This document shows positions 1 through 64,000 of a stretch of DNA of 64,000 nucleotides, piece by piece. The notes below the pieces were generated by a model. The model saw only the letters and a list, made by a program, of their open reading frames with translations, made no database searches and was not told where the DNA came from. This stretch comes from Pseudorhodoferax soli (GTDB taxonomy: Bacteria > Pseudomonadota > Gammaproteobacteria > Burkholderiales > Burkholderiaceae_C), in NCBI RefSeq assembly GCF_003337555.1, contig NZ_QPJK01000001.1, positions 744,001-808,000 on the forward strand. Reading direction: 5' to 3'. How positions within the stretch are numbered: the first letter of the stretch is position 1; each line of letters begins with the position of its first letter. The position numbers and the translations under genes are program-made.

Positions 1-1435
1 GTGGCTGGCCACTCTGCCGCTGCTGGGCGCAGTGGCGCTGGTGCTGGGCGACTGGGTGCACGCCGGCGCGGGCCCCTACGCCGTCGGCGCGCTGCTGCTG
101 GCGCTGGCCGGCATGTTGCTGCGCCGGCCCCATCTGTCCGTGTTCGTCGAACAGCTGGCGTTGCCGCTGCTGCTGGCCGGCCTGGGCACGCTGGGCTACG
201 GCCTGGCGCGCGACCTGCCACTGCAGCTGGCAGCCGGCCTGCTGGTCTTGCTGCTGCTCGCGCTGGCCTGGCTGGCCAACACACGGCAGCGCTGGCTGCA
301 GGAGCTGCTGGGCGCCGCCGCAGCCGGTGCCGCGGTGCTGGCGCTGCACGGCGAGAACGACTGGCAGGACGGCAGCCTGCTGTGGCTGGCCTTGCACGGT
401 GTCCTGCTGGCGGGGCTGGCCGGCCTGCGGCGACCGTCCCTGGCCGCCACGGCCACGGGATGGCTGGTGCTGGTGCTGGTCGGTCTCGCCAGCGCATCGG
501 GCATGGCCCTCCTGGTCGGCGCCATGCCCGGCCCCACGGAAGCGTTCGCCGGCAGCGGCGGCATCGTGCTGCCCAGCTCCTGGACAGCGGCCGCCTCGGT
601 GCTGCTGGCGCTGGCCGCCGGCGCCGCGGCCGCGCGCCGCTGGCCGGCCCTGCGCCGGCCCGGCTGCGCCGCCGTGGGGCTGGTCGCCGCGGTGCTGTGC
701 GCCTTCCTGCCGATGCTGGGTGCCATCCTGCTGGTCGCCGTACTGGCGGCAGCGGGCGGGCGCCGCCCGCTGGCGCTGTGCGGCGCACTGGCTGCGGCCT
801 GGGCGGTGGGCAGCTTCTACTACACGCTGGCCTGGCCGCTGGCCCACAAGGCGGTGCTGATGGTGGCCTGCGGCGCAGCCCTGGCCGCGCTGGCCTGGCG
901 CGCCGCGGGCCTGGCGTCCGACGCCCCGACGCAAGCCCCGGCGCCACGCACGGCCGCCCTGCTGGCACTGAGTGGACTGGCCGCGCTGCTGGTCGCCAAC
1001 GGTGGCATCTGGCGCAACGAGCGGCTGATCGCGCAGGGCCAGCCGGTCTTCGTCGCGCTGGCTCCGGTCGATCCGCGCTCGCTGATGCAGGGCGACTACA
1101 TGCGGCTGCGGTTCCAGTTGCCGCCCGACCCCGACGAGCGGCTGGCGCTGCCGCAATCCGGCGCGCGGCCGCAGGCGGTCGCGCGGGTCGATGCGCGTGG
1201 CGTGGCCGAACTGCTGCGCGTTGCCGCGCCGGGCCAGCCGCTGGCTGCCGGCGAATTCGCGATCGCGCTGGTGCCCAAGGACGGCGACTGGACGCTCGTC
1301 ACCGACGCCTGGTTCTTCCGCGAGGGCGAGGCCGAGCGCTTCGCACAGGCCCGCTACGGCGAGTTCCGCGTTGCGCCGGACGGCAGCGCGCTGCTGGTGG
1401 GGCTGGCGAACGCCGACCTGCAAGCGTTACGATGA
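1..1435 (+). CDS. GDYXXLXY/DUF4401-type multi-pass membrane protein, 5' end outside window
   Basis: The frame is open from base 2, so the true start lies upstream; the first start-like codon inside the window is a GTG at 32. The first ~310 visible residues are a series of Leu/Ala-rich hydrophobic segments separated by short Arg-rich loops, which indicates a polytopic inner-membrane protein. The C-terminal ~120 residues are more polar and contain GDYMRLRFQL around residue 354 (counted from 32), the signature that names the GDYXXLXY family, often joined to DUF4401. No catalytic motif is evident and the family has no settled function. The next gene follows 37 bases downstream, so the two may be co-transcribed. 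Confidence 0.8.
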   Translation, partial: WLATLPLLGAVALVLGDWVHAGAGPYAVGALLLALAGMLLRRPHLSVFVEQLALPLLLAGLGTLGYGLARDLPLQLAAGLLVLLLLALAWLANTRQRWLQELLGAAAAGAAVLALHGENDWQDGSLLWLALHGVLLAGLAGLRRPSLAATATGWLVLVLVGLASASGMALLVGAMPGPTEAFAGSGGIVLPSSWTAAASVLLALAAGAAAARRWPALRRPGCAAVGLVAAVLCAFLPMLGAILLVAVLAAAGGRRPLALCGALAAAWAVGSFYYTLAWPLAHKAVLMVACGAALAALAWRAAGLASDAPTQAPAPRTAALLALSGLAALLVANGGIWRNERLIAQGQPVFVALAPVDPRSLMQGDYMRLRFQLPPDPDERLALPQSGARPQAVARVDARGVAELLRVAAPGQPLAAGEFAIALVPKDGDWTLVTDAWFFREGEAERFAQARYGEFRVAPDGSALLVGLANADLQALR

Positions 1436-1472
1436 ATCCGAGCCCTGCGATGACAGGGCCAGGAGACAACGC

Positions 1473-1808
1473 ATGAGCATGCTTCCATCGGAGGCGCCCG
1501 TCGATCCGCGCGGCTTCAAGAGCTTCGCCGAGTTCTACCCGTTCTACCTGTCCGAACACCGCGACCGCACCTGCCGGCGGCTGCACTTCGCCGGCAGCAC
1601 GCTGGGGCTGGCCTGCCTGGCCGTGCTGCTGCTCACGGGCCAGTGGCGCTGGCTCTTCATCGGCCTGGCCTGCGGCTACCTGTTCGCCTGGATCGGCCAT
1701 TTCGGCTACGAGAAGAACAAGCCCGCCAGCTTCAAGCGCCCGCTCTACAGCTTCCTAGGCGACTGGGCCATGTACCGCGACATCTGGCTCGGCAGGATCA
1801 AGCTCTGA
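1473..1808 (+). CDS. DUF962/Mpo1-like small membrane protein
   Basis: This 111-residue protein has a soluble N-terminus with FAEFYPFYLSEH followed by two hydrophobic segments (about residues 40-75) and a conserved-looking WIGHFGYEKNKPASF stretch. The arrangement matches the DUF962 (Mpo1-like) family, whose yeast member is a dioxygenase acting on 2-hydroxy fatty acids. The His residues in FYLSEHRD, RRLHF and GHF are candidate metal ligands. The start is chosen at 1473 because AGGAGA lies just upstream. It ends seven bases before the end of the convergent yihY-like gene. A biochemical role in this organism is inference. Confidence 0.85.
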   Translation: MSMLPSEAPVDPRGFKSFAEFYPFYLSEHRDRTCRRLHFAGSTLGLACLAVLLLTGQWRWLFIGLACGYLFAWIGHFGYEKNKPASFKRPLYSFLGDWAMYRDIWLGRIKL

Positions 1809-1815
1809 GCACGCG

Positions 1816-3057
1816 CTACAGCGCGTCGCGCAGCCGCAGGGCATCCCAGCGCCCTTTGTCCCAGAGCCCGGCCAGCGGCGCGCTGCGGTCCACCAGCAGG
1901 CGCTCGAAGAGGGGCGCCAGCGGCGTGCTCTCCGGGTCGGCCAGCAGCACGTAGCGCGCCTCCGCATCGGCGCCGCTGCCGTGCTCGGCCTCGTCGAGCC
2001 GCGCCACCCAGTCCAGCCCGACCAGCGCCTGCAGCACCGGCTCCAGCTGCAGCTTGGCCGTGCCCAGCGCGCGGCCGAGTTCGCCGGCCGACAGGCCATG
2101 CGTCTCGCCGCTGCGGGCGCCGTACAAATGCTGCAGCGCCTCGATCGCCAGGTGGAAATGCCAACCGTAGGTGGCCGTGGGCCGCGCCACGCCGGCCAGC
2201 AGGCTGGGCAGGTAGGCCGCAATCACCGCGCCCAGCAGCACGATGATCCAGGCCAGGTAGATCCACAGCAACAGGATGGGCGCCGTGGCAAAGGTGCCGT
2301 ACATGGCCGAATAGGTCGGCACCGAGCCGATGTACAGGGACAGCAGCCGCTTGGCCAGTTCGATGCCCACCGACACGAAGATGCCGCCGGCCAGCGCGTG
2401 GCCCCACTTCACATGGGTGTTGGGCACGTAGCGGTAGACCGCGGCCATGCCCAGCGCGAGCAAGCCGAACTCGATGGTGTCCAGCAGCACGCGCACGCCA
2501 CCCGGCAGGCTGTCCACCAGGCCGCGCGAGGACGACACCGCGTACGAGGTCATCGCCAGGCTCGCCCCGAGCAGCAGCGGCCCCAGCGTGATCAGCGCCC
2601 AGTAGATCAGCACGCGCTGGCCCAGGGGCCGCGGGCGTGGCACGCGCCAGACGCGGTTGAGCGTGCGGTCGATGGTCAGCACCAGCGCCAGGGCCGTCAC
2701 CAGCACCACAGCCAGCCCCAGGCTGCCGAGCCGGCTGGCCTGGCTGGCGAACTGCGTGAGGTAGCCCAGCACCTGGCGTGCGATGGTCTCGGGCACCAGG
2801 CTCTGCACCAGCCAGCGCTGCAGCACCTGCTGCACCGTGCCGAACATGGGGAACACCGTGAAGATCGCCAGCGCCACCGTGAACAGCGGCACCAGCGCCA
2901 GCATGGTGGTGAAGGTGAGGCTGCTGGCGGTCAGTGCGAGCTGGTCTTCGCGGAAGCGTTCGCGCAGCGTGTGCGCGGTGGTGCGCCAGGGGAAATGCGC
3001 CAGATCACCCAGCAGCGCGTGCAGGCGCTCGGGCATGTGGCTGGGTACGGCAGACAT
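1816..3057 (-). CDS. YihY/UPF0761 family inner-membrane protein with C-terminal extension
   Basis: This is a 413-residue protein. The N-terminal ~300 residues carry about six hydrophobic segments and the family-typical LTASSLTFTTMLALVPLFTVALA start (its first segment is given here only in part). The last ~120 residues are soluble and helix-rich, with EAEHGSGADAEARYVLLADP, as in YihY proteins that end in a winged-helix-like domain. The family was once called RNase BN but is now regarded as membrane proteins of unknown role. The start used is ATG at 3057; ATG at 3069, behind a GGGGCTGG stretch, is an alternative. The gene is divergent from the DUF2069 gene, with only 21 bases between the two starts. 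A shorter BrkB/YihY relative lies at 31993-32901. Confidence 0.85.
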   Translation of the reverse strand: MSAVPSHMPERLHALLGDLAHFPWRTTAHTLRERFREDQLALTASSLTFTTMLALVPLFTVALAIFTVFPMFGTVQQVLQRWLVQSLVPETIARQVLGYLTQFASQASRLGSLGLAVVLVTALALVLTIDRTLNRVWRVPRPRPLGQRVLIYWALITLGPLLLGASLAMTSYAVSSSRGLVDSLPGGVRVLLDTIEFGLLALGMAAVYRYVPNTHVKWGHALAGGIFVSVGIELAKRLLSLYIGSVPTYSAMYGTFATAPILLLWIYLAWIIVLLGAVIAAYLPSLLAGVARPTATYGWHFHLAIEALQHLYGARSGETHGLSAGELGRALGTAKLQLEPVLQALVGLDWVARLDEAEHGSGADAEARYVLLADPESTPLAPLFERLLVDRSAPLAGLWDKGRWDALRLRDAL

Positions 3058-3078
3058 GCTCGGTATCATGCCAGCCCC

Positions 3079-3480
3079 ATGCTTTCCGCCCCTCTGGCCC
3101 CCCTGGACCCCACCGTCGCCTGGACGCGCCGGATCGCCGTCGCCAGCCTGCTGGCGATGATCGCCCTGGGCCTGGCCTGGGAGCTCTGGCTCGCACCGCT
3201 GCGCCCGGGTGGCAGCTGGCTCGCACTCAAGGTGCTGCCGCTGTGCATCCCGCTGGCAGGCCTGCTGAAGAACCGCATGTACACCTACCGCTGGCTCAGC
3301 CTGGTGGTGTGGCTGTACTTCACCGAAGGCGTGGTGCGCGCCTGGAGCGATCCGCTGCCGGCCGGCCGCTGGTGCGCACTGGCCGAATTGCTGCTGTGCC
3401 TGCTGCTGTTCGCCGCCTGCGCGATGCACGTGCGCCTGCGCTTTCGCAATGCCCGGATGGCCACGGCCGCCGGCGAATGA
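3079..3480 (+). CDS. DUF2069 family membrane protein
   Basis: This small protein of 133 residues has four hydrophobic segments (about residues 18-38, 44-62, 68-86 and 96-116) and the motif LLKNRMYTYRWLS between the second and third. Size, topology and the WLYFTEGVVRAWS motif fit DUF2069, a proteobacterial inner-membrane family without known function. No good Shine-Dalgarno is visible before ATG 3079, and the start abuts the divergent yihY-like gene, so the true start may be the downstream GTG in the sequence TVAWTRR. The next gene starts 19 bases after the stop and is probably co-transcribed. Confidence 0.8.
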   Translation: MLSAPLAPLDPTVAWTRRIAVASLLAMIALGLAWELWLAPLRPGGSWLALKVLPLCIPLAGLLKNRMYTYRWLSLVVWLYFTEGVVRAWSDPLPAGRWCALAELLLCLLLFAACAMHVRLRFRNARMATAAGE

Positions 3481-3499
3481 CCACGAGGACTTGGACTCC

Positions 3500-4936
3500 A
3501 TGACCGCTGCCCTGCTCGACTCCCTGCGCGCCATCGTCGGCGACGCCCACGTGCTCACCGATGGCGACCTCTCGGCCTGGGAGCAGGACTGGCGCAAGCG
3601 CGACCGCGGCCGGGCGCTGGCCGTGGTGCGGCCTGCCAGCACCGAGCAGGTGGCCGCGGTCGTCAAGGCCTGCGCGGCGGCCGGCGTCAGCATCGTGCCG
3701 CAGGGTGGCAACACCGGCCTGGTGTGCGGCTCCACGCCCGACGCGAGCGGCCGCCAGGTGGTGCTGTCGACCAAACGCATGAACGCCGTGCGCGCGATCG
3801 ACCCGGCCAACCTCACGATCACGGTGGAGGCCGGCTGCATCCTGCAATCGCTGCAGGAAATCGCCGAGAAGGACGGCTTCCTGTTCCCGCTGAGCCTGGG
3901 CGCCGAAGGCAGCTGCACCATCGGCGGCAACCTCTCGACCAACGCCGGCGGCACGCAGGTGGTGCGCTACGGCAACACGCGCGAGCTGTGCCTTGGGCTG
4001 GAGGTCGTGACGGCCGAGGGCGAGGTCTGGAGCGGCCTCACCGGCCTGCGCAAGGACAACACCGGCTACGACCTGCGCGACCTGTTCGTCGGCGCCGAGG
4101 GCACACTGGGCATCATCACGGCCGCCACCATGAAGCTCTACCCGATGCCGGCGGTACAGCTCACCGCCTGGGCCGCCGTGCCTTCGATGGAGCACGCCGT
4201 GGAACTGCTGGGCCTGGCGCACCGCACGCTGGGCGCGGGGCTCACGGGCTTCGAGGTCATGGGCCGCTTCGCGCTGAGCCTGGTGGCCAAGCACTTCCCG
4301 CAGCAGCGCGTGCCCTTCGTCACGGCCGCGGCTGAATCGGCCGACGAGACGCCCTGGTGCGTGCTGCTGGAGAACTCCGACGACGAATCGGAGGAGCACG
4401 CGCGCAGCCGCTTCGAGAAGCTGCTGGAGCATGCCTTCGAGGCCGGCTGCGTGAGCGATGCCGTGATCGCCGAGAACCTCACCCAGGCACGCGCGCTCTG
4501 GCACGTGCGCGAGAGCATCACGCTGGCCCAGGTCGAAGAAGGCCTGAACATCAAGCATGACATCTCGATCCCGGTCTCGCGCATCCCCGAGTTCGTGCGC
4601 GTGACCGATGCGCTGCTGGCGGAGAAGATTCCCGGCGTGCGCATGGTCGACTTCGGCCACCTGGGCGACGGCAACCTGCACTACAACGTGCAGGCCCCGG
4701 CCGGCGGCGATGCCAAGGCCTTCCTGGCTGCGCACGAGGAGGAGGTCAACACGCTGGTGTTCGACTCGGTCAAGTCCTTCGACGGCTCGATCTCGGCCGA
4801 GCACGGCGTGGGCAGCTTGAAGCAGCACAAGCTGCCGCACTACAAGTCGCCGGTGGCGATGAAGCTGATGCGCTCCATCAAGGGCGCGCTGGATCCGCAG
4901 AACGTCATGAACCCGGGGCGCGTGCTGGAGGCGTGA
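3500..4936 (+). CDS. FAD-linked 2-hydroxyacid dehydrogenase (GlcD/D-lactate dehydrogenase type)
   Basis: This 478-residue flavoprotein has the VAO/PCMH fold. The FAD pyrophosphate-binding loop PQGGNTGL lies at residues 67-74. The second FAD-contact region TIGGNLSTNAGG follows near residue 140. The C-terminal half carries HLGDGNLHYN (387-396) and EHGVG (434-438), which mark the metal-dependent D-2-hydroxyacid dehydrogenase branch (D-lactate, D-2-hydroxyglutarate, glycolate). The family oxidises a D-2-hydroxyacid to the 2-oxoacid and passes electrons to the respiratory chain. The exact substrate cannot be read from the sequence, and there is no glcE/glcF partner nearby, which argues against a glycolate oxidase complex. 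It converges on the PEP-CTERM gene with 13 bases between the stops. Confidence 0.9.
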   Translation: MTAALLDSLRAIVGDAHVLTDGDLSAWEQDWRKRDRGRALAVVRPASTEQVAAVVKACAAAGVSIVPQGGNTGLVCGSTPDASGRQVVLSTKRMNAVRAIDPANLTITVEAGCILQSLQEIAEKDGFLFPLSLGAEGSCTIGGNLSTNAGGTQVVRYGNTRELCLGLEVVTAEGEVWSGLTGLRKDNTGYDLRDLFVGAEGTLGIITAATMKLYPMPAVQLTAWAAVPSMEHAVELLGLAHRTLGAGLTGFEVMGRFALSLVAKHFPQQRVPFVTAAAESADETPWCVLLENSDDESEEHARSRFEKLLEHAFEAGCVSDAVIAENLTQARALWHVRESITLAQVEEGLNIKHDISIPVSRIPEFVRVTDALLAEKIPGVRMVDFGHLGDGNLHYNVQAPAGGDAKAFLAAHEEEVNTLVFDSVKSFDGSISAEHGVGSLKQHKLPHYKSPVAMKLMRSIKGALDPQNVMNPGRVLEA

Positions 4937-4949
4937 CGCGGTCAGGCCA

Positions 4950-5687
4950 TCACGCCGCAGCCACGCCCGCCGCAATTGCCGGGCGTGCGCGGCGGCGCTG
5001 GTAGCCCACCACGGCCACGCCCAAGCCGACCAGTGCCAGGCTCGCGGGCTCGGGCACCGGGTTCGGCTCCACCGCCGCGCCGTAGGTGCCGACCGTGAAG
5101 CCGTTCCAGGTCTCGCTGCCCAGGCTGCTCCAGCTGATGGAGGAGACGGCATCGTTGAAGCGGATCACGCCATGCGGGTCGCCCGAACCGACCAGCCGGT
5201 ACTTGCCCTCGGCCGTGATCTGCTTGCTGAAACTGCCGCTGCCGCGGTTGCCGGCACCGCTGCTCTCGATCGTGAAGTCCTGGTCGAACTCGTAGCCACC
5301 GGCGTTCAGGTCGATCAGCGCAAAGAACAGGTTGTCGACCGCGTGCGAGAACGTCAGGGTGCGCAGGCCCAGGCGGGACATCGCCAGCATGCCGTGGTCG
5401 CCCGGGCCGTTGTCGACGGCGGCGCTGGTGTAGGTGCCGCCGCCGTCCTGCCAGTACGAAGTGGTGCCCGGCGCGTCCCAGAACGCGAGCTGGCCGCTGT
5501 AGGCGACGTCGATCGACGAGCCGTCGCCCAGTGCGATCTGGCCTACGGCGCTGCCGTTGGCGCCGGCCCGGGCCGAGGCCCAGTCCGTCCAGCGCACAGG
5601 TTCGGCGAGGGCCGACTTCGGCACGCACAGTGTGGCGGCAAGTAACGCGGCGGTGGCCAGGAGGGCTGTCTTGGTGGATTGGCGCAT
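4950..5687 (-). CDS. PEP-CTERM sorting-domain protein
   Basis: This is a 245-residue exported protein. Residues 1-28 form a classical signal peptide ending near ALA-EP. The middle is a beta-rich, Gly/Ser/Asp-rich region without recognised catalytic residues. The C-terminus has VPEPASLALVGLG from about residue 211, a short hydrophobic stretch and then the basic cluster YQRRRARP: the tripartite PEP-CTERM tag recognised by exosortase (EpsH/XrtA). Family members are typically secreted or surface-associated and linked to exopolysaccharide or biofilm. The tag is followed by a further 13 Ala-rich residues, longer than the usual few. No exosortase or polysaccharide locus is present in this window. 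Confidence 0.85.
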   Translation of the reverse strand: MRQSTKTALLATAALLAATLCVPKSALAEPVRWTDWASARAGANGSAVGQIALGDGSSIDVAYSGQLAFWDAPGTTSYWQDGGGTYTSAAVDNGPGDHGMLAMSRLGLRTLTFSHAVDNLFFALIDLNAGGYEFDQDFTIESSGAGNRGSGSFSKQITAEGKYRLVGSGDPHGVIRFNDAVSSISWSSLGSETWNGFTVGTYGAAVEPNPVPEPASLALVGLGVAVVGYQRRRARPAIAAGVAAA

Positions 5688-5831
5688 GGGAATGTGCAAG
5701 CAGTTGGTTGGGAAGGCCTCGATGATCGGCAGATGCCTGCGCCGCGCACAGACCCCTAAAAGAGCCCGGTGCAGCGGGTCGGGCCACCCGTCCCTAGAAT
5801 CCGCCGCCACCCAAAAGCCCCAAGGCCGCCC

Positions 5832-6869
5832 ATGCCAGCCACCCCGCCCGCCAAGCCCGCGCTGCAACGACGCCTGCTGCAGCCGCGCGATTTCGACGAA
5901 GCGCTGGGCCTGCTGCCGCCTTGGCTCGCGCTCGATGCACCGACCCGCGCACGCCTGCCAGCGCTGTGGCAGCAGTTGCTGCAGCACCCCGGCTTCAACG
6001 CTGACGTGATCGAGGACGTGAGCGCGCCTGCGGGCCAACGCGTGCAGGCCGTCGGCATGGCGGTCGCGCTGGACGCACGCTGGCAACAGCGCCTGCGCCA
6101 AGCGCCGCAGCCATGGCTCGCGCGGCAGCTGTATGCCGAACTGCTGGATGGCCGCACCCGGCCGCCGAGCGAACGGGAGCTGGCGCGCGCCAACGGCTCG
6201 CGCGGCGTCGACGAGGGCGTGAGCTTCATGGTGCTGCACTATCAGCAGCGCAACATGGACATCGGCAACCCGCAGGCCGTGGCCGTGATATCTGCGGCCG
6301 TGACGGCGATGCGGCTGGCCCATGCCGGGCACCGCGTGCGCGAGATCTTCCAGGAGGCGTGGCAGGGCGAGCACCCCTACATGCACAGCATCGGCTTCGT
6401 GCAGCGCAGCGCGCACAACACTGCGGCCACGGGCAGCGCTGCGCACACCGCGCCAGAGCTGTTCTCGCTGTGCCGTGCGGAGGCGCTGCGCAAGCTGCCG
6501 GGCTTCCAGATCCGCGAGATCTTCGAGCACTGCACGCCCATTTTCGGATTTCGCGGGGCCGAGCAGCGGCTGCTGCGGCGCGCGCTGTCCGACGAGCCGG
6601 ACGAGCTCATCGTCAGCCTGCTGGGCATCTCGCCGCACACGCTGAAGAAGCTCTGGCGCTCGATTTACCAGCGCGTCGAGGACCGCTTTCCCAGCCTGCT
6701 GGCCGAGGCCGCAGCGGTGGGTGCAGAAGGCGTACGCGGCCCGGAGAAGCGCCGCACGCTGATGCGCTACCTGCGCCAGCACCCGGAAGAGATCCGGCCG
6801 TATGCGGTGCCGGGCAAAGGCCAGGCGCCAGCAGACACAGGCTGCGGCGCGCCGCGCAACTTCGTGTGA
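5832..6869 (+). CDS. hypothetical protein with C-terminal LuxR-like helix-turn-helix
   Basis: I do not recognise the 345-residue protein as a whole. The first ~230 residues look soluble and mostly helical, with conserved-looking patches such as GVSFMVLHYQQRNMDIGNPQ. Around residues 255-290, the stretch ELIVSLLGISPHTLKKLWRS strongly resembles the recognition helix region of LuxR/GerE-type domains (compare the common ISPHTVKNH pattern). A role as a transcriptional regulator with a novel sensory half is therefore inferred. The C-terminus after residue 300 is basic and charged (EKRRTLMRYLRQH). It stands alone between the divergent PEP-CTERM gene and thyA. The start is ATG 5832; an in-frame upstream ATG at 5769 is possible. 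Confidence 0.7.
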   Translation: MPATPPAKPALQRRLLQPRDFDEALGLLPPWLALDAPTRARLPALWQQLLQHPGFNADVIEDVSAPAGQRVQAVGMAVALDARWQQRLRQAPQPWLARQLYAELLDGRTRPPSERELARANGSRGVDEGVSFMVLHYQQRNMDIGNPQAVAVISAAVTAMRLAHAGHRVREIFQEAWQGEHPYMHSIGFVQRSAHNTAATGSAAHTAPELFSLCRAEALRKLPGFQIREIFEHCTPIFGFRGAEQRLLRRALSDEPDELIVSLLGISPHTLKKLWRSIYQRVEDRFPSLLAEAAAVGAEGVRGPEKRRTLMRYLRQHPEEIRPYAVPGKGQAPADTGCGAPRNFV

Positions 6870-6879
6870 GCCATGCGCC

Positions 6880-6885
6880 TAAAAT
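6880..6885 (+). promoter_or_regulatory. candidate -10 element for the thyA leader
   Basis: CCTAAAAT occurs just after the stop of the preceding gene. The same CCTAAAAT -10-like octamer occurs before gyrA (50401) and, as GCCTAAAATAG, on the minus strand before ssrA. No convincing -35 hexamer lies 17 bases upstream, so the call rests on this repeated pattern and on the AT-rich run after it. A transcript from here would carry a ~165-base leader before thyA. Confidence 0.4.
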
Positions 6886-6913
6886 CTGCACATTTTCCTG
6901 GGTAGGAGACCCG

Positions 6914-6931
6914 ATGCCCCGCCCCGGCTAA
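6914..6931 (+). CDS. possible five-residue leader ORF (MPRPG) upstream of thyA
   Basis: TAGGAG sits seven bases upstream of ATG-CCC-CGC-CCC-GGC-TAA. The Shine-Dalgarno match is better than that of many full genes here, and the ORF encodes only Met-Pro-Arg-Pro-Gly. Proline-rich short peptides can slow ribosomes, so this may be a translated leader affecting thyA expression. It may equally be chance in a GC-rich region. About 128 bases separate its stop from thyA. Confidence 0.25.
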   Translation: MPRPG

Positions 6932-7059
6932 GGTTGGCAAGAGCGCACCCAGACCGCCGTTGACGACGACTCCTGTATCCGGCGCGATGGCATCTGGGGC
7001 GCCAGTACCGAAGCGTCGCACGCGCCCAGTCGACTGAACCCTCCAGCGAACCGCAGACC

Positions 7060-7872
7060 ATGACCACCCCCGCCATCCGCTCCCAGTACGAAGACTTCAT
7101 GCGCCACGTGCACACCCATGGCGTGGCCAAGGGCGACCGCACCGGCACCGGCACGAGGAGCGTGTTCGGCCACCAGATGCGCTTCGACCTGTCCGAGGGC
7201 TTCCCGCTGGTCACCACGAAGAAGGTGCACCTGAAGTCCATCATCGTGGAGCTGCTGTGGTTCCTGACGGGATCGAGCGACAACAACTGGCTGAAGGAAC
7301 GCGGTGTTTCGATCTGGGACGAGTGGGCGAAGGCCGATGGCGACCTCGGCCCGGTCTACGGCGTGCAATGGCGCTCCTGGCCCACGCCGGACGGCGGCCA
7401 CATCGACCAGATCGCCGAGGTGGTCAAGCAGCTCAAGAGCAACCCCGATTCGCGCCGCATCATCGTGAGCGCCTGGAACGTGGCCGACCTCTCCAAGATG
7501 GCCCTCATGCCCTGCCACGCCTTCTTCCAGTTCTACGTGGCCGACGGCAAGCTGAGCTGCCAGCTGTACCAGCGCAGCGCCGACATCTTCCTGGGCGTGC
7601 CCTTCAACATCGCCAGCTATGCACTGCTCACCCACATGCTGGCCCAGCAGTGCGACCTGCAGGTCGGCGACTTCATCTGGACCGGCGGCGACTGCCACAT
7701 CTACAGCAACCATGTGGAGCAGGTCGAACTGCAGCTGTCGCGCGACCCGCGGCCCTACCCGACGCTGAAGATCCTGCGCAAGCCCGATTCGGTGTTCGAC
7801 TACCGGTACGAAGACTTCGCGATCGAAGGCTACGACCCGCATCCGCCGATCAAGGCGCCCGTCGCCGTTTGA
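7060..7872 (+). CDS. thyA: thymidylate synthase
   Basis: ThyA methylates dUMP to dTMP using 5,10-methylene-tetrahydrofolate and releases dihydrofolate. The 270-residue length fits the family (about 264). Visible hallmarks are GDRTGTGT near the N-terminus, the nucleophile Cys152 in [25 protein letters not shown] and the dUMP-binding [14 protein letters not shown]. It is followed after nine bases by folA, which recycles the dihydrofolate produced here, so the two form a functional operon. The leader of ~190 bases upstream contains a possible mini-ORF. Confidence 0.98.
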
Positions 7873-7881
7873 GGCCCTGAC

Positions 7882-8391
7882 ATGCCCTCACTGCACCTGA
7901 TCTGGGCCCAGGCCGAAGGCGGCGTCATCGGCTACCACAACACCCTGCCCTGGCGCCTGCCCGAGGACATGGCGCATTTCAAGGCCACCACCATGGGCTG
8001 CCCGGTGGTCATGGGCCGCAAGACCTGGGATTCGCTGCCGCCCAAGTTCCGGCCGCTGCCGGGCCGCATCAACATCGTGCTGACGCGCCACCCCGGCTGG
8101 CAGGCCGACGGTGCGCTGCGGGCCGCATCGCTCGAAGAAGCCATGGGCCTGTGCCCTGCCGATGCCAAGGTCTGGGTCACGGGCGGCGCCGATGTCTACG
8201 CGCAGGCGCTGCCACAGGCCAGCACGGCCGTGGTGACCGAGATCGAAGCCAGCTTCGAGGGCGACGCCTACGCGCCCCGCTTCGACTCCGCCTGGACCGA
8301 GGTCGCACGCGAGCGCCATGTCTCGGCCACGGGGCTGGCCTTCAGCTTCGTGCACTACCGCAACACAGCCGCCCCCGCCACGGCGGCTTGA
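7882..8391 (+). CDS. folA: dihydrofolate reductase
   Basis: This reduces dihydrofolate to tetrahydrofolate with NADPH. The 169-residue protein shows IWAQAEGGVIGYHNTLPWRLPEDM, where Asp29 corresponds to the catalytic acidic residue, then VVMGRKTWDSLP and the NADPH-binding VWVTGGADVY. It is the chromosomal trimethoprim target type. It starts nine bases after thyA and shares its transcript. The C-terminus AAPATAA is a short low-complexity tail beyond the usual end. Confidence 0.97.
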   Translation: MPSLHLIWAQAEGGVIGYHNTLPWRLPEDMAHFKATTMGCPVVMGRKTWDSLPPKFRPLPGRINIVLTRHPGWQADGALRAASLEEAMGLCPADAKVWVTGGADVYAQALPQASTAVVTEIEASFEGDAYAPRFDSAWTEVARERHVSATGLAFSFVHYRNTAAPATAA

Positions 8392-8563
8392 CGCGCCGGG
8401 CCGTAGGCCCCATCCGACTCTGCGGCGGCGCACGGGCCGCTGGAAGCGCGTGCCCCCCGCACGCCAGACTGGCAGCACCTGCCACTGGCACGCGCGAGAA
8501 CCACACCAAGAAGCGCGCCCGGCACCCTCTGCCGAGCAGCATCGGCACAGCCTCGAATGCCGC

Positions 8564-9025
8564 ATGGACCTTCTCGCCGCCTGGATGCCCTGGATCAAAT
8601 TTGTGCACCTGGCCGCGCTGCTGAGCTGGTGTGCCAGCCTGCTCGCGCTGCCGTCCCTGCTGGCGCTGTGCCCGGTGACCGAAGGCAAGGTGAGCAGGCG
8701 CCGCCTGCGCGCAGCCACGCGCTTTGTCTACATCGCGCTGGCCTCGCCGGCCGCGGTGCTGGCCGTGGTGTCGGGCACGGCGCTGATCCATCTCATGAAC
8801 GTCTACGCGCCCTGGTTCTTCGCCAAGCTGACGCTGGTGGCGGCGATGGCGTTGTTCCATGCGGGCTGCGGCAAGCTGATCCTGGTATTGCGCGAGCAAC
8901 CGCGCATCTGGCCACCCGGCCTGTTGTTGGCCACGGCGGCGATACCGCTGGCACTGATCCTGGGCGTGCTGTGGCTGGTGCTGGCACAGCCCGCGCTGCC
9001 GCTCAGTCTTCCTCGTCTTCGTTGA
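8564..9025 (+). CDS. CopD/HemJ-like four-helix membrane protein
   Basis: This 153-residue protein has four predicted transmembrane helices. Conserved-looking residues in helix 1 (WIKFVHLAALLSW) and helix 3 (FAKLTLVAAMALFH) include His residues of the kind seen in CopD- and HemJ-like families. Those families are linked to copper handling and to protoporphyrinogen oxidation respectively. Its position beside an alternative cytochrome oxidase locus makes a role in oxidase assembly or copper/heme supply plausible, but this is inference. The 172 bases upstream contain no other gene. Its 3' end overlaps the end of the convergent DUF2231 gene by 23 bases. Confidence 0.7.
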   Translation: MDLLAAWMPWIKFVHLAALLSWCASLLALPSLLALCPVTEGKVSRRRLRAATRFVYIALASPAAVLAVVSGTALIHLMNVYAPWFFAKLTLVAAMALFHAGCGKLILVLREQPRIWPPGLLLATAAIPLALILGVLWLVLAQPALPLSLPRLR

Positions 9026-9485
9026 GGACGCCCACCTGATGCTCGAACACCAGCGTCCCGCCCAGCCAGCCGGCCACGCCGACCAGCAACATACCCAGGC
9101 CCGAGAGATACAGGCCCATGGGCAGGATGGCGGCCTCGGCATCGCCGAGCCGCAGGCCCCAGTTGGCCATGCCCACGGACAGCAGCATCACGGCCACGAC
9201 GAAATGGCTCCAGGCCGCGGCGCGGCGCCGGATGTCGCGCACTGCCACCAGTTCTGCCGTGCCGACCAGGCCGGCCGCGATGCCGCTCAGCGCCCCGCCA
9301 CCCGCCAGCCACAGCGACATGCGGGCCCAGAACGGGTCGCCCCAGTACCACCAGGCCACGTCGCTCGCGAACACCGAGACCAGGAAGGCGATCGGGAACG
9401 GCACCAGCATCGCGTGCGCGGGGTGGCCGAAGAAGTGCACGCGGGTCGTCGTGCCATGCGGGATGGGGTCGGCGTAATGCTTCAT
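9003..9485 (-). CDS. DUF2231 family membrane protein
   Basis: This 160-residue protein has four hydrophobic helices and the N-terminal FFGHPAHAMLVPFPIAFLV, which is typical of DUF2231 (small membrane proteins with a conserved GHPxH motif that may bind heme or metal). It ends in the acidic tail NEDEED. It is transcribed divergently from coxB, and the assigned starts overlap by nine bases, so the promoters of each gene must lie within the other. Such genes are often found near oxidase or cytochrome loci; the function is unknown. Confidence 0.8.
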   Translation of the reverse strand: MKHYADPIPHGTTTRVHFFGHPAHAMLVPFPIAFLVSVFASDVAWWYWGDPFWARMSLWLAGGGALSGIAAGLVGTAELVAVRDIRRRAAAWSHFVVAVMLLSVGMANWGLRLGDAEAAILPMGLYLSGLGMLLVGVAGWLGGTLVFEHQVGVLNEDEED

Positions 9486-10217
9486 GCTGCAGCCCACTGT
9501 AGAAGCCCGGCACGCCGCCATGCTGCCGGCCATGGCGCCGTGGCCCTGTGCGCCAGCGCCGTGCTGGCCGGGTGCGACACGGCAGGCCCGCTCTCCGCGC
9601 TGGACCCCGCCGGGCCCGGCGCCGCGCCCATCGCACAGGTCTGGTGGTGGATGTTCTGGGGTGCCGGCGCCCTCACGCTGGGCATGACGGCACTGGGCCT
9701 GGCTGCCGTGCTGCGGCGCCGGCACAGCGCCGAACCCACGTCCGGCGTCGAGCGCGCCTGGCTGCTGGGCGGCGGCCTGCTGCTGCCGGGGCTGGCGATC
9801 GGCGCGCTGCTGCTCTGGGGCCTGCGGGCAGGCCATGCGCTGCTGCCGCTGCCCGGCGCCGCGCCGGTGTTCACGGTGGAGGTCACGGCGCGCCAGTGGC
9901 AGTGGGATGTGCGCTACCCCGCGCATCCGCTCGCGCCCCTGCAGCCCAACCGCATCGACATCCCCGCCGGCCAGCCTGTGGACGTGCGCGTGCGCACGGC
10001 CGATGTGATCCACGGCTTCTGGGTGCCCCGCTTGGGCGGCAAGATCGATGCGATCCCGGGGCGCACCAACGTGGTCCGCCTGCAGGCCGATGCGCCGGGC
10101 ATCTACCGCGGCGTGTGTGCCGAGTACTGCGGCACGGGCCATGCGCGCATGCCCATGGAGGTGCATGCGCATGCGCCCGAGGCGCTGGCCACGCGCATGC
10201 AGGGGGCCGGGCCATGA
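9477..10217 (+). CDS. coxB: cytochrome c oxidase subunit II (CuA subunit), lipoprotein-like
   Basis: This subunit takes electrons from cytochrome c through the binuclear CuA centre. All CuA ligands are visible in the C-terminal domain: Cys214, Glu216, Cys218, His222 and Met225 in CAEYCGTGHARM, plus the earlier His in VIHGFW. An N-terminal signal ends in SAVLAGC, a lipobox, so the mature protein is probably lipid-anchored. Two hydrophobic helices follow. The start is uncertain: ATG 9477 gives an SPARRH-type basic n-region, whereas GTG 9540 would leave almost none. No heme-binding CXXCH is present, so it is not a caa3-type fusion. The stop overlaps the next start as ATGA. Confidence 0.9.
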   Translation: MLHAAAHCRSPARRHAAGHGAVALCASAVLAGCDTAGPLSALDPAGPGAAPIAQVWWWMFWGAGALTLGMTALGLAAVLRRRHSAEPTSGVERAWLLGGGLLLPGLAIGALLLWGLRAGHALLPLPGAAPVFTVEVTARQWQWDVRYPAHPLAPLQPNRIDIPAGQPVDVRVRTADVIHGFWVPRLGGKIDAIPGRTNVVRLQADAPGIYRGVCAEYCGTGHARMPMEVHAHAPEALATRMQGAGP

Positions 10218-12718
10218 CGCACCCTGATCCGCACCCGGTAGCGCTGCACCGGCGGCTGCAACAGGTCTGGCGCAACCCCAATGGCTGGCGCTCGCTCTCG
10301 GCCGTCAACCACAACATTGTGGGCCGGCGCTTCATCGCCACGGCGCTGGTGTTCTTCTTCGTCGGCGGCCTGCTGGCCATGCTGATCCGCGCGCAGCTCG
10401 CGACACCGCAGTCGGCCTTCCTCGACGATGCGCTGTACGCCCAGGTCTTCACGATGCACGGCACCATCATGATGTTCCTGTTCGCGATCCCGCTGATCGA
10501 GGGCTTCGCGATCTACCTGCTGCCCAAGATGCTGGGCGCGCGCGACCTGGCCTACCCGCGGCTGGGCGCATTCGGCTACTGGTGCTACCTGCTGGGCGGG
10601 CTGATCCTGCTCGGTGCGCTGGCGGCCGGGCTCGCACCCGACGGCGGCTGGTTCCTCTACACGCCGCTGTCCAACGCCACGCACACGCCGGGCGTGAACG
10701 CCGACGTCTGGCTGCTGGGCATCACCTTCGTGGAGATCTCTGCCGTGGCGGCGGCGGTGGAGATCATCGTCACCATCCTGACGATGCGCGCGCCGGGCAT
10801 GCGGCTCGTCGACATGCCGCTGTTCGCCTGGTACATGCTGGTCACGGCCGGCATGATGCTGGCGGGCTTTCCGCCGCTGATCCTGGGCAGCCTGATCCTG
10901 GAACTCGAACGCGCGGCCGGCTGGCCCTTCTTCGATGCCGCGCGCGGCGGCGATCCGCTGCTGTGGCAACACCTGTTCTGGCTGTTCGGCCACCCAGAGG
11001 TCTACATCATCTTCCTGCCCGCGGCGGGCATCGTCTCCACGCTGGTGCCGACCTTCGCACAGCGCCCGCTGGTGGGCCGCAGCTGGGTGCTGGCCAGCGT
11101 GGTGGCCATGGGCTTCATCAGCTTCGGGCTCTGGGTGCACCACATGTTCACCGTCGGCATCCCGCACCTGGCGCTGGTGTTCTTCTCGGCTGCGAGCATG
11201 CTGGTGGCCATCCCCACGGCCGTGCAGATGTTCGCCTGGATCGCCACGCTCTGGCACGGCCGGCCCAAACTGGCGCTGCCCATGCTGTGGCTGCTGGGCT
11301 TCCTGGTGGTCTTCGTCTGCGGCGGGCTCACGGGCGTGATGCTGGCCTTGGTGCCGTTCAACTGGCAGGCGCACGACACGCACTTCGTCGTCGCGCACCT
11401 GCACTACGTGCTGGTCGGCGGCTTCCTGTTCCCCTTCCTGGCGGGCGTGTACTACTGGTTCCCGCACCTGTTCGGCCGGCAGACGCTGCCGCGCCTGGGC
11501 ACCTGGGCGTTCTGGCTCGTCTTCACGGGCTTCAACACCACCTTCTTCGTCATGCACCTGACGGGGCTGCTGGGCATGCCGCGCCGCGTTGGCAGCTATG
11601 TGACCGGCCTGGGCTGGGACCTGCCCAACCTCGTGTCCTCACTCGGCAGCTTCGTGATGGCGATCGGCTTCTTCCTGCTCCTGATCGACCTGCTCGTGAG
11701 CGCCTACCTGGGCCGCATCGCACCGCAGAACCCCTGGCGCGCGGCCACGCTGGAATGGGCCATGCCCACGCCGCCGGCCTTCTACAACTTCGCGAGCCAG
11801 CCGCGCGTGCCGGGGGCCGAACCGCTGTGGACGGAACCGAACCTCGGCGCGCGCGCCGCGGCCGGCGAAGGCCTGTTGGCCGACCCGCGCGAGGGCGAGC
11901 AGCGCAGCCTGGGCTGCGAGCCCATCAGCGGCGAGCCCACGCACGTGGTGCGGCTGCCGCGCCCGAGCTGGCTGCCGTTGCTGGCGGCGCTGGCGGTGGG
12001 CTGCGTGTTCATGGCCCTGCTGACCAAGAGCTACTGGCTCGCGCCGCCGGCCGCGCTGCTCGCGCTCGCGCTGTTCTGGCGCTGGGCCTGGTCCATCGGC
12101 CTGCGGCAGGACCCGCTGCCCGTGGACGCGGGCGCTGGCGTGCTCCTGCCTGTGCACGATGTGGTGGAACGCGCCCCGGGCCGGGCCGGGCTGCTCTGGA
12201 CACTGGTGGCCAACGGCAGCTTCTTCGTCTCCCTGCTGTTCGGCCATGCCTACCTGGCCACCGTGGCGCCGGGCTGGCCACCACTGCGCTGGCTGCAGGC
12301 TGGATGGGTGATGCCGCTGGCCGGCGCGGCCGCGCTGGCCCTGGCCTGCGGTGCCATGCGCTACGCCGTGCGCGCCAACGCGCGCGGCGACGCCCGTGGC
12401 CGGCAGCTGGCGCTGCTGGCCGCGCTGACGGCAGCGCTGTCTGCCACGCTGCTGGTGCCGGCCGGCGTGCTGCCCGGCATGCCGTCGCCGCGCGAACATG
12501 CCTATGGCGCGATGCTGGGCTTCAGCCTGGCCTACGCCGTGCTGCACACGGCCCTGGGCGCGGTGTTCGCGGCCTACGCGCTGGCGCGCGGGCAAGCGGG
12601 CTACCTGTCCACGCAGCGCGGTGTGGAGTTGCACAACGCACGGCTGTGGTGGGACTACACGGCCGCCACCGGCGCCGTGCTGCTGCTGGCCATGCACGTG
12701 CCGGCCTGGGGACATTGA
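10214..12718 (+). CDS. ctaD: cytochrome c oxidase subunit I/III fusion
   Basis: This 834-residue heme-copper oxidase catalytic subunit has a subunit III-like helical region fused after about residue 600. Heme and CuB ligands are intact: the TMHGT His, HPEVY (260-264, including the His-Tyr crosslink pair and Glu262), His309/His310, the heme a3 ligand His395 and the heme a ligand His397. Proton-channel positions depart from the textbook A-family. D-channel Asp111 is present, but the Asn seven residues later is Gly118, and the K-channel Lys in the usual TGVKVF motif is Gln338. The subunit III half lacks the usual acidic residue in ANGSFFVSLL. It is an alternative oxidase rather than the main aa3 enzyme (inference). 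Confidence 0.93.
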   Translation: MTHPDPHPVALHRRLQQVWRNPNGWRSLSAVNHNIVGRRFIATALVFFFVGGLLAMLIRAQLATPQSAFLDDALYAQVFTMHGTIMMFLFAIPLIEGFAIYLLPKMLGARDLAYPRLGAFGYWCYLLGGLILLGALAAGLAPDGGWFLYTPLSNATHTPGVNADVWLLGITFVEISAVAAAVEIIVTILTMRAPGMRLVDMPLFAWYMLVTAGMMLAGFPPLILGSLILELERAAGWPFFDAARGGDPLLWQHLFWLFGHPEVYIIFLPAAGIVSTLVPTFAQRPLVGRSWVLASVVAMGFISFGLWVHHMFTVGIPHLALVFFSAASMLVAIPTAVQMFAWIATLWHGRPKLALPMLWLLGFLVVFVCGGLTGVMLALVPFNWQAHDTHFVVAHLHYVLVGGFLFPFLAGVYYWFPHLFGRQTLPRLGTWAFWLVFTGFNTTFFVMHLTGLLGMPRRVGSYVTGLGWDLPNLVSSLGSFVMAIGFFLLLIDLLVSAYLGRIAPQNPWRAATLEWAMPTPPAFYNFASQPRVPGAEPLWTEPNLGARAAAGEGLLADPREGEQRSLGCEPISGEPTHVVRLPRPSWLPLLAALAVGCVFMALLTKSYWLAPPAALLALALFWRWAWSIGLRQDPLPVDAGAGVLLPVHDVVERAPGRAGLLWTLVANGSFFVSLLFGHAYLATVAPGWPPLRWLQAGWVMPLAGAAALALACGAMRYAVRANARGDARGRQLALLAALTAALSATLLVPAGVLPGMPSPREHAYGAMLGFSLAYAVLHTALGAVFAAYALARGQAGYLSTQRGVELHNARLWWDYTAATGAVLLLAMHVPAWGH

Positions 12719-12720
12719 GC

Positions 12721-13095
12721 ATGCCGACCAGCAGGCCCATCCACTGGCTGCTCGGCTGCACCGCCGGCCTCTTGCTATGGGCCAGCAGCTTCGTCGTGTT
12801 GTACGCCGGCCTGACGCTGGGGTGCGAAGCCGGATGGCATGCAGGCCGCCTCGCCGGCTTCAACCTGCTGACGGCCGCACTGGCCCTGGCCTGGCTCGTG
12901 CACCTGTTGGCACTGGCCGCGCTGTGGCGGTGGTTCGGCGGCTGGGCCGAGCCGCTGCGCCGCCTGGCACGCGTGCTGACCGCCGTGGCCGTCGCCGCCA
13001 CCGTCTGGACCGGCTGGCCGCTGCTGGCCCTGCCACCCTGCGCCGGCCAGATGCTGGCATCGACCATGGAGGACGCCGCATGTTCGACGACCTGA
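12721..13095 (+). CDS. small membrane protein of the oxidase operon
   Basis: I do not recognise this 124-residue protein. It has three hydrophobic helices (about residues 7-30, 45-70 and 83-103) and a short tail with two Cys residues (PPCAGQM and AACSTT). It starts two bases after the ctaD stop and overlaps ctaG by 16 bases, so it is translationally linked to both. This suggests an assembly factor or accessory subunit of this oxidase. Nothing in the sequence proves it. Confidence 0.6.
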   Translation: MPTSRPIHWLLGCTAGLLLWASSFVVLYAGLTLGCEAGWHAGRLAGFNLLTAALALAWLVHLLALAALWRWFGGWAEPLRRLARVLTAVAVAATVWTGWPLLALPPCAGQMLASTMEDAACSTT

Positions 13096-13817
13096 TCTCC
13101 CTGTGCCTGACCGGCAGCCCGCCCGCCCTGCCGCAGGACTGGTGGCTGCGCTGGAGCCTCGCGCCGGCCACGCTGTTGCCGCTGCTGGGCCTGCTGGCCT
13201 GGCTGCTCGCACGCCGGCGCAGGCCGCTGCCGCTCGTGGGCTGGGCCTTGCTCGCGCTGGCCCTGGCCTCGCCGCTGTGCCGGCTCGCGGCCACGCTGGC
13301 CGCGGCCCACATGGTGCAGCTGATGCTGTTGCTGGCGGGCATGGGGCTGCTCGTGCTTGCATCGCCGCCGCGTGCCCACATGCCCAGGCCGGGGCCCGCC
13401 GCGGCCGTGCATGGCGCACTGCTCTGGCTCTGGCATTGGCCACCGCTGTACGCGGCCGTTCTCGGCCATGCGGGCCTGCATGTGCTGGCGCTGGCGCTGC
13501 TGCTGGGCTCGGCCTGGTGGTTCTGGCGGGCCGTGCTGCTGGCCCCGCCGCCCTGGCGCGGCACGGCACTGCTCGCGCTGCTGGCCACCATGGCCCACAC
13601 CGGGCTGCTGGGCGCACTGCTGACCTTTGCGGGCGAACCGCTGTACGCAGCCCCTGGCGCACGGGCTTGGGGCCTGGAGCCGCTGCACGACCAACAGCTG
13701 GCCGGGCTGCTGATGTGGGTGCTCGGCGCACTGGGCTATCTGCTGGCCGCCGTGGCGCTGGCGCTGCGCTGGTTCGCGCCGGGCCATCCAGTCCGGCGCG
13801 CGACACCGGCGCACTGA
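13080..13817 (+). CDS. ctaG: CtaG/caa3-type oxidase assembly membrane protein
   Basis: This 245-residue protein has about six or seven hydrophobic helices. It carries LAAAHMVQLMLLLAGMGLL and LLWLWHWPPLYAA, which resemble the conserved His- and Trp-rich helices of the caa3_CtaG family (the Bacillus-type CtaG needed for copper-oxidase maturation, unrelated to the Cox11-type protein that bears the same name). EPLHDQQLAGLLMWV supplies a further conserved His. It is the last gene of the coxB-ctaD-orf-ctaG set, overlaps its predecessor and is followed 47 bases later by a NUDIX gene. Confidence 0.8.
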   Translation: MFDDLISLCLTGSPPALPQDWWLRWSLAPATLLPLLGLLAWLLARRRRPLPLVGWALLALALASPLCRLAATLAAAHMVQLMLLLAGMGLLVLASPPRAHMPRPGPAAAVHGALLWLWHWPPLYAAVLGHAGLHVLALALLLGSAWWFWRAVLLAPPPWRGTALLALLATMAHTGLLGALLTFAGEPLYAAPGARAWGLEPLHDQQLAGLLMWVLGALGYLLAAVALALRWFAPGHPVRRATPAH

Positions 13818-13864
13818 GGCGCGGGCATACTGGTCCGGCCCCACGACCCGGACCACCGCCGACC

Positions 13865-14524
13865 ATGCAGCTGGACGCAGCGCTTCGCGACCTCATCGCC
13901 CGCCACCTCGCCACCTTCGATCTGCACGGCGTGCCTGCGGCCGGACACCGCGCCGCCGTCGCGCTGGCCCTCGTGGAGGAAGGCGCGGGCGCGGAGTTCC
14001 CCGGCCTCGCCCGCCCCGCGCACTGGAGTGCGGAGGCCGCGGTGCTGCTCACGCGGCGCGCCATGCACCTGCGCAACCACCCCGGCCAATGGGCCCTGCC
14101 CGGTGGCCGTGTCGAGCCCGGCGAGTCCGCGGCCGAGGCGGCGCTGCGCGAACTGCACGAAGAGGTGGGCCTGGAACTGGGGCCCGAAGCCGTGCTGGGG
14201 CTGCTCGACGACTTCCCCACGCGCTCGGGCTTCGCGATCACGCCGGTCGTGGTCTGGGCCGGCCCGGTGCGCGGCGCGCTCTTGCCCAATCCCGCCGAGG
14301 TCGCCAGCATCCACCGCGTGCGCCTGACCGAACTGCAGCGCGCCGACGCGCCGCTGCTCGAAGCCATCGACGACAGCCCGCACCCGGTGCTGCGCATGCC
14401 GGTCGGCGACGGCTGGGTCGCAGCACCCACGGCTGCGCTGCTGTTCCAGTTTCGCGAGGTCTGCCTGGCCGGCCGCGCCACGCGCGTGGCGCACTACGAG
14501 CAGCCCTTGTTCGCGCGCCGCTAG
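13865..14524 (+). CDS. NUDIX hydrolase, CoA pyrophosphatase-like (NudL type)
   Basis: The full NUDIX box GX5EX7REUXEEXGU is present in the sequence that begins GRVEPGES and ends with RELHEEVGL, so the protein should hydrolyse a nucleoside diphosphate linked to another group using Mg2+. The preceding MHLRNHPGQWALPGG and the following SGFAITPVV fit the NudL/YeaB subgroup, which cleaves coenzyme A to 4'-phosphopantetheine and 3',5'-ADP. The 219-residue length is slightly above the usual ~190-210. It converges on cysS, and the 104 bases between hold only an imperfect GC-rich inverted repeat. Confidence 0.88.
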   Translation: MQLDAALRDLIARHLATFDLHGVPAAGHRAAVALALVEEGAGAEFPGLARPAHWSAEAAVLLTRRAMHLRNHPGQWALPGGRVEPGESAAEAALRELHEEVGLELGPEAVLGLLDDFPTRSGFAITPVVVWAGPVRGALLPNPAEVASIHRVRLTELQRADAPLLEAIDDSPHPVLRMPVGDGWVAAPTAALLFQFREVCLAGRATRVAHYEQPLFARR

Positions 14525-14628
14525 CGACGGGCCTGCGGCCACGAACCGTCACCTGAACGTGCATTGAGGTTCCTGGTCGTGCTGGTGCCACCGGCCATCG
14601 ACCGGCCTGGTGCAACACGCCACCCACA

Positions 14629-16020
14629 TCACTGCGGTGCCGGCACGCGGTCCACCATGCTACGCCCGGCGCCATCGCGCACGCGGTAGCCGGCAGCTTC
14701 GATCCGCAGGCGCAGCGCATCGGCATCGGCCCAGCGCTTTTCCTGGCGCGCAAGATCGCGTTCGACGGCCATTCGCAGCACGGTAGGCGGCACGTCGACC
14801 ACCGGTGTCGCTGAGCCCGCGAGCCCCAAGCCCAGGGCGTTGTCCAGCCAGGCCAGCGTCGCACGCTTCGCTGCCGCTGGCACCGGGCTTCTGAGCAGTT
14901 CCCAGGCCAGGGACAGGGCGCCAGCCGTGTTCAGGTCATGGTGGAGAGCGCTGCGCATGCGGTGCTGCCAGTCAGCGTCCACCGCGCCCGCTTCCGGCAG
15001 CGTGGCGACAGCCTGGCGCAAGCGGCCAAGCCCTGTCTGGGCGGCTTTCAGCGCCTCCCAGCTGAAGACCAGGGGCGAGCGGTAATGGGCGGTGAGCACC
15101 AGGTAGCGGTAGGCGAGCGGGTCGTAGCCCGCGTCCACCAGCGTCTGCAGCCGCAGGAAGTTCCCATCGGACTTCGACATCTTGGCGCTGCCCTCCAGCT
15201 GCAGGAAAGCGCCATGCAGCCAGTAGTTCGCCGGCCCATGCCCGTGCCTGGCCTGGTGCTGCGCGATTTCGTTGGTGTGGTGCACCGGGATGTGGTCCTC
15301 GCCGCCGATGTGGATGTCGAACAGCGCGCCCAGGTGTTTCTCCGACATCGCCGAGCACTCGATGTGCCAGCCCGGAAAGCCGCGACCCCAGGGGCTGTCC
15401 CACTCCATCTGTCGCCGCGCGCTGCCGCTGAACTTCCAGAGCGCGAAGTCGGTCGGGCTGCGCTTGTCGCCGACGTCCACGCGATGGCCCGGGCGCAGGC
15501 CCCTCTTGTCCAGCCTCGCCAGCGCGCCGTAGTCGTCCAGCATCTCCGTGTCGAAGTAGATGGCGTCGCTGGTGCGGTAGGCGAAGCCGCGTCGCTCGAT
15601 GTCGCCGATGAAGTCAATCTGCTCCGCAATGTGGTCCGTGGCGCGGGCCCAGAGCGTTGGCGGCAGGATGCGCAACGCCGCGATGTCGCGCTGGAAGACG
15701 TCGGTGAAGTAGGCCGCGATCTCCCAGGCGCTGCGCCCCATGCGCCGGCTGCCGGTTTCCATCTTGTCCTCGCCGCTGTCGGCGTCGGACGTGAGGTGGC
15801 CCACGTCGGTGATGTTGACGACGTGGCGCACGCAAAGGCCGTTGAGCGCCAGCACGCGCCGTAGGGTGTCGCCGAACAGGTAGCTGCGCAGGTTGCCGAT
15901 GTGGGCATGGTCGTAGACCGTGGGCCCGCAGGCGTACAGCCCCACATGGCCCTCGCGCAGGGGCACGAAAGGGCGCAACCGGTGTTGCAAGGTGTCGAAC
16001 AGCATCAGCTCCGTGGGCAT
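14629..16020 (-). CDS. cysS: cysteinyl-tRNA synthetase, probably a secondary copy
   Basis: This class I synthetase of 463 residues charges tRNA-Cys. Visible are [13 protein letters not shown] (zinc ligand Cys31 and the HIGN signature at 40-43), the second zinc ligand region [13 protein letters not shown] and the KMSKS loop at 280-284. The loop continues as DGN rather than the common LGN. The N-terminal motif is AHIGN rather than the CHLGHAR pattern I associate with the housekeeping betaproteobacterial enzyme, so this is probably a paralogue acquired or retained for conditional use (inference). A GGAG sits six bases before ATG 16020, immediately after an intrinsic-terminator-like hairpin in the leader. 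Confidence 0.93.
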
Positions 16021-16032
16021 CCGTCGCTCCGC

Positions 16033-16071
16033 AAAAACAAAAAGGCCGCAGGAGCTGAGCTCATGCGGCCT
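16033..16071 (-). terminator. attenuator-like intrinsic terminator in the cysS leader
   Basis: Read on the minus strand, AGGCCGCA and TGCGGCCT form a perfect 8-bp stem around a 13-base loop that itself contains GAGCTCAGCTC. The stem is followed by TTTTTGTTTTTG. The element ends only a few bases before the cysS Shine-Dalgarno, so it lies inside the 5' leader rather than behind a gene. The nearest upstream minus-strand gene ends more than 200 bases earlier. This position is typical of transcription attenuation. Confidence 0.7.
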
Positions 16072-16131
16072 CTAGAAAACAATGGACGTGCAATCACACG
16101 ATCGGCAGGCTTCTAGGGCCGGCCGCGACAC
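16072..16131 (-). CDS. candidate Cys-rich leader peptide (MSRPALEACRSCDCTSIVF) of cysS
   Basis: A 19-codon frame starting with GTG contains three Cys codons (residues 9, 12 and 14) within six codons. Its stop codon directly abuts the terminator stem of the cysS leader. A GAAGGA sequence touches the GTG, which leaves almost no spacing, so the start is doubtful; the frame stays open upstream to another GTG at 16178. A GCGGCC at 16121-16126 could pair with the 5' arm of the terminator and act as antiterminator. Cys-codon-sensing attenuation is the working idea; translation is unproven. Confidence 0.35.
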   Translation of the reverse strand: MSRPALEACRSCDCTSIVF

Positions 16132-16286
16132 TCCTTCAAAGTGAACATAGATTGCGCTTGCATGCGGGCATGCTAACACTCGGCTTGCGTTGCCAGGAGG
16201 CCCCTGGGTCTTCGAAGAGGAAGCCCGCCCCCCTGTCGGTCCGAGGTCAGCGGGTTCGAAAGCGGCCGCCTAAGCAGGCGCCGTTC

Positions 16287-17291
16287 TCATCGGCGCAGCG
16301 TGCGAATGCCGTCCTGCGCGCCCAGCCGCGCCAGCCAGCGGATGTAGACCAGTTCGGCCACAAGCTCGACGAGCGTCTGCGCCACCACCACGGCCGGCAG
16401 CAGCGGCACCGCCCCCGGCACGGCCAGCGCCAGCGGCAGCACCACGAGCGAGTTGCGCGTGGCCGCGCTGAAGGCCACGGCGCGCGCGGCAGGCGCCGGC
16501 AGGCGGGCGCGCCGGGCCACCCACCAGCCCAGCAGGGGCGCCAGCAGCGCGAATGCGAGATAGACCGGCACGGCGCGCAGCGCCGCCGGCCCGGCCTGGC
16601 CCAGCTGCGGCAGCACAGCCGCCACGACGATGAGCAGAACCAGCGCCGTGGCCGGCACCGGCAGCAGCGCCAGCGCCGCGTTCACGCGCGCGCTGGCCCC
16701 GCGCTGGCAGGCCAGGGCCAGCAGCAGCGGCACGGCGATGAGCCAGACGAAGGCCTGCACGAAGGGCCCGGGCCGCACCAGGCCGGCAGCCGCATCGCCC
16801 AGCAGCAGTGCGAGGTACAGCGGCAGCAGCGCCATCTGGAGCAGGAGCAGCCAGGGCGTGGCCGCCAGCAGCAGCCGCGCATCGGCCCGGCCCAGTTGGG
16901 CGAAGGCCACCACGTAGTCGATGCAGGGGCACAGCAGCACCAGCAGCACGCCCAGGCGCAGCAGCGGATCGGCCGGCAGCAGCGGCAGCAACAGCGCCAC
17001 GAGCAACGGCACGGCCACGAAGTTCACGCCCAGCAGCGCAGCCAGGAAGCGCCGCGCACGCAAGGCCTGGCCCAGCGCAGCCAGCGGCAGTTGCAGGAAG
17101 GTCAGGAACAGCATCAGCGCCAGGGCGGGTGCGATGGCCGGCTGCAGCGCGGCGGTGCCCGGGATGGCCAGCGCGCCGGCCGCACCGAGGGCCATGGCAC
17201 CGAAATAGATCCAGGGCTGGCGGGTTTCGAGGACGTCTTGGAGGCCGGGCACCGCGCCGAGCTTAGCCGAGCGCTTTGCGCATATCGACAT
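16287..17291 (-). CDS. bile-acid:sodium symporter/ACR3-like permease
   Basis: This 334-residue membrane protein has about nine or ten hydrophobic helices, as in the BASS/ACR3 superfamily. The segment VLLVLLCPCIDYVVAFAQLG in the middle carries the Cys-Pro pair at the position where ACR3 arsenite exporters have a conserved Cys, followed by a charged GRADAR loop. Proteins of this type are often annotated as arsenic resistance proteins. There is no arsR or arsC nearby, so arsenite as substrate is uncertain. The start at ATG 17291 leaves 85 bases to the divergent dioxygenase gene; a downstream GTG (in AVPGLQD) would also fit. Confidence 0.75.
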   Translation of the reverse strand: MSICAKRSAKLGAVPGLQDVLETRQPWIYFGAMALGAAGALAIPGTAALQPAIAPALALMLFLTFLQLPLAALGQALRARRFLAALLGVNFVAVPLLVALLLPLLPADPLLRLGVLLVLLCPCIDYVVAFAQLGRADARLLLAATPWLLLLQMALLPLYLALLLGDAAAGLVRPGPFVQAFVWLIAVPLLLALACQRGASARVNAALALLPVPATALVLLIVVAAVLPQLGQAGPAALRAVPVYLAFALLAPLLGWWVARRARLPAPAARAVAFSAATRNSLVVLPLALAVPGAVPLLPAVVVAQTLVELVAELVYIRWLARLGAQDGIRTLRR

Positions 17292-17376
17292 GCGCAATGC
17301 TGCGTTCACGCACACGCCGGTGCTGCCTAGGATGCCGACGCGCCACACCGAACCGACACGAACCAAGGAAGCCCGC

Positions 17377-18285
17377 ATGCCCGCCGTCCTCGACCTCCCC
17401 CCCACCCGCCCATCTGCCGCGGCACGCTGGTCGGTGCAGGCGCTGCCAGGCGCCGCCCTCGGCGCGGTCACGCAGGGCATCGACGCCCGCCAGCCGCTGG
17501 CCGCGGCCCAGGTGCGCGCGATCCGCCAGGCGCTGCAGCGCCACCGCATCGTGTTGCTGCGCGGCCAGCAGCTGGACGACCCACAGTACCTGCGCCTAGC
17601 GAGCTACTTCGGCGCGGTGTTCCAGCCGCCGGCCGATGTGCCGGTGCTGGCCTCCGACCCCTATGGCGGCAACACGCCGGCCATCGTCAAGGTCGGCAAT
17701 GTCGAGGACGGCGTGCTCGGCAACCACGAATTGGCCGCCCACTCGGACCACCACTGGACGCCGCAGCCCTCGTCGGGCTCGTTCCTCTATGCCCTGCAGG
17801 TGCCCGCGGTGGGCGGCGAGACCACCTGGGTCGACGAGGTGGCCGCCTACGACGCGCTGGACGAGGCCACGCGTGCCGAGATCGATGGGCTGCAGCTGAT
17901 CACCTACAACCCCTTCCTGCGCCGGCTGCATCCGCTGCCCTCGGGCGCGCGGCCGCTGTACCGCACGCCCGACATCGCGCCGCTGGCGCCGTTCGAGGTG
18001 CACCCGCTGGTGCGCACGCATCCAGACAGCGGGCTGCGCCTGCTGTACCTGGATGCAGCCACCGAGGTGGAGGTGGTGGGTTGGGATGCCGCCCGCGGCC
18101 AGGCGCTGGTCGAACGCCTGCGCGCCCACCTTGCGCAGCCGCGCTTCGCCTACACGCACCGTTGGCAGGTGGGCGACATCGTCTATTGGGACAACCAGGC
18201 CACGCTGCATGCGCGCACGGGCTTTGCGTCCGGCGAGACGCGCCTGCTCAAGCGCATCAGCCTGTCGGGCAGCCGGCCGTTTTGA
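17377..18285 (+). CDS. TauD/TfdA-family Fe(II)/2-oxoglutarate dioxygenase
   Basis: These enzymes hydroxylate substrates such as taurine, alkyl sulfates or phenoxyacetates while decarboxylating 2-oxoglutarate. The iron triad is visible as His122 and Asp124 in AHSDHHW and the distal His278 in ATLHART. The 2-oxoglutarate-binding Arg is in LLKRISLSG close to the C-terminus. Length (302 residues) is normal. AAGGAA lies seven bases before ATG 17377. No transporter or sulfonate gene adjoins it, so the substrate is not predictable. It ends 83 bases before the 3' end of the convergent phosphoesterase gene. Confidence 0.88.
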   Translation: MPAVLDLPPTRPSAAARWSVQALPGAALGAVTQGIDARQPLAAAQVRAIRQALQRHRIVLLRGQQLDDPQYLRLASYFGAVFQPPADVPVLASDPYGGNTPAIVKVGNVEDGVLGNHELAAHSDHHWTPQPSSGSFLYALQVPAVGGETTWVDEVAAYDALDEATRAEIDGLQLITYNPFLRRLHPLPSGARPLYRTPDIAPLAPFEVHPLVRTHPDSGLRLLYLDAATEVEVVGWDAARGQALVERLRAHLAQPRFAYTHRWQVGDIVYWDNQATLHARTGFASGETRLLKRISLSGSRPF

Positions 18286-18368
18286 GGCGGTGCGCGGCGC
18301 GGCATCGCCGTGTTGCGCAACGACGCCAGCCGCGGCGAGCTGCAAGGCCTGCAAGCGCGGCCGGCGCA

Positions 18369-19163
18369 CTACGCGAAGTCGAACGGCCCCTCGAAATCGC
18401 CGATGGTGCTGGTGTGGCTGACCATGCCCTGGCCGGCGTTCCAGAGGTGCAGCATGCAGGCCGGCGGCGCCATGTACGAGGCCGGCCTGGCGCCGGGCTG
18501 CAAGCGCAGCGCGATCTCGGTCGTGGTGCTGGGGCACGCGCAGGCCACGGTGCCAGCCCAGCGGCGCAGCATCTGGCGGTGCATGTGGCCGCACAGCACG
18601 GCTTCGATGTTGTCGAACTGCTGGATCACCTGCGCCAGCCGCTCGGGCGCGCGCAGCGCGTATTGATCCATGTACGGAATGCCGCTGGCGAACGGCGGGT
18701 GGTGCAGCACCACGAGGGTGGGCTTGGCCCGGTCGGCCGCGAGCGTGGCGTGCAGCCAGTCCAGGCCGGCCGCATCGATGGCGCCGTGGTGCGCCCCCGG
18801 CACCGTCGAATCGAGCGCGACGATGCGCACCGGGTGGTCGTCCACGCAGTAGTGCAGCGGGCCGGATGCAGGCAGCCAGGCATGGTCGGCGAAGGCAAGC
18901 CTGAAGGCCTCGCGTTCGTCGTGGTTGCCGGGGATGACGAGATACGGGATCGTCAGTTCGGCGAGCAACGCGCGGGCCATGGCGTATTCGTCGGCGAGTC
19001 CCTGGTCGACCAGGTCACCGGTCAGCAGCACCAGGTCGGGTCGCCGGTCCAATGCGTGCAGGTGCGCGATGGCCTGGGCCAGCATCCGGTTGGAATCGGC
19101 GACGCCGTGGTACAGCTGGCCCTGCGGCCTGACGTGGGTGTCGGAGATCTGGGCAATCAGCAC
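18369..19163 (-). CDS. calcineurin-like metallophosphoesterase (CpdA-type)
   Basis: This 264-residue protein contains the five metallophosphoesterase blocks in order: ISDTHV (Asp8, His10), LLTGDLVD, IPGNHDE, LHHPPF and GHMHR. Together they bind two metal ions. This spacing is typical of the CpdA (3',5'-cyclic AMP phosphodiesterase) branch, but related enzymes act on other phosphodiesters. The start is GTG 19163, which places the first strand correctly and has GGGA upstream; no in-frame ATG is near. It lies 28 bases downstream of the tetR stop and may be transcribed with it. Confidence 0.88.
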   Translation of the reverse strand: MLIAQISDTHVRPQGQLYHGVADSNRMLAQAIAHLHALDRRPDLVLLTGDLVDQGLADEYAMARALLAELTIPYLVIPGNHDEREAFRLAFADHAWLPASGPLHYCVDDHPVRIVALDSTVPGAHHGAIDAAGLDWLHATLAADRAKPTLVVLHHPPFASGIPYMDQYALRAPERLAQVIQQFDNIEAVLCGHMHRQMLRRWAGTVACACPSTTTEIALRLQPGARPASYMAPPACMLHLWNAGQGMVSHTSTIGDFEGPFDFA

Positions 19164-19191
19164 GGTGGGCTCCCGTTGCGGGGGCAAGCCA

Positions 19192-19794
19192 TCACGCAGG
19201 TTTCGTTCCACGCACGGTCGAACCGGCCGCTGGGGCGGGCAGCAGCCCTGCCGCGCGGTAGCTGTCAACGACCGCGTCGTACAGCGCAAGGTCGGATCGG
19301 CTCCTGGCAATGAGCTGCGCACCGGCGATGGCCGCGAAGATCGCGCGGGCACGGGATTCGCTCTCCGATGCGCTGGCCACGCCAGCAGCCTCCAGGGCCT
19401 GGCCCAGCCATGCCACGTTGACGTCGGCGAACGCCTGCACCTGCGTCTTCACGGCGTCGGGCAGGTCGTCGTACTCGGCCGCCATGTAGCTGCACAGGCA
19501 CATGCGGTTGTCGTTCTCGAGCGACTTGCGAAAGATGTCCGGGTAGCGGCGCAGGCAGTCGAGCGGGTCGGCGCTGGCGGCGCGCATGGCGTCGAGCGCG
19601 GCCGCGGTGTCCTCCCAGTAGCGCTGGGCGACGGCCGCACCAAGGTCGGCCTTGGTCGGAAAGTGGTAGTGGATGCTCGCGCTCTTGATGCCCACTTCGT
19701 TGGCGAGGTCGCGGAAATTGAGACCGCTGTAACCGTGCGCCTGTGCCGTCCGCCTGGCCGCGGCCAGGATGTCTTCTCGTGCGTTGGAACCCAT
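19192..19794 (-). CDS. TetR-family transcriptional repressor
   Basis: This 200-residue protein has an N-terminal TetR DNA-binding domain: YSGLNFRDLANEVGIKSASI forms the helix-turn-helix, followed by HYHFPTKADL. The C-terminal ligand domain is Ala-rich and contains RMCLCSYMAAEYDDLPDAV, as in the AcrR/YbiH-like group. It is divergent from a glutathione S-transferase gene. The shared 101-base region holds two CTATCNNNNGATAG palindromes, so it most likely represses itself and the transferase until a ligand, perhaps an electrophile, binds. Confidence 0.92.
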   Translation of the reverse strand: MGSNAREDILAAARRTAQAHGYSGLNFRDLANEVGIKSASIHYHFPTKADLGAAVAQRYWEDTAAALDAMRAASADPLDCLRRYPDIFRKSLENDNRMCLCSYMAAEYDDLPDAVKTQVQAFADVNVAWLGQALEAAGVASASESESRARAIFAAIAGAQLIARSRSDLALYDAVVDSYRAAGLLPAPAAGSTVRGTKPA

Positions 19795-19815
19795 GTCGCC
19801 ACTCCTTGGTCAAAT

Positions 19816-19835
19816 TATCTATCTTTTGATAGATA
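19816..19835. promoter_or_regulatory. operator 1 of the tetR-GST intergenic region
   Basis: TATCTATC-TTTT-GATAGATA is a perfect 16-base inverted repeat around TTTT. It shares the core CTATC-N4-GATAG with a second site 55 bases away, and lies 22 bases upstream of the tetR start. The size and symmetry fit a TetR dimer. Confidence 0.75.
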
Positions 19836-19873
19836 GGGATTGACAGGCAAAAACACACGCCTTTATGATTCGT

Positions 19874-19887
19874 CTATCAACTGATAG
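19874..19887. promoter_or_regulatory. operator 2 of the tetR-GST intergenic region
   Basis: CTATC-AACT-GATAG repeats the core of operator 1 with the same four-base spacer, eight bases before the transferase start codon. Binding here would block transcription or ribosome access for the GST gene. Confidence 0.7.
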
Positions 19888-19895
19888 GTAGACCA

Positions 19896-20603
19896 ATGAC
19901 CACCCCTGAACTCCAAGCCGCTTCCACGCCAACGATGACGGTCCATGACTGGCACACCGGGCCCTACCCCGCACGCGTCAGGATTGCGCTGGCCGAAAAA
20001 GGCTTGCAATCGCGCGTCCGTTTCGTGTCCGTCGATCTTTGGAAGGGCGAGCACAAGCAGCCGGCATTTATGGCCAAGAACTACTCGGGCACGCTGCCGG
20101 TGCTCGAGCTGGACGACGGGACCTTCATCGCCGAATGCACGGCCATCACGCAGTACCTCGACACGCTCGACGGCAGGCCCAGCTTGACGGGCGCCACGCC
20201 CCGCGAACAGGGCCTCATCCACATGATGAACAAGCGCGCCGAGATCGAGCTGCTGGACGCGGTCAGCGTGTACTTCCACCATGGCACGCCGGGACTCGGC
20301 CCGGCGGTCGAGCTGTACCAGAACGCCGAATGGGGCATGCGCCAGCGCGACAAGGCGTTGCGCGGCATGCGCTACTTCGACACGGTGCTGCAGGCGCAGC
20401 CATTCGTCGCAGGGGATGCTTTCTCCATGGCCGACATCGCCGTCATCGGCGGGCTGATCTTCGCGGAGCTGGTGGAGTTGCCGATCCCGCCGGAGTGCGC
20501 AGCGCTGCGCGCGTGGTGGGCCAGGATGCAGGAACGGCCGAGCGTGCGCAACCGGGTGTCGATGTCGGTGCCGGCATCTGTCCAGCCCGCTGCCGGCCGG
20601 TAG
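19896..20603 (+). CDS. glutathione S-transferase family protein
   Basis: This 235-residue protein has the thioredoxin-like N-terminal domain with the cis-Pro and glutathione-contact stretch SGTLPVLELDDGTFIAECTA, in which Glu-Cys replaces the more common Glu-Ser pair. The all-helical C-terminal domain includes FVAGDAFSMADIAV, the N-capping box of the family. Such proteins conjugate or reduce electrophiles with glutathione. The divergent TetR gene and twin operators suggest inducible detoxification. The substrate is unknown. Confidence 0.9.
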   Translation: MTTPELQAASTPTMTVHDWHTGPYPARVRIALAEKGLQSRVRFVSVDLWKGEHKQPAFMAKNYSGTLPVLELDDGTFIAECTAITQYLDTLDGRPSLTGATPREQGLIHMMNKRAEIELLDAVSVYFHHGTPGLGPAVELYQNAEWGMRQRDKALRGMRYFDTVLQAQPFVAGDAFSMADIAVIGGLIFAELVELPIPPECAALRAWWARMQERPSVRNRVSMSVPASVQPAAGR

Positions 20604-20723
20604 AGCGCCGGCGAGAGCACTCGGCTGCCCGCATGGCGAAGCCCGCCGTCGTCCGCGTCTGGCGGCGGGCGGCGCTTCGAAAAAAAGAGTTCAAATCGCG
20701 TGTTCCACCGAACGAGGACACCG

Positions 20724-21497
20724 ATGCGCATCGCCACCTGGAACGTCAACTCCCTGACCGCCCGACTGAACCACGTCCTGACCTGGCTGGCCGCCAACCC
20801 CGTGGACGTGCTGTGCCTGCAGGAGCTCAAGATGACCGACGACAAGTTCCCGCTCGACGCGCTGCGCGAGGCGGGCTACGAGGCGGCCATCTTCGGCCAG
20901 AAGACCTACAACGGCGTGGCCATCCTCTCGCGCACGCCGGTGCGCGAGGTGGTGAAGAACATCGTCGGCTTCGACGACGAGCACGCGCGCGTGATCGCGG
21001 CCACGGTGGACGGGCCCACCGGCCCGATCCGCGTGGTCAACGGCTACTTCGTCAACGGGCAGGCACTGGATTCCGACAAGTTCGTCTACAAGATGAACTG
21101 GCTGACCGGCCTGCAGGCCTACCTGCGCGCCGAGCTCGCCGCCCATCCGCAGCTGGTGCTGCTGGGCGACTTCAACATCACGCCCGAGGACCAGGACAGC
21201 TACGACCCCGTGGGCCTGGCCGGCACCATCCACCACAGCGAGCAGGAGCGTGCGCACTTCCGTGCGCTGCTGGACCTGGGCCTCACGGACAGCTTCCGCA
21301 TGTTCGAGCAGCCGCCCAAGAGCTTCAGCTGGTGGGACTACCGCATGCTGGGCTACCAGAAGAACCGCGGGCTGCGCATCGACCACATCCTGGTGAGCGA
21401 CGCGGTCAAGGCGCAGGTCAAGGGCTGTGCGATAGACCGCGTGCCACGCAAGTGGGAAAAGCCCAGCGACCACGCGCCCGTGGTGCTGGAGCTCTGA
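20724..21497 (+). CDS. xth: exodeoxyribonuclease III / AP endonuclease
   Basis: This acts in base-excision repair by cutting at abasic sites and removing 3' blocks. The 257-residue protein shows ATWNVNSL, the metal-binding Glu in LCLQELKMTDD, YNGVAILSR, LLGDFNI and the terminal SDHAPVV with the catalytic Asp-His pair. The start at 20724 gives the family-standard MRIATWNVNS; an upstream GTG at 20700 is not needed. The 120 bases between it and the GST gene contain a strong GC stem-loop (20640-20669) without a T-run. Confidence 0.95.
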   Translation: MRIATWNVNSLTARLNHVLTWLAANPVDVLCLQELKMTDDKFPLDALREAGYEAAIFGQKTYNGVAILSRTPVREVVKNIVGFDDEHARVIAATVDGPTGPIRVVNGYFVNGQALDSDKFVYKMNWLTGLQAYLRAELAAHPQLVLLGDFNITPEDQDSYDPVGLAGTIHHSEQERAHFRALLDLGLTDSFRMFEQPPKSFSWWDYRMLGYQKNRGLRIDHILVSDAVKAQVKGCAIDRVPRKWEKPSDHAPVVLEL

Positions 21498-21500
21498 CGC

Positions 21501-23030
21501 TCACTCCAGGCCCAGTTCCTGGATCTTGCGCGTGATGGTGTTGCGTCCGATGCCGAGCTTCTGCGCGGCCTCGATGCGGCGCCCGCGCGTGTTGTTGAGC
21601 GCGGTCAGGATCAGCTTGGATTCGAAGCGGCGCGTGAGCACGTCCCAGACATCGTGGCGGTCGGCCGCCAGCAAGGCCAAGGCCTCAGCCTCCAGGCCAC
21701 GCTCCCAGGCCGGTGCGGCGCCGTCCAGCGGCGCCGGCTGGTCGGACACGGGCAGCGGCTCGCCCGGCACGGCCTCGGCCAGGGGGCTGCTTGCCACCGG
21801 CTCCGGCGCCTCGTAGCCGGCCACCGGCCGCGGCACCTGCGCCGGCACCGCGGCAGGCGCGGCGGCAGCGGTCAGCACCTCGGGCGGCAGGTCCTTGGCC
21901 TCGATGACCTGGGACGGCGCCATCACCGTGAGCCAGTGGCACACGTTCTCGAGCTGGCGCACGTTGCCCGGGAAGTTGAACAGGCCGAGCTGGGCCAGCG
22001 CCGCGTCGGAGATGCGCTTGGGCTCCACGCCCAGCTGCGCAGCGCTTTGCTGCAGGAAGTGGCGCGTGAGCATGGGCACATCTTCCCTGCGCTCGCGCAG
22101 TGCCGGCAGGCGCAGGCGGATCACGTTCAGGCGGTGGAACAAGTCCTCGCGGAAGACGCCTTCGCGCACGCGCTGCTCCAGGTCCTGGTGGGTGGCGGCG
22201 ATCACGCGCACATGGGCCTTGACGGCGTTGTGCCCGCCCACGCGGTAGAAGTGGCCGTCGGACAGCACGCGCAGCAAGCGCGTCTGCAGGTCGAACGGCA
22301 TGTCGCCGATCTCGTCGAGAAACAGCGTGCCGCCCTCGGCCTGCTCGAAGCGCCCGCGCCGCATGGTTTGCGCGCCCGTGAAGGCGCCGCGCTCGTGGCC
22401 GAACAGTTCGGACTCCAGCAGGTCCTTGGGGATGGCCGCCGTGTTGATCGCCACGAAGGGCCCGTTGGCGCGCGGCGAATGCTTGTGCAGCGCGCGTGCC
22501 ACAAGCTCCTTGCCCGAGCCGGACTCGCCCGTGATCATGACCGTGACGTTGCTCTGGCTCAGCCGCCCGATGGCGCGGAACACATCCTGCATGGCCGGGG
22601 CCTGGCCCAGCATTTCGGGCGCGGCGGCCATGCGCTCTTCGGAGACCTCTTCGCGCTGGCTTTCCTCCACGGCGCGGCGGATCAGTTCCACCGCCTTGGG
22701 CAGGTCGAAGGGCTTGGGCAGGTATTCGAAGGCGCCACCCTGGAAGGCCGAGACGGCGCTGTCCAGGTCGGAGAAGGCGGTCATGATGATGACCGGCAGG
22801 CCGGGGTGCAATTCCTTGACCTTGCCCAGCAGGTCGAGGCCAGAGCCACCCGGCATGCGGATGTCGCTGACCAGGATCTGCGGCCCCTCCTCGTCGCTGG
22901 CGCCCTCCAGGGCGGCCAGCACTTCGCGTGGATTCGTGAAACTGCGCGTGGGCAGGTTCTCGCGCAAGAGCGCTTTCTCCAGCACGAAGCGGATGGATTG
23001 GTCGTCGTCTACTATCCAGATCGGCTTCAT
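21501..23030 (-). CDS. glnG: nitrogen regulation response regulator NtrC
   Basis: This 509-residue sigma-54 activator has the phosphoacceptor Asp56 in VSDIRMP and Lys106 in the receiver domain. The AAA+ domain carries Walker A GESGSGKE (168-175) and the sigma-54-contact loop GAFTGA (215-220). The C-terminal Fis-type helix-turn-helix is AAQKLGIGRNTITRKIQELG. A Pro/Ala-rich linker of about 80 residues between AAA+ and DNA-binding parts makes it ~40 residues longer than enterobacterial NtrC. It lies 50 bases after glnL and is its partner. Its expected target site is found upstream of glnA at 26425. Confidence 0.97.
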   Translation of the reverse strand: MKPIWIVDDDQSIRFVLEKALLRENLPTRSFTNPREVLAALEGASDEEGPQILVSDIRMPGGSGLDLLGKVKELHPGLPVIIMTAFSDLDSAVSAFQGGAFEYLPKPFDLPKAVELIRRAVEESQREEVSEERMAAAPEMLGQAPAMQDVFRAIGRLSQSNVTVMITGESGSGKELVARALHKHSPRANGPFVAINTAAIPKDLLESELFGHERGAFTGAQTMRRGRFEQAEGGTLFLDEIGDMPFDLQTRLLRVLSDGHFYRVGGHNAVKAHVRVIAATHQDLEQRVREGVFREDLFHRLNVIRLRLPALRERREDVPMLTRHFLQQSAAQLGVEPKRISDAALAQLGLFNFPGNVRQLENVCHWLTVMAPSQVIEAKDLPPEVLTAAAAPAAVPAQVPRPVAGYEAPEPVASSPLAEAVPGEPLPVSDQPAPLDGAAPAWERGLEAEALALLAADRHDVWDVLTRRFESKLILTALNNTRGRRIEAAQKLGIGRNTITRKIQELGLE

Positions 23031-23080
23031 CGTCCTCGTCACCTCGGGTCGGCCCGCCTTGGATACCACGAGCGACGCGC

Positions 23081-24190
23081 TCAGGGCAGCGGGATCAATA
23101 GCTTGAAATCGGTTCGGCCAGGGCTGCTTTCGCACTCGATCAGGCCGTGGTGCTGTTGCACGAAGGTCTGCGCGAGCGTGAGCCCCAGTCCCGATCCCCC
23201 ATCCCGACCCGACACCAGCGGGTAGAAGATGCGGCTCTTGATCGACTCCGGGACCCCCGGTCCGTTGTCGATGACATGCAATTCCAGTGCCAGTCGATAG
23301 CGCTGTTTACCAAAGGTAACCTGTCGCGCCACGCGCGTGCGCAAGGTGATCTGGGCGTCGCCCGCGGCGATGCGCTCGGCCAGCGCCTGGGCCGCGTTGT
23401 GCGTGATGTTGAGGACCGCCTGGATCAGCTGCTCGCGGTCGCCGCGGAACTCGGGAATGGAGGTGTCGTAGTCACGCACGACCTTCAGGCCGCGCGGGAA
23501 CTCGGCCACGATCAGGGAGCGCACACGCTCGCAGACCTCGTGGATGTTCACGTCGCCCACCACGTGCGGGCGCCGGTGCGGCGCCAGCAGCCGGTCGACC
23601 AGGCTCTGCAGCCGGTCGGCCTCGTGGATGATGACCTGCGTGTACTCGATCAGGTCGCGCGAATCGATCTCCATCTCGAGCAGCTGCGCCGCCCCGCGGA
23701 TGCCGCCCAGCGGGTTCTTGATCTCGTGCGCGAGGTTGCGGATCAGCTCCTTGTTGGCCTGGGCCTGGTCGATCAGGCGCTCCTCGCGGTCCTGGCGCGC
23801 CTGCTGCTCCTGCGGTAGCAGCTCGATGATGATCTCGCCCGGCTCTTCGGCGGGCGCCACGATCACGTGCACGGGCAGCGGATCGTAGGTGGCGCGCTTG
23901 AGGAAGGCGTCGTAGCGCAGCGCGGCGAACTCGTTGCTCTGCGCGCCGTCGAGCGCGTTCTGCACCAGGTGCGGCTCGGTGAAGAAATCGGCGAAGGACG
24001 AACCCTCGATGGTCCGGCGCGAAAAGCCCAGCGCATCTTCGAGAGCGGCGTTGGCGAACAGCACCGAGCCGTCTGCACGCAGCACCGTCACCAGCGTGGC
24101 CAGCAGGTCGAAGGCGTGGAAGCGCGAGCTCGTCGCGGGCGACACGGGCCGCACGGGGCGCACGGGGCGGGCCTTGCTCGCCGGACTCAT
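23081..24190 (-). CDS. glnL: nitrogen regulation sensor kinase NtrB
   Basis: This cytoplasmic histidine kinase/phosphatase of 369 residues phosphorylates NtrC under nitrogen limitation, under PII control. Residues 25-125 form a PAS domain. The H-box is NLAHEIKNPLGG with the phosphoacceptor His155, and the N, G1 and G2 boxes appear as NITHNAAQAL, IDNGPGVP and GSGLGLTLA. No transmembrane helix is present, as expected for NtrB. Its ATG overlaps the stop of the DUF4124 gene by four bases. Confidence 0.97.
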   Translation of the reverse strand: MSPASKARPVRPVRPVSPATSSRFHAFDLLATLVTVLRADGSVLFANAALEDALGFSRRTIEGSSFADFFTEPHLVQNALDGAQSNEFAALRYDAFLKRATYDPLPVHVIVAPAEEPGEIIIELLPQEQQARQDREERLIDQAQANKELIRNLAHEIKNPLGGIRGAAQLLEMEIDSRDLIEYTQVIIHEADRLQSLVDRLLAPHRRPHVVGDVNIHEVCERVRSLIVAEFPRGLKVVRDYDTSIPEFRGDREQLIQAVLNITHNAAQALAERIAAGDAQITLRTRVARQVTFGKQRYRLALELHVIDNGPGVPESIKSRIFYPLVSGRDGGSGLGLTLAQTFVQQHHGLIECESSPGRTDFKLLIPLP

Positions 24191-24678
24191 TGGGCTCCCG
24201 GCAGGCGCGCGATCTCGCGCTTGATTCCGGCGATGTCGCTGTCGTTGCGGGCAATGGCGGCCTTCATCTCGGCCACGCGGTCGAGGTAGCGCTGGTGGTT
24301 GCGGGCTTCGCCGCCCACCTTGTCGGGCTCGCCATTGTTGTAGTCCTTGAGCAGCTCGGCCTGGCGCACCTCGGCCTTCTTGAGTTCGGCCTCCAGGATG
24401 CGGCGCGACTCGGCATCGCGCGTGCGCTGCGCGCTGTCGTCGCTGCGCGGCGCCGCGGCGGCCGGTGCACGCACGGGGCCGGCGGTGGCGCCAGGGCGCG
24501 GCTTGGGGCCTTCGATGACTGTCACGTTGCCACCTTCCACCAGCTTGCAGCCGCGTTGTTGCGCATCGCGTGCATCACGGATGTTGTTGGTGTATTCGTT
24601 GCCACAGCGGTAGACCTGGGCCCAGGCGGCGGGCGCAAGCGTGGCGCAAGTCAAGGCAAGGGCGATGGCAGTCTTCAT
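24187..24678 (-). CDS. DUF4124-type exported protein, between glnA and glnL
   Basis: This 163-residue protein has a 20-residue signal peptide (cleavage after AWA). Next comes a DUF4124-like start, QVYRCGNEYTNN with a second Cys in QQRGCKL, likely forming a disulfide in the periplasm. A Pro/Ala linker and a charged helical region from about residue 85 (RILEAELKKAEVRQAELL) predict a coiled coil. Function is unknown. It is translationally coupled to glnL by an ATGA overlap, unusual company for a cytoplasmic nitrogen sensor. Confidence 0.8.
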   Translation of the reverse strand: MKTAIALALTCATLAPAAWAQVYRCGNEYTNNIRDARDAQQRGCKLVEGGNVTVIEGPKPRPGATAGPVRAPAAAAPRSDDSAQRTRDAESRRILEAELKKAEVRQAELLKDYNNGEPDKVGGEARNHQRYLDRVAEMKAAIARNDSDIAGIKREIARLPGAQ

Positions 24679-24761
24679 GGGTCGGATCAAAAGGGTCCTG
24701 AGGGTCGGTCGCAGCGGATGGTAGCGCGCGCCTCCGATCCCCCTTGGCTGCGCGCTCCATG

Positions 24762-24788
24762 AAAAAAGGACGGCCGGGGCCGTCCTTT
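24762..24788 (-). terminator. intrinsic terminator after glnA
   Basis: On the minus strand AAAGGACGGC-CCC-GGCCGTCCTTTTTT forms a GC-rich stem with a run of six T. It begins 48 bases past the glnA stop and would separate the highly expressed glnA from the downstream DUF4124-glnL-glnG genes, with read-through giving the lower level usual for ntrBC. Confidence 0.85.
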
Positions 24789-24836
24789 GCTGTGACTGCG
24801 CCGGCCGCCACAAGTTGCGGCGGACCGGCATGCGCC

Positions 24837-26252
24837 TTACAGCGAGTAGTACATGTCGAACTCGACCGGGTGAGGAGCCATGCGGAAGCGCGTGACTTCG
24901 CCCATCTTGAGCTCGATGTACGCGTCCAGCATGGAGTCGGTGAACACACCGCCCTTGGTCAGGAAGGCGCGGTCCTTGTCGAGGTACTCCAGCGCCTGGT
25001 CCAGGCTGTGGCAGACGGTGGGGACCAGCTTGTCCTCTTCCGGCGGCAGGTGGTACAGGTCCTTGGTGGCGGCTTCGCCCGGGTGGATCTTGTTTTCCAC
25101 GCCGTCCAGGCCGGCCATCATCAGTGCCGAGAAGCACAGGTAGGGGTTGGCGGACGGGTCGGGGAAGCGCGCCTCGATGCGGCGGCCCTTGGGGTTCGCC
25201 ACGTACGGGATGCGGATCGAGGCCGAGCGGTTGCGGGCCGAGTAGGCCAGCTTGACGGGGGCTTCGAAGCCGGGGACCAGGCGCTTGTAGCTGTTGGTGC
25301 CGGGGTTGGTGATGGCGTTCAGCGCGCGGGCGTGCTTGATGATGCCGCCGATGTAGTACAGCGCGAAGTCCGACAGGCCGGCATAGCCGTCACCGGCGAA
25401 CAGGTTCTTGCCGTCCTTCCAGATCGACTGGTGCACGTGCATGCCCGAGCCGTTGTCGCCGGCGTAGGGCTTGGGCATGAAGGTCGCCGTCTTGCCGTAG
25501 GTGTTGGCCACGTTCCAGACCACGTACTTCAGCACCTGCGTCCAGTCGGCGCGCTCGACCAGCGTGGAGAAACGCGTGCCGATCTCGTTCTGGCCGGCGC
25601 CTGCCACTTCGTGGTGGAACACCTCAACCGGAATGCCCAGGCTTTCCAGGATCAGCGACATCTCGGCACGCATGTCCTGCGTGCTGTCGACCGGGGGCAC
25701 GGGGAAGTAGCCGCCCTTGACGGTGGGACGGTGGCCGCGGTTGCCGCCTTCCAGCTTGGAGCCGCTGTTCCAGGGGGCTTCGTACTCTTCGATCTCGCTG
25801 AACACGCGGCCGGGCTCGTTGCTCCAGCGCACGCCGTCGAAGATGAAGAATTCGGGTTCCGGTCCGAAGAAGGCGGTATCGCCCAGGCCGGAGGCCTTCA
25901 GGTAGGCTTCGGCGCGCTTGGCGATGGAACGCGGGTCGCGGTCATAGGCCTTGCCGTCGCCCGGCTCGATCACGTCGCACTGCAGGAACAGCGTGGTCTC
26001 TTCGAAGAAGGGGTCGATGTTGGCGGTGTTCGGGTCGGGCATGAGTTGCATGTCCGAGGCTTCGATGCCCTTCCAACCTGCGACCGAGGAGCCGTCGAAC
26101 GCGTGACCCGACGAGAACTTGTCTTCGTCGAAGTGGGACACCGGCACGGTCACGTGCTGCTCCTTGCCACGGGTGTCGGTGAAGCGGAAGTCGACGAACT
26201 TGACGTCGTTCTCCTTCACCATTTTCATCACGTCTGCGACGGTCTTGGCCAT
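24837..26252 (-). CDS. glnA: glutamine synthetase type I
   Basis: This enzyme assimilates ammonia by ATP-dependent amidation of glutamate. The 471-residue length matches the dodecameric GSI-beta class. Visible are [10 protein letters not shown], the active-site [12 protein letters not shown], the glutamate/ATP-binding [11 protein letters not shown]-like segment (here [11 protein letters not shown]), NRSASIRIP and the adenylylation site Tyr400 in LYHLPPEE. Covalent control by adenylylation is therefore expected. Transcription is probably driven by the sigma-54 promoter at 26305-26320 with NtrC bound at 26425-26441. A terminator follows. Confidence 0.98.
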
Positions 26253-26304
26253 CAAAAAGCTCCTGAGGGTTGGTTGGGGTCTACAGATAAGACGGGGACT
26301 TGGA

Positions 26305-26320
26305 TGCAGGTTCCGTGCCA
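26305..26320 (-). promoter_or_regulatory. sigma-54 promoter of glnA
   Basis: The minus strand reads TGGCACGGAACCTGCA, matching the -24/-12 consensus TGGCAC-N5-TTGC with one change and the exact spacing. The -12 element lies about 55 bases before the glnA ATG. With the NtrC site ~105-120 bases upstream, this is a textbook nitrogen-regulated promoter arrangement. Confidence 0.85.
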
Positions 26321-26424
26321 AACAGGCGCGCACCAAAACCGGCCCATACGCGCAGTTCCGCGCGCGAAAGGCCGGCGAAGACGGGCCCGCATCCTACAGC
26401 GCATGCGCGCAAACAGCAGTGTTT

Positions 26425-26441
26425 TGCACGTATTTGGTGCA
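26425..26441. promoter_or_regulatory. NtrC enhancer site upstream of glnA
   Basis: TGCAC-GTATTTG-GTGCA is a dyad of TGCAC and GTGCA with a seven-base spacer, the NtrC consensus spacing. It lies about 105 bases upstream of the -24 element, suitable for looping. A second, weaker half site may lie near 26331 (GCACCAAAA) but is not symmetrical. Confidence 0.75.
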
Positions 26442-26467
26442 ACTTCATGGATTCCCCAAAATGATGC

Positions 26468-27304
26468 TCAAGAACGCACCAATTCAGGGCCAAGCGGCAA
26501 GGCCTGCGTCCGCAGGTCTTGCAGCAGCTCGGCGTAGGCCGGCCCGGCCGCAGCCGGATCGCCCTTCACACCGAGCTCGATGTGGCGGCCGTGCTCGGGA
26601 TGGTCGACGCTGGGCAGGCTGAACACCTTGACGCCGGCATGGCTGCGCTCGATGCGTTCCATGAGCGGGACCAGGGCCGACTCCATGGCGCCATAGACGA
26701 TCACCGAGCGCTCGATCCAGGCCATGCGCCGCTGCAGCGCGGCGTAGTGCGTGTCCAGCACCCATTCGATCATCGGCCAGGCCATGACCGGGAAGCCCGG
26801 CACGAAGTGCACATGGCCCAGGCTAAAGCCGGCGATCTTGTTGTACGGGTTGGGGATGATGGCCGCGCCTTCGGGAAACACGCCCATGTTGAGCCGGTGC
26901 TGGTTGTCCGCGCGCTCCGGTTCGTAGGGCAGGCCCTGCTCGCGCGCGACATCCTGCATGCGCTCGCGGATCAGCGCCTCGGCTTCGGGATGCAGCACCA
27001 GCGGACGGCCCAGCGCCGCCCCGGCGCATTGGCGCGTGTGGTCGTCCGGCGTGGCGCCGATGCCGCCGCAGGAGAACACCAGGTCGCCCGAGGCGAAGGC
27101 CCGCGCCAGCGTGGCCGTGATGCGCTCCGGCGCGTCGCCCACGTAGTCGGCATAGGCCAGTTGCATGCCGCGCGCGGACAGCAGCTCGATGACCTTGGCC
27201 ATGTGCTTGTCGGCGCGTTTGCCCGAGAGGATCTCGTCGCCGACGATGACCAGGCCAACGGCCGTCGGCAGGGTCTCAGGGAGGGGGGAGTGGCGTGGGG
27301 GCAT
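26468..27304 (-). CDS. CinA-like molybdopterin-binding domain protein
   Basis: This 278-residue protein consists of the MoCF/CinA N-terminal domain: VGLVIVGDEILSGKRADKH, then FSCGGIGATPDDHT and a C-terminal half with NPYNKIAGF and PGFPVMAW. Full CinA adds a C-terminal NMN deamidase domain, which is absent here. This is the shorter form widespread in Proteobacteria, of uncertain function. Its ATG at 27304 overlaps the end of the EI24 gene by 29 bases, so the two are probably co-transcribed. Confidence 0.87.
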   Translation of the reverse strand: MPPRHSPLPETLPTAVGLVIVGDEILSGKRADKHMAKVIELLSARGMQLAYADYVGDAPERITATLARAFASGDLVFSCGGIGATPDDHTRQCAGAALGRPLVLHPEAEALIRERMQDVAREQGLPYEPERADNQHRLNMGVFPEGAAIIPNPYNKIAGFSLGHVHFVPGFPVMAWPMIEWVLDTHYAALQRRMAWIERSVIVYGAMESALVPLMERIERSHAGVKVFSLPSVDHPEHGRHIELGVKGDPAAAGPAYAELLQDLRTQALPLGPELVRS

Positions 27305-28199
27305 AGGGACGGGAAGTTGAGACGGTGGCGTCGCCCTGCTCCACCAGCACGGCGCTCGGGGCCGGCCAGGCTGCATCGGCCGGCGCCACCTGCACATTGG
27401 CCGCGGCCTTGGCGCGCATGGCTTCCAGCGCAGCCAGCGCGTAGTGCGTGAACCACAGGGCGGAAAAGGCGAATACCAGCGTGTAGAGCCAGACGGAGAC
27501 CGGCACCAGCACCGGGGCCAGCACCACGGTCAGCGCGCCCCAGGCCCAGACCAGCGCGGGGGCGGCGCCGAGGTAGCCGGTCAGCACGCCCAGCGTCAGC
27601 AGAGTGAAGCGGTGCTCGCGCAGCAGTTCGGTGCGCTCGGCCTTGCTCGCGTGGTCGGCCAGCACGTCGTAAGACATCACGCGGTAGGTCAGCCAGCCCC
27701 AGATCAGCGGCGGCAGCACCAGCACCAGCGGCGGCACCAGCCACAGCGGAATCGACAGCACCAGCACGACCAGCGCGGCCACGGTGGCCCAGAGCGCGCC
27801 GAACAAGCTGCCCAAGAAAGAGCCGCCGCGGCGCTTTTCCAGCTGCGGAAAGCGCCGATCGCCGACCAGCGCCACCACCGATGGCGTGACCAGGCCGGCC
27901 ACCAGCAGCAGCGACAGCACCACCACCAGGGGCGTGACCAGCGCGATCAGCAGCAGCGGCGCGACCGCTGCCTGGACCGCGCCGAAGCCCAGGCCCTGCA
28001 GCCAGCCCATGACGGTGCCGAACACCGGCCAACCGTGCAGCCAGGCCCGCAACCAGGCCACGGCAGGCTCCCAGAAGAAGTAGCCCAGGCCCAGCGAAAG
28101 CACCGCCATCAGCACCAATGGCAGGACCGACAGGGCGATGACGCGCGGGTGCAGGCAGTACGCCGCCGCACGCCAGAAGGAATCCATCAGCAGACGCAT
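27276..28199 (-). CDS. EI24 domain (CysZ-like) membrane protein
   Basis: This 307-residue inner-membrane protein has about six or seven hydrophobic segments. DSFWRAAAYCLHPRVIALSV starts the EI24 domain, and the mid-region RRGGSFLGSLFGALW is characteristic. The family includes the sulfate-related CysZ, but most members, including this branch, have no assigned substrate. The last ~40 residues are a polar Ala/Pro-rich tail. It overlaps the CinA-like gene downstream and starts 22 bases beyond the end of the sterol-desaturase-like gene. Confidence 0.8.
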   Translation of the reverse strand: MRLLMDSFWRAAAYCLHPRVIALSVLPLVLMAVLSLGLGYFFWEPAVAWLRAWLHGWPVFGTVMGWLQGLGFGAVQAAVAPLLLIALVTPLVVVLSLLLVAGLVTPSVVALVGDRRFPQLEKRRGGSFLGSLFGALWATVAALVVLVLSIPLWLVPPLVLVLPPLIWGWLTYRVMSYDVLADHASKAERTELLREHRFTLLTLGVLTGYLGAAPALVWAWGALTVVLAPVLVPVSVWLYTLVFAFSALWFTHYALAALEAMRAKAAANVQVAPADAAWPAPSAVLVEQGDATVSTSRPYAPTPLPPP

Positions 28200-28221
28200 G
28201 CTTGGAGGATACCGCGCGGGC

Positions 28222-29190
28222 TCAGGCGCGCCCGAACAGCCGCATCAGGCCCAGCCATTGCTGGCGCCAGAAGCCGTGGCCGTAATCGCGCAGGCCGCGC
28301 GCACCGGGCTCGACCTGGTCGCGGATGCCGGTGGGGTCGTAGCGCACGGCGAAGTCCGCGCTGCGGAACAGCATGTCCCACCAGGGCAGCAGCACGCCGA
28401 AGTTGACGCCGCCCAGGCTGTCGCGCCCTTCGGACTCGTGGCCGATGCCGATGCTGTGGTGGCGCCGGTGGAAGCGCGGGCTGACCCACAGCCGCTCGCC
28501 GACGCGGCCGAACCACAGCCGCAGGTTGGCGTGGTGGAAGTTCTCGGACAGCTGCGTCAGCGCCACGATGGCGACGAACTGTCCCGGCCCCACGCCGATG
28601 AGCTGCGCGACGACGACCAGGATGGCGTCGCGCAGCACATCGTCCAGCAGGTGGTTGCGGTTGTCGCTCCACATCGTCATCTGGCGCTGCGAGTGGTGCA
28701 GCGCGTGCAGGTTCCACCACCACTGGAAGCGGTGCTGGCCGCGGTGGATGCAGTAGTCGGCGAAGTCAAACACCAGGAGGTACAGCACGAAGCTGACCCA
28801 GGCGATGTCCGTCACGCCAGGCCACAGCCCGTCCAGGTGCCAGGTCGACAGGCCCTCCACGCGCAGCCAGCCGAACACATCGTCCATCCAGGGCTCGAGC
28901 GTGAAGAACAGCGCGAGCCGGAACAGGCCGAGCCGGTGCACCAGCGTGTAGAGGATGTCGGTGCGGATGGCGGCGCGGTCGATGACCGGCTCGACCGGCC
29001 GCCAGCGCTGCAGCGGGCCGATCACCAGCAGCATGGCGGCGATCTGCAGCAGGCCGACCAGCAGCCAGCCGGTGGCGGTGAAGGCGTCTTCGAGCCAGCC
29101 GCCCAGGCCCATCGCGAACACGGCCGGCTGCACCAGGGCCTCGAACAGCCACTGCTGTGCGCTGGCGAACAGGTCGGTCAGCGGCTCCAT
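28222..29190 (-). CDS. sterol desaturase/fatty acid hydroxylase family membrane protein
   Basis: This 322-residue di-iron membrane enzyme candidate has three His clusters in the order expected for the family: HRGQH, HALHH and HRRHH (with HESEG after it). They sit between hydrophobic helices such as AWVSFVLYLLVFDFADYC. Members hydroxylate or desaturate lipids. The bacterial substrate is usually unknown and may be an ornithine lipid or hopanoid-type compound. It overlaps the polysaccharide-deacetylase-like gene by 13 bases and is the third gene of a set with the beta-propeller gene, suggesting a shared envelope task. Confidence 0.87.
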   Translation of the reverse strand: MEPLTDLFASAQQWLFEALVQPAVFAMGLGGWLEDAFTATGWLLVGLLQIAAMLLVIGPLQRWRPVEPVIDRAAIRTDILYTLVHRLGLFRLALFFTLEPWMDDVFGWLRVEGLSTWHLDGLWPGVTDIAWVSFVLYLLVFDFADYCIHRGQHRFQWWWNLHALHHSQRQMTMWSDNRNHLLDDVLRDAILVVVAQLIGVGPGQFVAIVALTQLSENFHHANLRLWFGRVGERLWVSPRFHRRHHSIGIGHESEGRDSLGGVNFGVLLPWWDMLFRSADFAVRYDPTGIRDQVEPGARGLRDYGHGFWRQQWLGLMRLFGRA

Positions 29191-30011
29191 GGCGGGTCGT
29201 CCCTGTGCGCGGCGATCCAGCGCTGGTAATCCGGGTGCTCGCGCAGCGTGGCGAAGCACATGCCCTTGGCCTTGAGGCCTTCGATCAGCGGCTCCAGCAC
29301 GGCTGGCGCCCACGGGTCCTTGCGCGACCAGATGCCCAGGTGCGCCACGAGGATCTGCCCCGGCCGGATGTCACGCAGGGCCTTGGCCAGCAGGTCGGCA
29401 TTGGAATAGCGCTCGCTCGGCAGCTCATCGCCCAGGAAGCCGGCCGGCGCCCAGCCCACATGCGCGTAGCCGCAGCCGCGCGCCACCGACAGCAGCGTCG
29501 GCGAGGTGCGCCCGCCCGGGGCACGGAACAGCGGCAGCGGCGCCTGGCCGGTGATGTCCTCCAGCCGGCGCGCGGCGCGGCTGACTTCCTCGCAGTACTG
29601 GGCGGCCGTGAACAGCCGGGTCTGGCCGATGTTGGGACCGGCCGAGGCGCGGATGCGAAAGCGCGCCGTGCCGTCGCGGCCAGGCGGCACGTCGGCGCTC
29701 CAGTAGACATGGTCGAAGGTGTGCGAGGCGAAGGCATGGCCCTCCTGCGCCCGTGCGCGCCACCAGGCGGCCCAGTCGTCGCCCAGGCTGCCATCGCCCT
29801 GCTGCGTGGCCTCGTTGGCGGCGAAGAAGGTCACGCGCACATCCTGGCGCTTGAGCACCTCGGCGATCAGCGGGGCCACGCCCATGTGGCCGGTGTCCAG
29901 CGTGAGGTAGACCGGCCGCGTGCAGTTGGCGGCAGCCTGGCCCGTCAGCACCAGCGCGACGGCGGCCGCGATGGCCTTGCGCAAGCACGGTCCACGCTCA
30001 GCGCGTGGCAT
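29178..30011 (-). CDS. polysaccharide deacetylase (CE4/NodB) family protein, exported
   Basis: This 277-residue protein has an N-terminal signal peptide (to about residue 28, QAAA-N). CE4 motifs are visible: TLDTG (Asp39-Thr40) for motif 1, SHTFDH (His97, His101) for motif 2, RAPGG (163-167) for motif 3 and LVAHLGIW near the end. In canonical enzymes motif 1 is DD, the second Asp binding the metal; here it is Thr, so activity or metal use may differ. It overlaps both neighbours (14 bases with the beta-propeller gene, 13 with the desaturase-like gene), so all three are one transcript. Confidence 0.83.
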   Translation of the reverse strand: MPRAERGPCLRKAIAAAVALVLTGQAAANCTRPVYLTLDTGHMGVAPLIAEVLKRQDVRVTFFAANEATQQGDGSLGDDWAAWWRARAQEGHAFASHTFDHVYWSADVPPGRDGTARFRIRASAGPNIGQTRLFTAAQYCEEVSRAARRLEDITGQAPLPLFRAPGGRTSPTLLSVARGCGYAHVGWAPAGFLGDELPSERYSNADLLAKALRDIRPGQILVAHLGIWSRKDPWAPAVLEPLIEGLKAKGMCFATLREHPDYQRWIAAHRDDPPWSR

Positions 30012-30984
30012 GGTCCAGGGTCCAGACGCCATGCGGCGAACGGCCGACCTTGACCTGCTGCACCAGCTTGCCGGTCTGCAGATCGAGCACGCTGAGCTTG
30101 CGGGCCCAGCGCGCCGTGAAGTACAGAAGCCGGCCGTCGGCCGACACGTCCATGCAGTCAGGCCCGCCGGGCGCCACATAGCTGGCGACCGCCTCGAGCG
30201 TCTGCAGATCGATCTTGCTGATGGTGTTGGCCACGCGGTTGCTCACGAAGACATGGCGCCCGTCGCCGGCACTGCGGAAAGCATGGGCACCATTGCCTGT
30301 CTTGATCAGTTTGCTGGCGCGGGGTTCCTTGCCCGAGATGTCGAACACCTGCACGCCGTCGGCGCCTGTCAGGCCGACCAGCAGGCTCTTGCCGTCCGGG
30401 GTGCCGAACACGTCGGCCGGCATCTTGCCGGTGGGCACCTGCCAGCGGATCTGCTGCGTGGCCAGGTCCACGGCGATCAGCTCGTCGCTGTCCTGCACCG
30501 ACACGTAGGCCGTGGTGCTGCGCGCGTCGATCCAGATGTGGCTGGGTGTCCTGCCCGTCTGCAGGCGGCGCGCCAGCTGCATGTCGTGGCCGTTCCAGCG
30601 GTACAGGTCGACGTGGTTGAGCCGGTTGGCGGCGATCACCAGCCACTTCATGTCGGGCGAGAAGCGCAGGTGGTAGGGGTCGACGATGCCCGGCACCACC
30701 TTCTGCACCTCGGCCGTGCGCGGGTCGATGAAGGTCAGCGTGTCGCTCAGCGCATTGGCCACGATCACCGACTTCTCGTCCGGCGTCATGTACAGGTGGT
30801 GCGGCTCCTTGCCGGTGGCGATGCGGCGCGTTTCCTGCCAGCTGACCGGGTCGATCACGCTGACGGAAGCGTCCAGGGAGTTCAGCACGAAGACGGGGGG
30901 GCGCTGCGCATGGGCAGCCAATGGAGACAGCACGGCCAGCGCCAACAGCGCGGCGCCGAGCCGAAGCAGGAACGAGGATTTCAC
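29998..30984 (-). CDS. YncE-like periplasmic beta-propeller protein
   Basis: This 328-residue protein has a signal peptide ending AAHA-Q, followed by about seven 40-residue blades. Each resembles the pattern VFVLNSLDASVSVID or LFTARWARKLSVLDLQTGK-like repeats (the last blade reads YFTARWARKLSVLDLQTG). This is the YVTN/YncE seven-bladed propeller. Such proteins bind ligands or partners rather than catalyse. It is the first gene of the overlapping set with the deacetylase-like and desaturase-like genes, all pointing to the cell envelope. Confidence 0.85.
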   Translation of the reverse strand: MKSSFLLRLGAALLALAVLSPLAAHAQRPPVFVLNSLDASVSVIDPVSWQETRRIATGKEPHHLYMTPDEKSVIVANALSDTLTFIDPRTAEVQKVVPGIVDPYHLRFSPDMKWLVIAANRLNHVDLYRWNGHDMQLARRLQTGRTPSHIWIDARSTTAYVSVQDSDELIAVDLATQQIRWQVPTGKMPADVFGTPDGKSLLVGLTGADGVQVFDISGKEPRASKLIKTGNGAHAFRSAGDGRHVFVSNRVANTISKIDLQTLEAVASYVAPGGPDCMDVSADGRLLYFTARWARKLSVLDLQTGKLVQQVKVGRSPHGVWTLDHATR

Positions 30985-31027
30985 GACACCCTTTGCACGG
31001 AGCGCGCAGTGTAGCGCTGCAGCCCTG

Positions 31028-31780
31028 TCAGCCAGCCGTCAGGGCCGCCAGGTCCGCGGGGCGCAGCCAGCGCCATTGGCCCGGCCCCAGATCGGCCGGC
31101 AACGCCAGCGTGCCGATGCGCGAGCGGTGCAGGCCTTCCACACGGTTGCCCACCGCGGCCAGCATGCGCTTGACCTGGTGGTACTTGCCATTCGTCAAGG
31201 TCAGCCGCAGGTGGCGCGCGGCCCCATCGGCATCGACGATCTCGGCGCCCGCGGCCTGCACCGGGCGCGGGTCGTCGTCCAGCACCACGCCGCGCAGCAG
31301 CGCCTCGACCTGCTGGGCGTCCAGCGCATGCTTGGCCTGCACCTCGTAGACCTTGGGCGTCATCTTCTTGGGCGAGGTCATGCGGTGCAGGAACTGGCCG
31401 TCGTCGCTGAGCAGCAGCATGCCGGTGGTGTCCTGGTCGAGCCGGCCGACGGCCTGCACGCCCTGCAGTGCACTCTTCTGCGGGCGCTGGCGCAGCGGCG
31501 CGGGCAGCAGCGTGTAGACGCTGGGGTAGGACGAAGGCTTGTGCGAGCACTCGGTGCCCGCCGGCTTGTGCAGCAGCACGTAGGCCTTCTCGAAGTACTC
31601 CCAATCCTGGCCCTGCACGCGAAAGCGCAGGCCTTCGGGCGCGAAGTCCGCGGCCGACTCGGTGCACGGCGCGAAGACGCCGTCGGCGCCCGCCACGGCC
31701 ACATGGCCCTGCTGGACCAGCCCGGCGCAGACGCGCCGCGTGCCGAAGCCTTGTGAAAAGAGGATGTCCTGCAGCTGCAT
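31028..31780 (-). CDS. rsuA: 16S rRNA pseudouridine synthase RsuA-type
   Basis: This 250-residue protein has an N-terminal S4-like RNA-binding domain (LSQGFGTRR-type start, here ILFSQGFGTRRVC) and a catalytic domain with GRLDQDTTG; Asp115 is the nucleophile. LTNGKYHQVKRML is the second conserved block. RsuA makes pseudouridine 516 in 16S rRNA. Related RluE/RluF enzymes act on 23S, so the exact target is inferred from overall similarity. It stands alone, 44 bases upstream (in plus coordinates) of the propeller gene start. Confidence 0.88.
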   Translation of the reverse strand: MQLQDILFSQGFGTRRVCAGLVQQGHVAVAGADGVFAPCTESAADFAPEGLRFRVQGQDWEYFEKAYVLLHKPAGTECSHKPSSYPSVYTLLPAPLRQRPQKSALQGVQAVGRLDQDTTGMLLLSDDGQFLHRMTSPKKMTPKVYEVQAKHALDAQQVEALLRGVVLDDDPRPVQAAGAEIVDADGAARHLRLTLTNGKYHQVKRMLAAVGNRVEGLHRSRIGTLALPADLGPGQWRWLRPADLAALTAG

Positions 31781-31992
31781 GGGTGGACGGGCCGCGCAGG
31801 CCCGTGAAAAAGGGCCGCAGATGATACCGGCAGGGGCAGCCTTCCCGCCAATGGATCGGTGCCGCCAGCCGACACGCCGGGACGGCCTCCCCTTTCAGGC
31901 GCGGCGCCCACAGACGCTGTCGCCCTTGTCCGGCAGCGGCGGTTGTCGCGGCGGCTACGCTCACGGCTTCGGACCACCACGGAGAGCACCGC

Positions 31993-32901
31993 ATGACCGC
32001 CGCCTGGCGTCGCCTGAAGCAAGCCGCGCTGGCAGCGCCCGGGCTGGGCGTGCTGCTGCGGGCCATCCGCAATTACGTGCTGCACCAGAGCGCCAACCAG
32101 GCCGGCAGCCTGGCGTTCTCCTCCGTGCTGTCGATGTTCCCGCTGCTGCTGCTGCTGTCCGCCGCCGCCGGCTACGTGGGCCAGCCCGGCGATGCCGCGG
32201 CGCTGGCCGGCCGCGTGCTGGGCTATGCACCCCAGTTGGTGCGCGAGGCCGTGCAACCCGTTGTCCGGGAGGTGCTGGCCCAGCGCAACCAGGCGCTGCT
32301 GGCCATCGGCCTGGTCGTCACGCTGTGGACGGCCTCTTCGGGCATGCAGGCCGTGCGCACGGCGCTGAACCGGGCCTACGGCATCGAACGCGGTGCGGCG
32401 TTCTGGAAGGCGCGACTCAAGGTCACGTTGTTCACCGTGGTCGTGGGTGGCGGCATCGTGCTCGCGTTCAGTTCGGTGATCGTCATGCCTTACCTGTGGC
32501 AGCTGCTGCAGCAGCAGATCGGCGCCGGCCAGGAGACGCCCTGGCTGCGCAACAGCGTGCGCTACGGCTCGGCCTTCGTGGTGCTGAGCGCGCTCTACGC
32601 CATCGCCTACGCCTGGTTGCCGGACACGCGCCAGCGCCTGGGCACGGTGCTGCCCGGCGCGGTCGTGGGCGCCGGGCTGTGGGTCGGTGCGGCCGCCCTG
32701 CTCTCCTACACGCTGCACAGCGCCGGCAAGCTGGCCCTGGTGTACGGCAGCTTCGCCGGCGTGGTAGCCACCCTGGTCTTCCTCTACGCCAGCGGCACCA
32801 CGCTGATCTTCGGCGCGGAGGTCAACGGCGTGTTGCGCGCGCGCCAGCGCGAGGCGACGCCGGCGCCCGCAGAAAGCACGGCAGCCGCCGCCAACGTTTG
32901 A
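31993..32901 (+). CDS. BrkB/YihY family membrane protein
   Basis: This 302-residue protein has six hydrophobic segments and the family opening NQAGSLAFSSVLSMFPLLLL. It resembles the gene at 1816-3057 but lacks its soluble C-terminal extension and is clearly diverged. GGAGAGC lies just before ATG 31993. The family is of unknown function (formerly linked to serum resistance as BrkB). The 212 bases upstream, between it and rsuA, hold no gene and no clear promoter. It converges on phnX with 76 bases between the stops. Confidence 0.85.
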   Translation: MTAAWRRLKQAALAAPGLGVLLRAIRNYVLHQSANQAGSLAFSSVLSMFPLLLLLSAAAGYVGQPGDAAALAGRVLGYAPQLVREAVQPVVREVLAQRNQALLAIGLVVTLWTASSGMQAVRTALNRAYGIERGAAFWKARLKVTLFTVVVGGGIVLAFSSVIVMPYLWQLLQQQIGAGQETPWLRNSVRYGSAFVVLSALYAIAYAWLPDTRQRLGTVLPGAVVGAGLWVGAAALLSYTLHSAGKLALVYGSFAGVVATLVFLYASGTTLIFGAEVNGVLRARQREATPAPAESTAAAANV

Positions 32902-32977
32902 GCCTCAACGCGGGCGCACCGCCTTCCGGTACAGCCTGGCGGCGCCTGGCGCGGGCCGCGTGGTCGCCGCTGGCGGG

Positions 32978-33826
32978 TCAAAGCGGCACTGCGTGGCCCG
33001 GCTCCTCTCCGCGCAGCTGCCGCTGCGCGATGTCGACGAGAACCCGCGGCAGCTCGTTGATCGATTCCACCACGTGGTGCGCGCCCGCACCGAGGAGCTT
33101 GCTCTTCGCCGCAGCGCGCAAGCGCTCCTGGGAGGCTGCATCCAGCGCCCGCCATGCATCCTGCGTGACACCGACCTCGTTGCCCGACACGCTCAGGCCA
33201 ACGCACCACATGCCGGCGTTGCGCCCTTCCTCGATGCCGGGCGTGGTGTCGTCCACCTTGACGCAGGCGCGCACATCGCCGATGCCCAGCGCCAGCACAT
33301 TGGCCAGCGCCATGAACGGCCCAGGGCGCCCGCCGGCCGGCAGTTCGTCGCCAGCGACCACGTGGTCGGGCGCGATGCCCTGCGCCGCCGCCAGCGGCAG
33401 CAGGACCTCCAGCACCTCGCGCGGATAGCCGGAGCACGAACCGATCTTCAAGCCTTCTGCGCGCAGTTGCTGCAGGACGGCGACGGCACCGGGAATGGGC
33501 TCGGAGTAAGCGCCGACCTTCTGGATCTGCATGGGCATGAAGCGGGCATACAGGGCGTCGATGTCTGCATCGTCTGAAGCACGGCCGAAGCGCGCCTGCC
33601 ATTGGGCCTGTACAGCCGCGTCGGCCAGCAGCTGGCGGATGTGGTCGCGCTTGGACAGGCCCATGGGGCCGCGCGCCTGGGCCAGGCTGACCGCGATGCC
33701 GAAGGTGGCGAAGGCCTCGACGAAGATCTGCGTCGGCGCCAGTGATCCGAAGTCGACCAGCGTGCCGGCCCAGTCGAAGATGACGGCCTGCAGACGGTGG
33801 CCAGCGGGAAGCAAGGAGGAGTTCAT
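32978..33826 (-). CDS. phnX: phosphonoacetaldehyde hydrolase (phosphonatase)
   Basis: PhnX splits phosphonoacetaldehyde into acetaldehyde and phosphate. The 282-residue HAD-superfamily enzyme has the nucleophile Asp18 in IFDWAGTLVDFGS and the Schiff-base Lys59 in GPMGLSKRDHIR, both diagnostic of PhnX rather than generic HAD phosphatases. VDDTTPGIEEG and GLSVSGNEVG complete the site. It is the last gene of the phnD-phnC-phnE-adh-phnX island and its ATG overlaps the adh stop. No phnW transaminase is in the island, so the aldehyde must come from another reaction, probably the neighbouring dehydrogenase. Confidence 0.95.
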   Translation of the reverse strand: MNSSLLPAGHRLQAVIFDWAGTLVDFGSLAPTQIFVEAFATFGIAVSLAQARGPMGLSKRDHIRQLLADAAVQAQWQARFGRASDDADIDALYARFMPMQIQKVGAYSEPIPGAVAVLQQLRAEGLKIGSCSGYPREVLEVLLPLAAAQGIAPDHVVAGDELPAGGRPGPFMALANVLALGIGDVRACVKVDDTTPGIEEGRNAGMWCVGLSVSGNEVGVTQDAWRALDAASQERLRAAAKSKLLGAGAHHVVESINELPRVLVDIAQRQLRGEEPGHAVPL

Positions 33827-34950
33827 GGGAGGGTGGTCTCGGATGGAGCTTGGTGGAGCGCGGCATCGGCCGCGATGAAGTTGCGACCGCGCGGGCCCTG
33901 CAGTGCGTGCGCAACGCGCACATCCCACTCCGCCTCGGCAATGCCGTAGTCGGCCGGTTCGGTGCTGACGCCCAGGCTGCGCAGGAAATCCTCGAGGGCC
34001 GCAACGGCGGCCCCGGCGCTGCCAGCACCGAACACCGAGAGAAGCTGCGCATCGACAGCGGCATCGCGGCCGAAGGCCAGCGCCATCACACGGGGCAGGC
34101 TGAACGAACAGGCAATGCCATGCGCAGTGCCTTGTGCCAGCGTGATGTCGTAGGAGAGCGAGTGCGCCAGCGCCGTGCGGGTGTTGGAGAAGGCGAGCCC
34201 GGCCTGCAGCGCTGCCGTGGCCAGCGTCTCGCGCAGGTCCAGCCGCTGCGGCGCGCGCATGAGTGCCGCAAGCGTCGCCACGATGGCGCGCGCGGCGCTG
34301 ACCGCCAGGGTGGCGGACACCGGGTTGCGGTGCACGTTCCACAAGGCTTCCAACGCGTGCGACAGCGCATCCAGGCCGCTGGCGAGCGTGGCTGCCAGTG
34401 GCAGGCTCGCCATCAGCCGGGCGTCCACGATGGCGGCTTCGGGCCAGGTGCAGTCCAGGTGCAGCGACAACTTGCGGCCGCGCGCCTGGTCCCAGATGGT
34501 GGCCCAGGGCGTGACCTCGCTGCCCGTGCCTGCGGTGGTGGGCAGCGCCAGCAGGGCGCGGTGGCCACCTTGCGCAAGGCCGCGCATGTCGCCTTCCATG
34601 GCCTGCAGCAGTTGGTCGAAGCGCGCGTCGGCGGTGCGCACCAGCATGGCCTTCGCGCAATCGATGGCGCTGCCACCGCCAAGGGCCACGACGCACTCCG
34701 CTTCGGGATGCCTGGCCCACAGGCGTTCGTACATCGGTGCGAGCCAGGCGACATCGGGGTTGGGCCGCACATCGGTTTCCACGGCCACCAGGCGCGCGCC
34801 GAGCACGGCGCGCAGCTGTTCGACCAGGCCCAGCGCGTGTGCCTGCGGGAAGGCAATGAGGATGGCACGGCGCTCACCCAGGAGGGCGGGCAGTTGCTGC
34901 AGGGCGCCGCTGCCGGCATGCACCTTGACGGGATTGTGGTAGTTCCACAT
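33823..34950 (-). CDS. iron-type alcohol dehydrogenase of phosphonate island 1
   Basis: This 375-residue group III (metal-dependent) alcohol dehydrogenase has the NAD-binding VALGGGSAIDCAKAM, PTTAGTGSEVTPWATIWD and metal-ligand regions SGLDALSHALE, RTALAHSLSYD and TAHGIACSF. Close relatives, PhpC and FomC, interconvert phosphonoacetaldehyde and 2-hydroxyethylphosphonate. In this catabolic setting the likely direction is oxidation of 2-hydroxyethylphosphonate to phosphonoacetaldehyde for PhnX (inference). A paralogue sits in island 2 at 44850. The stop overlaps the phnX start. The start at 34950 gives the motif MWNYHNPVKVH also seen in the paralogue as MVHEFHNPVRS. Confidence 0.88.
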   Translation of the reverse strand: MWNYHNPVKVHAGSGALQQLPALLGERRAILIAFPQAHALGLVEQLRAVLGARLVAVETDVRPNPDVAWLAPMYERLWARHPEAECVVALGGGSAIDCAKAMLVRTADARFDQLLQAMEGDMRGLAQGGHRALLALPTTAGTGSEVTPWATIWDQARGRKLSLHLDCTWPEAAIVDARLMASLPLAATLASGLDALSHALEALWNVHRNPVSATLAVSAARAIVATLAALMRAPQRLDLRETLATAALQAGLAFSNTRTALAHSLSYDITLAQGTAHGIACSFSLPRVMALAFGRDAAVDAQLLSVFGAGSAGAAVAALEDFLRSLGVSTEPADYGIAEAEWDVRVAHALQGPRGRNFIAADAALHQAPSETTLP

Positions 34951-35074
34951 GGGGATCGGTTCGGGTGAAAGAAGACTTGGAATGGGTACGCCGCTCCGGC
35001 CTGCGGCACAGGCCGCAGGAAGGAAGGCGCACACGGTGCAGTTGGCGAGGGCGGTGCGGCTGGCGCACCGCCTG

Positions 35075-35902
35075 TCAATGGCGGCCGCTGCTCTGGATGC
35101 GGTGGCGCAGGTGGCTGGAGACCAGGTCGGCCACGACCACCATGGCGGTGATGACGATGATGCAGGTGGCGGTCTGCTCGTAGCGGAACAGCTTGAGGCT
35201 GCTGACGAGCTCGAAGCCCAGTCCGCCGGCGCCGACCATGCCCAGCACGGTGGCCGAACGCAGATTCACTTCGAAGCGGTACAGCACCACCGCGATCCAG
35301 GCCGTCAGCACCTGCGGCAGCACGCCGAACACGACCACCTGCAGCGGCCGCGCGCCCGTGGCACGCAAGGCCTCCAGCGGCCCCTGGTCGATCTCCTCGA
35401 TCGCATCGGCGAAGAACTTGCCCAGCATGCCGGCGCCGTGCACGGCCAGCGCCAGCACACCGGGAAACGGCCCCAGGCCCACCGCCGAGACGAACACCAG
35501 CGCGAGGATCAACTCGTTGATGCTGCGCACCACGTTCAAGGCCTGGCGCGTGCCCTGGTAGATCCAGCGGTTGGACTGCAGGTTGCGTGCCGCCAGGAAG
35601 GACAGCAGCGCGGCGGCGGGGATCGCCAGCAAGGTGCCCCACACCGCGATCTGCACCGTCTCGATGGCCGGCGCGAGCAGGCGGTCGAGGATGCTCCAGT
35701 CCGGCGGCACCGTGCGCGAGGCGAAGTCGGCGATCTGCGGCAGGCCGGCGGCCAGTTCGCCCCAGCTCAGCTGCACGCCAGCGGCGCTCCATTGCAGCGC
35801 CCAGCCCAGGGCGAGCGCTGCGGCGGCCATGCCGATCCAGCCCTTGCCACCCTGCGGCGCCGGGCCGGTCCACAGATAACGGCTGTCAAGCTTGTCGTGC
35901 AT
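35075..35902 (-). CDS. phnE: phosphonate ABC transporter permease, island 1
   Basis: This 275-residue permease has six hydrophobic segments. The EAA-loop region is EALRATGARPLQVVVFGVLPQ, which contacts the ATPase, and NVVRSINELILALVFVSAVG is typical of PhnE. It forms a homodimeric channel with PhnC and receives substrate from PhnD. It follows phnC by two bases. A 124-base gap separates it from the dehydrogenase gene, without a visible terminator. Confidence 0.93.
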   Translation of the reverse strand: MHDKLDSRYLWTGPAPQGGKGWIGMAAAALALGWALQWSAAGVQLSWGELAAGLPQIADFASRTVPPDWSILDRLLAPAIETVQIAVWGTLLAIPAAALLSFLAARNLQSNRWIYQGTRQALNVVRSINELILALVFVSAVGLGPFPGVLALAVHGAGMLGKFFADAIEEIDQGPLEALRATGARPLQVVVFGVLPQVLTAWIAVVLYRFEVNLRSATVLGMVGAGGLGFELVSSLKLFRYEQTATCIIVITAMVVVADLVSSHLRHRIQSSGRH

Positions 35903-35904
35903 GT

Positions 35905-36702
35905 TCAGACTCCCAAGGCCGTTGACAGCGCGACCGGTGCTGCGGGCTGCGCGCGCCCGGTGGACGCACTGTCCACGGGTTGCAGGTAGATCCTGTCGAT
36001 GTCGGCAGCCGTCAGCGCGTCCGGACGGCCATCGAAGACGACACGGCCCTGGGCCAGGCCGACGATGCGGTCGCCGAATTCGCGTGCGTAGTCCACCTGG
36101 TGCAGGTTGCAGACCACCGTGATGCCGAGCGCGCGCGAGGCCTCGCGCAGGTACTGCAACACCGTGCGGGCCGTGTGCGGGTCCAAGCTGGCGACGGGCT
36201 CGTCGGCCAGGATCACGCGCGGCCGTTGCGCCAGCGCGCGGGCGATGCCCACGCGTTGCATCTGGCCACCGGACAGCGCATCGGTGCGCTCGTGTGCCTT
36301 GTGCGCCAGCCCCACACGGGCCAGGCAATCATGGGCCAGCGCGATGTCCTGGCGGCGGAACAGGTGCAGGCACGAGCCCAGCACCGAGACCGAACCCAGG
36401 CGGCCGGTCAGCACATTCTTCAGCGCCGTGAGGCGCGGCACCACGTGGTGGTGCTGGAAGATCATGGCGACCTTGCGCCGCAGTGCGCGTGTGTCGCCGT
36501 ACTGCATCGCGTCGATGCCGTCGATCTGCAGCTCGCCGCTGTCGGCCGTGGCCAGGCGGTTCATGCAGCGCAAGAGGGTCGACTTGCCGGCGCCGGACTG
36601 GCCCAGCACCACCACGAACTCGCCGGCCGCGGCATCCAGGTCCACGCCGCGCAGCACGGCGTTGCTGCCGTAGCGCTTGGTCAGCTGGCGGGTGCGGATC
36701 AC
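35905..36702 (-). CDS. phnC: phosphonate ABC transporter ATPase, island 1
   Basis: This 265-residue ABC ATPase has Walker A GQSGAGKS, Q-loop FQHHHVVPRL, signature LSGGQMQRV, Walker B VILADEP and the H-loop His in CNLHQVDYA. GRLGSVSVLGSC and the H-loop context are PhnC-like. The start is a GTG that overlaps the phnD stop as GTGA, showing translational coupling. The C-terminal ~20 residues are Ala/Pro-rich and dispensable-looking. Confidence 0.94.
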   Translation of the reverse strand: MIRTRQLTKRYGSNAVLRGVDLDAAAGEFVVVLGQSGAGKSTLLRCMNRLATADSGELQIDGIDAMQYGDTRALRRKVAMIFQHHHVVPRLTALKNVLTGRLGSVSVLGSCLHLFRRQDIALAHDCLARVGLAHKAHERTDALSGGQMQRVGIARALAQRPRVILADEPVASLDPHTARTVLQYLREASRALGITVVCNLHQVDYAREFGDRIVGLAQGRVVFDGRPDALTAADIDRIYLQPVDSASTGRAQPAAPVALSTALGV

Positions 36703-37568
36703 TTCATGCTCCGCAGGTCGAGCTTCAGCGTCCTGGCGGTGTCGCGCACCACGTTGTAGGCGGCGTCGTTCGTGGGCTGGAAGCCGTTCAGCACACCCTG
36801 GTCGCCCCAGGGCAGGTCTTTCACCTGGGCCAGCGCCTTGGCCACTTTCTCCTTCATGGCGGGGTCCAGGTCCTTGCGCCAGACCATCGGCGACTCGGGG
36901 ATGGGGCTGGACGACCAGACGATCTGCAGATCTTCCTGCTTGACCGTGCCCTTGGCGATGGCCGATGCCAGGATGCGGTCGGCCACGGCGGCGGCGTCGA
37001 CTTTCTTGTTGGCCACGGCCAGGATGCTGGCATCGTGCGATCCGGAGAAGATCACGCGGCCGAAGGTGCGCTCGGGGTCGAAGCCTGCCTGCAGCAGCCC
37101 GGCCTTGGGGAACAGGTGCCCGGAGGCGGAGGTGGGATCGACGAAGGCGAAGCTGCGGCCCTTGAGGTCCGCGGGCGTGCCCAGGCCGCTGTCCTTGCGC
37201 GCGATGATCACGCTGCGGTAGGCGCTCTGGCCCGTCTTCTTCGTCACCGCGACGGAGAAGGCCTCGACATCGGCGATGGAACTGGCCATCACGTACGAGA
37301 ACGGGCCGAGGTAGGCCACGTCCAGCTTCTTGGCGCGCAATGCCTCGATCACGCCGTTGTAGTCGGTGGCGACGAAGGCCTTGACGGGCACCCCGATCTG
37401 CTGCTGCAGGCTGTCGAGCACCTGCCGGCTGCTCTCGATCATGGCCTGCGAGTCCTCGGCCGGAATCAGGCCGATGGTCAGGGGCTGTGCGGCGGCCGCG
37501 GGCAGCGCGCACAGCGGCAGCGCCAGGGCAAGCAGGGCGCGGCGCAGGGGAAAGAAGCGTTGGGTCAT
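36699..37568 (-). CDS. phnD: phosphonate ABC transporter substrate-binding protein, island 1
   Basis: This 289-residue periplasmic binding protein has a signal peptide ending PAAAA-Q. The core shows LTIGLIPAEDSQAM, TDYNGVIEALRAKKLDVAYLGPFSY and the phosphonate-contact FVDPTSASGHLFP with a Ser-Gly-His loop, all typical of PhnD. It is the first gene of the island and reads away from the divergent lysR at 37644. About 60-70 per cent of residues appear shared with the island 2 copy by eye, so the two binding proteins may prefer related but distinct phosphonates. Confidence 0.95.
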   Translation of the reverse strand: MTQRFFPLRRALLALALPLCALPAAAAQPLTIGLIPAEDSQAMIESSRQVLDSLQQQIGVPVKAFVATDYNGVIEALRAKKLDVAYLGPFSYVMASSIADVEAFSVAVTKKTGQSAYRSVIIARKDSGLGTPADLKGRSFAFVDPTSASGHLFPKAGLLQAGFDPERTFGRVIFSGSHDASILAVANKKVDAAAVADRILASAIAKGTVKQEDLQIVWSSSPIPESPMVWRKDLDPAMKEKVAKALAQVKDLPWGDQGVLNGFQPTNDAAYNVVRDTARTLKLDLRSMK

Positions 37569-37643
37569 GGGAATCTCGCAGCGGGGTGGGGGGATGGCCG
37601 CAAGATTACGAAGCCGATGTGACAACGCCATATCAGGACGATC

Positions 37644-38546
37644 ATGAATCCGTCATCGTCCCATCGTAAAAACCTATGGATGTCAGCCATCCAGATCCGC
37701 GCCTTCATGGCCGTTGCCCAGCACCGCAGCTTCAGCGCCGCAGCGCGCGCCTTGGGCCTGAGCCAGCCGACCTTGACCGCGCAGGTGCAGCAGCTCGAAC
37801 GCCGCCACGCGGTGCAGTTGTTCCTGCGCCGCGGGCATGGTGTCGAACTGACCGACGTGGGGCAGCGCCTGCTGCCACTGGCGCGGCAGCTGGGCGCGCT
37901 GGAGGTCGAGGCGTACAACCTGCTGCACGACAACGGGCAGTTGAACGCCGGTCACCTGAAGCTGGGCGCCGTCGGGCCCTTCCACGTGATCGAGATGGTG
38001 GACGCCTACCGCAAGCGCTATCCGCGCATCGAACTGTCGATCCGGCTGGGCAACTCCACCAGCGTGTTCCGCGACCTGCAGGACTACACGATCGACCTGG
38101 GTGTGCTGGCCCGCTTCCACGAGCCACCCGGTTTCACGGCGATCCCGTATGCGCGGCATGCCATCGTGCTCAGCGTGCAGGCGGGGCATCCGTTCGCCGA
38201 GCGCCGCGAGATCCGCATCGAGGAGCTCGAGAACATGCCGCTGCTGCAGCGCGAAAGCGGCTCCAGCACCCGGCGCGCGATCGAGGCTGCGCTGCGGCAA
38301 GCGGGCGTCAAGCCCAAGGTGGCCATGGAAATCGGCAGCCGAGAAGCCCTGCGCGAGGCATCCATCCGGGGCATGGGCATCGGCACGGTGTCAGAGGCGG
38401 AGTTCATCCCCGACGAGCGCTTGCGCCTGGTGCGCATCGAGGGCGATCCTGCCTTTACGGAGACCTGTCTCTACTGCCTGGACGAGCGACGGGGCAGCCC
38501 GCTGCTGATGTCGTTCATCGACGTGGCGAAAGGCCTGCGCGCGTAG
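37644..38546 (+). CDS. LysR-family regulator of phosphonate island 1
   Basis: This 300-residue LysR regulator has the winged helix-turn-helix RSFSAAARALGLSQPTLTAQ near the N-terminus and the effector domain from about residue 95 (KLGAVGPFHVIEMV). It resembles the other regulator at 40062 and the CysB/Cbl-like group more than the typical short-wing LysR type. AGGA precedes ATG 37644; a second ATG at 37680 would give the more usual short N-terminus but has no ribosome site. It is divergent from phnD with 75 bases between, so it very likely controls that island. Confidence 0.9.
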   Translation: MNPSSSHRKNLWMSAIQIRAFMAVAQHRSFSAAARALGLSQPTLTAQVQQLERRHAVQLFLRRGHGVELTDVGQRLLPLARQLGALEVEAYNLLHDNGQLNAGHLKLGAVGPFHVIEMVDAYRKRYPRIELSIRLGNSTSVFRDLQDYTIDLGVLARFHEPPGFTAIPYARHAIVLSVQAGHPFAERREIRIEELENMPLLQRESGSSTRRAIEAALRQAGVKPKVAMEIGSREALREASIRGMGIGTVSEAEFIPDERLRLVRIEGDPAFTETCLYCLDERRGSPLLMSFIDVAKGLRA

Positions 38547-38833
38547 CTGTCGCGGAGCGTCGGCCCCGGTGCCAGGCATCCGACCGAATCCCGCGCATGC
38601 TCCTGACGACGGCGGGCTCGGGCATCATGGTGCCATTGACGCACCGGGCGGCGGGAACCTCCCCGTCATCTTCGGCAGCGGCGACGTGACCATGGGCAAC
38701 CGGTGGAAGGCCGGGGCCGCGATGCGCGCACCCTCGGGTTGCTGTCGTCGCCACCGTCGGCATGGCCGGTGCGAGCGCATCGGCATGTGGCGAAGCCACC
38801 GCCGGCACGGTCCATTTTCTCAGGGAACATTCG
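38547..38833. other. 287-base intergenic region between lysR1 and ldhA
   Basis: I see no credible gene, terminator or RNA here. Open frames crossing it are GC-driven and lack ribosome sites or family motifs. A CAGGGAACATTCG just before ATG 38834 supplies the ldhA ribosome-binding site. The region separates the two phosphonate islands from the ldhA-like gene in between. Confidence 0.5.
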
Positions 38834-39832
38834 ATGAAAACAGCCGTCTTCAGTGCGCGCCGGTACGACCAGGCCCTGTTCGCCAAGGCGAATGCGCAGG
38901 CCGGCCATGAACTGGTCTTCTTCCAGGACCGGCTGACACCCGAGACGGCCAGGCAGGCTGCCGGCTGCCCGGCCGTCTGCGTGTTCGTCAACGACCAGGT
39001 CGACGCGCAGGTGCTGGGCCTGCTTGCTGCCCAGGGCACGCGCCTGGTCGCCACGCGGTCGACCGGCTTCAACCACATCGATGCAGCCGCGGCTGCGGCC
39101 GTCGGCATCGCGGTCGTGCGCGTCACCGACTACTCGCCGCACTCGGTGGCCGAGTTCGCCGTCGGCTTGCTGCTGGCCCTCAACCGCAGGATCGCACGGG
39201 CCAGCATGCGCACGCGCGAGGGCAACTTCGAGTTAGACGGGCTGATGGGCTTCGACCTGCACGGCAAGACCGTGGGCGTGATCGGCACCGGCAAGATCGG
39301 CAGCATCTTCGCGCGCATCATGCTGGGCTTCGGCTGCACGGTGCTGGGACACGACATGGACCCCAAACCCGCCTTCGAGCAGATGGGCGGGCGGTACGTC
39401 GGTGTGGCAGAACTGGTGGCCGCATCCCACGTGGTCTCGCTGCACTGCCCGCTCACGGACGCGACGCGGCACATCGTCGACGCCAAGCTGCTGGCCAGCA
39501 CGAGGCGCGGCGCCATCCTCGTGAACACCAGCCGCGGCGCGCTGGTGGACACCGACGCGGCCATCCAGGCGTTGAAGACGGGCCAGCTCGGCGGGCTGGC
39601 CATCGACGTCTACGAGCAGGAGGCCAGCCTGTTCTTCCAGGATCTCTCGTCCACCATCATCACGGACGACGTGATCCAGCGCCTGGTCTCGTTTCCCAAT
39701 GTGATCGTGACGGGCCACCAGGCCTTCCTGACCGAAGAGGCCATCGGCCAGATCGTCCAGACGACGCTGGAGAGCATCACAGCGTTCGAACGTGGCACCG
39801 CGCTGTTGAACCGGATCCCCGCAACGCCGTAG
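38834..39832 (+). CDS. ldhA: fermentative-type D-lactate dehydrogenase
   Basis: This 332-residue NAD-dependent 2-hydroxyacid dehydrogenase closely tracks LdhA: CVFVNDQVD, VRVTDYSPHSVAEFAVG, the Rossmann GVIGTGKIG, VSLHCPLT, VNTSRGALVD with the substrate Arg, and VTGHQAFLTEEA with the catalytic His. It reduces pyruvate to D-lactate. It stands alone between the two phosphonate islands without overlap, and no obvious link to phosphonate metabolism can be shown. The acetaldehyde or acetate made by the islands is not its usual substrate. Confidence 0.9.
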   Translation: MKTAVFSARRYDQALFAKANAQAGHELVFFQDRLTPETARQAAGCPAVCVFVNDQVDAQVLGLLAAQGTRLVATRSTGFNHIDAAAAAAVGIAVVRVTDYSPHSVAEFAVGLLLALNRRIARASMRTREGNFELDGLMGFDLHGKTVGVIGTGKIGSIFARIMLGFGCTVLGHDMDPKPAFEQMGGRYVGVAELVAASHVVSLHCPLTDATRHIVDAKLLASTRRGAILVNTSRGALVDTDAAIQALKTGQLGGLAIDVYEQEASLFFQDLSSTIITDDVIQRLVSFPNVIVTGHQAFLTEEAIGQIVQTTLESITAFERGTALLNRIPATP

Positions 39833-40061
39833 AAGCGCTCTGCGTGGCGCATGTGGGCACTTTCCTGCCGCAAGCGCCCTGGATCGTTCAAGGTGTCGGG
39901 GGACCAGCGACACACACGCGAAGAAGACTTCGGTCCGCAACGGTTCATTGCGACCGGCGGCCGGCCGGCCGCGCCTGCGCGCGCGCGTGCGCTTGGGCCA
40001 TCGGGCTCGGGCCGGCTCCACGCCTGCGATGTGTTCGGCGCGTCGGCCGGCGCAGCGCCAG

Positions 40062-40925
40062 CTAGCTGTCTTTGCCGATGACCTGGAAGAAAGCGCGCAC
40101 CAGGCGCGTGTCGCGCCGCTCGGCCAGGCAGACCACGTGTGCGTAGGTGCGCACCTGTGCATCGCTGATGCGAACCGCGTGCAGGCCGGCCCCGGGCACG
40201 TACTCGACCTCTGACACGGCACCCACGCCCACGCCCTGGACGACGGCCTCGCGAATGATTTCGCGGCTGGCCACTTCCATGACCACGTCGGGCTGCACAT
40301 TGGCCGCCTTCAGTGCTGCCTCGATGGCGCGTCGGGTGGTCGAGCCTTGCTCACGCAAGATCAGCCTCTCGCCTTGCAGTTCTGCCGTGCGGATGCTGCG
40401 GCGCCGTGCGAACCGGTGCGAGGCACTGCAGAAGATCACGACGGGGTGTTCGCTGTAAGGCACGGACACGAAGCGCTTGTCCTGCAGCACCTGGGCAAGA
40501 ACGCCAACGTCGGCCGAATAGTCCAGCAGCCGGTCCAGCACCTCCTGCGAGTTGCCCGTGGTGACGGAGATCTTCACCCCGGAGTACCGCTGGTTGAACC
40601 CGACCAGCATGCGCGTGACGTGCGATGGCCCCACGGCAGCCACACGCAGGTGCCCCGTGCGCAGCTCACCGGCGTCCTGCAGCACCTGGACCGCCTCCTG
40701 CTCCAGGCCAAAGATCTGGCGCGAAAGCTGGAAGAGGCGCTCGCCGATCTCCGTCGGCCGAATCCGCCGTCCCGCACGATGGAACAGCTCGACTTTGTAG
40801 AGCTGTTCGAGCTGCGCGACCTGCGTTGTCACGGTGGGTTGACTGACGTGCAGTGCCTGGGCTGCACGGGTGAAGCTGCCTTCCGAGGCAACGGCATGAA
40901 AGGACCGCAGCTGTGTCAGGCGCAT
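40062..40925 (-). CDS. LysR-family regulator of phosphonate island 2
   Basis: This 287-residue LysR protein has the N-terminal domain MRLTQLRSFHAVASEGSFT with recognition helix LHVSQPTVTTQVAQLE and the effector domain starting around residue 90 (HLRVAAVGPSHVTRML). It is related to the island 1 regulator (both have RRAIEAAL and GVGVGAVSE or GMGIGTVSE). It is divergent from phnD2 across 177 bases. A perfect palindrome ATTTG-C-CAAAT at 40993-41003 could be part of its binding site. Phosphonate-responsive control is inferred from position. Confidence 0.9.
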   Translation of the reverse strand: MRLTQLRSFHAVASEGSFTRAAQALHVSQPTVTTQVAQLEQLYKVELFHRAGRRIRPTEIGERLFQLSRQIFGLEQEAVQVLQDAGELRTGHLRVAAVGPSHVTRMLVGFNQRYSGVKISVTTGNSQEVLDRLLDYSADVGVLAQVLQDKRFVSVPYSEHPVVIFCSASHRFARRRSIRTAELQGERLILREQGSTTRRAIEAALKAANVQPDVVMEVASREIIREAVVQGVGVGAVSEVEYVPGAGLHAVRISDAQVRTYAHVVCLAERRDTRLVRAFFQVIGKDS

Positions 40926-41102
40926 GCATTTCCCCTTGGTGTTATCCCAGGTGAACTATAGGTCTGATCAATGAAACGGTGGAAAAACTTGAATTTGCCA
41001 AATAGGTTGCCGGCGCCGAAAGTTGCGCCACGGGCCCTGCAGGCAAGCAGGCCGTACCCCGGTCAGAGCAGCGACACAGCCGCACCCCACACAGGAGACA
41101 AC
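40926..41102. promoter_or_regulatory. divergent control region of phosphonate island 2
   Basis: This 177-base region is AT-richer than its surroundings. It contains the 11-base palindrome ATTTGCCAAAT at 40993-41003 and a CTATAGGTCTGATCAAT stretch with LysR-like T-N11-A spacing nearer the regulator. CAGGAGACAAC just before ATG 41103 is a strong ribosome site. I cannot identify -35/-10 boxes with confidence. Confidence 0.4.
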
Positions 41103-41978
41103 ATGCCATTGACTCGCCGATCCCTCATTGCCAGCGCCCCGGCGCTGGCACTGCCCATGGCCGGCCTCGCTCCGCCAGCCCATGCCGCCAAGCCACTGAC
41201 GGTGGGCCTCATTCCGTCGGAGGACTCGCGCGCCATGATCGCCAACAGCCAGGCCATGATGGACATGCTGTCCAAGGCGCTGGACATGCCGGTCAAGCCG
41301 TTCGTCGCTGCGGACTACAACGGCGTGATCGAGGCGCTGCGCTCGCGCCGCCTCGACGTCGCCTATCTCGGCCCGTTCTCGTATGTGCTCGGGGCCACGG
41401 TGGCGGAGATCGAGGCCTTTGCCGTGGCGGAGACCAAGAGGGCGGGCCGCACGTCCTACCACTCGCTGGTCGTGGCGCACAAGGACAGCGGCATCAAGAC
41501 AGTGGCCGACCTGAAAGGCCGCACCTTCGCCTTCGTGGACCCCACCTCCACATCGGGCCACCTGTTCCCCAAGGCCGGGCTCATGAAGGCAGGCTTCAAC
41601 CCCGACAAGGATTTCGGCCGCGTGATCTTCTCGGGTTCGCACGACTCCAATGCGGTGGCGGTGCAGAACAAGAAGATCGACGCGGTGGCCATCGCCGACC
41701 GCATCCTGGACGCGGCCATCGCCAAGGGCCTGGCCAGGCGCGAGGACCTGGTGGTGGTCTGGAAGTCCGAACCCATTCCCGAGTCCCCCACCGTCTGGCG
41801 CAAGGACCTGGACCCCGAGCTCAAGAAGCGCGTGCAGGCCGCCTTCCTGCAGGTCAAGGACATTCCCTGGTCCGACCAGGGCATGTTGAACGGCTTCCAT
41901 CCGACCAACGACGCGGCCTACCAGGTGATCCGCGACACGGCCAAGCTGCTGAACCTCGACCTGAGGGCCATGAAATGA
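41103..41978 (+). CDS. phnD: phosphonate ABC transporter substrate-binding protein, island 2
   Basis: This 291-residue binding protein has a signal of the Tat-like form (MPLTRRSLIASAPALAL..., with RRSL) ending PAHA-A, unlike the Sec-type signal of the island 1 copy. The core repeats LTVGLIPSEDSRAM, ADYNGVIEALRSRRLDVAYL and FVDPTSTSGHLFPKAG. It captures phosphonate in the periplasm and delivers it to PhnE. The stop overlaps the phnC2 start as ATGA. Confidence 0.95.
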   Translation: MPLTRRSLIASAPALALPMAGLAPPAHAAKPLTVGLIPSEDSRAMIANSQAMMDMLSKALDMPVKPFVAADYNGVIEALRSRRLDVAYLGPFSYVLGATVAEIEAFAVAETKRAGRTSYHSLVVAHKDSGIKTVADLKGRTFAFVDPTSTSGHLFPKAGLMKAGFNPDKDFGRVIFSGSHDSNAVAVQNKKIDAVAIADRILDAAIAKGLARREDLVVVWKSEPIPESPTVWRKDLDPELKKRVQAAFLQVKDIPWSDQGMLNGFHPTNDAAYQVIRDTAKLLNLDLRAMK

Positions 41979-42781
41979 TCCGGATTCGGGGCCTCGACAA
42001 GCGCTACGGCAACTTCGACGCGCTCAAGAACATTGACCTGGACGTGGCACCTGGCGAGTTCCTCGTCGTGCTGGGCCCGTCCGGCGCCGGCAAGTCCACC
42101 CTGCTGCGCTGCATCAACCGGCTGGCCGAGCCCAGTGGTGGCGACATCCACATCGACGGGAAGCTCGCCAAGTCCGATGGAGCCAGCCTGCGCCAGCTGC
42201 GCCGGCAGGTCGCCATGATCTTCCAGCACTACAACGTGGTGCCACGCCTGTCGGTGCAGAAGAACGTGCTGACCGGCCGCCTGGGGGCCATGCCGGCGGT
42301 GCTGTCGTGGCTGCAGCTGTTTCCGCGCGCCGACCTGGAGATCGCCCGCGAATGCCTGCGCCGCGTGGAGTTGCAGGACAAGGCCGAGCTGCGCACGGAC
42401 ACCTTGTCGGGCGGCCAGAAGCAGCGGGTGGGCATTGCCCGCGCACTGGCCCAGCAACCCAAGATCATCCTGGCCGACGAGCCAGTCGCGAGCCTGGATC
42501 CCAAGACCTCGCGGACGGTCCTGAACTACCTCAGACAGGCCAGCCGCGAGCTGGGCATCACCGTGGTCTGCAACCTGCACCAGATCGACTACGCCCGCGA
42601 GTTCGGCGAGCGCATCGTCGGTGTCTCGGGCGGCCGCATCGTCTTCGAGGGCGGCCCGCAGGCGCTGACCGACGATGTGCTCAAGCGCATCTACCCGGGC
42701 TTGGACGAGGGCGAGCGCCGCCCCGCCCCGCCCACCCCCGCAGCCCCCGCGCTGCACCACATGGAACTGCAGGAGGCATGA
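41975..42781 (+). CDS. phnC: phosphonate ABC transporter ATPase, island 2
   Basis: This 268-residue ATPase has Walker A GPSGAGKS, Q-loop FQHYNVVPRL, signature LSGGQKQRV, Walker B IILADEP and CNLHQIDYA. It is the closest counterpart of the island 1 PhnC. A Pro-rich C-terminal tail (PAPPTPAAPALHH) is specific to this copy. Its stop overlaps phnE2 by four bases. Confidence 0.95.
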   Translation: MIRIRGLDKRYGNFDALKNIDLDVAPGEFLVVLGPSGAGKSTLLRCINRLAEPSGGDIHIDGKLAKSDGASLRQLRRQVAMIFQHYNVVPRLSVQKNVLTGRLGAMPAVLSWLQLFPRADLEIARECLRRVELQDKAELRTDTLSGGQKQRVGIARALAQQPKIILADEPVASLDPKTSRTVLNYLRQASRELGITVVCNLHQIDYAREFGERIVGVSGGRIVFEGGPQALTDDVLKRIYPGLDEGERRPAPPTPAAPALHHMELQEA

Positions 42782-43599
42782 GCATGAACATCGGTTCCTA
42801 CACCTTGCTGGTGGCACGGCCGTCCGGCAACGCAGGCTGGTTGCCACGCCTGGGGCTGGGCGCCCTGGCCGTTGCCGTGCTCTGGTGGGCCGCACGCGGC
42901 AGCCAGGTGAGCTTCGGCGAACTGGCCAAGGGCTTGCCTTGGATCGGCGACTTCCTGGCACGCATGACGCCGCCCAACTGGGCCTTCCTGGACAAGCTCG
43001 TCGTGCCGGCCATCGAGACGGTGCAGATCGCGATCTGGGGCACGCTGCTGGCCGTCATCCTGGCGGTGCCGGTGTGCTTCTTCGCGGCCCGCAATCTGAC
43101 GCCCAACGTCGTCGTCTACCAGTTCACGCGCCAGGTGTTCAACGTCACACGCGGCATCAACGAGATCATCCTCGCGCTGGTCTTCGTGGCGGCTGTGGGC
43201 CTGGGACCGTTTCCGGGCGTGCTGGCTCTCGCCATCCACGGGGCCGGCATGCTGGGCAAGTTCTTCTCCGAGTCGATCGAGGAGATCGACCAGGGGCCGA
43301 TCGAGGCGCTGCGCGCCACTGGCGCCGGGCCGATCCAGACCATCATCTTCGGCGTCTTGCCGCAAGTCGTGACCGCCTGGATCGCCGTCGTGCTGTACCG
43401 CTTCGAGACGAATCTGCGCCAGGCCACCGTGCTGGGCATGGTGGGCGCCGGCGGCATCGGCTTCGAGCTGGTCGGCAGCATGAAGCTGTTCCAGTACCGC
43501 GACACCGCCACCTGCATCCTCGTGATCATCGCCATGGTGATGGTTGCGGATTACATCTCGACCCGGCTGCGTGCCTGGATCCAACAAGGAGCCCATTGA
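42778..43599 (+). CDS. phnE: phosphonate ABC transporter permease, island 2
   Basis: This 273-residue permease with six hydrophobic segments and the EAA loop EALRATGAGPIQTIIFGVLPQ is clearly homologous to the island 1 PhnE. ATG 42778 with GGAGG just upstream is used; a second ATG follows two codons later. The stop TGA is followed with no gap by the phnA start codon, so permease and hydrolase genes are tightly linked. Confidence 0.94.
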   Translation: MSMNIGSYTLLVARPSGNAGWLPRLGLGALAVAVLWWAARGSQVSFGELAKGLPWIGDFLARMTPPNWAFLDKLVVPAIETVQIAIWGTLLAVILAVPVCFFAARNLTPNVVVYQFTRQVFNVTRGINEIILALVFVAAVGLGPFPGVLALAIHGAGMLGKFFSESIEEIDQGPIEALRATGAGPIQTIIFGVLPQVVTAWIAVVLYRFETNLRQATVLGMVGAGGIGFELVGSMKLFQYRDTATCILVIIAMVMVADYISTRLRAWIQQGAH

Positions 43600-44847
<1,248 letters not shown>

Positions 44848-44849
44848 AC

Positions 44850-45947
44850 ATGGTCCACGAATTCCACAACCCCGTGCGCAGTGTCTACGGGGCGGGGGCC
44901 CTGTCGTCCCTGCCCAAGCTGCTCGACGGCCGCCGTGCCACGCTGGTGGTCTTTCCGGAGGCGCGCCAACTCGGCTTGCTCGACCGGCTGCAGGCGCTGC
45001 TCGGCGAGAGCCTCGCCGGCACCATCGACGATGTGCGGCCGAACCCCGATGTCGCCGAACTGAAGGCCTTGTACGAAACGTTCTGGCGCGATCCCGCTGC
45101 CGGAGAGGTGCTGGTCGCGGTCGGCGGCGGCAGCGCCATCGACACGGCCAAGGCCTTGATGGTGGGCACCCAAGGTGGCGGCTTCGACGAACTGGTGCGC
45201 GCGCTGGCCGCGGGCAAGGGCTTCGTCCCTGCGCGGTGCAAGACGCTGATCGCCGTGCCGACCACCGCTGGCACCGGCAGTGAGGTGACGCCCTGGGCCA
45301 CGGTGTGGGACCGCGCCGCGCAGAAGAAATACTCGCTGCACCTGCCGCAGACCTGGCCCGCCATCGCGCTGATCGACCCCGATCTGATGCTGTCGCTGCC
45401 GGCCTCCGTCACGCTGCAGAGCGGCCTTGACGCGCTGTCGCACGCTCTGGAGTCCATCTGGAACGTCAATGCCAACCCGCTGTCGGACACCTTCGCGGTC
45501 GCGGCGGTGCACGACATCCTGGATGCTCTGCCAAAGCTGATGGCGCGCCTGGACGACAAGGGCTTGCGCGGCCGCATGGCGCTGGCCGCGCTGAAGGCCG
45601 GCATGGCCTTCTCCAACACGCGCACGGCCTTGGCGCATTCGATCTCCTACGAAATGACGCTGCGCTATGGCCTGCCGCATGGCATCGCGTGCTCGTTCCC
45701 CCTGCCCATGGTGCTGGAGCGTGCGATCGGCCGCGACGCGGGGCGCGACGCCGTGCTGGCACAGGCCCTGGGCCCGCTCGATCACGCCGTGCAGCGCCTG
45801 TCCGGCTTCATCGAGCGGCTGGGCGTGAAGACGCGCTTTGCAGACTACGGCGTGGACCACGAGCAGGCCGAGCAGATGGTCGCCTACGCGCTGGCCGGAG
45901 CCCGGGGCAAGAACTTCATCGGAACTGCATTGCAGGAGGCAGCATGA
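44850..45947 (+). CDS. iron-type alcohol dehydrogenase of phosphonate island 2
   Basis: This 365-residue paralogue of the island 1 dehydrogenase has VAVGGGSAIDTAKAL, PTTAGTGSEVTPWATVWD, SGLDALSHALES, RTALAHSISYEM and LPHGIACSF. In the order phnA-adh-phnY it would supply phosphonoacetaldehyde to PhnY, most simply by oxidising 2-hydroxyethylphosphonate (inference from the known PhpC/FomC reaction in reverse). It starts two bases after phnA and overlaps phnY by four. An alternative is that it reduces surplus aldehyde for protection. Confidence 0.88.
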   Translation: MVHEFHNPVRSVYGAGALSSLPKLLDGRRATLVVFPEARQLGLLDRLQALLGESLAGTIDDVRPNPDVAELKALYETFWRDPAAGEVLVAVGGGSAIDTAKALMVGTQGGGFDELVRALAAGKGFVPARCKTLIAVPTTAGTGSEVTPWATVWDRAAQKKYSLHLPQTWPAIALIDPDLMLSLPASVTLQSGLDALSHALESIWNVNANPLSDTFAVAAVHDILDALPKLMARLDDKGLRGRMALAALKAGMAFSNTRTALAHSISYEMTLRYGLPHGIACSFPLPMVLERAIGRDAGRDAVLAQALGPLDHAVQRLSGFIERLGVKTRFADYGVDHEQAEQMVAYALAGARGKNFIGTALQEAA

Positions 45948-47389
45948 GCACAGTGTTGGAGAACACGAACTTCCGGGCGGAGGCGCTGCGGATCGGTGGC
46001 GAGAAGCTGCGCACGGCCCGCACCCTGGACGTCTACAACCCCTACTCGGGCGAGCGTGTCGGCGCGGTGGCCATGGCGGGCATCGGCGAGGTGCGCCGCG
46101 CCATGGACATCGCCCAGGCCTACAAGCCCACGCTGTCGCGGTACGAGCGCTCCGCCATCCTGAACCGCGCTGCCGCGTTGCTGCGCGAGCGCATGGAGGA
46201 AGCCTCCGACCTGATCACCGCCGAGTCCGGCCTGTGCAAGAAGGACAGTCTCTACGAGATCGGCCGTGTTGCCGACGTGCTGAACTTCGGCGCCAACGAA
46301 GCCCTGCGCGACGACGGACAGGTGTTCTCTTGCGATCTCACGCCGCATGGCAAGAAGCGCAAGGTCATCACCATGCGCGAGCCGCTGCTGGGCGTCATCA
46401 CCGCCATCACGCCGTTCAACCACCCGATGAACCAGGTGGCGCACAAGGTCGTGCCCTCCGTGGCCACCAACAACCGCATGGTGCTCAAGCCCTCGGAGAA
46501 GGTGCCGCTGTCGGCCTACTACTTCGCCGACCTGCTCTACGAAGCAGGGCTGCCGCCTGAGATGCTGCAGGTGGTGTCGGGCGATCCAGCCGAGATCGCC
46601 GACGAATTGCTGACGCACCGGCACGTCGATCTCGTCACCTTCACCGGTGGGGTGTCCATCGGCAAGTACATCGCCGCCAAGGCCGGCTACCGGCGCATGG
46701 TGCTCGAACTGGGCGGCAACGACCCGCTGATCGTGATGGACGATGCCGACCTGGACAAGGCGAGCGACCTGGCGGTGCAAGGTTCCTACAAGAACTCCGG
46801 ACAGCGCTGCACGGCGGTCAAGCGCATGCTGGTGCACCACAAGGTGCTCGGCGAGTTCACCGAGCGCGTGCTGGCCAAGACCCTGGCCTGGCGCCACGGA
46901 GATCCCGCGGACCGCAGCAACGACATGGGCACCGTGATCGACGCAGCGGCTGCGCGCCACTTTGAGAAGGTGGTCAACGAGGCCGTGGCACAAGGGGCGC
47001 GCTTGTTGACAGGCAATGTGCGAGCAGGAGCGCTGTACGCGCCCACCGTACTTGACCGTGTGCGACCGGAGATGGCGGTGGTGCGCGAGGAGACCTTCGG
47101 CCCGGTCTCACCGATCATCGGCTTCCAGGACATCGACGAGGCCATCCGAATCTCCAATGGCACCGCCTACGGACTGTCCTCGGGCGTCTGTACGAACCGG
47201 CTGGACGATGTGACACGCTTCGCCCGCGAACTGCAAGTGGGCACCGTGAACCTGTGGGAAGTTCCCGGCTACCGCATCGAGCTCACGCCGTTTGGCGGCA
47301 TCAAGGACTCGGGGCTGGGCTACAAGGAAGGTGTCCAGGAAGCGATCAAGTCGTTCACGAACTGCAAGACGTTCACGTTGCCCTGGTAA
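45944..47389 (+). CDS. phnY: phosphonoacetaldehyde dehydrogenase
   Basis: This 481-residue NAD(P)-dependent aldehyde dehydrogenase has the general base Glu255 in LELGGND and the catalytic Cys289 in NSGQRCTA. EETFGPVSPIIG and ELTPFGGIKDSG are also seen. Together with the directly linked phnA, these features identify it as PhnY, which oxidises phosphonoacetaldehyde to phosphonoacetate. It is the last gene of island 2. The 298 bases downstream carry no terminator I can recognise before the ssrA terminator on the other strand. Confidence 0.92.
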   Translation: MSTVLENTNFRAEALRIGGEKLRTARTLDVYNPYSGERVGAVAMAGIGEVRRAMDIAQAYKPTLSRYERSAILNRAAALLRERMEEASDLITAESGLCKKDSLYEIGRVADVLNFGANEALRDDGQVFSCDLTPHGKKRKVITMREPLLGVITAITPFNHPMNQVAHKVVPSVATNNRMVLKPSEKVPLSAYYFADLLYEAGLPPEMLQVVSGDPAEIADELLTHRHVDLVTFTGGVSIGKYIAAKAGYRRMVLELGGNDPLIVMDDADLDKASDLAVQGSYKNSGQRCTAVKRMLVHHKVLGEFTERVLAKTLAWRHGDPADRSNDMGTVIDAAAARHFEKVVNEAVAQGARLLTGNVRAGALYAPTVLDRVRPEMAVVREETFGPVSPIIGFQDIDEAIRISNGTAYGLSSGVCTNRLDDVTRFARELQVGTVNLWEVPGYRIELTPFGGIKDSGLGYKEGVQEAIKSFTNCKTFTLPW

Positions 47390-47644
47390 GGAGAAGCGCT
47401 TCGCCGGACGGAGCAGCGCGGACCGGCAAGCGCACCCAAGGTCGGCGCCCGGGCCCGCCTCCATCGGGTAGTTCGGCATGTCCGCGGGTTTTCGACACGG
47501 AAAAAAGGCTCGCGGAACGCGCGCAGTGGTGGTCCGTGGCGCAGCACTGACGTTGATGCAGTCTTGGCCCGCCCTGGCTGCGGCGCTAGCGCTGGCTGCT
47601 GGCGCCGCGCCTGTCCGAGAACCTGCTTGGTGACCGGCCAAATA
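47390..47644. other. intergenic region downstream of phnY
   Basis: This stretch contains no gene I can support. A short frame at 47556-47633 (MQSWPALAAALALAAGAAPV...) resembles a signal peptide but has no ribosome site. No transcription terminator for phnY is visible on the plus strand apart from the hairpin at 47645-47679, which also ends with a short T-run on the plus strand and may serve both directions. Confidence 0.5.
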
Positions 47645-47679
47645 AAAAGGCGTTCACCGGATCCCGGTGAACGCCTTTT
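47645..47679 (-). terminator. intrinsic terminator after ssrA
   Basis: AAAAGGCGTTCACCGG and CCGGTGAACGCCTTTT form a 16-bp inverted repeat with a three-base loop. On the minus strand it is followed by TTTTTATTTGG, and it starts nine bases past the 3' CCA of tmRNA. On the plus strand it ends in CTTTT, so it may also stop phnY transcripts. Confidence 0.9.
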
Positions 47680-47687
47680 GGGTGGTG

Positions 47688-48074
47688 TGGTGGAGCTGGG
47701 GGGATTTGAACCCCCGTCCGCAAGCCATCTTCGCGCAGATCTACATGTTTAGCGGTCTGTTTTGAGTCTCGCTTCCTGTGTCGCGCAGCCGCACGCTACA
47801 CAGGACGCCAGTACCCTATTTTCTCGCCCCTGACCAAGGTACCCGGTCCGGAGCCAGCCGATGAAATTATCTTTACAGCCGGGAGCGCTCAACTTGCGTC
47901 AAGAACCCCTTGCCCAGCCCATCGGCCTGCTGTTGTAAAGCTCACTGGCAATTAAGCAGCGAGTGCGAAACGTTCGTCGTTTGCAGTTAGTTTGTTTGAA
48001 TCTGTTTAACGAGCGCATTCAGCTCGACATGCACCACAGCGATTCCGAACCCACGTCGAAACCAATGCAGCCCC
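47688..48074 (-). ncRNA. ssrA: transfer-messenger RNA
   Basis: The 387-nt RNA rescues stalled ribosomes by trans-translation with SmpB. The 5' end GGGGCTG pairs with CAGCTCC before the encoded 3' CCA. The T-arm is visible in GGACGGGGGTTCAAATCCCC. The resume codon at 47984-47982 starts the tag GCA-AAC-GAC-GAA-CGT-TTC-GCA-CTC-GCT-GCT-TAA, ANDERFALAA, ending at 47952. It is the one-piece form. The 5' end lies only seven bases beyond the gph stop, so its promoter overlaps the end of gph. Confidence 0.97.
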
Positions 48075-48081
48075 AGAACAG

Positions 48082-48765
48082 CTATTTTAGGCTACTTGGC
48101 GCGATTGCAAGATCCAGCACGGACAACAAGCCCAAAGGCGCATTGATGGATGCGTCTGCGCCCCATTCGGCGGTGTCTACCTGACCGAGGTAGCCGTAGC
48201 AGGCCGCCACTGTCAGCATGCCGGCCGCGCGGCCTGCCACGATGTCGCGCGCATCGTCGCCCACGTACATGCAGCTTGCCGGATCGACCTCCAGAACACA
48301 GGCGGCGTGCAGCAGAGGCTCCGGGTGCGGCTTGGTGTAAGCCGTTGTGTCGCCGCTGACGAGCACCCCACTGCTGGCAAACAGCGCCATGCCGGCGGTC
48401 AGCGGCCGGGAGAAGCGCGAGGGCTTGTTCGTGACAACGCCCCAGCGCAAACCCCGCACGCGCAACTCCTCGACCAGGGTGGCGACGCCGTCGAAAGGCC
48501 GCGTGAGTTCCGTCAGCCGGCGTTCATAGTTCTGAAAGAACTCCTCACGCAAGAGCGGAAAGTCCGGATGGTCTGTCGCCATGCCGAAGGCCACCCCCAA
48601 CATGCCGCGCGCACCGGCGCCCGCCATCGCGCGGTAGGCCTCCAGTCCGAGCGCGGGCAGGCCTCGGTCCGTACGCAACTGATCCGCTGCCGCGCCCAGG
48701 TCGCCCGCACTGTCGACCAACGTGCCATCCAGGTCGAACAGCACGGCTTTGAGTTCACGCGCCAT
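48082..48765 (-). CDS. gph: phosphoglycolate phosphatase (HAD superfamily)
   Basis: This 227-residue HAD phosphatase has the nucleophile motif [18 protein letters not shown] and the acidic [12 protein letters not shown]. In betaproteobacteria the gene pairs with ubiG, as here, with 11 bases of overlap. It removes phosphate from 2-phosphoglycolate formed during DNA repair. Substrate assignment rests on context and length. Its 3' end contains the ssrA promoter. Confidence 0.9.
48084..48110 (-). promoter_or_regulatory. ssrA promoter overlapping the gph stop
   Basis: On the minus strand TTGCAA (48105-48110) and TAAAAT (48084-48089) are 15 bases apart and the RNA 5' end follows ten bases later. 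The first base of the -10 overlap zone is the third position of the gph stop codon (48082-48084). Spacing is shorter than the ideal 17, so the precise -35 is uncertain. Confidence 0.6.
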
Positions 48766-49483
48766 CGGACGTCTCCAGCGGGCGGCGGGTGGCCAGCATG
48801 TAGTTCACGCTGGTGTCGCTGCTGAGCCAGTAGCGCCGGGTGATCGGGTTGTACTCGAGGCCGCTGCTGTGCTGCAGGTTCAAGCCCGCATCGCGGCAAT
48901 GGCGGCCCAGTTCGCTGGGCCGGATCATCTTGTCGTAGTGGTGTGTCCCGCGCGGCAGCAGATTCAGCACGTACTCCGCGCCCAAGATGGCGAACAGGAA
49001 GGACTTGGCATTGCGGTTCAGCGTAGAGAAGAACACCCAGCCACCGGGCTTGACCAGCTGTGCGCAAGCGCGCACCACGGATGCCGGATCGGGTACATGC
49101 TCGAGCATCTCCATGCAGGTGACGACATCGAAGCTGGCCGGCTGCTCGGCCGCCAGTTCCTCAGCGGCGACCTCGCGGTACCGGATGTTGGGCGTGCCGG
49201 CTTCGAGCGCGTGCAGTTGGGCCACCTTCAAGGCCTTGGTGGACAGGTCGACGCCTAGCACTTGGGCACCGCGGCGCGCCATGCTGTCGGCCAGGATGCC
49301 CCCGCCGCAGCCGACATCGACGACCTGGCGCCCGGCCAGCACAGCAGACTCCATGATCCAGTTGAGCCGCAGCGGGTTGATCTGGTGCAGCGGGCGGAAC
49401 TCGCTGTCGGGGTCCCACCAGCGGTGCGCCAACTCGGAGAACTTGGCGAGTTCGGCCGGGTCAGCGTTCAGGGCAGCATTCAT
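48755..49483 (-). CDS. ubiG: ubiquinone biosynthesis O-methyltransferase
   Basis: UbiG carries out both O-methylations of ubiquinone synthesis using S-adenosylmethionine. The 242-residue protein has [19 protein letters not shown], the SAM-binding [13 protein letters not shown], and [11 protein letters not shown], followed by NYMLATRR. The start ATG 49483 has AGGAAAACC upstream. It is co-transcribed with gph. An intrinsic terminator for ompA precedes it. Confidence 0.95.
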
Positions 49484-49502
49484 GGTTTTCCTCTGCACAA
49501 AG

Positions 49503-49534
49503 AAAAAAGCCCGCGGAGTCGGCTCGCGGGCTTT
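49503..49534 (-). terminator. intrinsic terminator after ompA
   Basis: On the minus strand AAAGCCCGCG-AGCCGACT-CCGCGGGCTTTTTT forms a strong stem with a T-run. It lies 44 bases beyond the ompA stop and 20 bases before the ubiG start, so ompA is monocistronic. Confidence 0.9.
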
Positions 49535-49577
49535 GATGCCTGCAGGCGCCAGGCCTGCAGGCGTTCTCTGACGAGAA

Positions 49578-50222
49578 TCAGTTGGCGCGGGTACCAACCA
49601 CTTCGATTTCCACGCGACGGTTCTTGGCGCGGCCTTCGGCGGTCTTGTTGTCGGCCACAGGTTGCTTCTCGCCCTTGCCTTCGGTGTACACGCGGTTGCG
49701 CTCGATGCCCTTGGACACCAGGTACGCCTTCACGGCTTCCGAACGACGGACCGACAGGCGCTGGTTGTAGGCATCGCTGCCGACGGAGTCGGTGTGACCC
49801 ACGGCGATGATGACTTCCAGGTTGATGCCCTTGATCTTGCCGATCAGGTCGTCCAGCTTGGCGCGGCCTTCGGGCTTCAGAACCGACTTGTCGAAGTCGA
49901 AGAAGGCGTCAGCAGCGTAGGTCACCTTGGTGGCTGCGGGCGGCTGGGGCGCGACGATAGGTGCCGGAGCGGGTGCCGGAGCGGGCGTGGCTGAAGGAGC
50001 CGGTGCCGGTGCGGCAGCAGCCTGAGCGACGATGGCGCCATCGCAGCCCTTGGCTGCCGTGGCAGGGGTCCAGTTGGCATTGCGCCAGCACAGGGCCTGG
50101 TCAGCCGTCTTCCACACCAGCGCGCCATCGGCGGTACGCCAGTTGTCGACGGACTGAGCACCTGCGGCGGTAGCGAGCGCTGCGGAGGCCAACAACATCG
50201 CCACTTTGTTCAATTTCTTCAT
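49578..50222 (-). CDS. ompA: OmpA-family outer membrane protein
   Basis: This 214-residue protein has signal peptide [24 protein letters not shown] short N-terminal domain with two Cys (ALCWRNANW and KGCDGA) and an Ala/Pro repeat linker of ~30 residues are followed by a C-terminal OmpA domain: [33 protein letters not shown] and [10 protein letters not shown]. The domain anchors to peptidoglycan. It lacks the eight-stranded barrel of E. coli OmpA, as is usual for this Comamonadaceae type. It is divergent from gyrA across 212 bases. Confidence 0.95.
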
Positions 50223-50400
50223 GGTTCTCCTCTGGGGGAAAAAGGCGCAGCAGCGCTGCGAAACCGGGACGCCTTCAGTGACCACCACTGAGCACGTACG
50301 CATTGATTGTGCCATAGCCCCCCTAGCGGACCGGTTCACAGACCGTAGGACAAAACCCAAAACCGGGCGGTTTGTTGCAACAACGCGACAGATGCAGGCG

Positions 50401-50408
50401 CCTAAAAT
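50401..50408 (+). promoter_or_regulatory. candidate -10 element of gyrA
   Basis: CCTAAAAT is 26 bases before the gyrA ATG, the same octamer seen before thyA. A -35 is not clear: TTGCAACAA upstream is too distant. No Fis or supercoiling signature could be identified. Confidence 0.4.
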
Positions 50409-50434
50409 GCACGGCCTTCCCTGCTGCTCACACC

Positions 50435-53068
<2,634 letters not shown>

Positions 53069-53082
53069 TCCAGCCCTGCCCC

Positions 53083-53116
53083 GGCCCCGGCCTGCGCGAG
53101 CGGCCGGGGCCTTTTT
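53083..53116 (+). terminator. intrinsic terminator after gyrA
   Basis: GGCCCCGGCC-TGCGCGAGC-GGCCGGGGCC-TTTTT forms a ten-base-pair stem with a nine-base loop and a T-run, 15 bases past the gyrA stop. serC begins 23 bases later and must rely on partial read-through or its own promoter. Confidence 0.9.
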
Positions 53117-53139
53117 CTTCTCTTGCCCCCGGAGTGCCC

Positions 53140-54249
53140 ATGCAACAGCGCCCCTACAACTTTTCCGCCGGCCCGGCCGCCATTCCCGAAGAGGTGCTGC
53201 GCGAGGCCGCTTCCGAGATGCTCGACTGGCATGGCAGCGGCATGGGCGTCATGGAGATGAGCCACCGCGGCAAGGAATTCATCTCGATCTACGAGCGTGC
53301 AGAGGCCGACCTGCGCGAACTGCTGGCCGTGCCAGCAAACTACAAGATCCTCTTCATGCAGGGCGGCGGGCTGGGCGAGAACGCCATCGTGCCGCTGAAC
53401 CTCTCACGCGCCGGCACGGTGGACTTCGTGGTCACCGGCAGCTGGAGCCAGAAGTCGATCAAGGAAGCCGCGCGCTACTGCCAGCCGCAGCTGGCGGCCA
53501 GCAACGCAGAGAGCCAGCACACCACGCTGCCCGACCCGGCCAGATGGAAGCTCAGCGCCGGCGCGAGCTACCTGCACATCTGCAGCAACGAGACCATCCA
53601 CGGCGTGGAATTCCAGACGCTCCCCGACCTGAAGGCCCTGGGCTCGGACACGCCGCTCGTGATCGACTGCTCCTCGCACGTCGCGAGCCGCCCGATCGAC
53701 TGGTCGCGCGTGGGCCTGGCGTTCGCCGGCGCGCAGAAGAACCTGGGCCCTGCCGGCCTCACGCTGGTCATCGTGCGCGAAGACCTGCTGGGCCACGCAC
53801 TGAAGGCCTGCCCCAGCGCTTTCGACTACCAGACCGTGGCCGAACACGATTCGATGTTCAACACGCCGCCGACCTACGGCATCTACATCGCCGGCCTGAC
53901 CTTCCAGTGGCTCAAGCGCCAGCGCGAGGGCGAGTTGGCCGGCATCGCCGCCATGGAGCAGCGCAACCGCGCCAAGGCCGAGCTGCTCTACGGCTATATC
54001 GACAGCTCCGACTTCTACGTCAACAAGGTCTCGCCGGACTGCCGTTCACGCATGAACGTGCCCTTCTTCCTGCGCGACGAGAGCCGCAACGACGCCTTCC
54101 TTACGGGCGCCAAGGCACGCGGCCTGCTGCAGCTCAAGGGCCACAAATCCGTGGGTGGCATGCGCGCCAGCATCTACAACGCCATGCCGCTGGCGGGCGT
54201 CCAGGCGCTGGTGGCCTACATGCGAGAATTTGCGCAGACGCAAGCCTGA
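53140..54249 (+). CDS. serC: phosphoserine aminotransferase
   Basis: This PLP enzyme of serine synthesis (and pyridoxine synthesis) has 369 residues. [14 protein letters not shown] starts the protein, the PLP Lys200 is in [24 protein letters not shown] follows the cofactor-binding loop, and [12 protein letters not shown] ends it. It heads the serC-pheA-tyrA-aroA/cmk-rpsA series conserved in Betaproteobacteria. ATG 53140 has GGAG nearby. Confidence 0.97.
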
Positions 54250-54281
54250 CGCCGTCCCCACCGAAAGAGACAAGACCTGCC

Positions 54282-55388
54282 ATGCCCGCCGAGCCCAGCG
54301 CCGTTTCCTCCCCCGACCTCGCGGCGCTGCGCGTGCAGATCGACGCACTCGACCAGGAACTGCTGGCGCTCTTGAACAAGCGGGCCCATGTGGCCGAACA
54401 GGTGGGCGAGATCAAGCGCCGTGAAGGCTCGCCCTTTTACCGGCCAGACCGCGTGGCACAGGTCATCGCCAAGATCCAGTCACGCAACAGCGGTCCGCTG
54501 CGCGACGAGCACGTGGCCGCCATCTGGAACGAGATCATGTCCGCCTGCCTTGCGCTGGAAGCGCCGCAGCGCGTGGCCGTGCTGGGGCCGGCTGGCACCT
54601 TCAGCGAAGAAGCCGCCCTCCAGTATTTCGGCGGCGCCGCCGAGCTGCAGTACTGCGCCTCCTTCGACGAGGTGTTCCACGCCACGGCCTCGGGCGCTGT
54701 GCATTTCGGCGTGGTCGGCATCGAGAGTTCGGCCGAAGGCGGCGTCACGCGCTCGCTGGACTTGCTGCTGAACACACCCACGCACATGGTCGGTTCGGTG
54801 AGCCTGGCGGTGCAATTCAACCTGCTGCGCCTGTCCGATTCGCTGGATGGCATCGAGGCCGTGCTGGCCCATCCCCAGGCCCTGGCGCAATGCCAGGGCT
54901 GGCTGTCGACCCACCTGCCCCATGCCGAGCGCCGCGCCGTTTCCAGCAACGCCGAAGGCGCGCGTCTGGCCGCCACCAACCCGGCCTGGGCCGGGCTCGC
55001 CAGCGAGCGTGCGGCCACGCAGTTCGGCTTGCACCTGGTGGCCCGTGCCATCCAGGACAACGCCCACAACCGCACGCGCTTTGCCATCATCTGCCTGCCC
55101 GAGACGCTGGATGCGCCGCCGGCCTCGGGCAAGGACTGCACCAGCCTCGTGGTCTCGGTGCCGAACAGGCCCGGCGCGCTGCACGACCTGCTGATGCCGC
55201 TGAAGACCCATGGCGTGTCGATGACGCGCTTCGAGTCACGGCCGGCACGAACGGGCCAATGGGAGTACTACTTCTACATCGACCTGGACGGCCATCCGTC
55301 CCAGCCACACGTTGGCAAGGCCCTGGAAGAACTGCGCGAGATCTGCGCCTTCTACAAGCTGCTGGGCACCTACCCGGTCAGCGCCTGA
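54282..55388 (+). CDS. pheA: bifunctional chorismate mutase/prephenate dehydratase (P-protein)
   Basis: This 368-residue enzyme makes phenylpyruvate from chorismate via prephenate. The chorismate mutase domain occupies about residues 1-95, with the typical LRVQIDALDQELLALLNKRA. The dehydratase domain follows (VLGPAGTFSEEAA and VVGIESSAEGGVTRSLDLL with the catalytic Thr-Arg pair). An ACT domain ends the protein (SLVVSVPNRPGALHDLL and FESRPARTGQWEYYF), where Phe feedback inhibition is expected. Confidence 0.97.
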   Translation: MPAEPSAVSSPDLAALRVQIDALDQELLALLNKRAHVAEQVGEIKRREGSPFYRPDRVAQVIAKIQSRNSGPLRDEHVAAIWNEIMSACLALEAPQRVAVLGPAGTFSEEAALQYFGGAAELQYCASFDEVFHATASGAVHFGVVGIESSAEGGVTRSLDLLLNTPTHMVGSVSLAVQFNLLRLSDSLDGIEAVLAHPQALAQCQGWLSTHLPHAERRAVSSNAEGARLAATNPAWAGLASERAATQFGLHLVARAIQDNAHNRTRFAIICLPETLDAPPASGKDCTSLVVSVPNRPGALHDLLMPLKTHGVSMTRFESRPARTGQWEYYFYIDLDGHPSQPHVGKALEELREICAFYKLLGTYPVSA

Positions 55389-55398
55389 GGGCGCGGCG

Positions 55399-56277
55399 AT
55401 GTTCGAACGCCTGGGCCTGATCGGCTGCGGCCTGATGGGCGGCTCGTTCGCGCTCGCATTGCGCCGGGCCGGCCTGGTCCGCCACATCGCGGGCTTCAGC
55501 GCCTCGCCAAGCACCACGCAGCGCGCGCTCGAACTCGGCGTGATCGACACGCAGGCCGGATCGGCCGCCGAGGCCGCGGCCGGGGCCGACCTCGTGCTGG
55601 TCGCCGTGCCCGTGGCGGCCACCGAGACCACCTTCGCCGCCATCGGCGCCACGCTTGGCGCCGACACCCTGCTCATGGATGTGGGCTCCACCAAGCGCGA
55701 CGTGGTGGCCGCAGCCGAACGCGCACTGGGCGGGGCCCTGCCGTGCTTCGTGCCGGCGCACCCGATCGCCGGCAAGGAACGCGCCGGCGTGGACCATGCC
55801 GATGCCGCGCTGTACCAGGGCCGCCATGTGATCCTGACGCCCATGGCCACTTCGGGCGCATCCCAGCTGGCCAAGGCCCAGGCGGTCTGGACGGCGCTCG
55901 GCGCACGCCTGGTCGAGATGACGCCGGCCGCGCACGACACCACCTTCGCCGCGGTCAGCCACCTGCCGCACCTTGTGGCCTTCGCCTTCATCGACGGCAT
56001 CGCCCGGCAGCCGGACGGCCAGGCCATCCTTGCGCTCGGTGGGCCGGGCTTCCGCGATTTCACGCGCATCGCCGCAGCCGATCCGCGCATGTGGCGCGAC
56101 ATCTTCCTGGCCAACCGCCAGGAATTGCTGGCCCAGCTGCGCGCGCACCAGCAGGCGCTGGCACAGTTCGAGCAGCAGATCGTGGCCGGCGACGGCGCCG
56201 CACTCGAGCAATTGATCGCGCAGGCCAGCGGCATCCGCGCGGCCTGGCACATGGATTCATTCAAACCCGGGACCTGA
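55399..56277 (+). CDS. tyrA: prephenate dehydrogenase
   Basis: This 292-residue NAD(P)-dependent enzyme of tyrosine synthesis has Rossmann [13 protein letters not shown] and the prephenate-binding [17 protein letters not shown], with a conserved His in [13 protein letters not shown]. It lies ten bases after pheA and two bases before the aroA-cmk start, indicating co-transcription. Confidence 0.95.
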
Positions 56278-56279
56278 GA

Positions 56280-58295
56280 ATGTTCGACACCGCCTTTCTG
56301 GATCTCCCCCCTTTGCAGGGAGCCGCCGGAACGGTGGCGCTGCCGGGCTCCAAGAGCATCTCCAACCGCGTGCTGCTGCTGGCCGCGCTGTCGGCCGGCC
56401 AGACCGTCGTGCGCGACCTGCTGGACTCCGACGACACGCGCGTGATGCTCGCGGCGCTGGCCCAGCTGGGCTGCACCATTGCACGCGAGGGCCATAGCGT
56501 CACCATCACCGGCCTGGACGGCCAACTCGCCACCACCGAGGCCGAGCTGTTCATGGGCAACGCCGGCACCGCCATCCGCCCGCTGACCGCCGTGCTGGCC
56601 CTGCTGGGCGGCAACTTCACGCTGACTGGCGTGCCGCGCATGTACGAACGCCCCATCGGCGACCTCGTCGATGCGCTGGTGCAACTGGGCTGCGCCATCG
56701 GCTACGGCGCCAATCCCGGCTACCCGCCGCTGCAGATCGGCATGCCCGGCGCGCTGCAGCTGGACCAGCCGATCCGCGTGCGCGGCGACGTCTCCAGCCA
56801 GTTCCTGACGGCCCTGCTGCTGGCGCTGCCGCTGGTGGCGCGGCGCGACATCACGGTCGAGGTGGTTGGCGAGCTGATCTCCAAGCCCTATGTGGAGATC
56901 ACGCTGAACCTGCTCGCGCGCTTCGGCATCGCGGTGGCCCGCGAGGGCTGGCAGCGCTTCACGATCCCGGCCGGCAGCCGCTACCAGTCGCCCGGCGAGA
57001 TCCATGTCGAAGCCGACGCCTCCTCGGCCAGCTACTTCGTGGCGCTGGGCGCCATCGCGGCCGATGCTGCCCGGCCGCTGCGCATCGAGGGCGTGGGCGC
57101 GGCCTCCATCCAGGGCGACATCCGTTTCGTCGAAGCCGCTCAGGCCATGGGCGCGACAGTCGAGGCCGGGCCCAACTGGCTGCAGGTGGCGCGCGGCGCC
57201 TGGCCGCTCAAGGCCATCGATCTGGACTGCAACCACATCCCCGACGCGGCCATGACGCTGGCCGTCATGGCGCTGTACGCCGATGGCCCGAGCCGGCTGC
57301 ACAACATCGCCAGCTGGCGCGTCAAGGAGACCGACCGCATCGCCGCCATGGCGGCCGAGCTGCGCAAGTTCGGCGCCGAGGTCGAAGAAGGCCAGGACTA
57401 CCTGCGCATCGTGCCGCCGCCCATCGCGCAGCCCTGGCCCAGCGCCGCCATCCACACCTACGACGACCACCGCGTCGCCATGTGCTTCTCGCTGGCCGCC
57501 TTCCACCGGCTGCGCCCGGGCGCGGTGCCCTCGCAGTCGCCGGTGCGCATCCTCGACCCCAAGTGCGTGGCCAAGACCTTCCCCGACTACTTCGAGGTGC
57601 TGCTTTCGGTTTGCCGCACGCCCACCGCGCAGGTGCCCGTGCTGTGCATCGACGGCCCCACGGCCTCGGGCAAGGGCACGGTGGCCGCGGCCGTGGCGCG
57701 CGCGCTGGGCTACCACTTCCTCGATTCGGGGGCGATGTACCGCATCACGGCCTACGCGGCACTGCGTGCCGATCACGCCATCGGTGCCGAGAACGAAGCC
57801 GCCATCGCCCGCATGGCGGCCACGCTGCCCGTGCGCTTCGACGACGGCCGCATCTGGCTCGACACCGAGGACGTGACCGACGCGATCCGCACCGAGGCCG
57901 CCGGCATGAACGCCTCCAAGGTCTCGGCGCTGCCGGCCGTGCGCGCCGCCCTGGTGGACCTGCAGCTAAGCTTTCGCCGCCTGCCGGGCCTGGTGGCCGA
58001 CGGCCGCGACATGGGCACGGTGATCTTTCCGGCGGCCCCGCTCAAGGTGTACCTGACGGCCAGCGCCGAGCGCCGCGCCGAGCGCCGGCATAAGCAATTG
58101 ATTTCCAAAGGGATTTCAACTACAATCGCCGACCTTCGCGCGGACCTTGAGGCGCGCGACGCACGGGACTCGTCCCGCGCCGTCGCTCCGCTTCGCGCCG
58201 CAGCCGATGCCCTCATCCTGGACAACTCCGATCTCACGGTGCAAGCCTGTGTCGATCGCGTGCTGGCCTGGTGGGATCAGCGGCAGGGCTTCTGA
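56280..58295 (+). CDS. aroA: fused EPSP synthase and cytidylate kinase (AroA-Cmk)
   Basis: This 671-residue fusion joins two enzymes. Residues 1-445 are EPSP synthase of the shikimate pathway: [41 protein letters not shown] and [14 protein letters not shown]. From about residue 452 the protein is cytidylate kinase: [13 protein letters not shown] with P-loop GPTASGKGT at 459-467, [21 protein letters not shown] and [12 protein letters not shown]. No stop or start interrupts the junction at [11 protein letters not shown]. The fused form is known from Comamonadaceae. It contains an internal promoter candidate for rpsA near its 3' end. Confidence 0.96.
58098..58126 (+). promoter_or_regulatory. candidate sigma-70 promoter for rpsA inside aroA-cmk
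   Basis: TTGATT (58098-58103) and TACAAT (58121-58126) are separated by exactly 17 bases inside the kinase coding sequence, in an AT-rich stretch. It would give a leader of ~330 bases before rpsA, with a hairpin at 58374-58388. S1 is usually expressed above its upstream genes, so an internal promoter makes sense. Confidence 0.65.
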
Positions 58296-58373
58296 GGCCC
58301 GCACGAAGACAAGGCCCATCCGGCCAGCCCGCGCAGCAAGCGCATCGGCCGGGTGGTTCACAACTCAACCGTC

Positions 58374-58388
58374 GCGGGACGTTCCCGC
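58374..58388 (+). promoter_or_regulatory. short hairpin in the rpsA leader
   Basis: GCGGGA-CGT-TCCCGC is a six-base-pair stem 75 bases before the rpsA start. S1 is known to repress its own translation through leader structure, so a role in autoregulation is possible. The 168 bases between aroA-cmk and rpsA hold no gene. Confidence 0.4.
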
Positions 58389-58463
58389 AACTACCGCCAC
58401 GACAGCCTTAGAAGCCGGCGCAATCGCGCGCAGGCAAAACCTGCTCCGTGGTCAAGGAAATAC

Positions 58464-60152
<1,689 letters not shown>

Positions 60153-60275
60153 TCGTTGCTTGGAAGGCGCACGGGAACCCGCGTTCCTGTGCGACATTCG
60201 TCGGGCCAGCACCCGCGCCCCACTCCGTGGGGCTGCAGGACTGGCCCGATTCCGTTGATGCACCCGTGAACCACC

Positions 60276-60590
60276 ATGACCCGATCCGACCTCGTTGAAG
60301 AACTGGCGGCCCGCTTCAGTCAGTTGACCCACCGCGATGCCGAGCACGCGGTCAAGACCATCCTGGACGCCGTCGGCGACGCCCTGGTCAAGGGCCACCG
60401 CGTGGAGATCCGCGGCTTCGGCAGCTTCTCGATCAACCGGCGTCCACCGCGCATGGGCCGCAACCCGCGCAGTGGCGAGGCCGTGGCCATTCCCGAGAAG
60501 CGCGTGCCGCATTTCAAGCCCGGCAAGGCGCTGCGCGAGGCCGTGGACAAGGGCCCCATCGATGCCGACGAAAGGCGTTACGACCGCTGA
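60276..60590 (+). CDS. ihfB: integration host factor subunit beta
   Basis: This 104-residue HU/IHF-fold DNA-bending protein has [28 protein letters not shown] and the beta-arm [13 protein letters not shown] with the Pro that intercalates into DNA. It works as heterodimer with IHF-alpha. The C-terminal extension [12 protein letters not shown] is acidic/basic and beyond the E. coli end. It lies 123 bases after rpsA, as in many Proteobacteria. Confidence 0.96.
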
Positions 60591-60654
60591 CGCGGCGTGG
60601 TCGTTCGGGCCTGCGGCCCGACCGTAGAATGCTCCGGATGAGGACATTCGCTTC

Positions 60655-60987
60655 ATGAAGAATCTGGTGTGGCTGCTCAAGTGGATACTGAAGGCAGCCA
60701 TTTTTTTTACCCTGTTCGCATTCGCGCTGAACAACCAGCACGAGGGCGCGGTGCGCTTCTTCTTCGGCACCGAATGGCGGGCGCCCATGGTGCTCGTGGT
60801 GCTGGCTGCGTTCGCGCTGGGCCTGGCGCTCGGCGTGGTCGCCATGGCGCCGCGCTGGTGGCGCCAGCGCCACGCCGCCCGCAGCGTGGTGGTGGAGCCG
60901 CCGGCCCCTGCCCCCATCGTGCCCCCACTGCCCGCCGAGGCCGCCACCGACACCAGCCTGGGCAACGTGCCGCGCCATGGACTTTGA
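60655..60987 (+). CDS. lapA: LapA-domain (DUF1049) inner-membrane protein
   Basis: This 110-residue protein has two hydrophobic helices (about 8-25 and 42-62) joined by NNQHEGAVRFFFG, the LapA/DUF1049 pattern, and a Pro-rich tail. LapA works with LapB in controlling LpxC turnover and LPS supply. It overlaps lapB by 11 bases, consistent with that partnership. Confidence 0.9.
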   Translation: MKNLVWLLKWILKAAIFFTLFAFALNNQHEGAVRFFFGTEWRAPMVLVVLAAFALGLALGVVAMAPRWWRQRHAARSVVVEPPAPAPIVPPLPAEAATDTSLGNVPRHGL

Positions 60988-62134
60988 TCTCGGCTGGATC
61001 CTGCTGGGCCTGCCGGTGGCCTTCGTGCTGGGCTGGCTGGCCTCGCGGCTGGACCTGCGCCAGCTGCGCATCGAGAACCGGCGTGCGCCCAAGGCCTACT
61101 TCAAAGGCCTGAACTACCTGCTCAACGAGCAACAGGACCAGGCCATCGACGCCTTCATCGAGGCAGTGCAGAAGGACCCGGACACGACCGAGCTGCACTT
61201 CGCGCTCGGCAACCTGTTCCGCCGCCGCGGCGAGTACCAGCGCGCCGTGCGCGTGCATGAGCACCTGCTCTCGCGCGCCGACCTCAGCGCCGCCGACCGC
61301 CAACGCGCCCAGCACGACCTCGCGCTGGACTTCCTCAAGGCCGGCCTGCTCGACCGCGCCGAGGACGCGCTGCGCAAGCTCGAGGGCACGCGCTATGAAG
61401 CACAGGCCCTGCTCGCGCTGCTGGCCATCTACGAACGCTCGCGCGACTGGCCGCAGGCCACCGAGATCGCGCAGAAGCTGCAGGACCATGGCGAGGGCAG
61501 CTTCAGCGGCCGCATGGCGCACTACCTGTGCGAGCAGGCCGCTGCGCGCAACGCGGCGGGGGATTCGGAAGGCGCGACGCAATTGCTGGCACGCGCCATC
61601 ACCACCGCGCCGCAGGCGCCGCGCCCGCGCATCGACCAGGCCCTCATGCAGGTCAAGGCCGATCGCCCCGCAGAGGCGCTGCGCACGCTGCTGGAACTGA
61701 GCTCCGTCGCGCCGCAGTCGGTGCCGCTGATCGCCAGCGTCCTGGCGCAGACCGGCAGCGCCGCCGGCCAGGTGCCGCAGGCGCTGGCCGCGCTGCAGGC
61801 CAGCTACGACAGCTTCGCCTCGCTCGACGTGCTGGATGCCATCGTCGCGCTCGAAAGCGCGCAGGGCACGCAGCGCGAACAGGCGCGCCAACGCTACCTC
61901 CAGCACCTGGAGCGCGAGCAATCGCTGGTGGCCACGGCGCGCTGGCTGGCTGGCGAGAAGCTCGAGCACGAACAATTCCACCCGCAGGTGCAGCGCGCCA
62001 TCGAGCACGCCACGCGTCCGCTCACGCGCTACCGCTGCGCCGCCTGCGGCTTCGAGGCCAAGCAGCACTTCTGGCAGTGCCCGGGCTGCCAGGCCTGGGA
62101 CAGCTACCCGCCGCGCCGCGTGGAAGAACTATGA
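60977..62134 (+). CDS. lapB: LPS assembly protein B (TPR protein with rubredoxin-like end)
   Basis: This 385-residue protein has an N-terminal membrane helix (LGWILLGLPVAFVLGWL) followed by about eight TPR-like repeats (such as LHFALGNLFRRRGEYQRAV). A C-terminal rubredoxin-like zinc site uses Cys354, Cys357, Cys368 and Cys371 (CAAC and CPGC). LapB recruits FtsH to degrade LpxC and balances LPS with phospholipid. The stop overlaps hldE1 as ATGA. Confidence 0.95.
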   Translation: MDFDLGWILLGLPVAFVLGWLASRLDLRQLRIENRRAPKAYFKGLNYLLNEQQDQAIDAFIEAVQKDPDTTELHFALGNLFRRRGEYQRAVRVHEHLLSRADLSAADRQRAQHDLALDFLKAGLLDRAEDALRKLEGTRYEAQALLALLAIYERSRDWPQATEIAQKLQDHGEGSFSGRMAHYLCEQAAARNAAGDSEGATQLLARAITTAPQAPRPRIDQALMQVKADRPAEALRTLLELSSVAPQSVPLIASVLAQTGSAAGQVPQALAALQASYDSFASLDVLDAIVALESAQGTQREQARQRYLQHLEREQSLVATARWLAGEKLEHEQFHPQVQRAIEHATRPLTRYRCAACGFEAKQHFWQCPGCQAWDSYPPRRVEEL

Positions 62135-63096
62135 GCACGACACCTGCGCTGCAGCGCAACCCGCTGCCCACCCGCGACGCGCTGGCCGAGGCCCGCGTGC
62201 TCGTCGTCGGCGACGCCATGCTGGACCGCTACTGGTACGGCGCCGTCGACCGCATCTCGCCCGAGGCCCCCGTGCCCGTGGTGCGCGTCACGCGCGAGGA
62301 AGAGCGCATCGGCGCTGCTGCCAACGTGGCCTACAACATCGTCACGCTGGGCGCCCAGGCATCGCTGCTCTCGGTGGTCGGCGACGACGAGGCCAGCCAC
62401 AAGCTCGAAGCCCTGGTGCAAGCCACCGGCATCGTCCCGCACTTCGGCCGCGATCCGCAGATGCGCACCACGGTCAAGCTTCGCGTGATCGGCCGCCAGC
62501 AGCAGCTGCTGCGGCTCGATTTCGAGACCGTGCCCGAGACCGAGACACTGGCATCGCAATCCGCGTTGTTCGACGAACTCATGCCGCAGCACGCCGCCGT
62601 GCTGTTCTCCGACTACGGCAAGGGCGGCCTGGCCCATGTGGCCCAGATGATCCAGGCCGCCCGCGTGGCCGGCAAGGCCGTGCTGATCGACCCCAAGGGC
62701 AGCGACTACTCGCGCTACCGCGGCGCCACGCTGATCACGCCCAACCGCGCCGAGCTGCAGCAGGTGGTGGGGAGCTGGCGCAACGAGGACGAACTGCGCA
62801 CCAAGGCGCAACGCCTGCGCAGCGAACTCGCACTCGAAGGCCTGCTCGTCACGCGCAGCGAGGAAGGCATGACGCTGTACGACGAGCATGGCGAGTCCCA
62901 TGTGGCGGCCCAGGCGCGCGAGGTCTTCGATGTGACGGGTGCGGGCGACACCGTGATCGCCACCATGGCCGCGCTGGTCGCCGCCGGCGCCAGCCTGCGC
63001 GACGCCTTGCCCATGGCCAACAAGGCGGGCGCCATCGTGGTCGGCAAGTTCGGCACGGCCACCGCCAGCTACGACGAACTGTTCGAAGGCCATTGA
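62131..63096 (+). CDS. hldA: D-glycero-beta-D-manno-heptose-7-phosphate kinase domain protein (HldE1/RfaE1)
   Basis: This 321-residue PfkB-family kinase phosphorylates heptose 7-phosphate at C1 on the way to ADP-heptose for LPS core. [26 protein letters not shown] and [17 protein letters not shown] with the catalytic Asp are clear. Only the kinase half is present; the adenylyltransferase half of E. coli HldE is absent and should be elsewhere (RfaE2). Confidence 0.95.
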
Positions 63097-63097
63097 C

Positions 63098-64000
63098 ATG
63101 ACGAGATACGTGGTCACCGGCGCCGCCGGCTTCATCGGCAGCAACCTCGTCAAGGGCTTGAACGCCCGCGGCGAGACCGACATCATCGCGGTCGACGACC
63201 TCACGCAGGGCGACAAGTTCCGCAACCTCGTGGACCTCGCCATCGCCGACTACGTGGACGCAGCCGACTTCTACACCCGCTTCGACCAGGGCGCGTACGG
63301 ACGCGTCGAGGCCGTGTTCCACGAAGGCGCCTGCAGCGACACCATGGAAGGCAACGGCCAGTACATGATGGCCAACAACTACGCCGTGACGGTCAACCTG
63401 TGGGAGGCCTGCCAGCGCCAGCGCACGCGGCTGCTGTACGCCTCCTCGGCCGCCACCTACGGCGGCTCGGCCGTGTTCAAGGAAGAACCGGCCAATGAGG
63501 CGCCGCTCAACGTCTACGGCTACTCCAAGCTGCTGGTGGACCAGCGCCTGCGCCGCGAGATCGGCACCGCATTCGAGCGCGCCCGCCACCAGACCGTGGG
63601 CTTTCGCTACTTCAACGTCTACGGCCCGCGCGAGCAGCACAAGGGCCGCATGGCCAGCGTGGCCTTCCACCAGTACCACCAGTTCAAGGCCGAGAACCAG
63701 GTGCGCCTGTTCGGCGAGTACGGCGGCTATGCGCCCGGCGAGCAGGAGCGCGACTTCGTCTACATCGACGACGTCGTCGCCGTGAACCTGTGGTTCCTCG
63801 ACCACCCCGAACGCTCCGGCCTGTTCAACCTGGGAACGGGCCGCGCCCAGCCCTTCAACGACGTGGCGCTGGCCGTGGTCAACGCCCGCCGCGGCACCGC
63901 GCTCACGCTCGAGGAAGCCGTCGGCCAGGAAGCCATCGTCTACACCGCGTTTCCCGATGCGCTGCGCGGCAAGTACCAGTGCCACACCCAGGCCGACCTC
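63098..64000 (+). CDS. hldD: ADP-L-glycero-D-manno-heptose 6-epimerase, 3' end outside window
   Basis: This SDR-type epimerase converts ADP-D-glycero-heptose to the L-glycero form. [17 protein letters not shown] binds NADP, NVYGYSK gives the catalytic Tyr-Lys pair, and [15 protein letters not shown] and [12 protein letters not shown] are HldD-specific. 301 codons are visible; about 30 more residues are expected beyond the window. It starts one base after the hldE1 stop. Confidence 0.96.

Follow-up and report, generated by a model that had tools for sequence, protein, structure and literature searches.

Iron-type alcohol dehydrogenases in the position of PhnW in two phosphonate islands of Pseudorhodoferax soli: a predicted hydrolytic route for 2-hydroxyethylphosphonate

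The PhnW-PhnX and PhnW-PhnY-PhnA pathways of 2-AEP degradation share with the locus described here the phosphonoacetaldehyde node, the hydrolases, the dehydrogenase, LysR control and a phosphonate importer. Unlike them, the two islands of this locus carry an Fe-type alcohol dehydrogenase (Fe-ADH) instead of PhnW, and their PhnD proteins lack the amine-holding carboxylates. PbfA, PbfB/C/D and PbfF (PMC8154272, PMC10590968, PMC12366243) likewise are accessory enzymes through which further natural phosphonates reach PhnX or PhnYA, but those routes act on amino-phosphonates in 2-AEP clusters, whereas the present islands are predicted to serve a non-amino substrate without PhnW. The PbfF paper mentions that oxidation of 2-hydroxyethylphosphonate (HEP) would feed the hydrolytic routes directly, as a less likely role for PbfF (PMC12366243). 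C-P lyase also uses HEP, releasing ethylene (PMC5649143); the predicted phosphorus source is the same, but the enzymes are others and the product is a gas, and the P. soli genome gave no match to PhnJ, while the E. coli positive control was found. PhpC, the phosphonoacetaldehyde reductase of phosphonate biosynthesis, performs the same HEP/phosphonoacetaldehyde chemistry in the direction opposite to that predicted here, a likeness in chemistry; the window ADHs lie in degradative operons, their genome has no PEP mutase match that exceeds the cut-off, and they are predicted to oxidise. In isethionate catabolism, an alcohol dehydrogenase yields sulfoacetaldehyde, which then has several fates. The 2-hydroxyethyl oxidation is parallel, but the compound is a sulfonate and not a phosphonate, and no common descent is claimed.

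We analyzed positions 744,001 to 808,000 of contig NZ_QPJK01000001.1 of Pseudorhodoferax soli (GCF_003337555.1), a stretch of 64,000 nt referred to as the window, in whose positions all coordinates are given. We judge it reasonably likely that each island works as an operon complete in itself for one common non-amino phosphonate, most likely HEP, whose phosphate would be freed hydrolytically via the Fe-ADH. PhnDCE would import HEP, as the altered PhnD cap suggests, and the Fe-ADH with NAD(P)+ would convert it into phosphonoacetaldehyde, in the position that PhnW holds in the 2-AEP route. In island 1, PhnX would cleave this aldehyde to give acetaldehyde and phosphate. In island 2, PhnY would oxidise it to phosphonoacetate, from which PhnA would release acetate and phosphate. 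An Fe-ADH in the place of PhnW would be a new form of hydrolytic phosphonate catabolism, with HEP as its predicted substrate.

Anatomy of the islands and the missing PhnW

All features are collected in Table 1. The first-pass annotation had described two complete islands flanking one ldhA-like gene, and this holds gene by gene: every gene was found as an open frame, in the order phnD-C-E-adh-phnX for island 1 and phnD-C-E-phnA-adh-phnY for island 2, each with a divergent lysR, and the outer coordinates (32978-37568 and 41103-47389) match the frames exactly. By alignment with lysR2, the start of lysR1 is probably at 37680 and not at 37644.

Table 1. Features of the phosphonate locus in window coordinates
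Feature	Position	Strand	Evidence
phnX1, phosphonoacetaldehyde hydrolase (HAD family)	32978..33826	-	TIGR01422 335.2 bits, cut-off 220
adh1, iron-type alcohol dehydrogenase, predicted HEP dehydrogenase	33823..34950	-	TIGR03405 455.7 bits, cut-off 423.7
phnE1, ABC permease	35075..35902	-	TIGR01097 300.7 bits, cut-off 216.7
phnC1, ABC ATPase; GTG start overlapping phnD1 stop	35905..36702	-	TIGR02315 303.2 bits, cut-off 266.1
phnD1, periplasmic phosphonate-binding protein without AEP amine-binding carboxylates	36699..37568	-	TIGR03431 260.9 bits, cut-off 261.1; TIGR01098 passed
Operator-like box, island 1, CCATAG-N7-CGATGG	37661..37679	-	motif match
lysR1, divergent LysR-type regulator	37680..38546	+	best family TIGR03339 295.2 bits, below cut-off 341.1
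ldhA-like fermentative D-lactate dehydrogenase, probable bystander	38834..39832	+	best PDB match 5z20, E 9.5e-115
lysR2, divergent LysR-type regulator	40062..40925	-	best family TIGR03339 310.4 bits, below cut-off 341.1
Operator-like box, island 2, CTATAG-N7-CAATGA	40956..40974	+	motif match
phnD2, periplasmic phosphonate-binding protein, cap altered as in phnD1	41103..41978	+	TIGR03431 266.9 bits, cut-off 261.1
phnC2, ABC ATPase	41975..42781	+	TIGR02315 324.3 bits, cut-off 266.1
phnE2, ABC permease	42778..43599	+	TIGR01097 305.8 bits, cut-off 216.7
phnA, phosphonoacetate hydrolase	43600..44847	+	TIGR02335 632.5 bits, cut-off 407.55; 1ei6 E 5.6e-184
adh2, iron-type alcohol dehydrogenase, predicted HEP dehydrogenase	44850..45947	+	TIGR03405 526.3 bits, cut-off 423.7
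phnY, phosphonoacetaldehyde dehydrogenase	45944..47389	+	TIGR03250 865.8 bits, cut-off 635.65
Block holding both islands	32902..47637		missing at this slot in congener G666
ssrA (tmRNA), next to the block on its right	47688..48074	-	RF00023 185.4 bits

Families were assigned with NCBIfam profiles and their curated cut-offs, which were exceeded by PhnX, PhnA, PhnY, PhnD2, both PhnC, both PhnE and both ADHs, the latter in TIGR03405 (NCBIfam name PsrA). PhnD1 fell 0.2 bits short of TIGR03431, and both PhnDs passed the wider subfamily TIGR01098. The top family of both LysRs was the phosphonate-associated phn_lysR (TIGR03339), though both stayed below its cut-off. The Asp of DWAGT and the Lys of PMGLSK in PhnX1, which we take to be the nucleophile and the Schiff-base residue, align with those of Bacillus cereus PhnX (2iof), and the SGQRC motif of PhnY aligns with 4i3t. 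D194, H198, H263 and H277 of the ADH, presumably the metal ligands, are invariant in all 17 aligned sequences. The PhnX, PhnY and PhnA activities follow from well-matched families, and the two fates first proposed for phosphonoacetaldehyde, acetaldehyde through PhnX and acetate through PhnY and PhnA, agree with these assignments.

PhnW is in neither island, and its best score in the whole genome is 74.4 bits against a cut-off of 400.8, which is exceeded in 56 of 299 family genomes. The best PEP mutase score in the genome was 117.8 bits against a cut-off of 319.55, a cut-off that no control genome exceeded either; PEP mutase (PepM) is the enzyme by which HEP biosynthesis, with a decarboxylase and PhpC, would be recognised. 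A third phosphonate island, elsewhere in the genome on C8, contains an FAD oxidase and its own phnX, with no adh of the TIGR03405 type nearby. As neither PhnW nor PEP mutase exceeds its cut-off and PhnJ gave no match, the Fe-ADH is, among the families scored, the sole candidate maker of phosphonoacetaldehyde inside the islands. The missing PhnW, on which the first-pass annotation did not remark, is the most informative point of the locus.

It is very improbable that the Fe-ADH is an ordinary ethanol dehydrogenase disposing of the acetaldehyde made by PhnX. Such a role would suit island 1, where adh stands beside phnX as it does at many loci of Pseudomonas, but the same family occurs in PhnA/PhnY operons, island 2 included, which make acetate and no acetaldehyde, and the islands would be left without an entry step.

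The PhnD cap and the predicted substrate

In E. coli PhnD, Glu177 and Asp205 accept the amine of AEP, and Asp205, Thr14 and Glu177 make up the AEP-type cap (PMC5700983). This cap, which belongs to canonical PhnW-dependent 2-AEP islands, is absent from both window PhnDs, where the positions of Asp205, Thr14 and Glu177 hold Ser, Ser and Arg in PhnD2 and Ser, Ala and Arg in PhnD1. By splitting the PhnD relatives of the adh loci at 55% identity, we obtained 47 close proteins, the window pair included, and 10 distant ones. All 47 close PhnDs have Ser for Asp205 and retain His157, and Glu177 is replaced by Arg in 45 and by Pro in two. Among the 10 distant proteins of the same adh loci, the Asp is retained in nine and the Glu in seven; the full amine-binding cap is present in L068, L074, L080 and L081, and a partial one in L069 and L070 (Asp and Thr retained, Glu replaced by His), which tells against our reading. 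To judge from these residues, the window PhnDs should be unable to hold an amine in the way E. coli PhnD does, and with the amine-binding cap lost, the importers do not appear to be built for 2-AEP.

HEP is thus probably the substrate, by exclusion. That deduction leaves some room for a substrate other than HEP that the ADH could convert to phosphonoacetaldehyde, or for phosphonoacetate or phosphonoacetaldehyde itself with the adh as an accessory, and the Arg at position 177 might pair with a carboxylate, which would suit a ligand like phosphonoacetate. We regard this as rather unlikely. With phosphonoacetate as the substrate, adh and PhnY would be superfluous, and phosphonoacetate is to our knowledge no substrate of PhnX, yet the cap in island 1 is the same. 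As for phosphonoacetaldehyde, we know of no stable natural supply.

The first-pass annotation had assigned the two islands to two different, related phosphonates, taken up by separately inducible branches. That each island has an importer, a regulator and a fate of its own would suit such a division, which nevertheless seems improbable to us, as the amine-excluding cap is identical in both PhnDs at the amine positions. The shared Arg/Ser cap, together with a single adh family ahead of both fates, points to one shared substrate.

Dehydrogenase copies in other genomes and the origin of the block

Our comparison set comprised 102 other adh copies, with L060 excluded from this count and from the tree as the same locus as L094; scoring with TIGR03405 covered the copies other than the 80 public ones and put L080 and L081 under its cut-off. 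Around these copies, ABC or MFS importers are combined with PhnX or PhnA/PhnY in all four possible ways. In the adh tree, the fate switches at least three times inside one adh family, or twice if L068 is also set aside; this count omits rows labelled with no fate or both, as well as the PhnX label of L144_9001, which came only from a neighbouring island. In ten of the 104 adh rows, none of the three fate enzymes (PhnX, PhnA, PhnY) is encoded within 7.5 kb, in some of them owing to a contig end. Inspection by eye of five adh loci without a nearby fate gene recognised no C-P-cleaving partner. One open frame in these five loci resembles an HD-domain protein.

PhnW was found within 7.5 kb of three of the 102 copies (L118, L119, L173), and an FAD oxidase within the same distance of another three (L068, L074, L080). 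Both could supply phosphonoacetaldehyde to an Fe-ADH working reductively like PhpC, which would turn phosphonoacetaldehyde into HEP, either recycling 2-AEP into another phosphonate or acting as an aldehyde safety valve. The cellular equilibrium of alcohol dehydrogenases favours the alcohol, which would help such a reaction; in the oxidative pathway, the hydrolytic step may pull the unfavourable alcohol oxidation forward. Lockwood et al. 2022 take phpC in catabolic operons in the reductive sense (PMC9381506). We nonetheless consider reduction unlikely here: the islands contain no recognised phosphonoacetaldehyde source, neither PhnW nor PEP mutase exceeds its cut-off in the genome, the FAD oxidase on C8, which is the single other source that we found, has its own phnX and no such adh nearby, and the importer lacks the amine-binding cap.

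In the family sample, none of 22 adh copies lies within 20 kb of PhnW, although PhnW is present at another place in 7 of the 19 genomes that carry adh. None of the 10 PhnX copies near adh is near PhnW, against 13 of 49 other PhnX copies, a difference not significant on its own (Fisher p 0.098). A class-level sample, with adh over the cut-off in 2 of 369 genomes, is too small for judging exclusion between adh and PhnW. A search for the joint presence of the two island types, as the first-pass annotation had suggested, returned one of 299 family genomes, P. soli alone having both complete; in G215 an operon of the island 2 type is accompanied by one of the island 1 type that has no phnX nearby.

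By comparing the islands with each other, we found identities of 65% for PhnD, 66% for PhnC, 67% for PhnE, 53% for adh and 46% for LysR, whereas the proteins of each island are 71 to 89% identical to their best counterparts in the fetched loci of other genomes. Recent tandem duplication was rejected as the origin because each island resembles loci in other genomes more than it resembles its neighbour, and the islands can be called paralogous only in the sense of an old split. They are, judging by these identities, old separate lineages now in one 14.7 kb block, which was not found at the corresponding slot in five congeners. An integrative element at ssrA was also set aside, since none of the genes named in the block encodes an integrase and there are no attachment repeats: regions 32501-33100 and 47381-48100 share no direct repeat of at least 14 bases, and the one 13-base stretch common to both block ends (32537 and 47570) was taken as chance. 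The intervening ldhA, closest in the PDB to P. aeruginosa LdhA, appears to be a standard D-lactate dehydrogenase of fermentation; this likeness led us to discard a part in the pathway, for example as a PbfF-like racemase. Only three LdhA relatives, at 30% identity, occur in the 22 family loci (L069, L070, L077), and none above 90 bits in the 80 public loci.

Regulation and implications

The operator-like box has two matches in the 64 kb, against 0.13 expected, one in each lysR-phnD control region. Both LysRs probably bind this same box and would thereby control the two islands. The shared box makes cross-talk likely and, occurring nowhere else in the window, speaks against a separate substrate for each island. 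The box is absent from all 20 divergent lysR-adh regions examined, nearly all of the MFS type, and therefore does not mark regulators of this kind in general. A GTCACR half-site occurs in 32 of 40 island-1-type regions, against 8% in shuffles, with 24 regions having it within the palindrome GTCACRTGAC, and in none of six island-2-type regions, a split that would favour two phosphonates. On separately inducible branches the findings therefore point both ways: each island has its own LysR and GTCACR divides by type, but the operator-like box is common to both. Scored against what we take to be the Pho box consensus (14 positions), the island 1 region reached 11, equalled in 2 of 200 shuffles, and the island 2 region 9, equalled in 86 of 200; among 12 island-1-type regions scored, some (L144, L072) were no better than shuffles.

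HEP may be left behind by ethephon, a plant regulator. Among the natural phosphonates in dissolved organic matter is HEP, according to one report, and there an ADH of this kind in degradative operons is read as a step towards HEP production (PMC9381506). The anatomy of the islands argues for the opposite direction to that reading, namely HEP oxidation. We lean slightly towards a dedicated HEP pathway spread through Burkholderiales and Pseudomonas, in which an Fe-type HEP dehydrogenase is combined with an importer, either PhnDCE or an MFS protein like GlpT/PgtP, and with PhnX or PhnY plus PhnA, and which would free phosphate without C-P lyase or ethylene, the Ser/Arg-cap PhnDCE systems being the putative HEP importers. 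If this is true, a cargo would be suggested for these importers, and the gene counts of HEP producers versus consumers in surveys would change.

Gene content and setting of the two islands

The first-pass annotation had listed the genes of two phosphonate islands, and reading frames together with family matches bore out that list. Most adjacent island genes abut or overlap in an operon-like spacing, the exception being the 124-base gap between phnE1 and adh1. All four kinds of catabolic enzyme, namely PhnX, PhnA, PhnY and the iron-type alcohol dehydrogenase (adh), passed their NCBIfam cut-offs; PhnD1 fell 0.2 bits short of its own, and the products of lysR1 and lysR2 both scored under the cut-off of their best-matching family. 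The predicted reactions of PhnX, which turns phosphonoacetaldehyde into acetaldehyde, and of PhnA and PhnY, which lead to acetate, are established through family membership. The gene between the islands (38834-39832) looks like that of an ordinary D-lactate dehydrogenase.

Genes of the two phosphonate islands and their regulators
Gene	Position	Strand	Location
phnD1	36699-37568	minus	island 1
phnC1	35905-36702	minus	island 1
phnE1	35075-35902	minus	island 1
adh1	33823-34950	minus	island 1
phnX1	32978-33826	minus	island 1
lysR1	37680-38546		divergent from island 1
phnD2	41103-41978	plus	island 2
phnC2	41975-42781	plus	island 2
phnE2	42778-43599	plus	island 2
phnA	43600-44847	plus	island 2
adh2	44850-45947	plus	island 2
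phnY	45944-47389	plus	island 2
lysR2	40062-40925		divergent from island 2

Genes of island 1 and island 2 share 46-67% identity, but 71-89% with the closest matching genes in the loci fetched from other genomes, which rules out a recent duplication as the origin of the pair. Both islands lie in one block beside ssrA, and we compared this slot in five congeners (G666, G253, G175, G069, G665). In G666, yihY is directly followed by ssrA and the 14.7 kb (about 32,902 to 47,637) are absent; G253 has neither the block nor yihY; G175 and G069 carry different DNA there, 5 to 6 kb long, with regulator- and sensor-like genes by eye; and G665 showed no similarity to the block within the 19.5 kb fetched. 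No adh over cut-off occurs anywhere in the genomes of G069, G175 and G253. The slot is thus a site of variable cargo, and no integrase was seen there. A back-to-back pair of adh islands, lysR beside lysR, is also found in Herbaspirillum autotrophicum (locus L144, 2254-11660), where an island-1-type operon with its lysR stands opposite an MFS-type lysR-adh-mfs unit that is truncated by the end of the contig; the layout resembles that of the window, but the second island differs.

Control regions

Each of the two lysR-phnD intergenic regions holds one match to the pattern YYATAG-N9-ATRR, and the 64 kb contain no others; 0.13 matches were expected, and two were reached in none of 100 shuffles. 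A like pattern appeared in 27 of 40 island-1-type regions, Pseudomonas among them, and 5 of 6 island-2-type regions (about 0.2% in letter shuffles), counts that are neither blind nor independent because the operator-like pattern was devised after viewing some regions and many regions are close relatives. It was found in none of 20 divergent lysR-adh regions. The half-site GTCACR occurs in 32 of 40 island-1-type regions, compared with 8% in shuffles, and in none of the six island-2-type regions. It lies within GTCACRTGAC in 24 island-1-type regions and within the full CTGTCACRTGACAG in 15 of the 40; the window has the half-site alone, without the fuller palindrome. In lysR-phnD regions of ABC-type Pseudomonas loci (among L102-L171), the palindrome CTGTCACRTGACAG is followed by a -10-like sequence. 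Since one box is common to both types and GTCACR was seen in the island-1 type only, LysR1 and LysR2 probably recognise the same box, and the island-1 type would receive additional regulatory input. Cross-talk between the two regulators may be expected.

Recurrence of the operons in other genomes

In the family sample, adh passed the cut-off in 19 of 299 genomes, the window's own included, with 22 copies. We fetched the surroundings of the 20 copies in other genomes and of two below-cut-off relatives (G133, G161) and annotated them by BLASTP with the window proteins. The island 1 arrangement was found again in eight other genomes (G018, G015, G128, G219, G022, G288, G289, G079), and in G215 with phnX not nearby; the island 2 arrangement recurred in six (G187, G085, G201, G134, G042, G215). 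In G201 another ABC set sits between lysR and phnD of the island-2-type operon, and G215 has island-1-type and island-2-type ABC operons on separate contigs.

A scan of public genomes added the best 80 of at least 571 confirmed candidates, ordered by similarity to a single MFS-type adh; Pseudomonas stands in the title of 57 of these 80. Many public loci encode an MFS protein that replaces or accompanies the ABC importer; it matches PgtP- and GlpT-like families best, with scores below their cut-offs. Among 102 distinct adh copies outside the window, those best 80 public loci included, ABC or MFS importers were seen in all four pairings with PhnX or PhnA/PhnY. Counting the two window copies as well, there are 27 with MFS and PhnX, 26 with ABC, MFS and PhnX, 15 with MFS and PhnA/PhnY, 12 with ABC and PhnX, 7 with ABC and PhnA/PhnY, 5 with another importer, 2 with both fates and 10 in which no fate gene was seen. 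These operons recur and are modular, as shown here. A small adh-mfs-lysR-phnX unit is found in Pseudomonas (L120). In Pseudomonas arcuscaelestis (L113, 9001-14649), adh, MFS, lysR and phnX form one run with a distant phnA, whose product is 46% identical to the window's PhnA and over the PhnA cut-off; no close phnY lies in this stretch. In Pseudomonas sp. GD04091 (L136), an ABC-adh operon with phnX, phnA and phnY not nearby is followed by a frame that is HD-domain-like by eye (10171-11274), which may encode an alternative enzyme for the fate step or be a bystander.

A tree of 104 adh proteins (quick method, SH-aLRT support) places adh1 in a starred set of 13 rows, of which 11 have PhnX and 2 lack a fate gene. 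It places adh2 in another starred set, of 8 rows, where PhnA/PhnY accompanies 7 and PhnX the remaining one. The PhnX partner occurs in the adh1 set and in a large Pseudomonas group nested among rows with MFS and PhnA/PhnY. The minimum number of fate changes is 4 as labelled, 3 with the copy L144_9001 left open (its label being taken from the neighbour island), and 2 with locus L068 left open as well. An adh that stays in position across exchanges of the fate module fits a step producing the shared intermediate. Disposal of acetaldehyde by adh does not fit, because acetaldehyde comes from only one of the two fates. Near the metal site, the adh family has Tyr (Y267) and Cys (C281) at the positions of His and Asn in methanol dehydrogenase 8zwd, possible marks of phosphonate specificity.

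Source of phosphonoacetaldehyde and importer ligand

Textbook islands of this type start from 2-aminoethylphosphonate (2-AEP), with the transaminase PhnW as first enzyme. Neither island has PhnW, and a profile search of the genome (8.16 Mb in 30 contigs; listed completeness 100%, contamination 4.22%) found none over cut-off (best 74.4 versus 400.8 bits); the same model passed in 56 of 299 family genomes. PEP mutase was likewise not found over cut-off (best 117.8 versus 319.55), nor was it in the control genomes, and PhnJ of the C-P lyase gave zero matches, with the E. coli control detected. The genome's second phnX lies in a third phosphonate island on contig C8 (L059, G000:C8:289500-308500, 2477-10041), which also encodes an FAD oxidase (TIGR03364), a binding protein of the aminoethylphosphonate type (TIGR03261) and a regulator that is GntR-like by eye. 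This island is probably the entry point for amino-phosphonates, 2-AEP or N-methyl-AEP, and therefore the window islands should obtain phosphonoacetaldehyde through a different enzyme.

The family sample holds 59 PhnX copies and 56 PhnW copies over cut-off. Within 10 kb, 10 PhnX copies have adh, 13 have PhnW, none has both and 36 have neither; this exclusion is by itself not significant (Fisher's test, p 0.098). None of the 22 adh copies lies within 20 kb of a PhnW, yet PhnW occurs elsewhere in 7 of the 19 adh genomes. A class-wide sample, with adh over cut-off in only 2 of 369 genomes, adds nothing on exclusion. Among the 102 adh copies, PhnW and the FAD oxidase each lie within 7.5 kb of three; a second phnX is present at two of the loci with PhnW nearby (L119, L173), and L118 encodes PhnW on the other strand, together with a different importer.

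According to Bisson et al. (2017, PMC5700983), the 2-AEP amine donates hydrogen bonds to Asp205 and Glu177 of E. coli PhnD, whose cap consists of Asp205, Thr14 and Glu177. We located these positions by counting through a phmmer alignment of PhnD2 with 3p7i, where the offset is 9 throughout and likewise brings Ser127-Ser129 and His157 onto corresponding motifs; MAFFT then transferred them to PhnDs from adh loci, 47 close (the two window PhnDs counted in) and 10 distant. In the close PhnDs, Ser replaces Asp205 in 47/47, Glu177 is replaced by Arg in 45 and by Pro in two (L073, L079), and Thr14 by Ser in 43 and by Ala in four, with His157 kept in all 47. Since the amine-holding residues are replaced, window-type importers are not built for an amine, and the Arg and Ser common to both window PhnDs speak for one ligand. 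The distant PhnDs kept Asp in 9/10, Thr in 9/10 and Glu in 7/10. Counter to a simple rule, however, six of them (L068, L069, L070, L074, L080, L081) come from adh loci without a close PhnD, with the cap wholly or partly kept; three of these six loci also have the FAD oxidase.

Among open-licence papers, in the portions seen, we found none naming a dehydrogenase for 2-hydroxyethylphosphonate (HEP) or a hydrolytic pathway dedicated to it, which is weak evidence of novelty given that coverage. Lockwood et al. (2022, PMC9381506) interpret phpC in catabolic operons as a route from 2-AEP to HEP, and the PbfF paper (2025, PMC12366243) considers HEP oxidation as a pathway feed, judged less likely for PbfF. 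The Fe-type alcohol dehydrogenase (TIGR03405) is the only candidate source of phosphonoacetaldehyde within the two islands. We infer that it oxidises HEP, and that both islands would share a common substrate.
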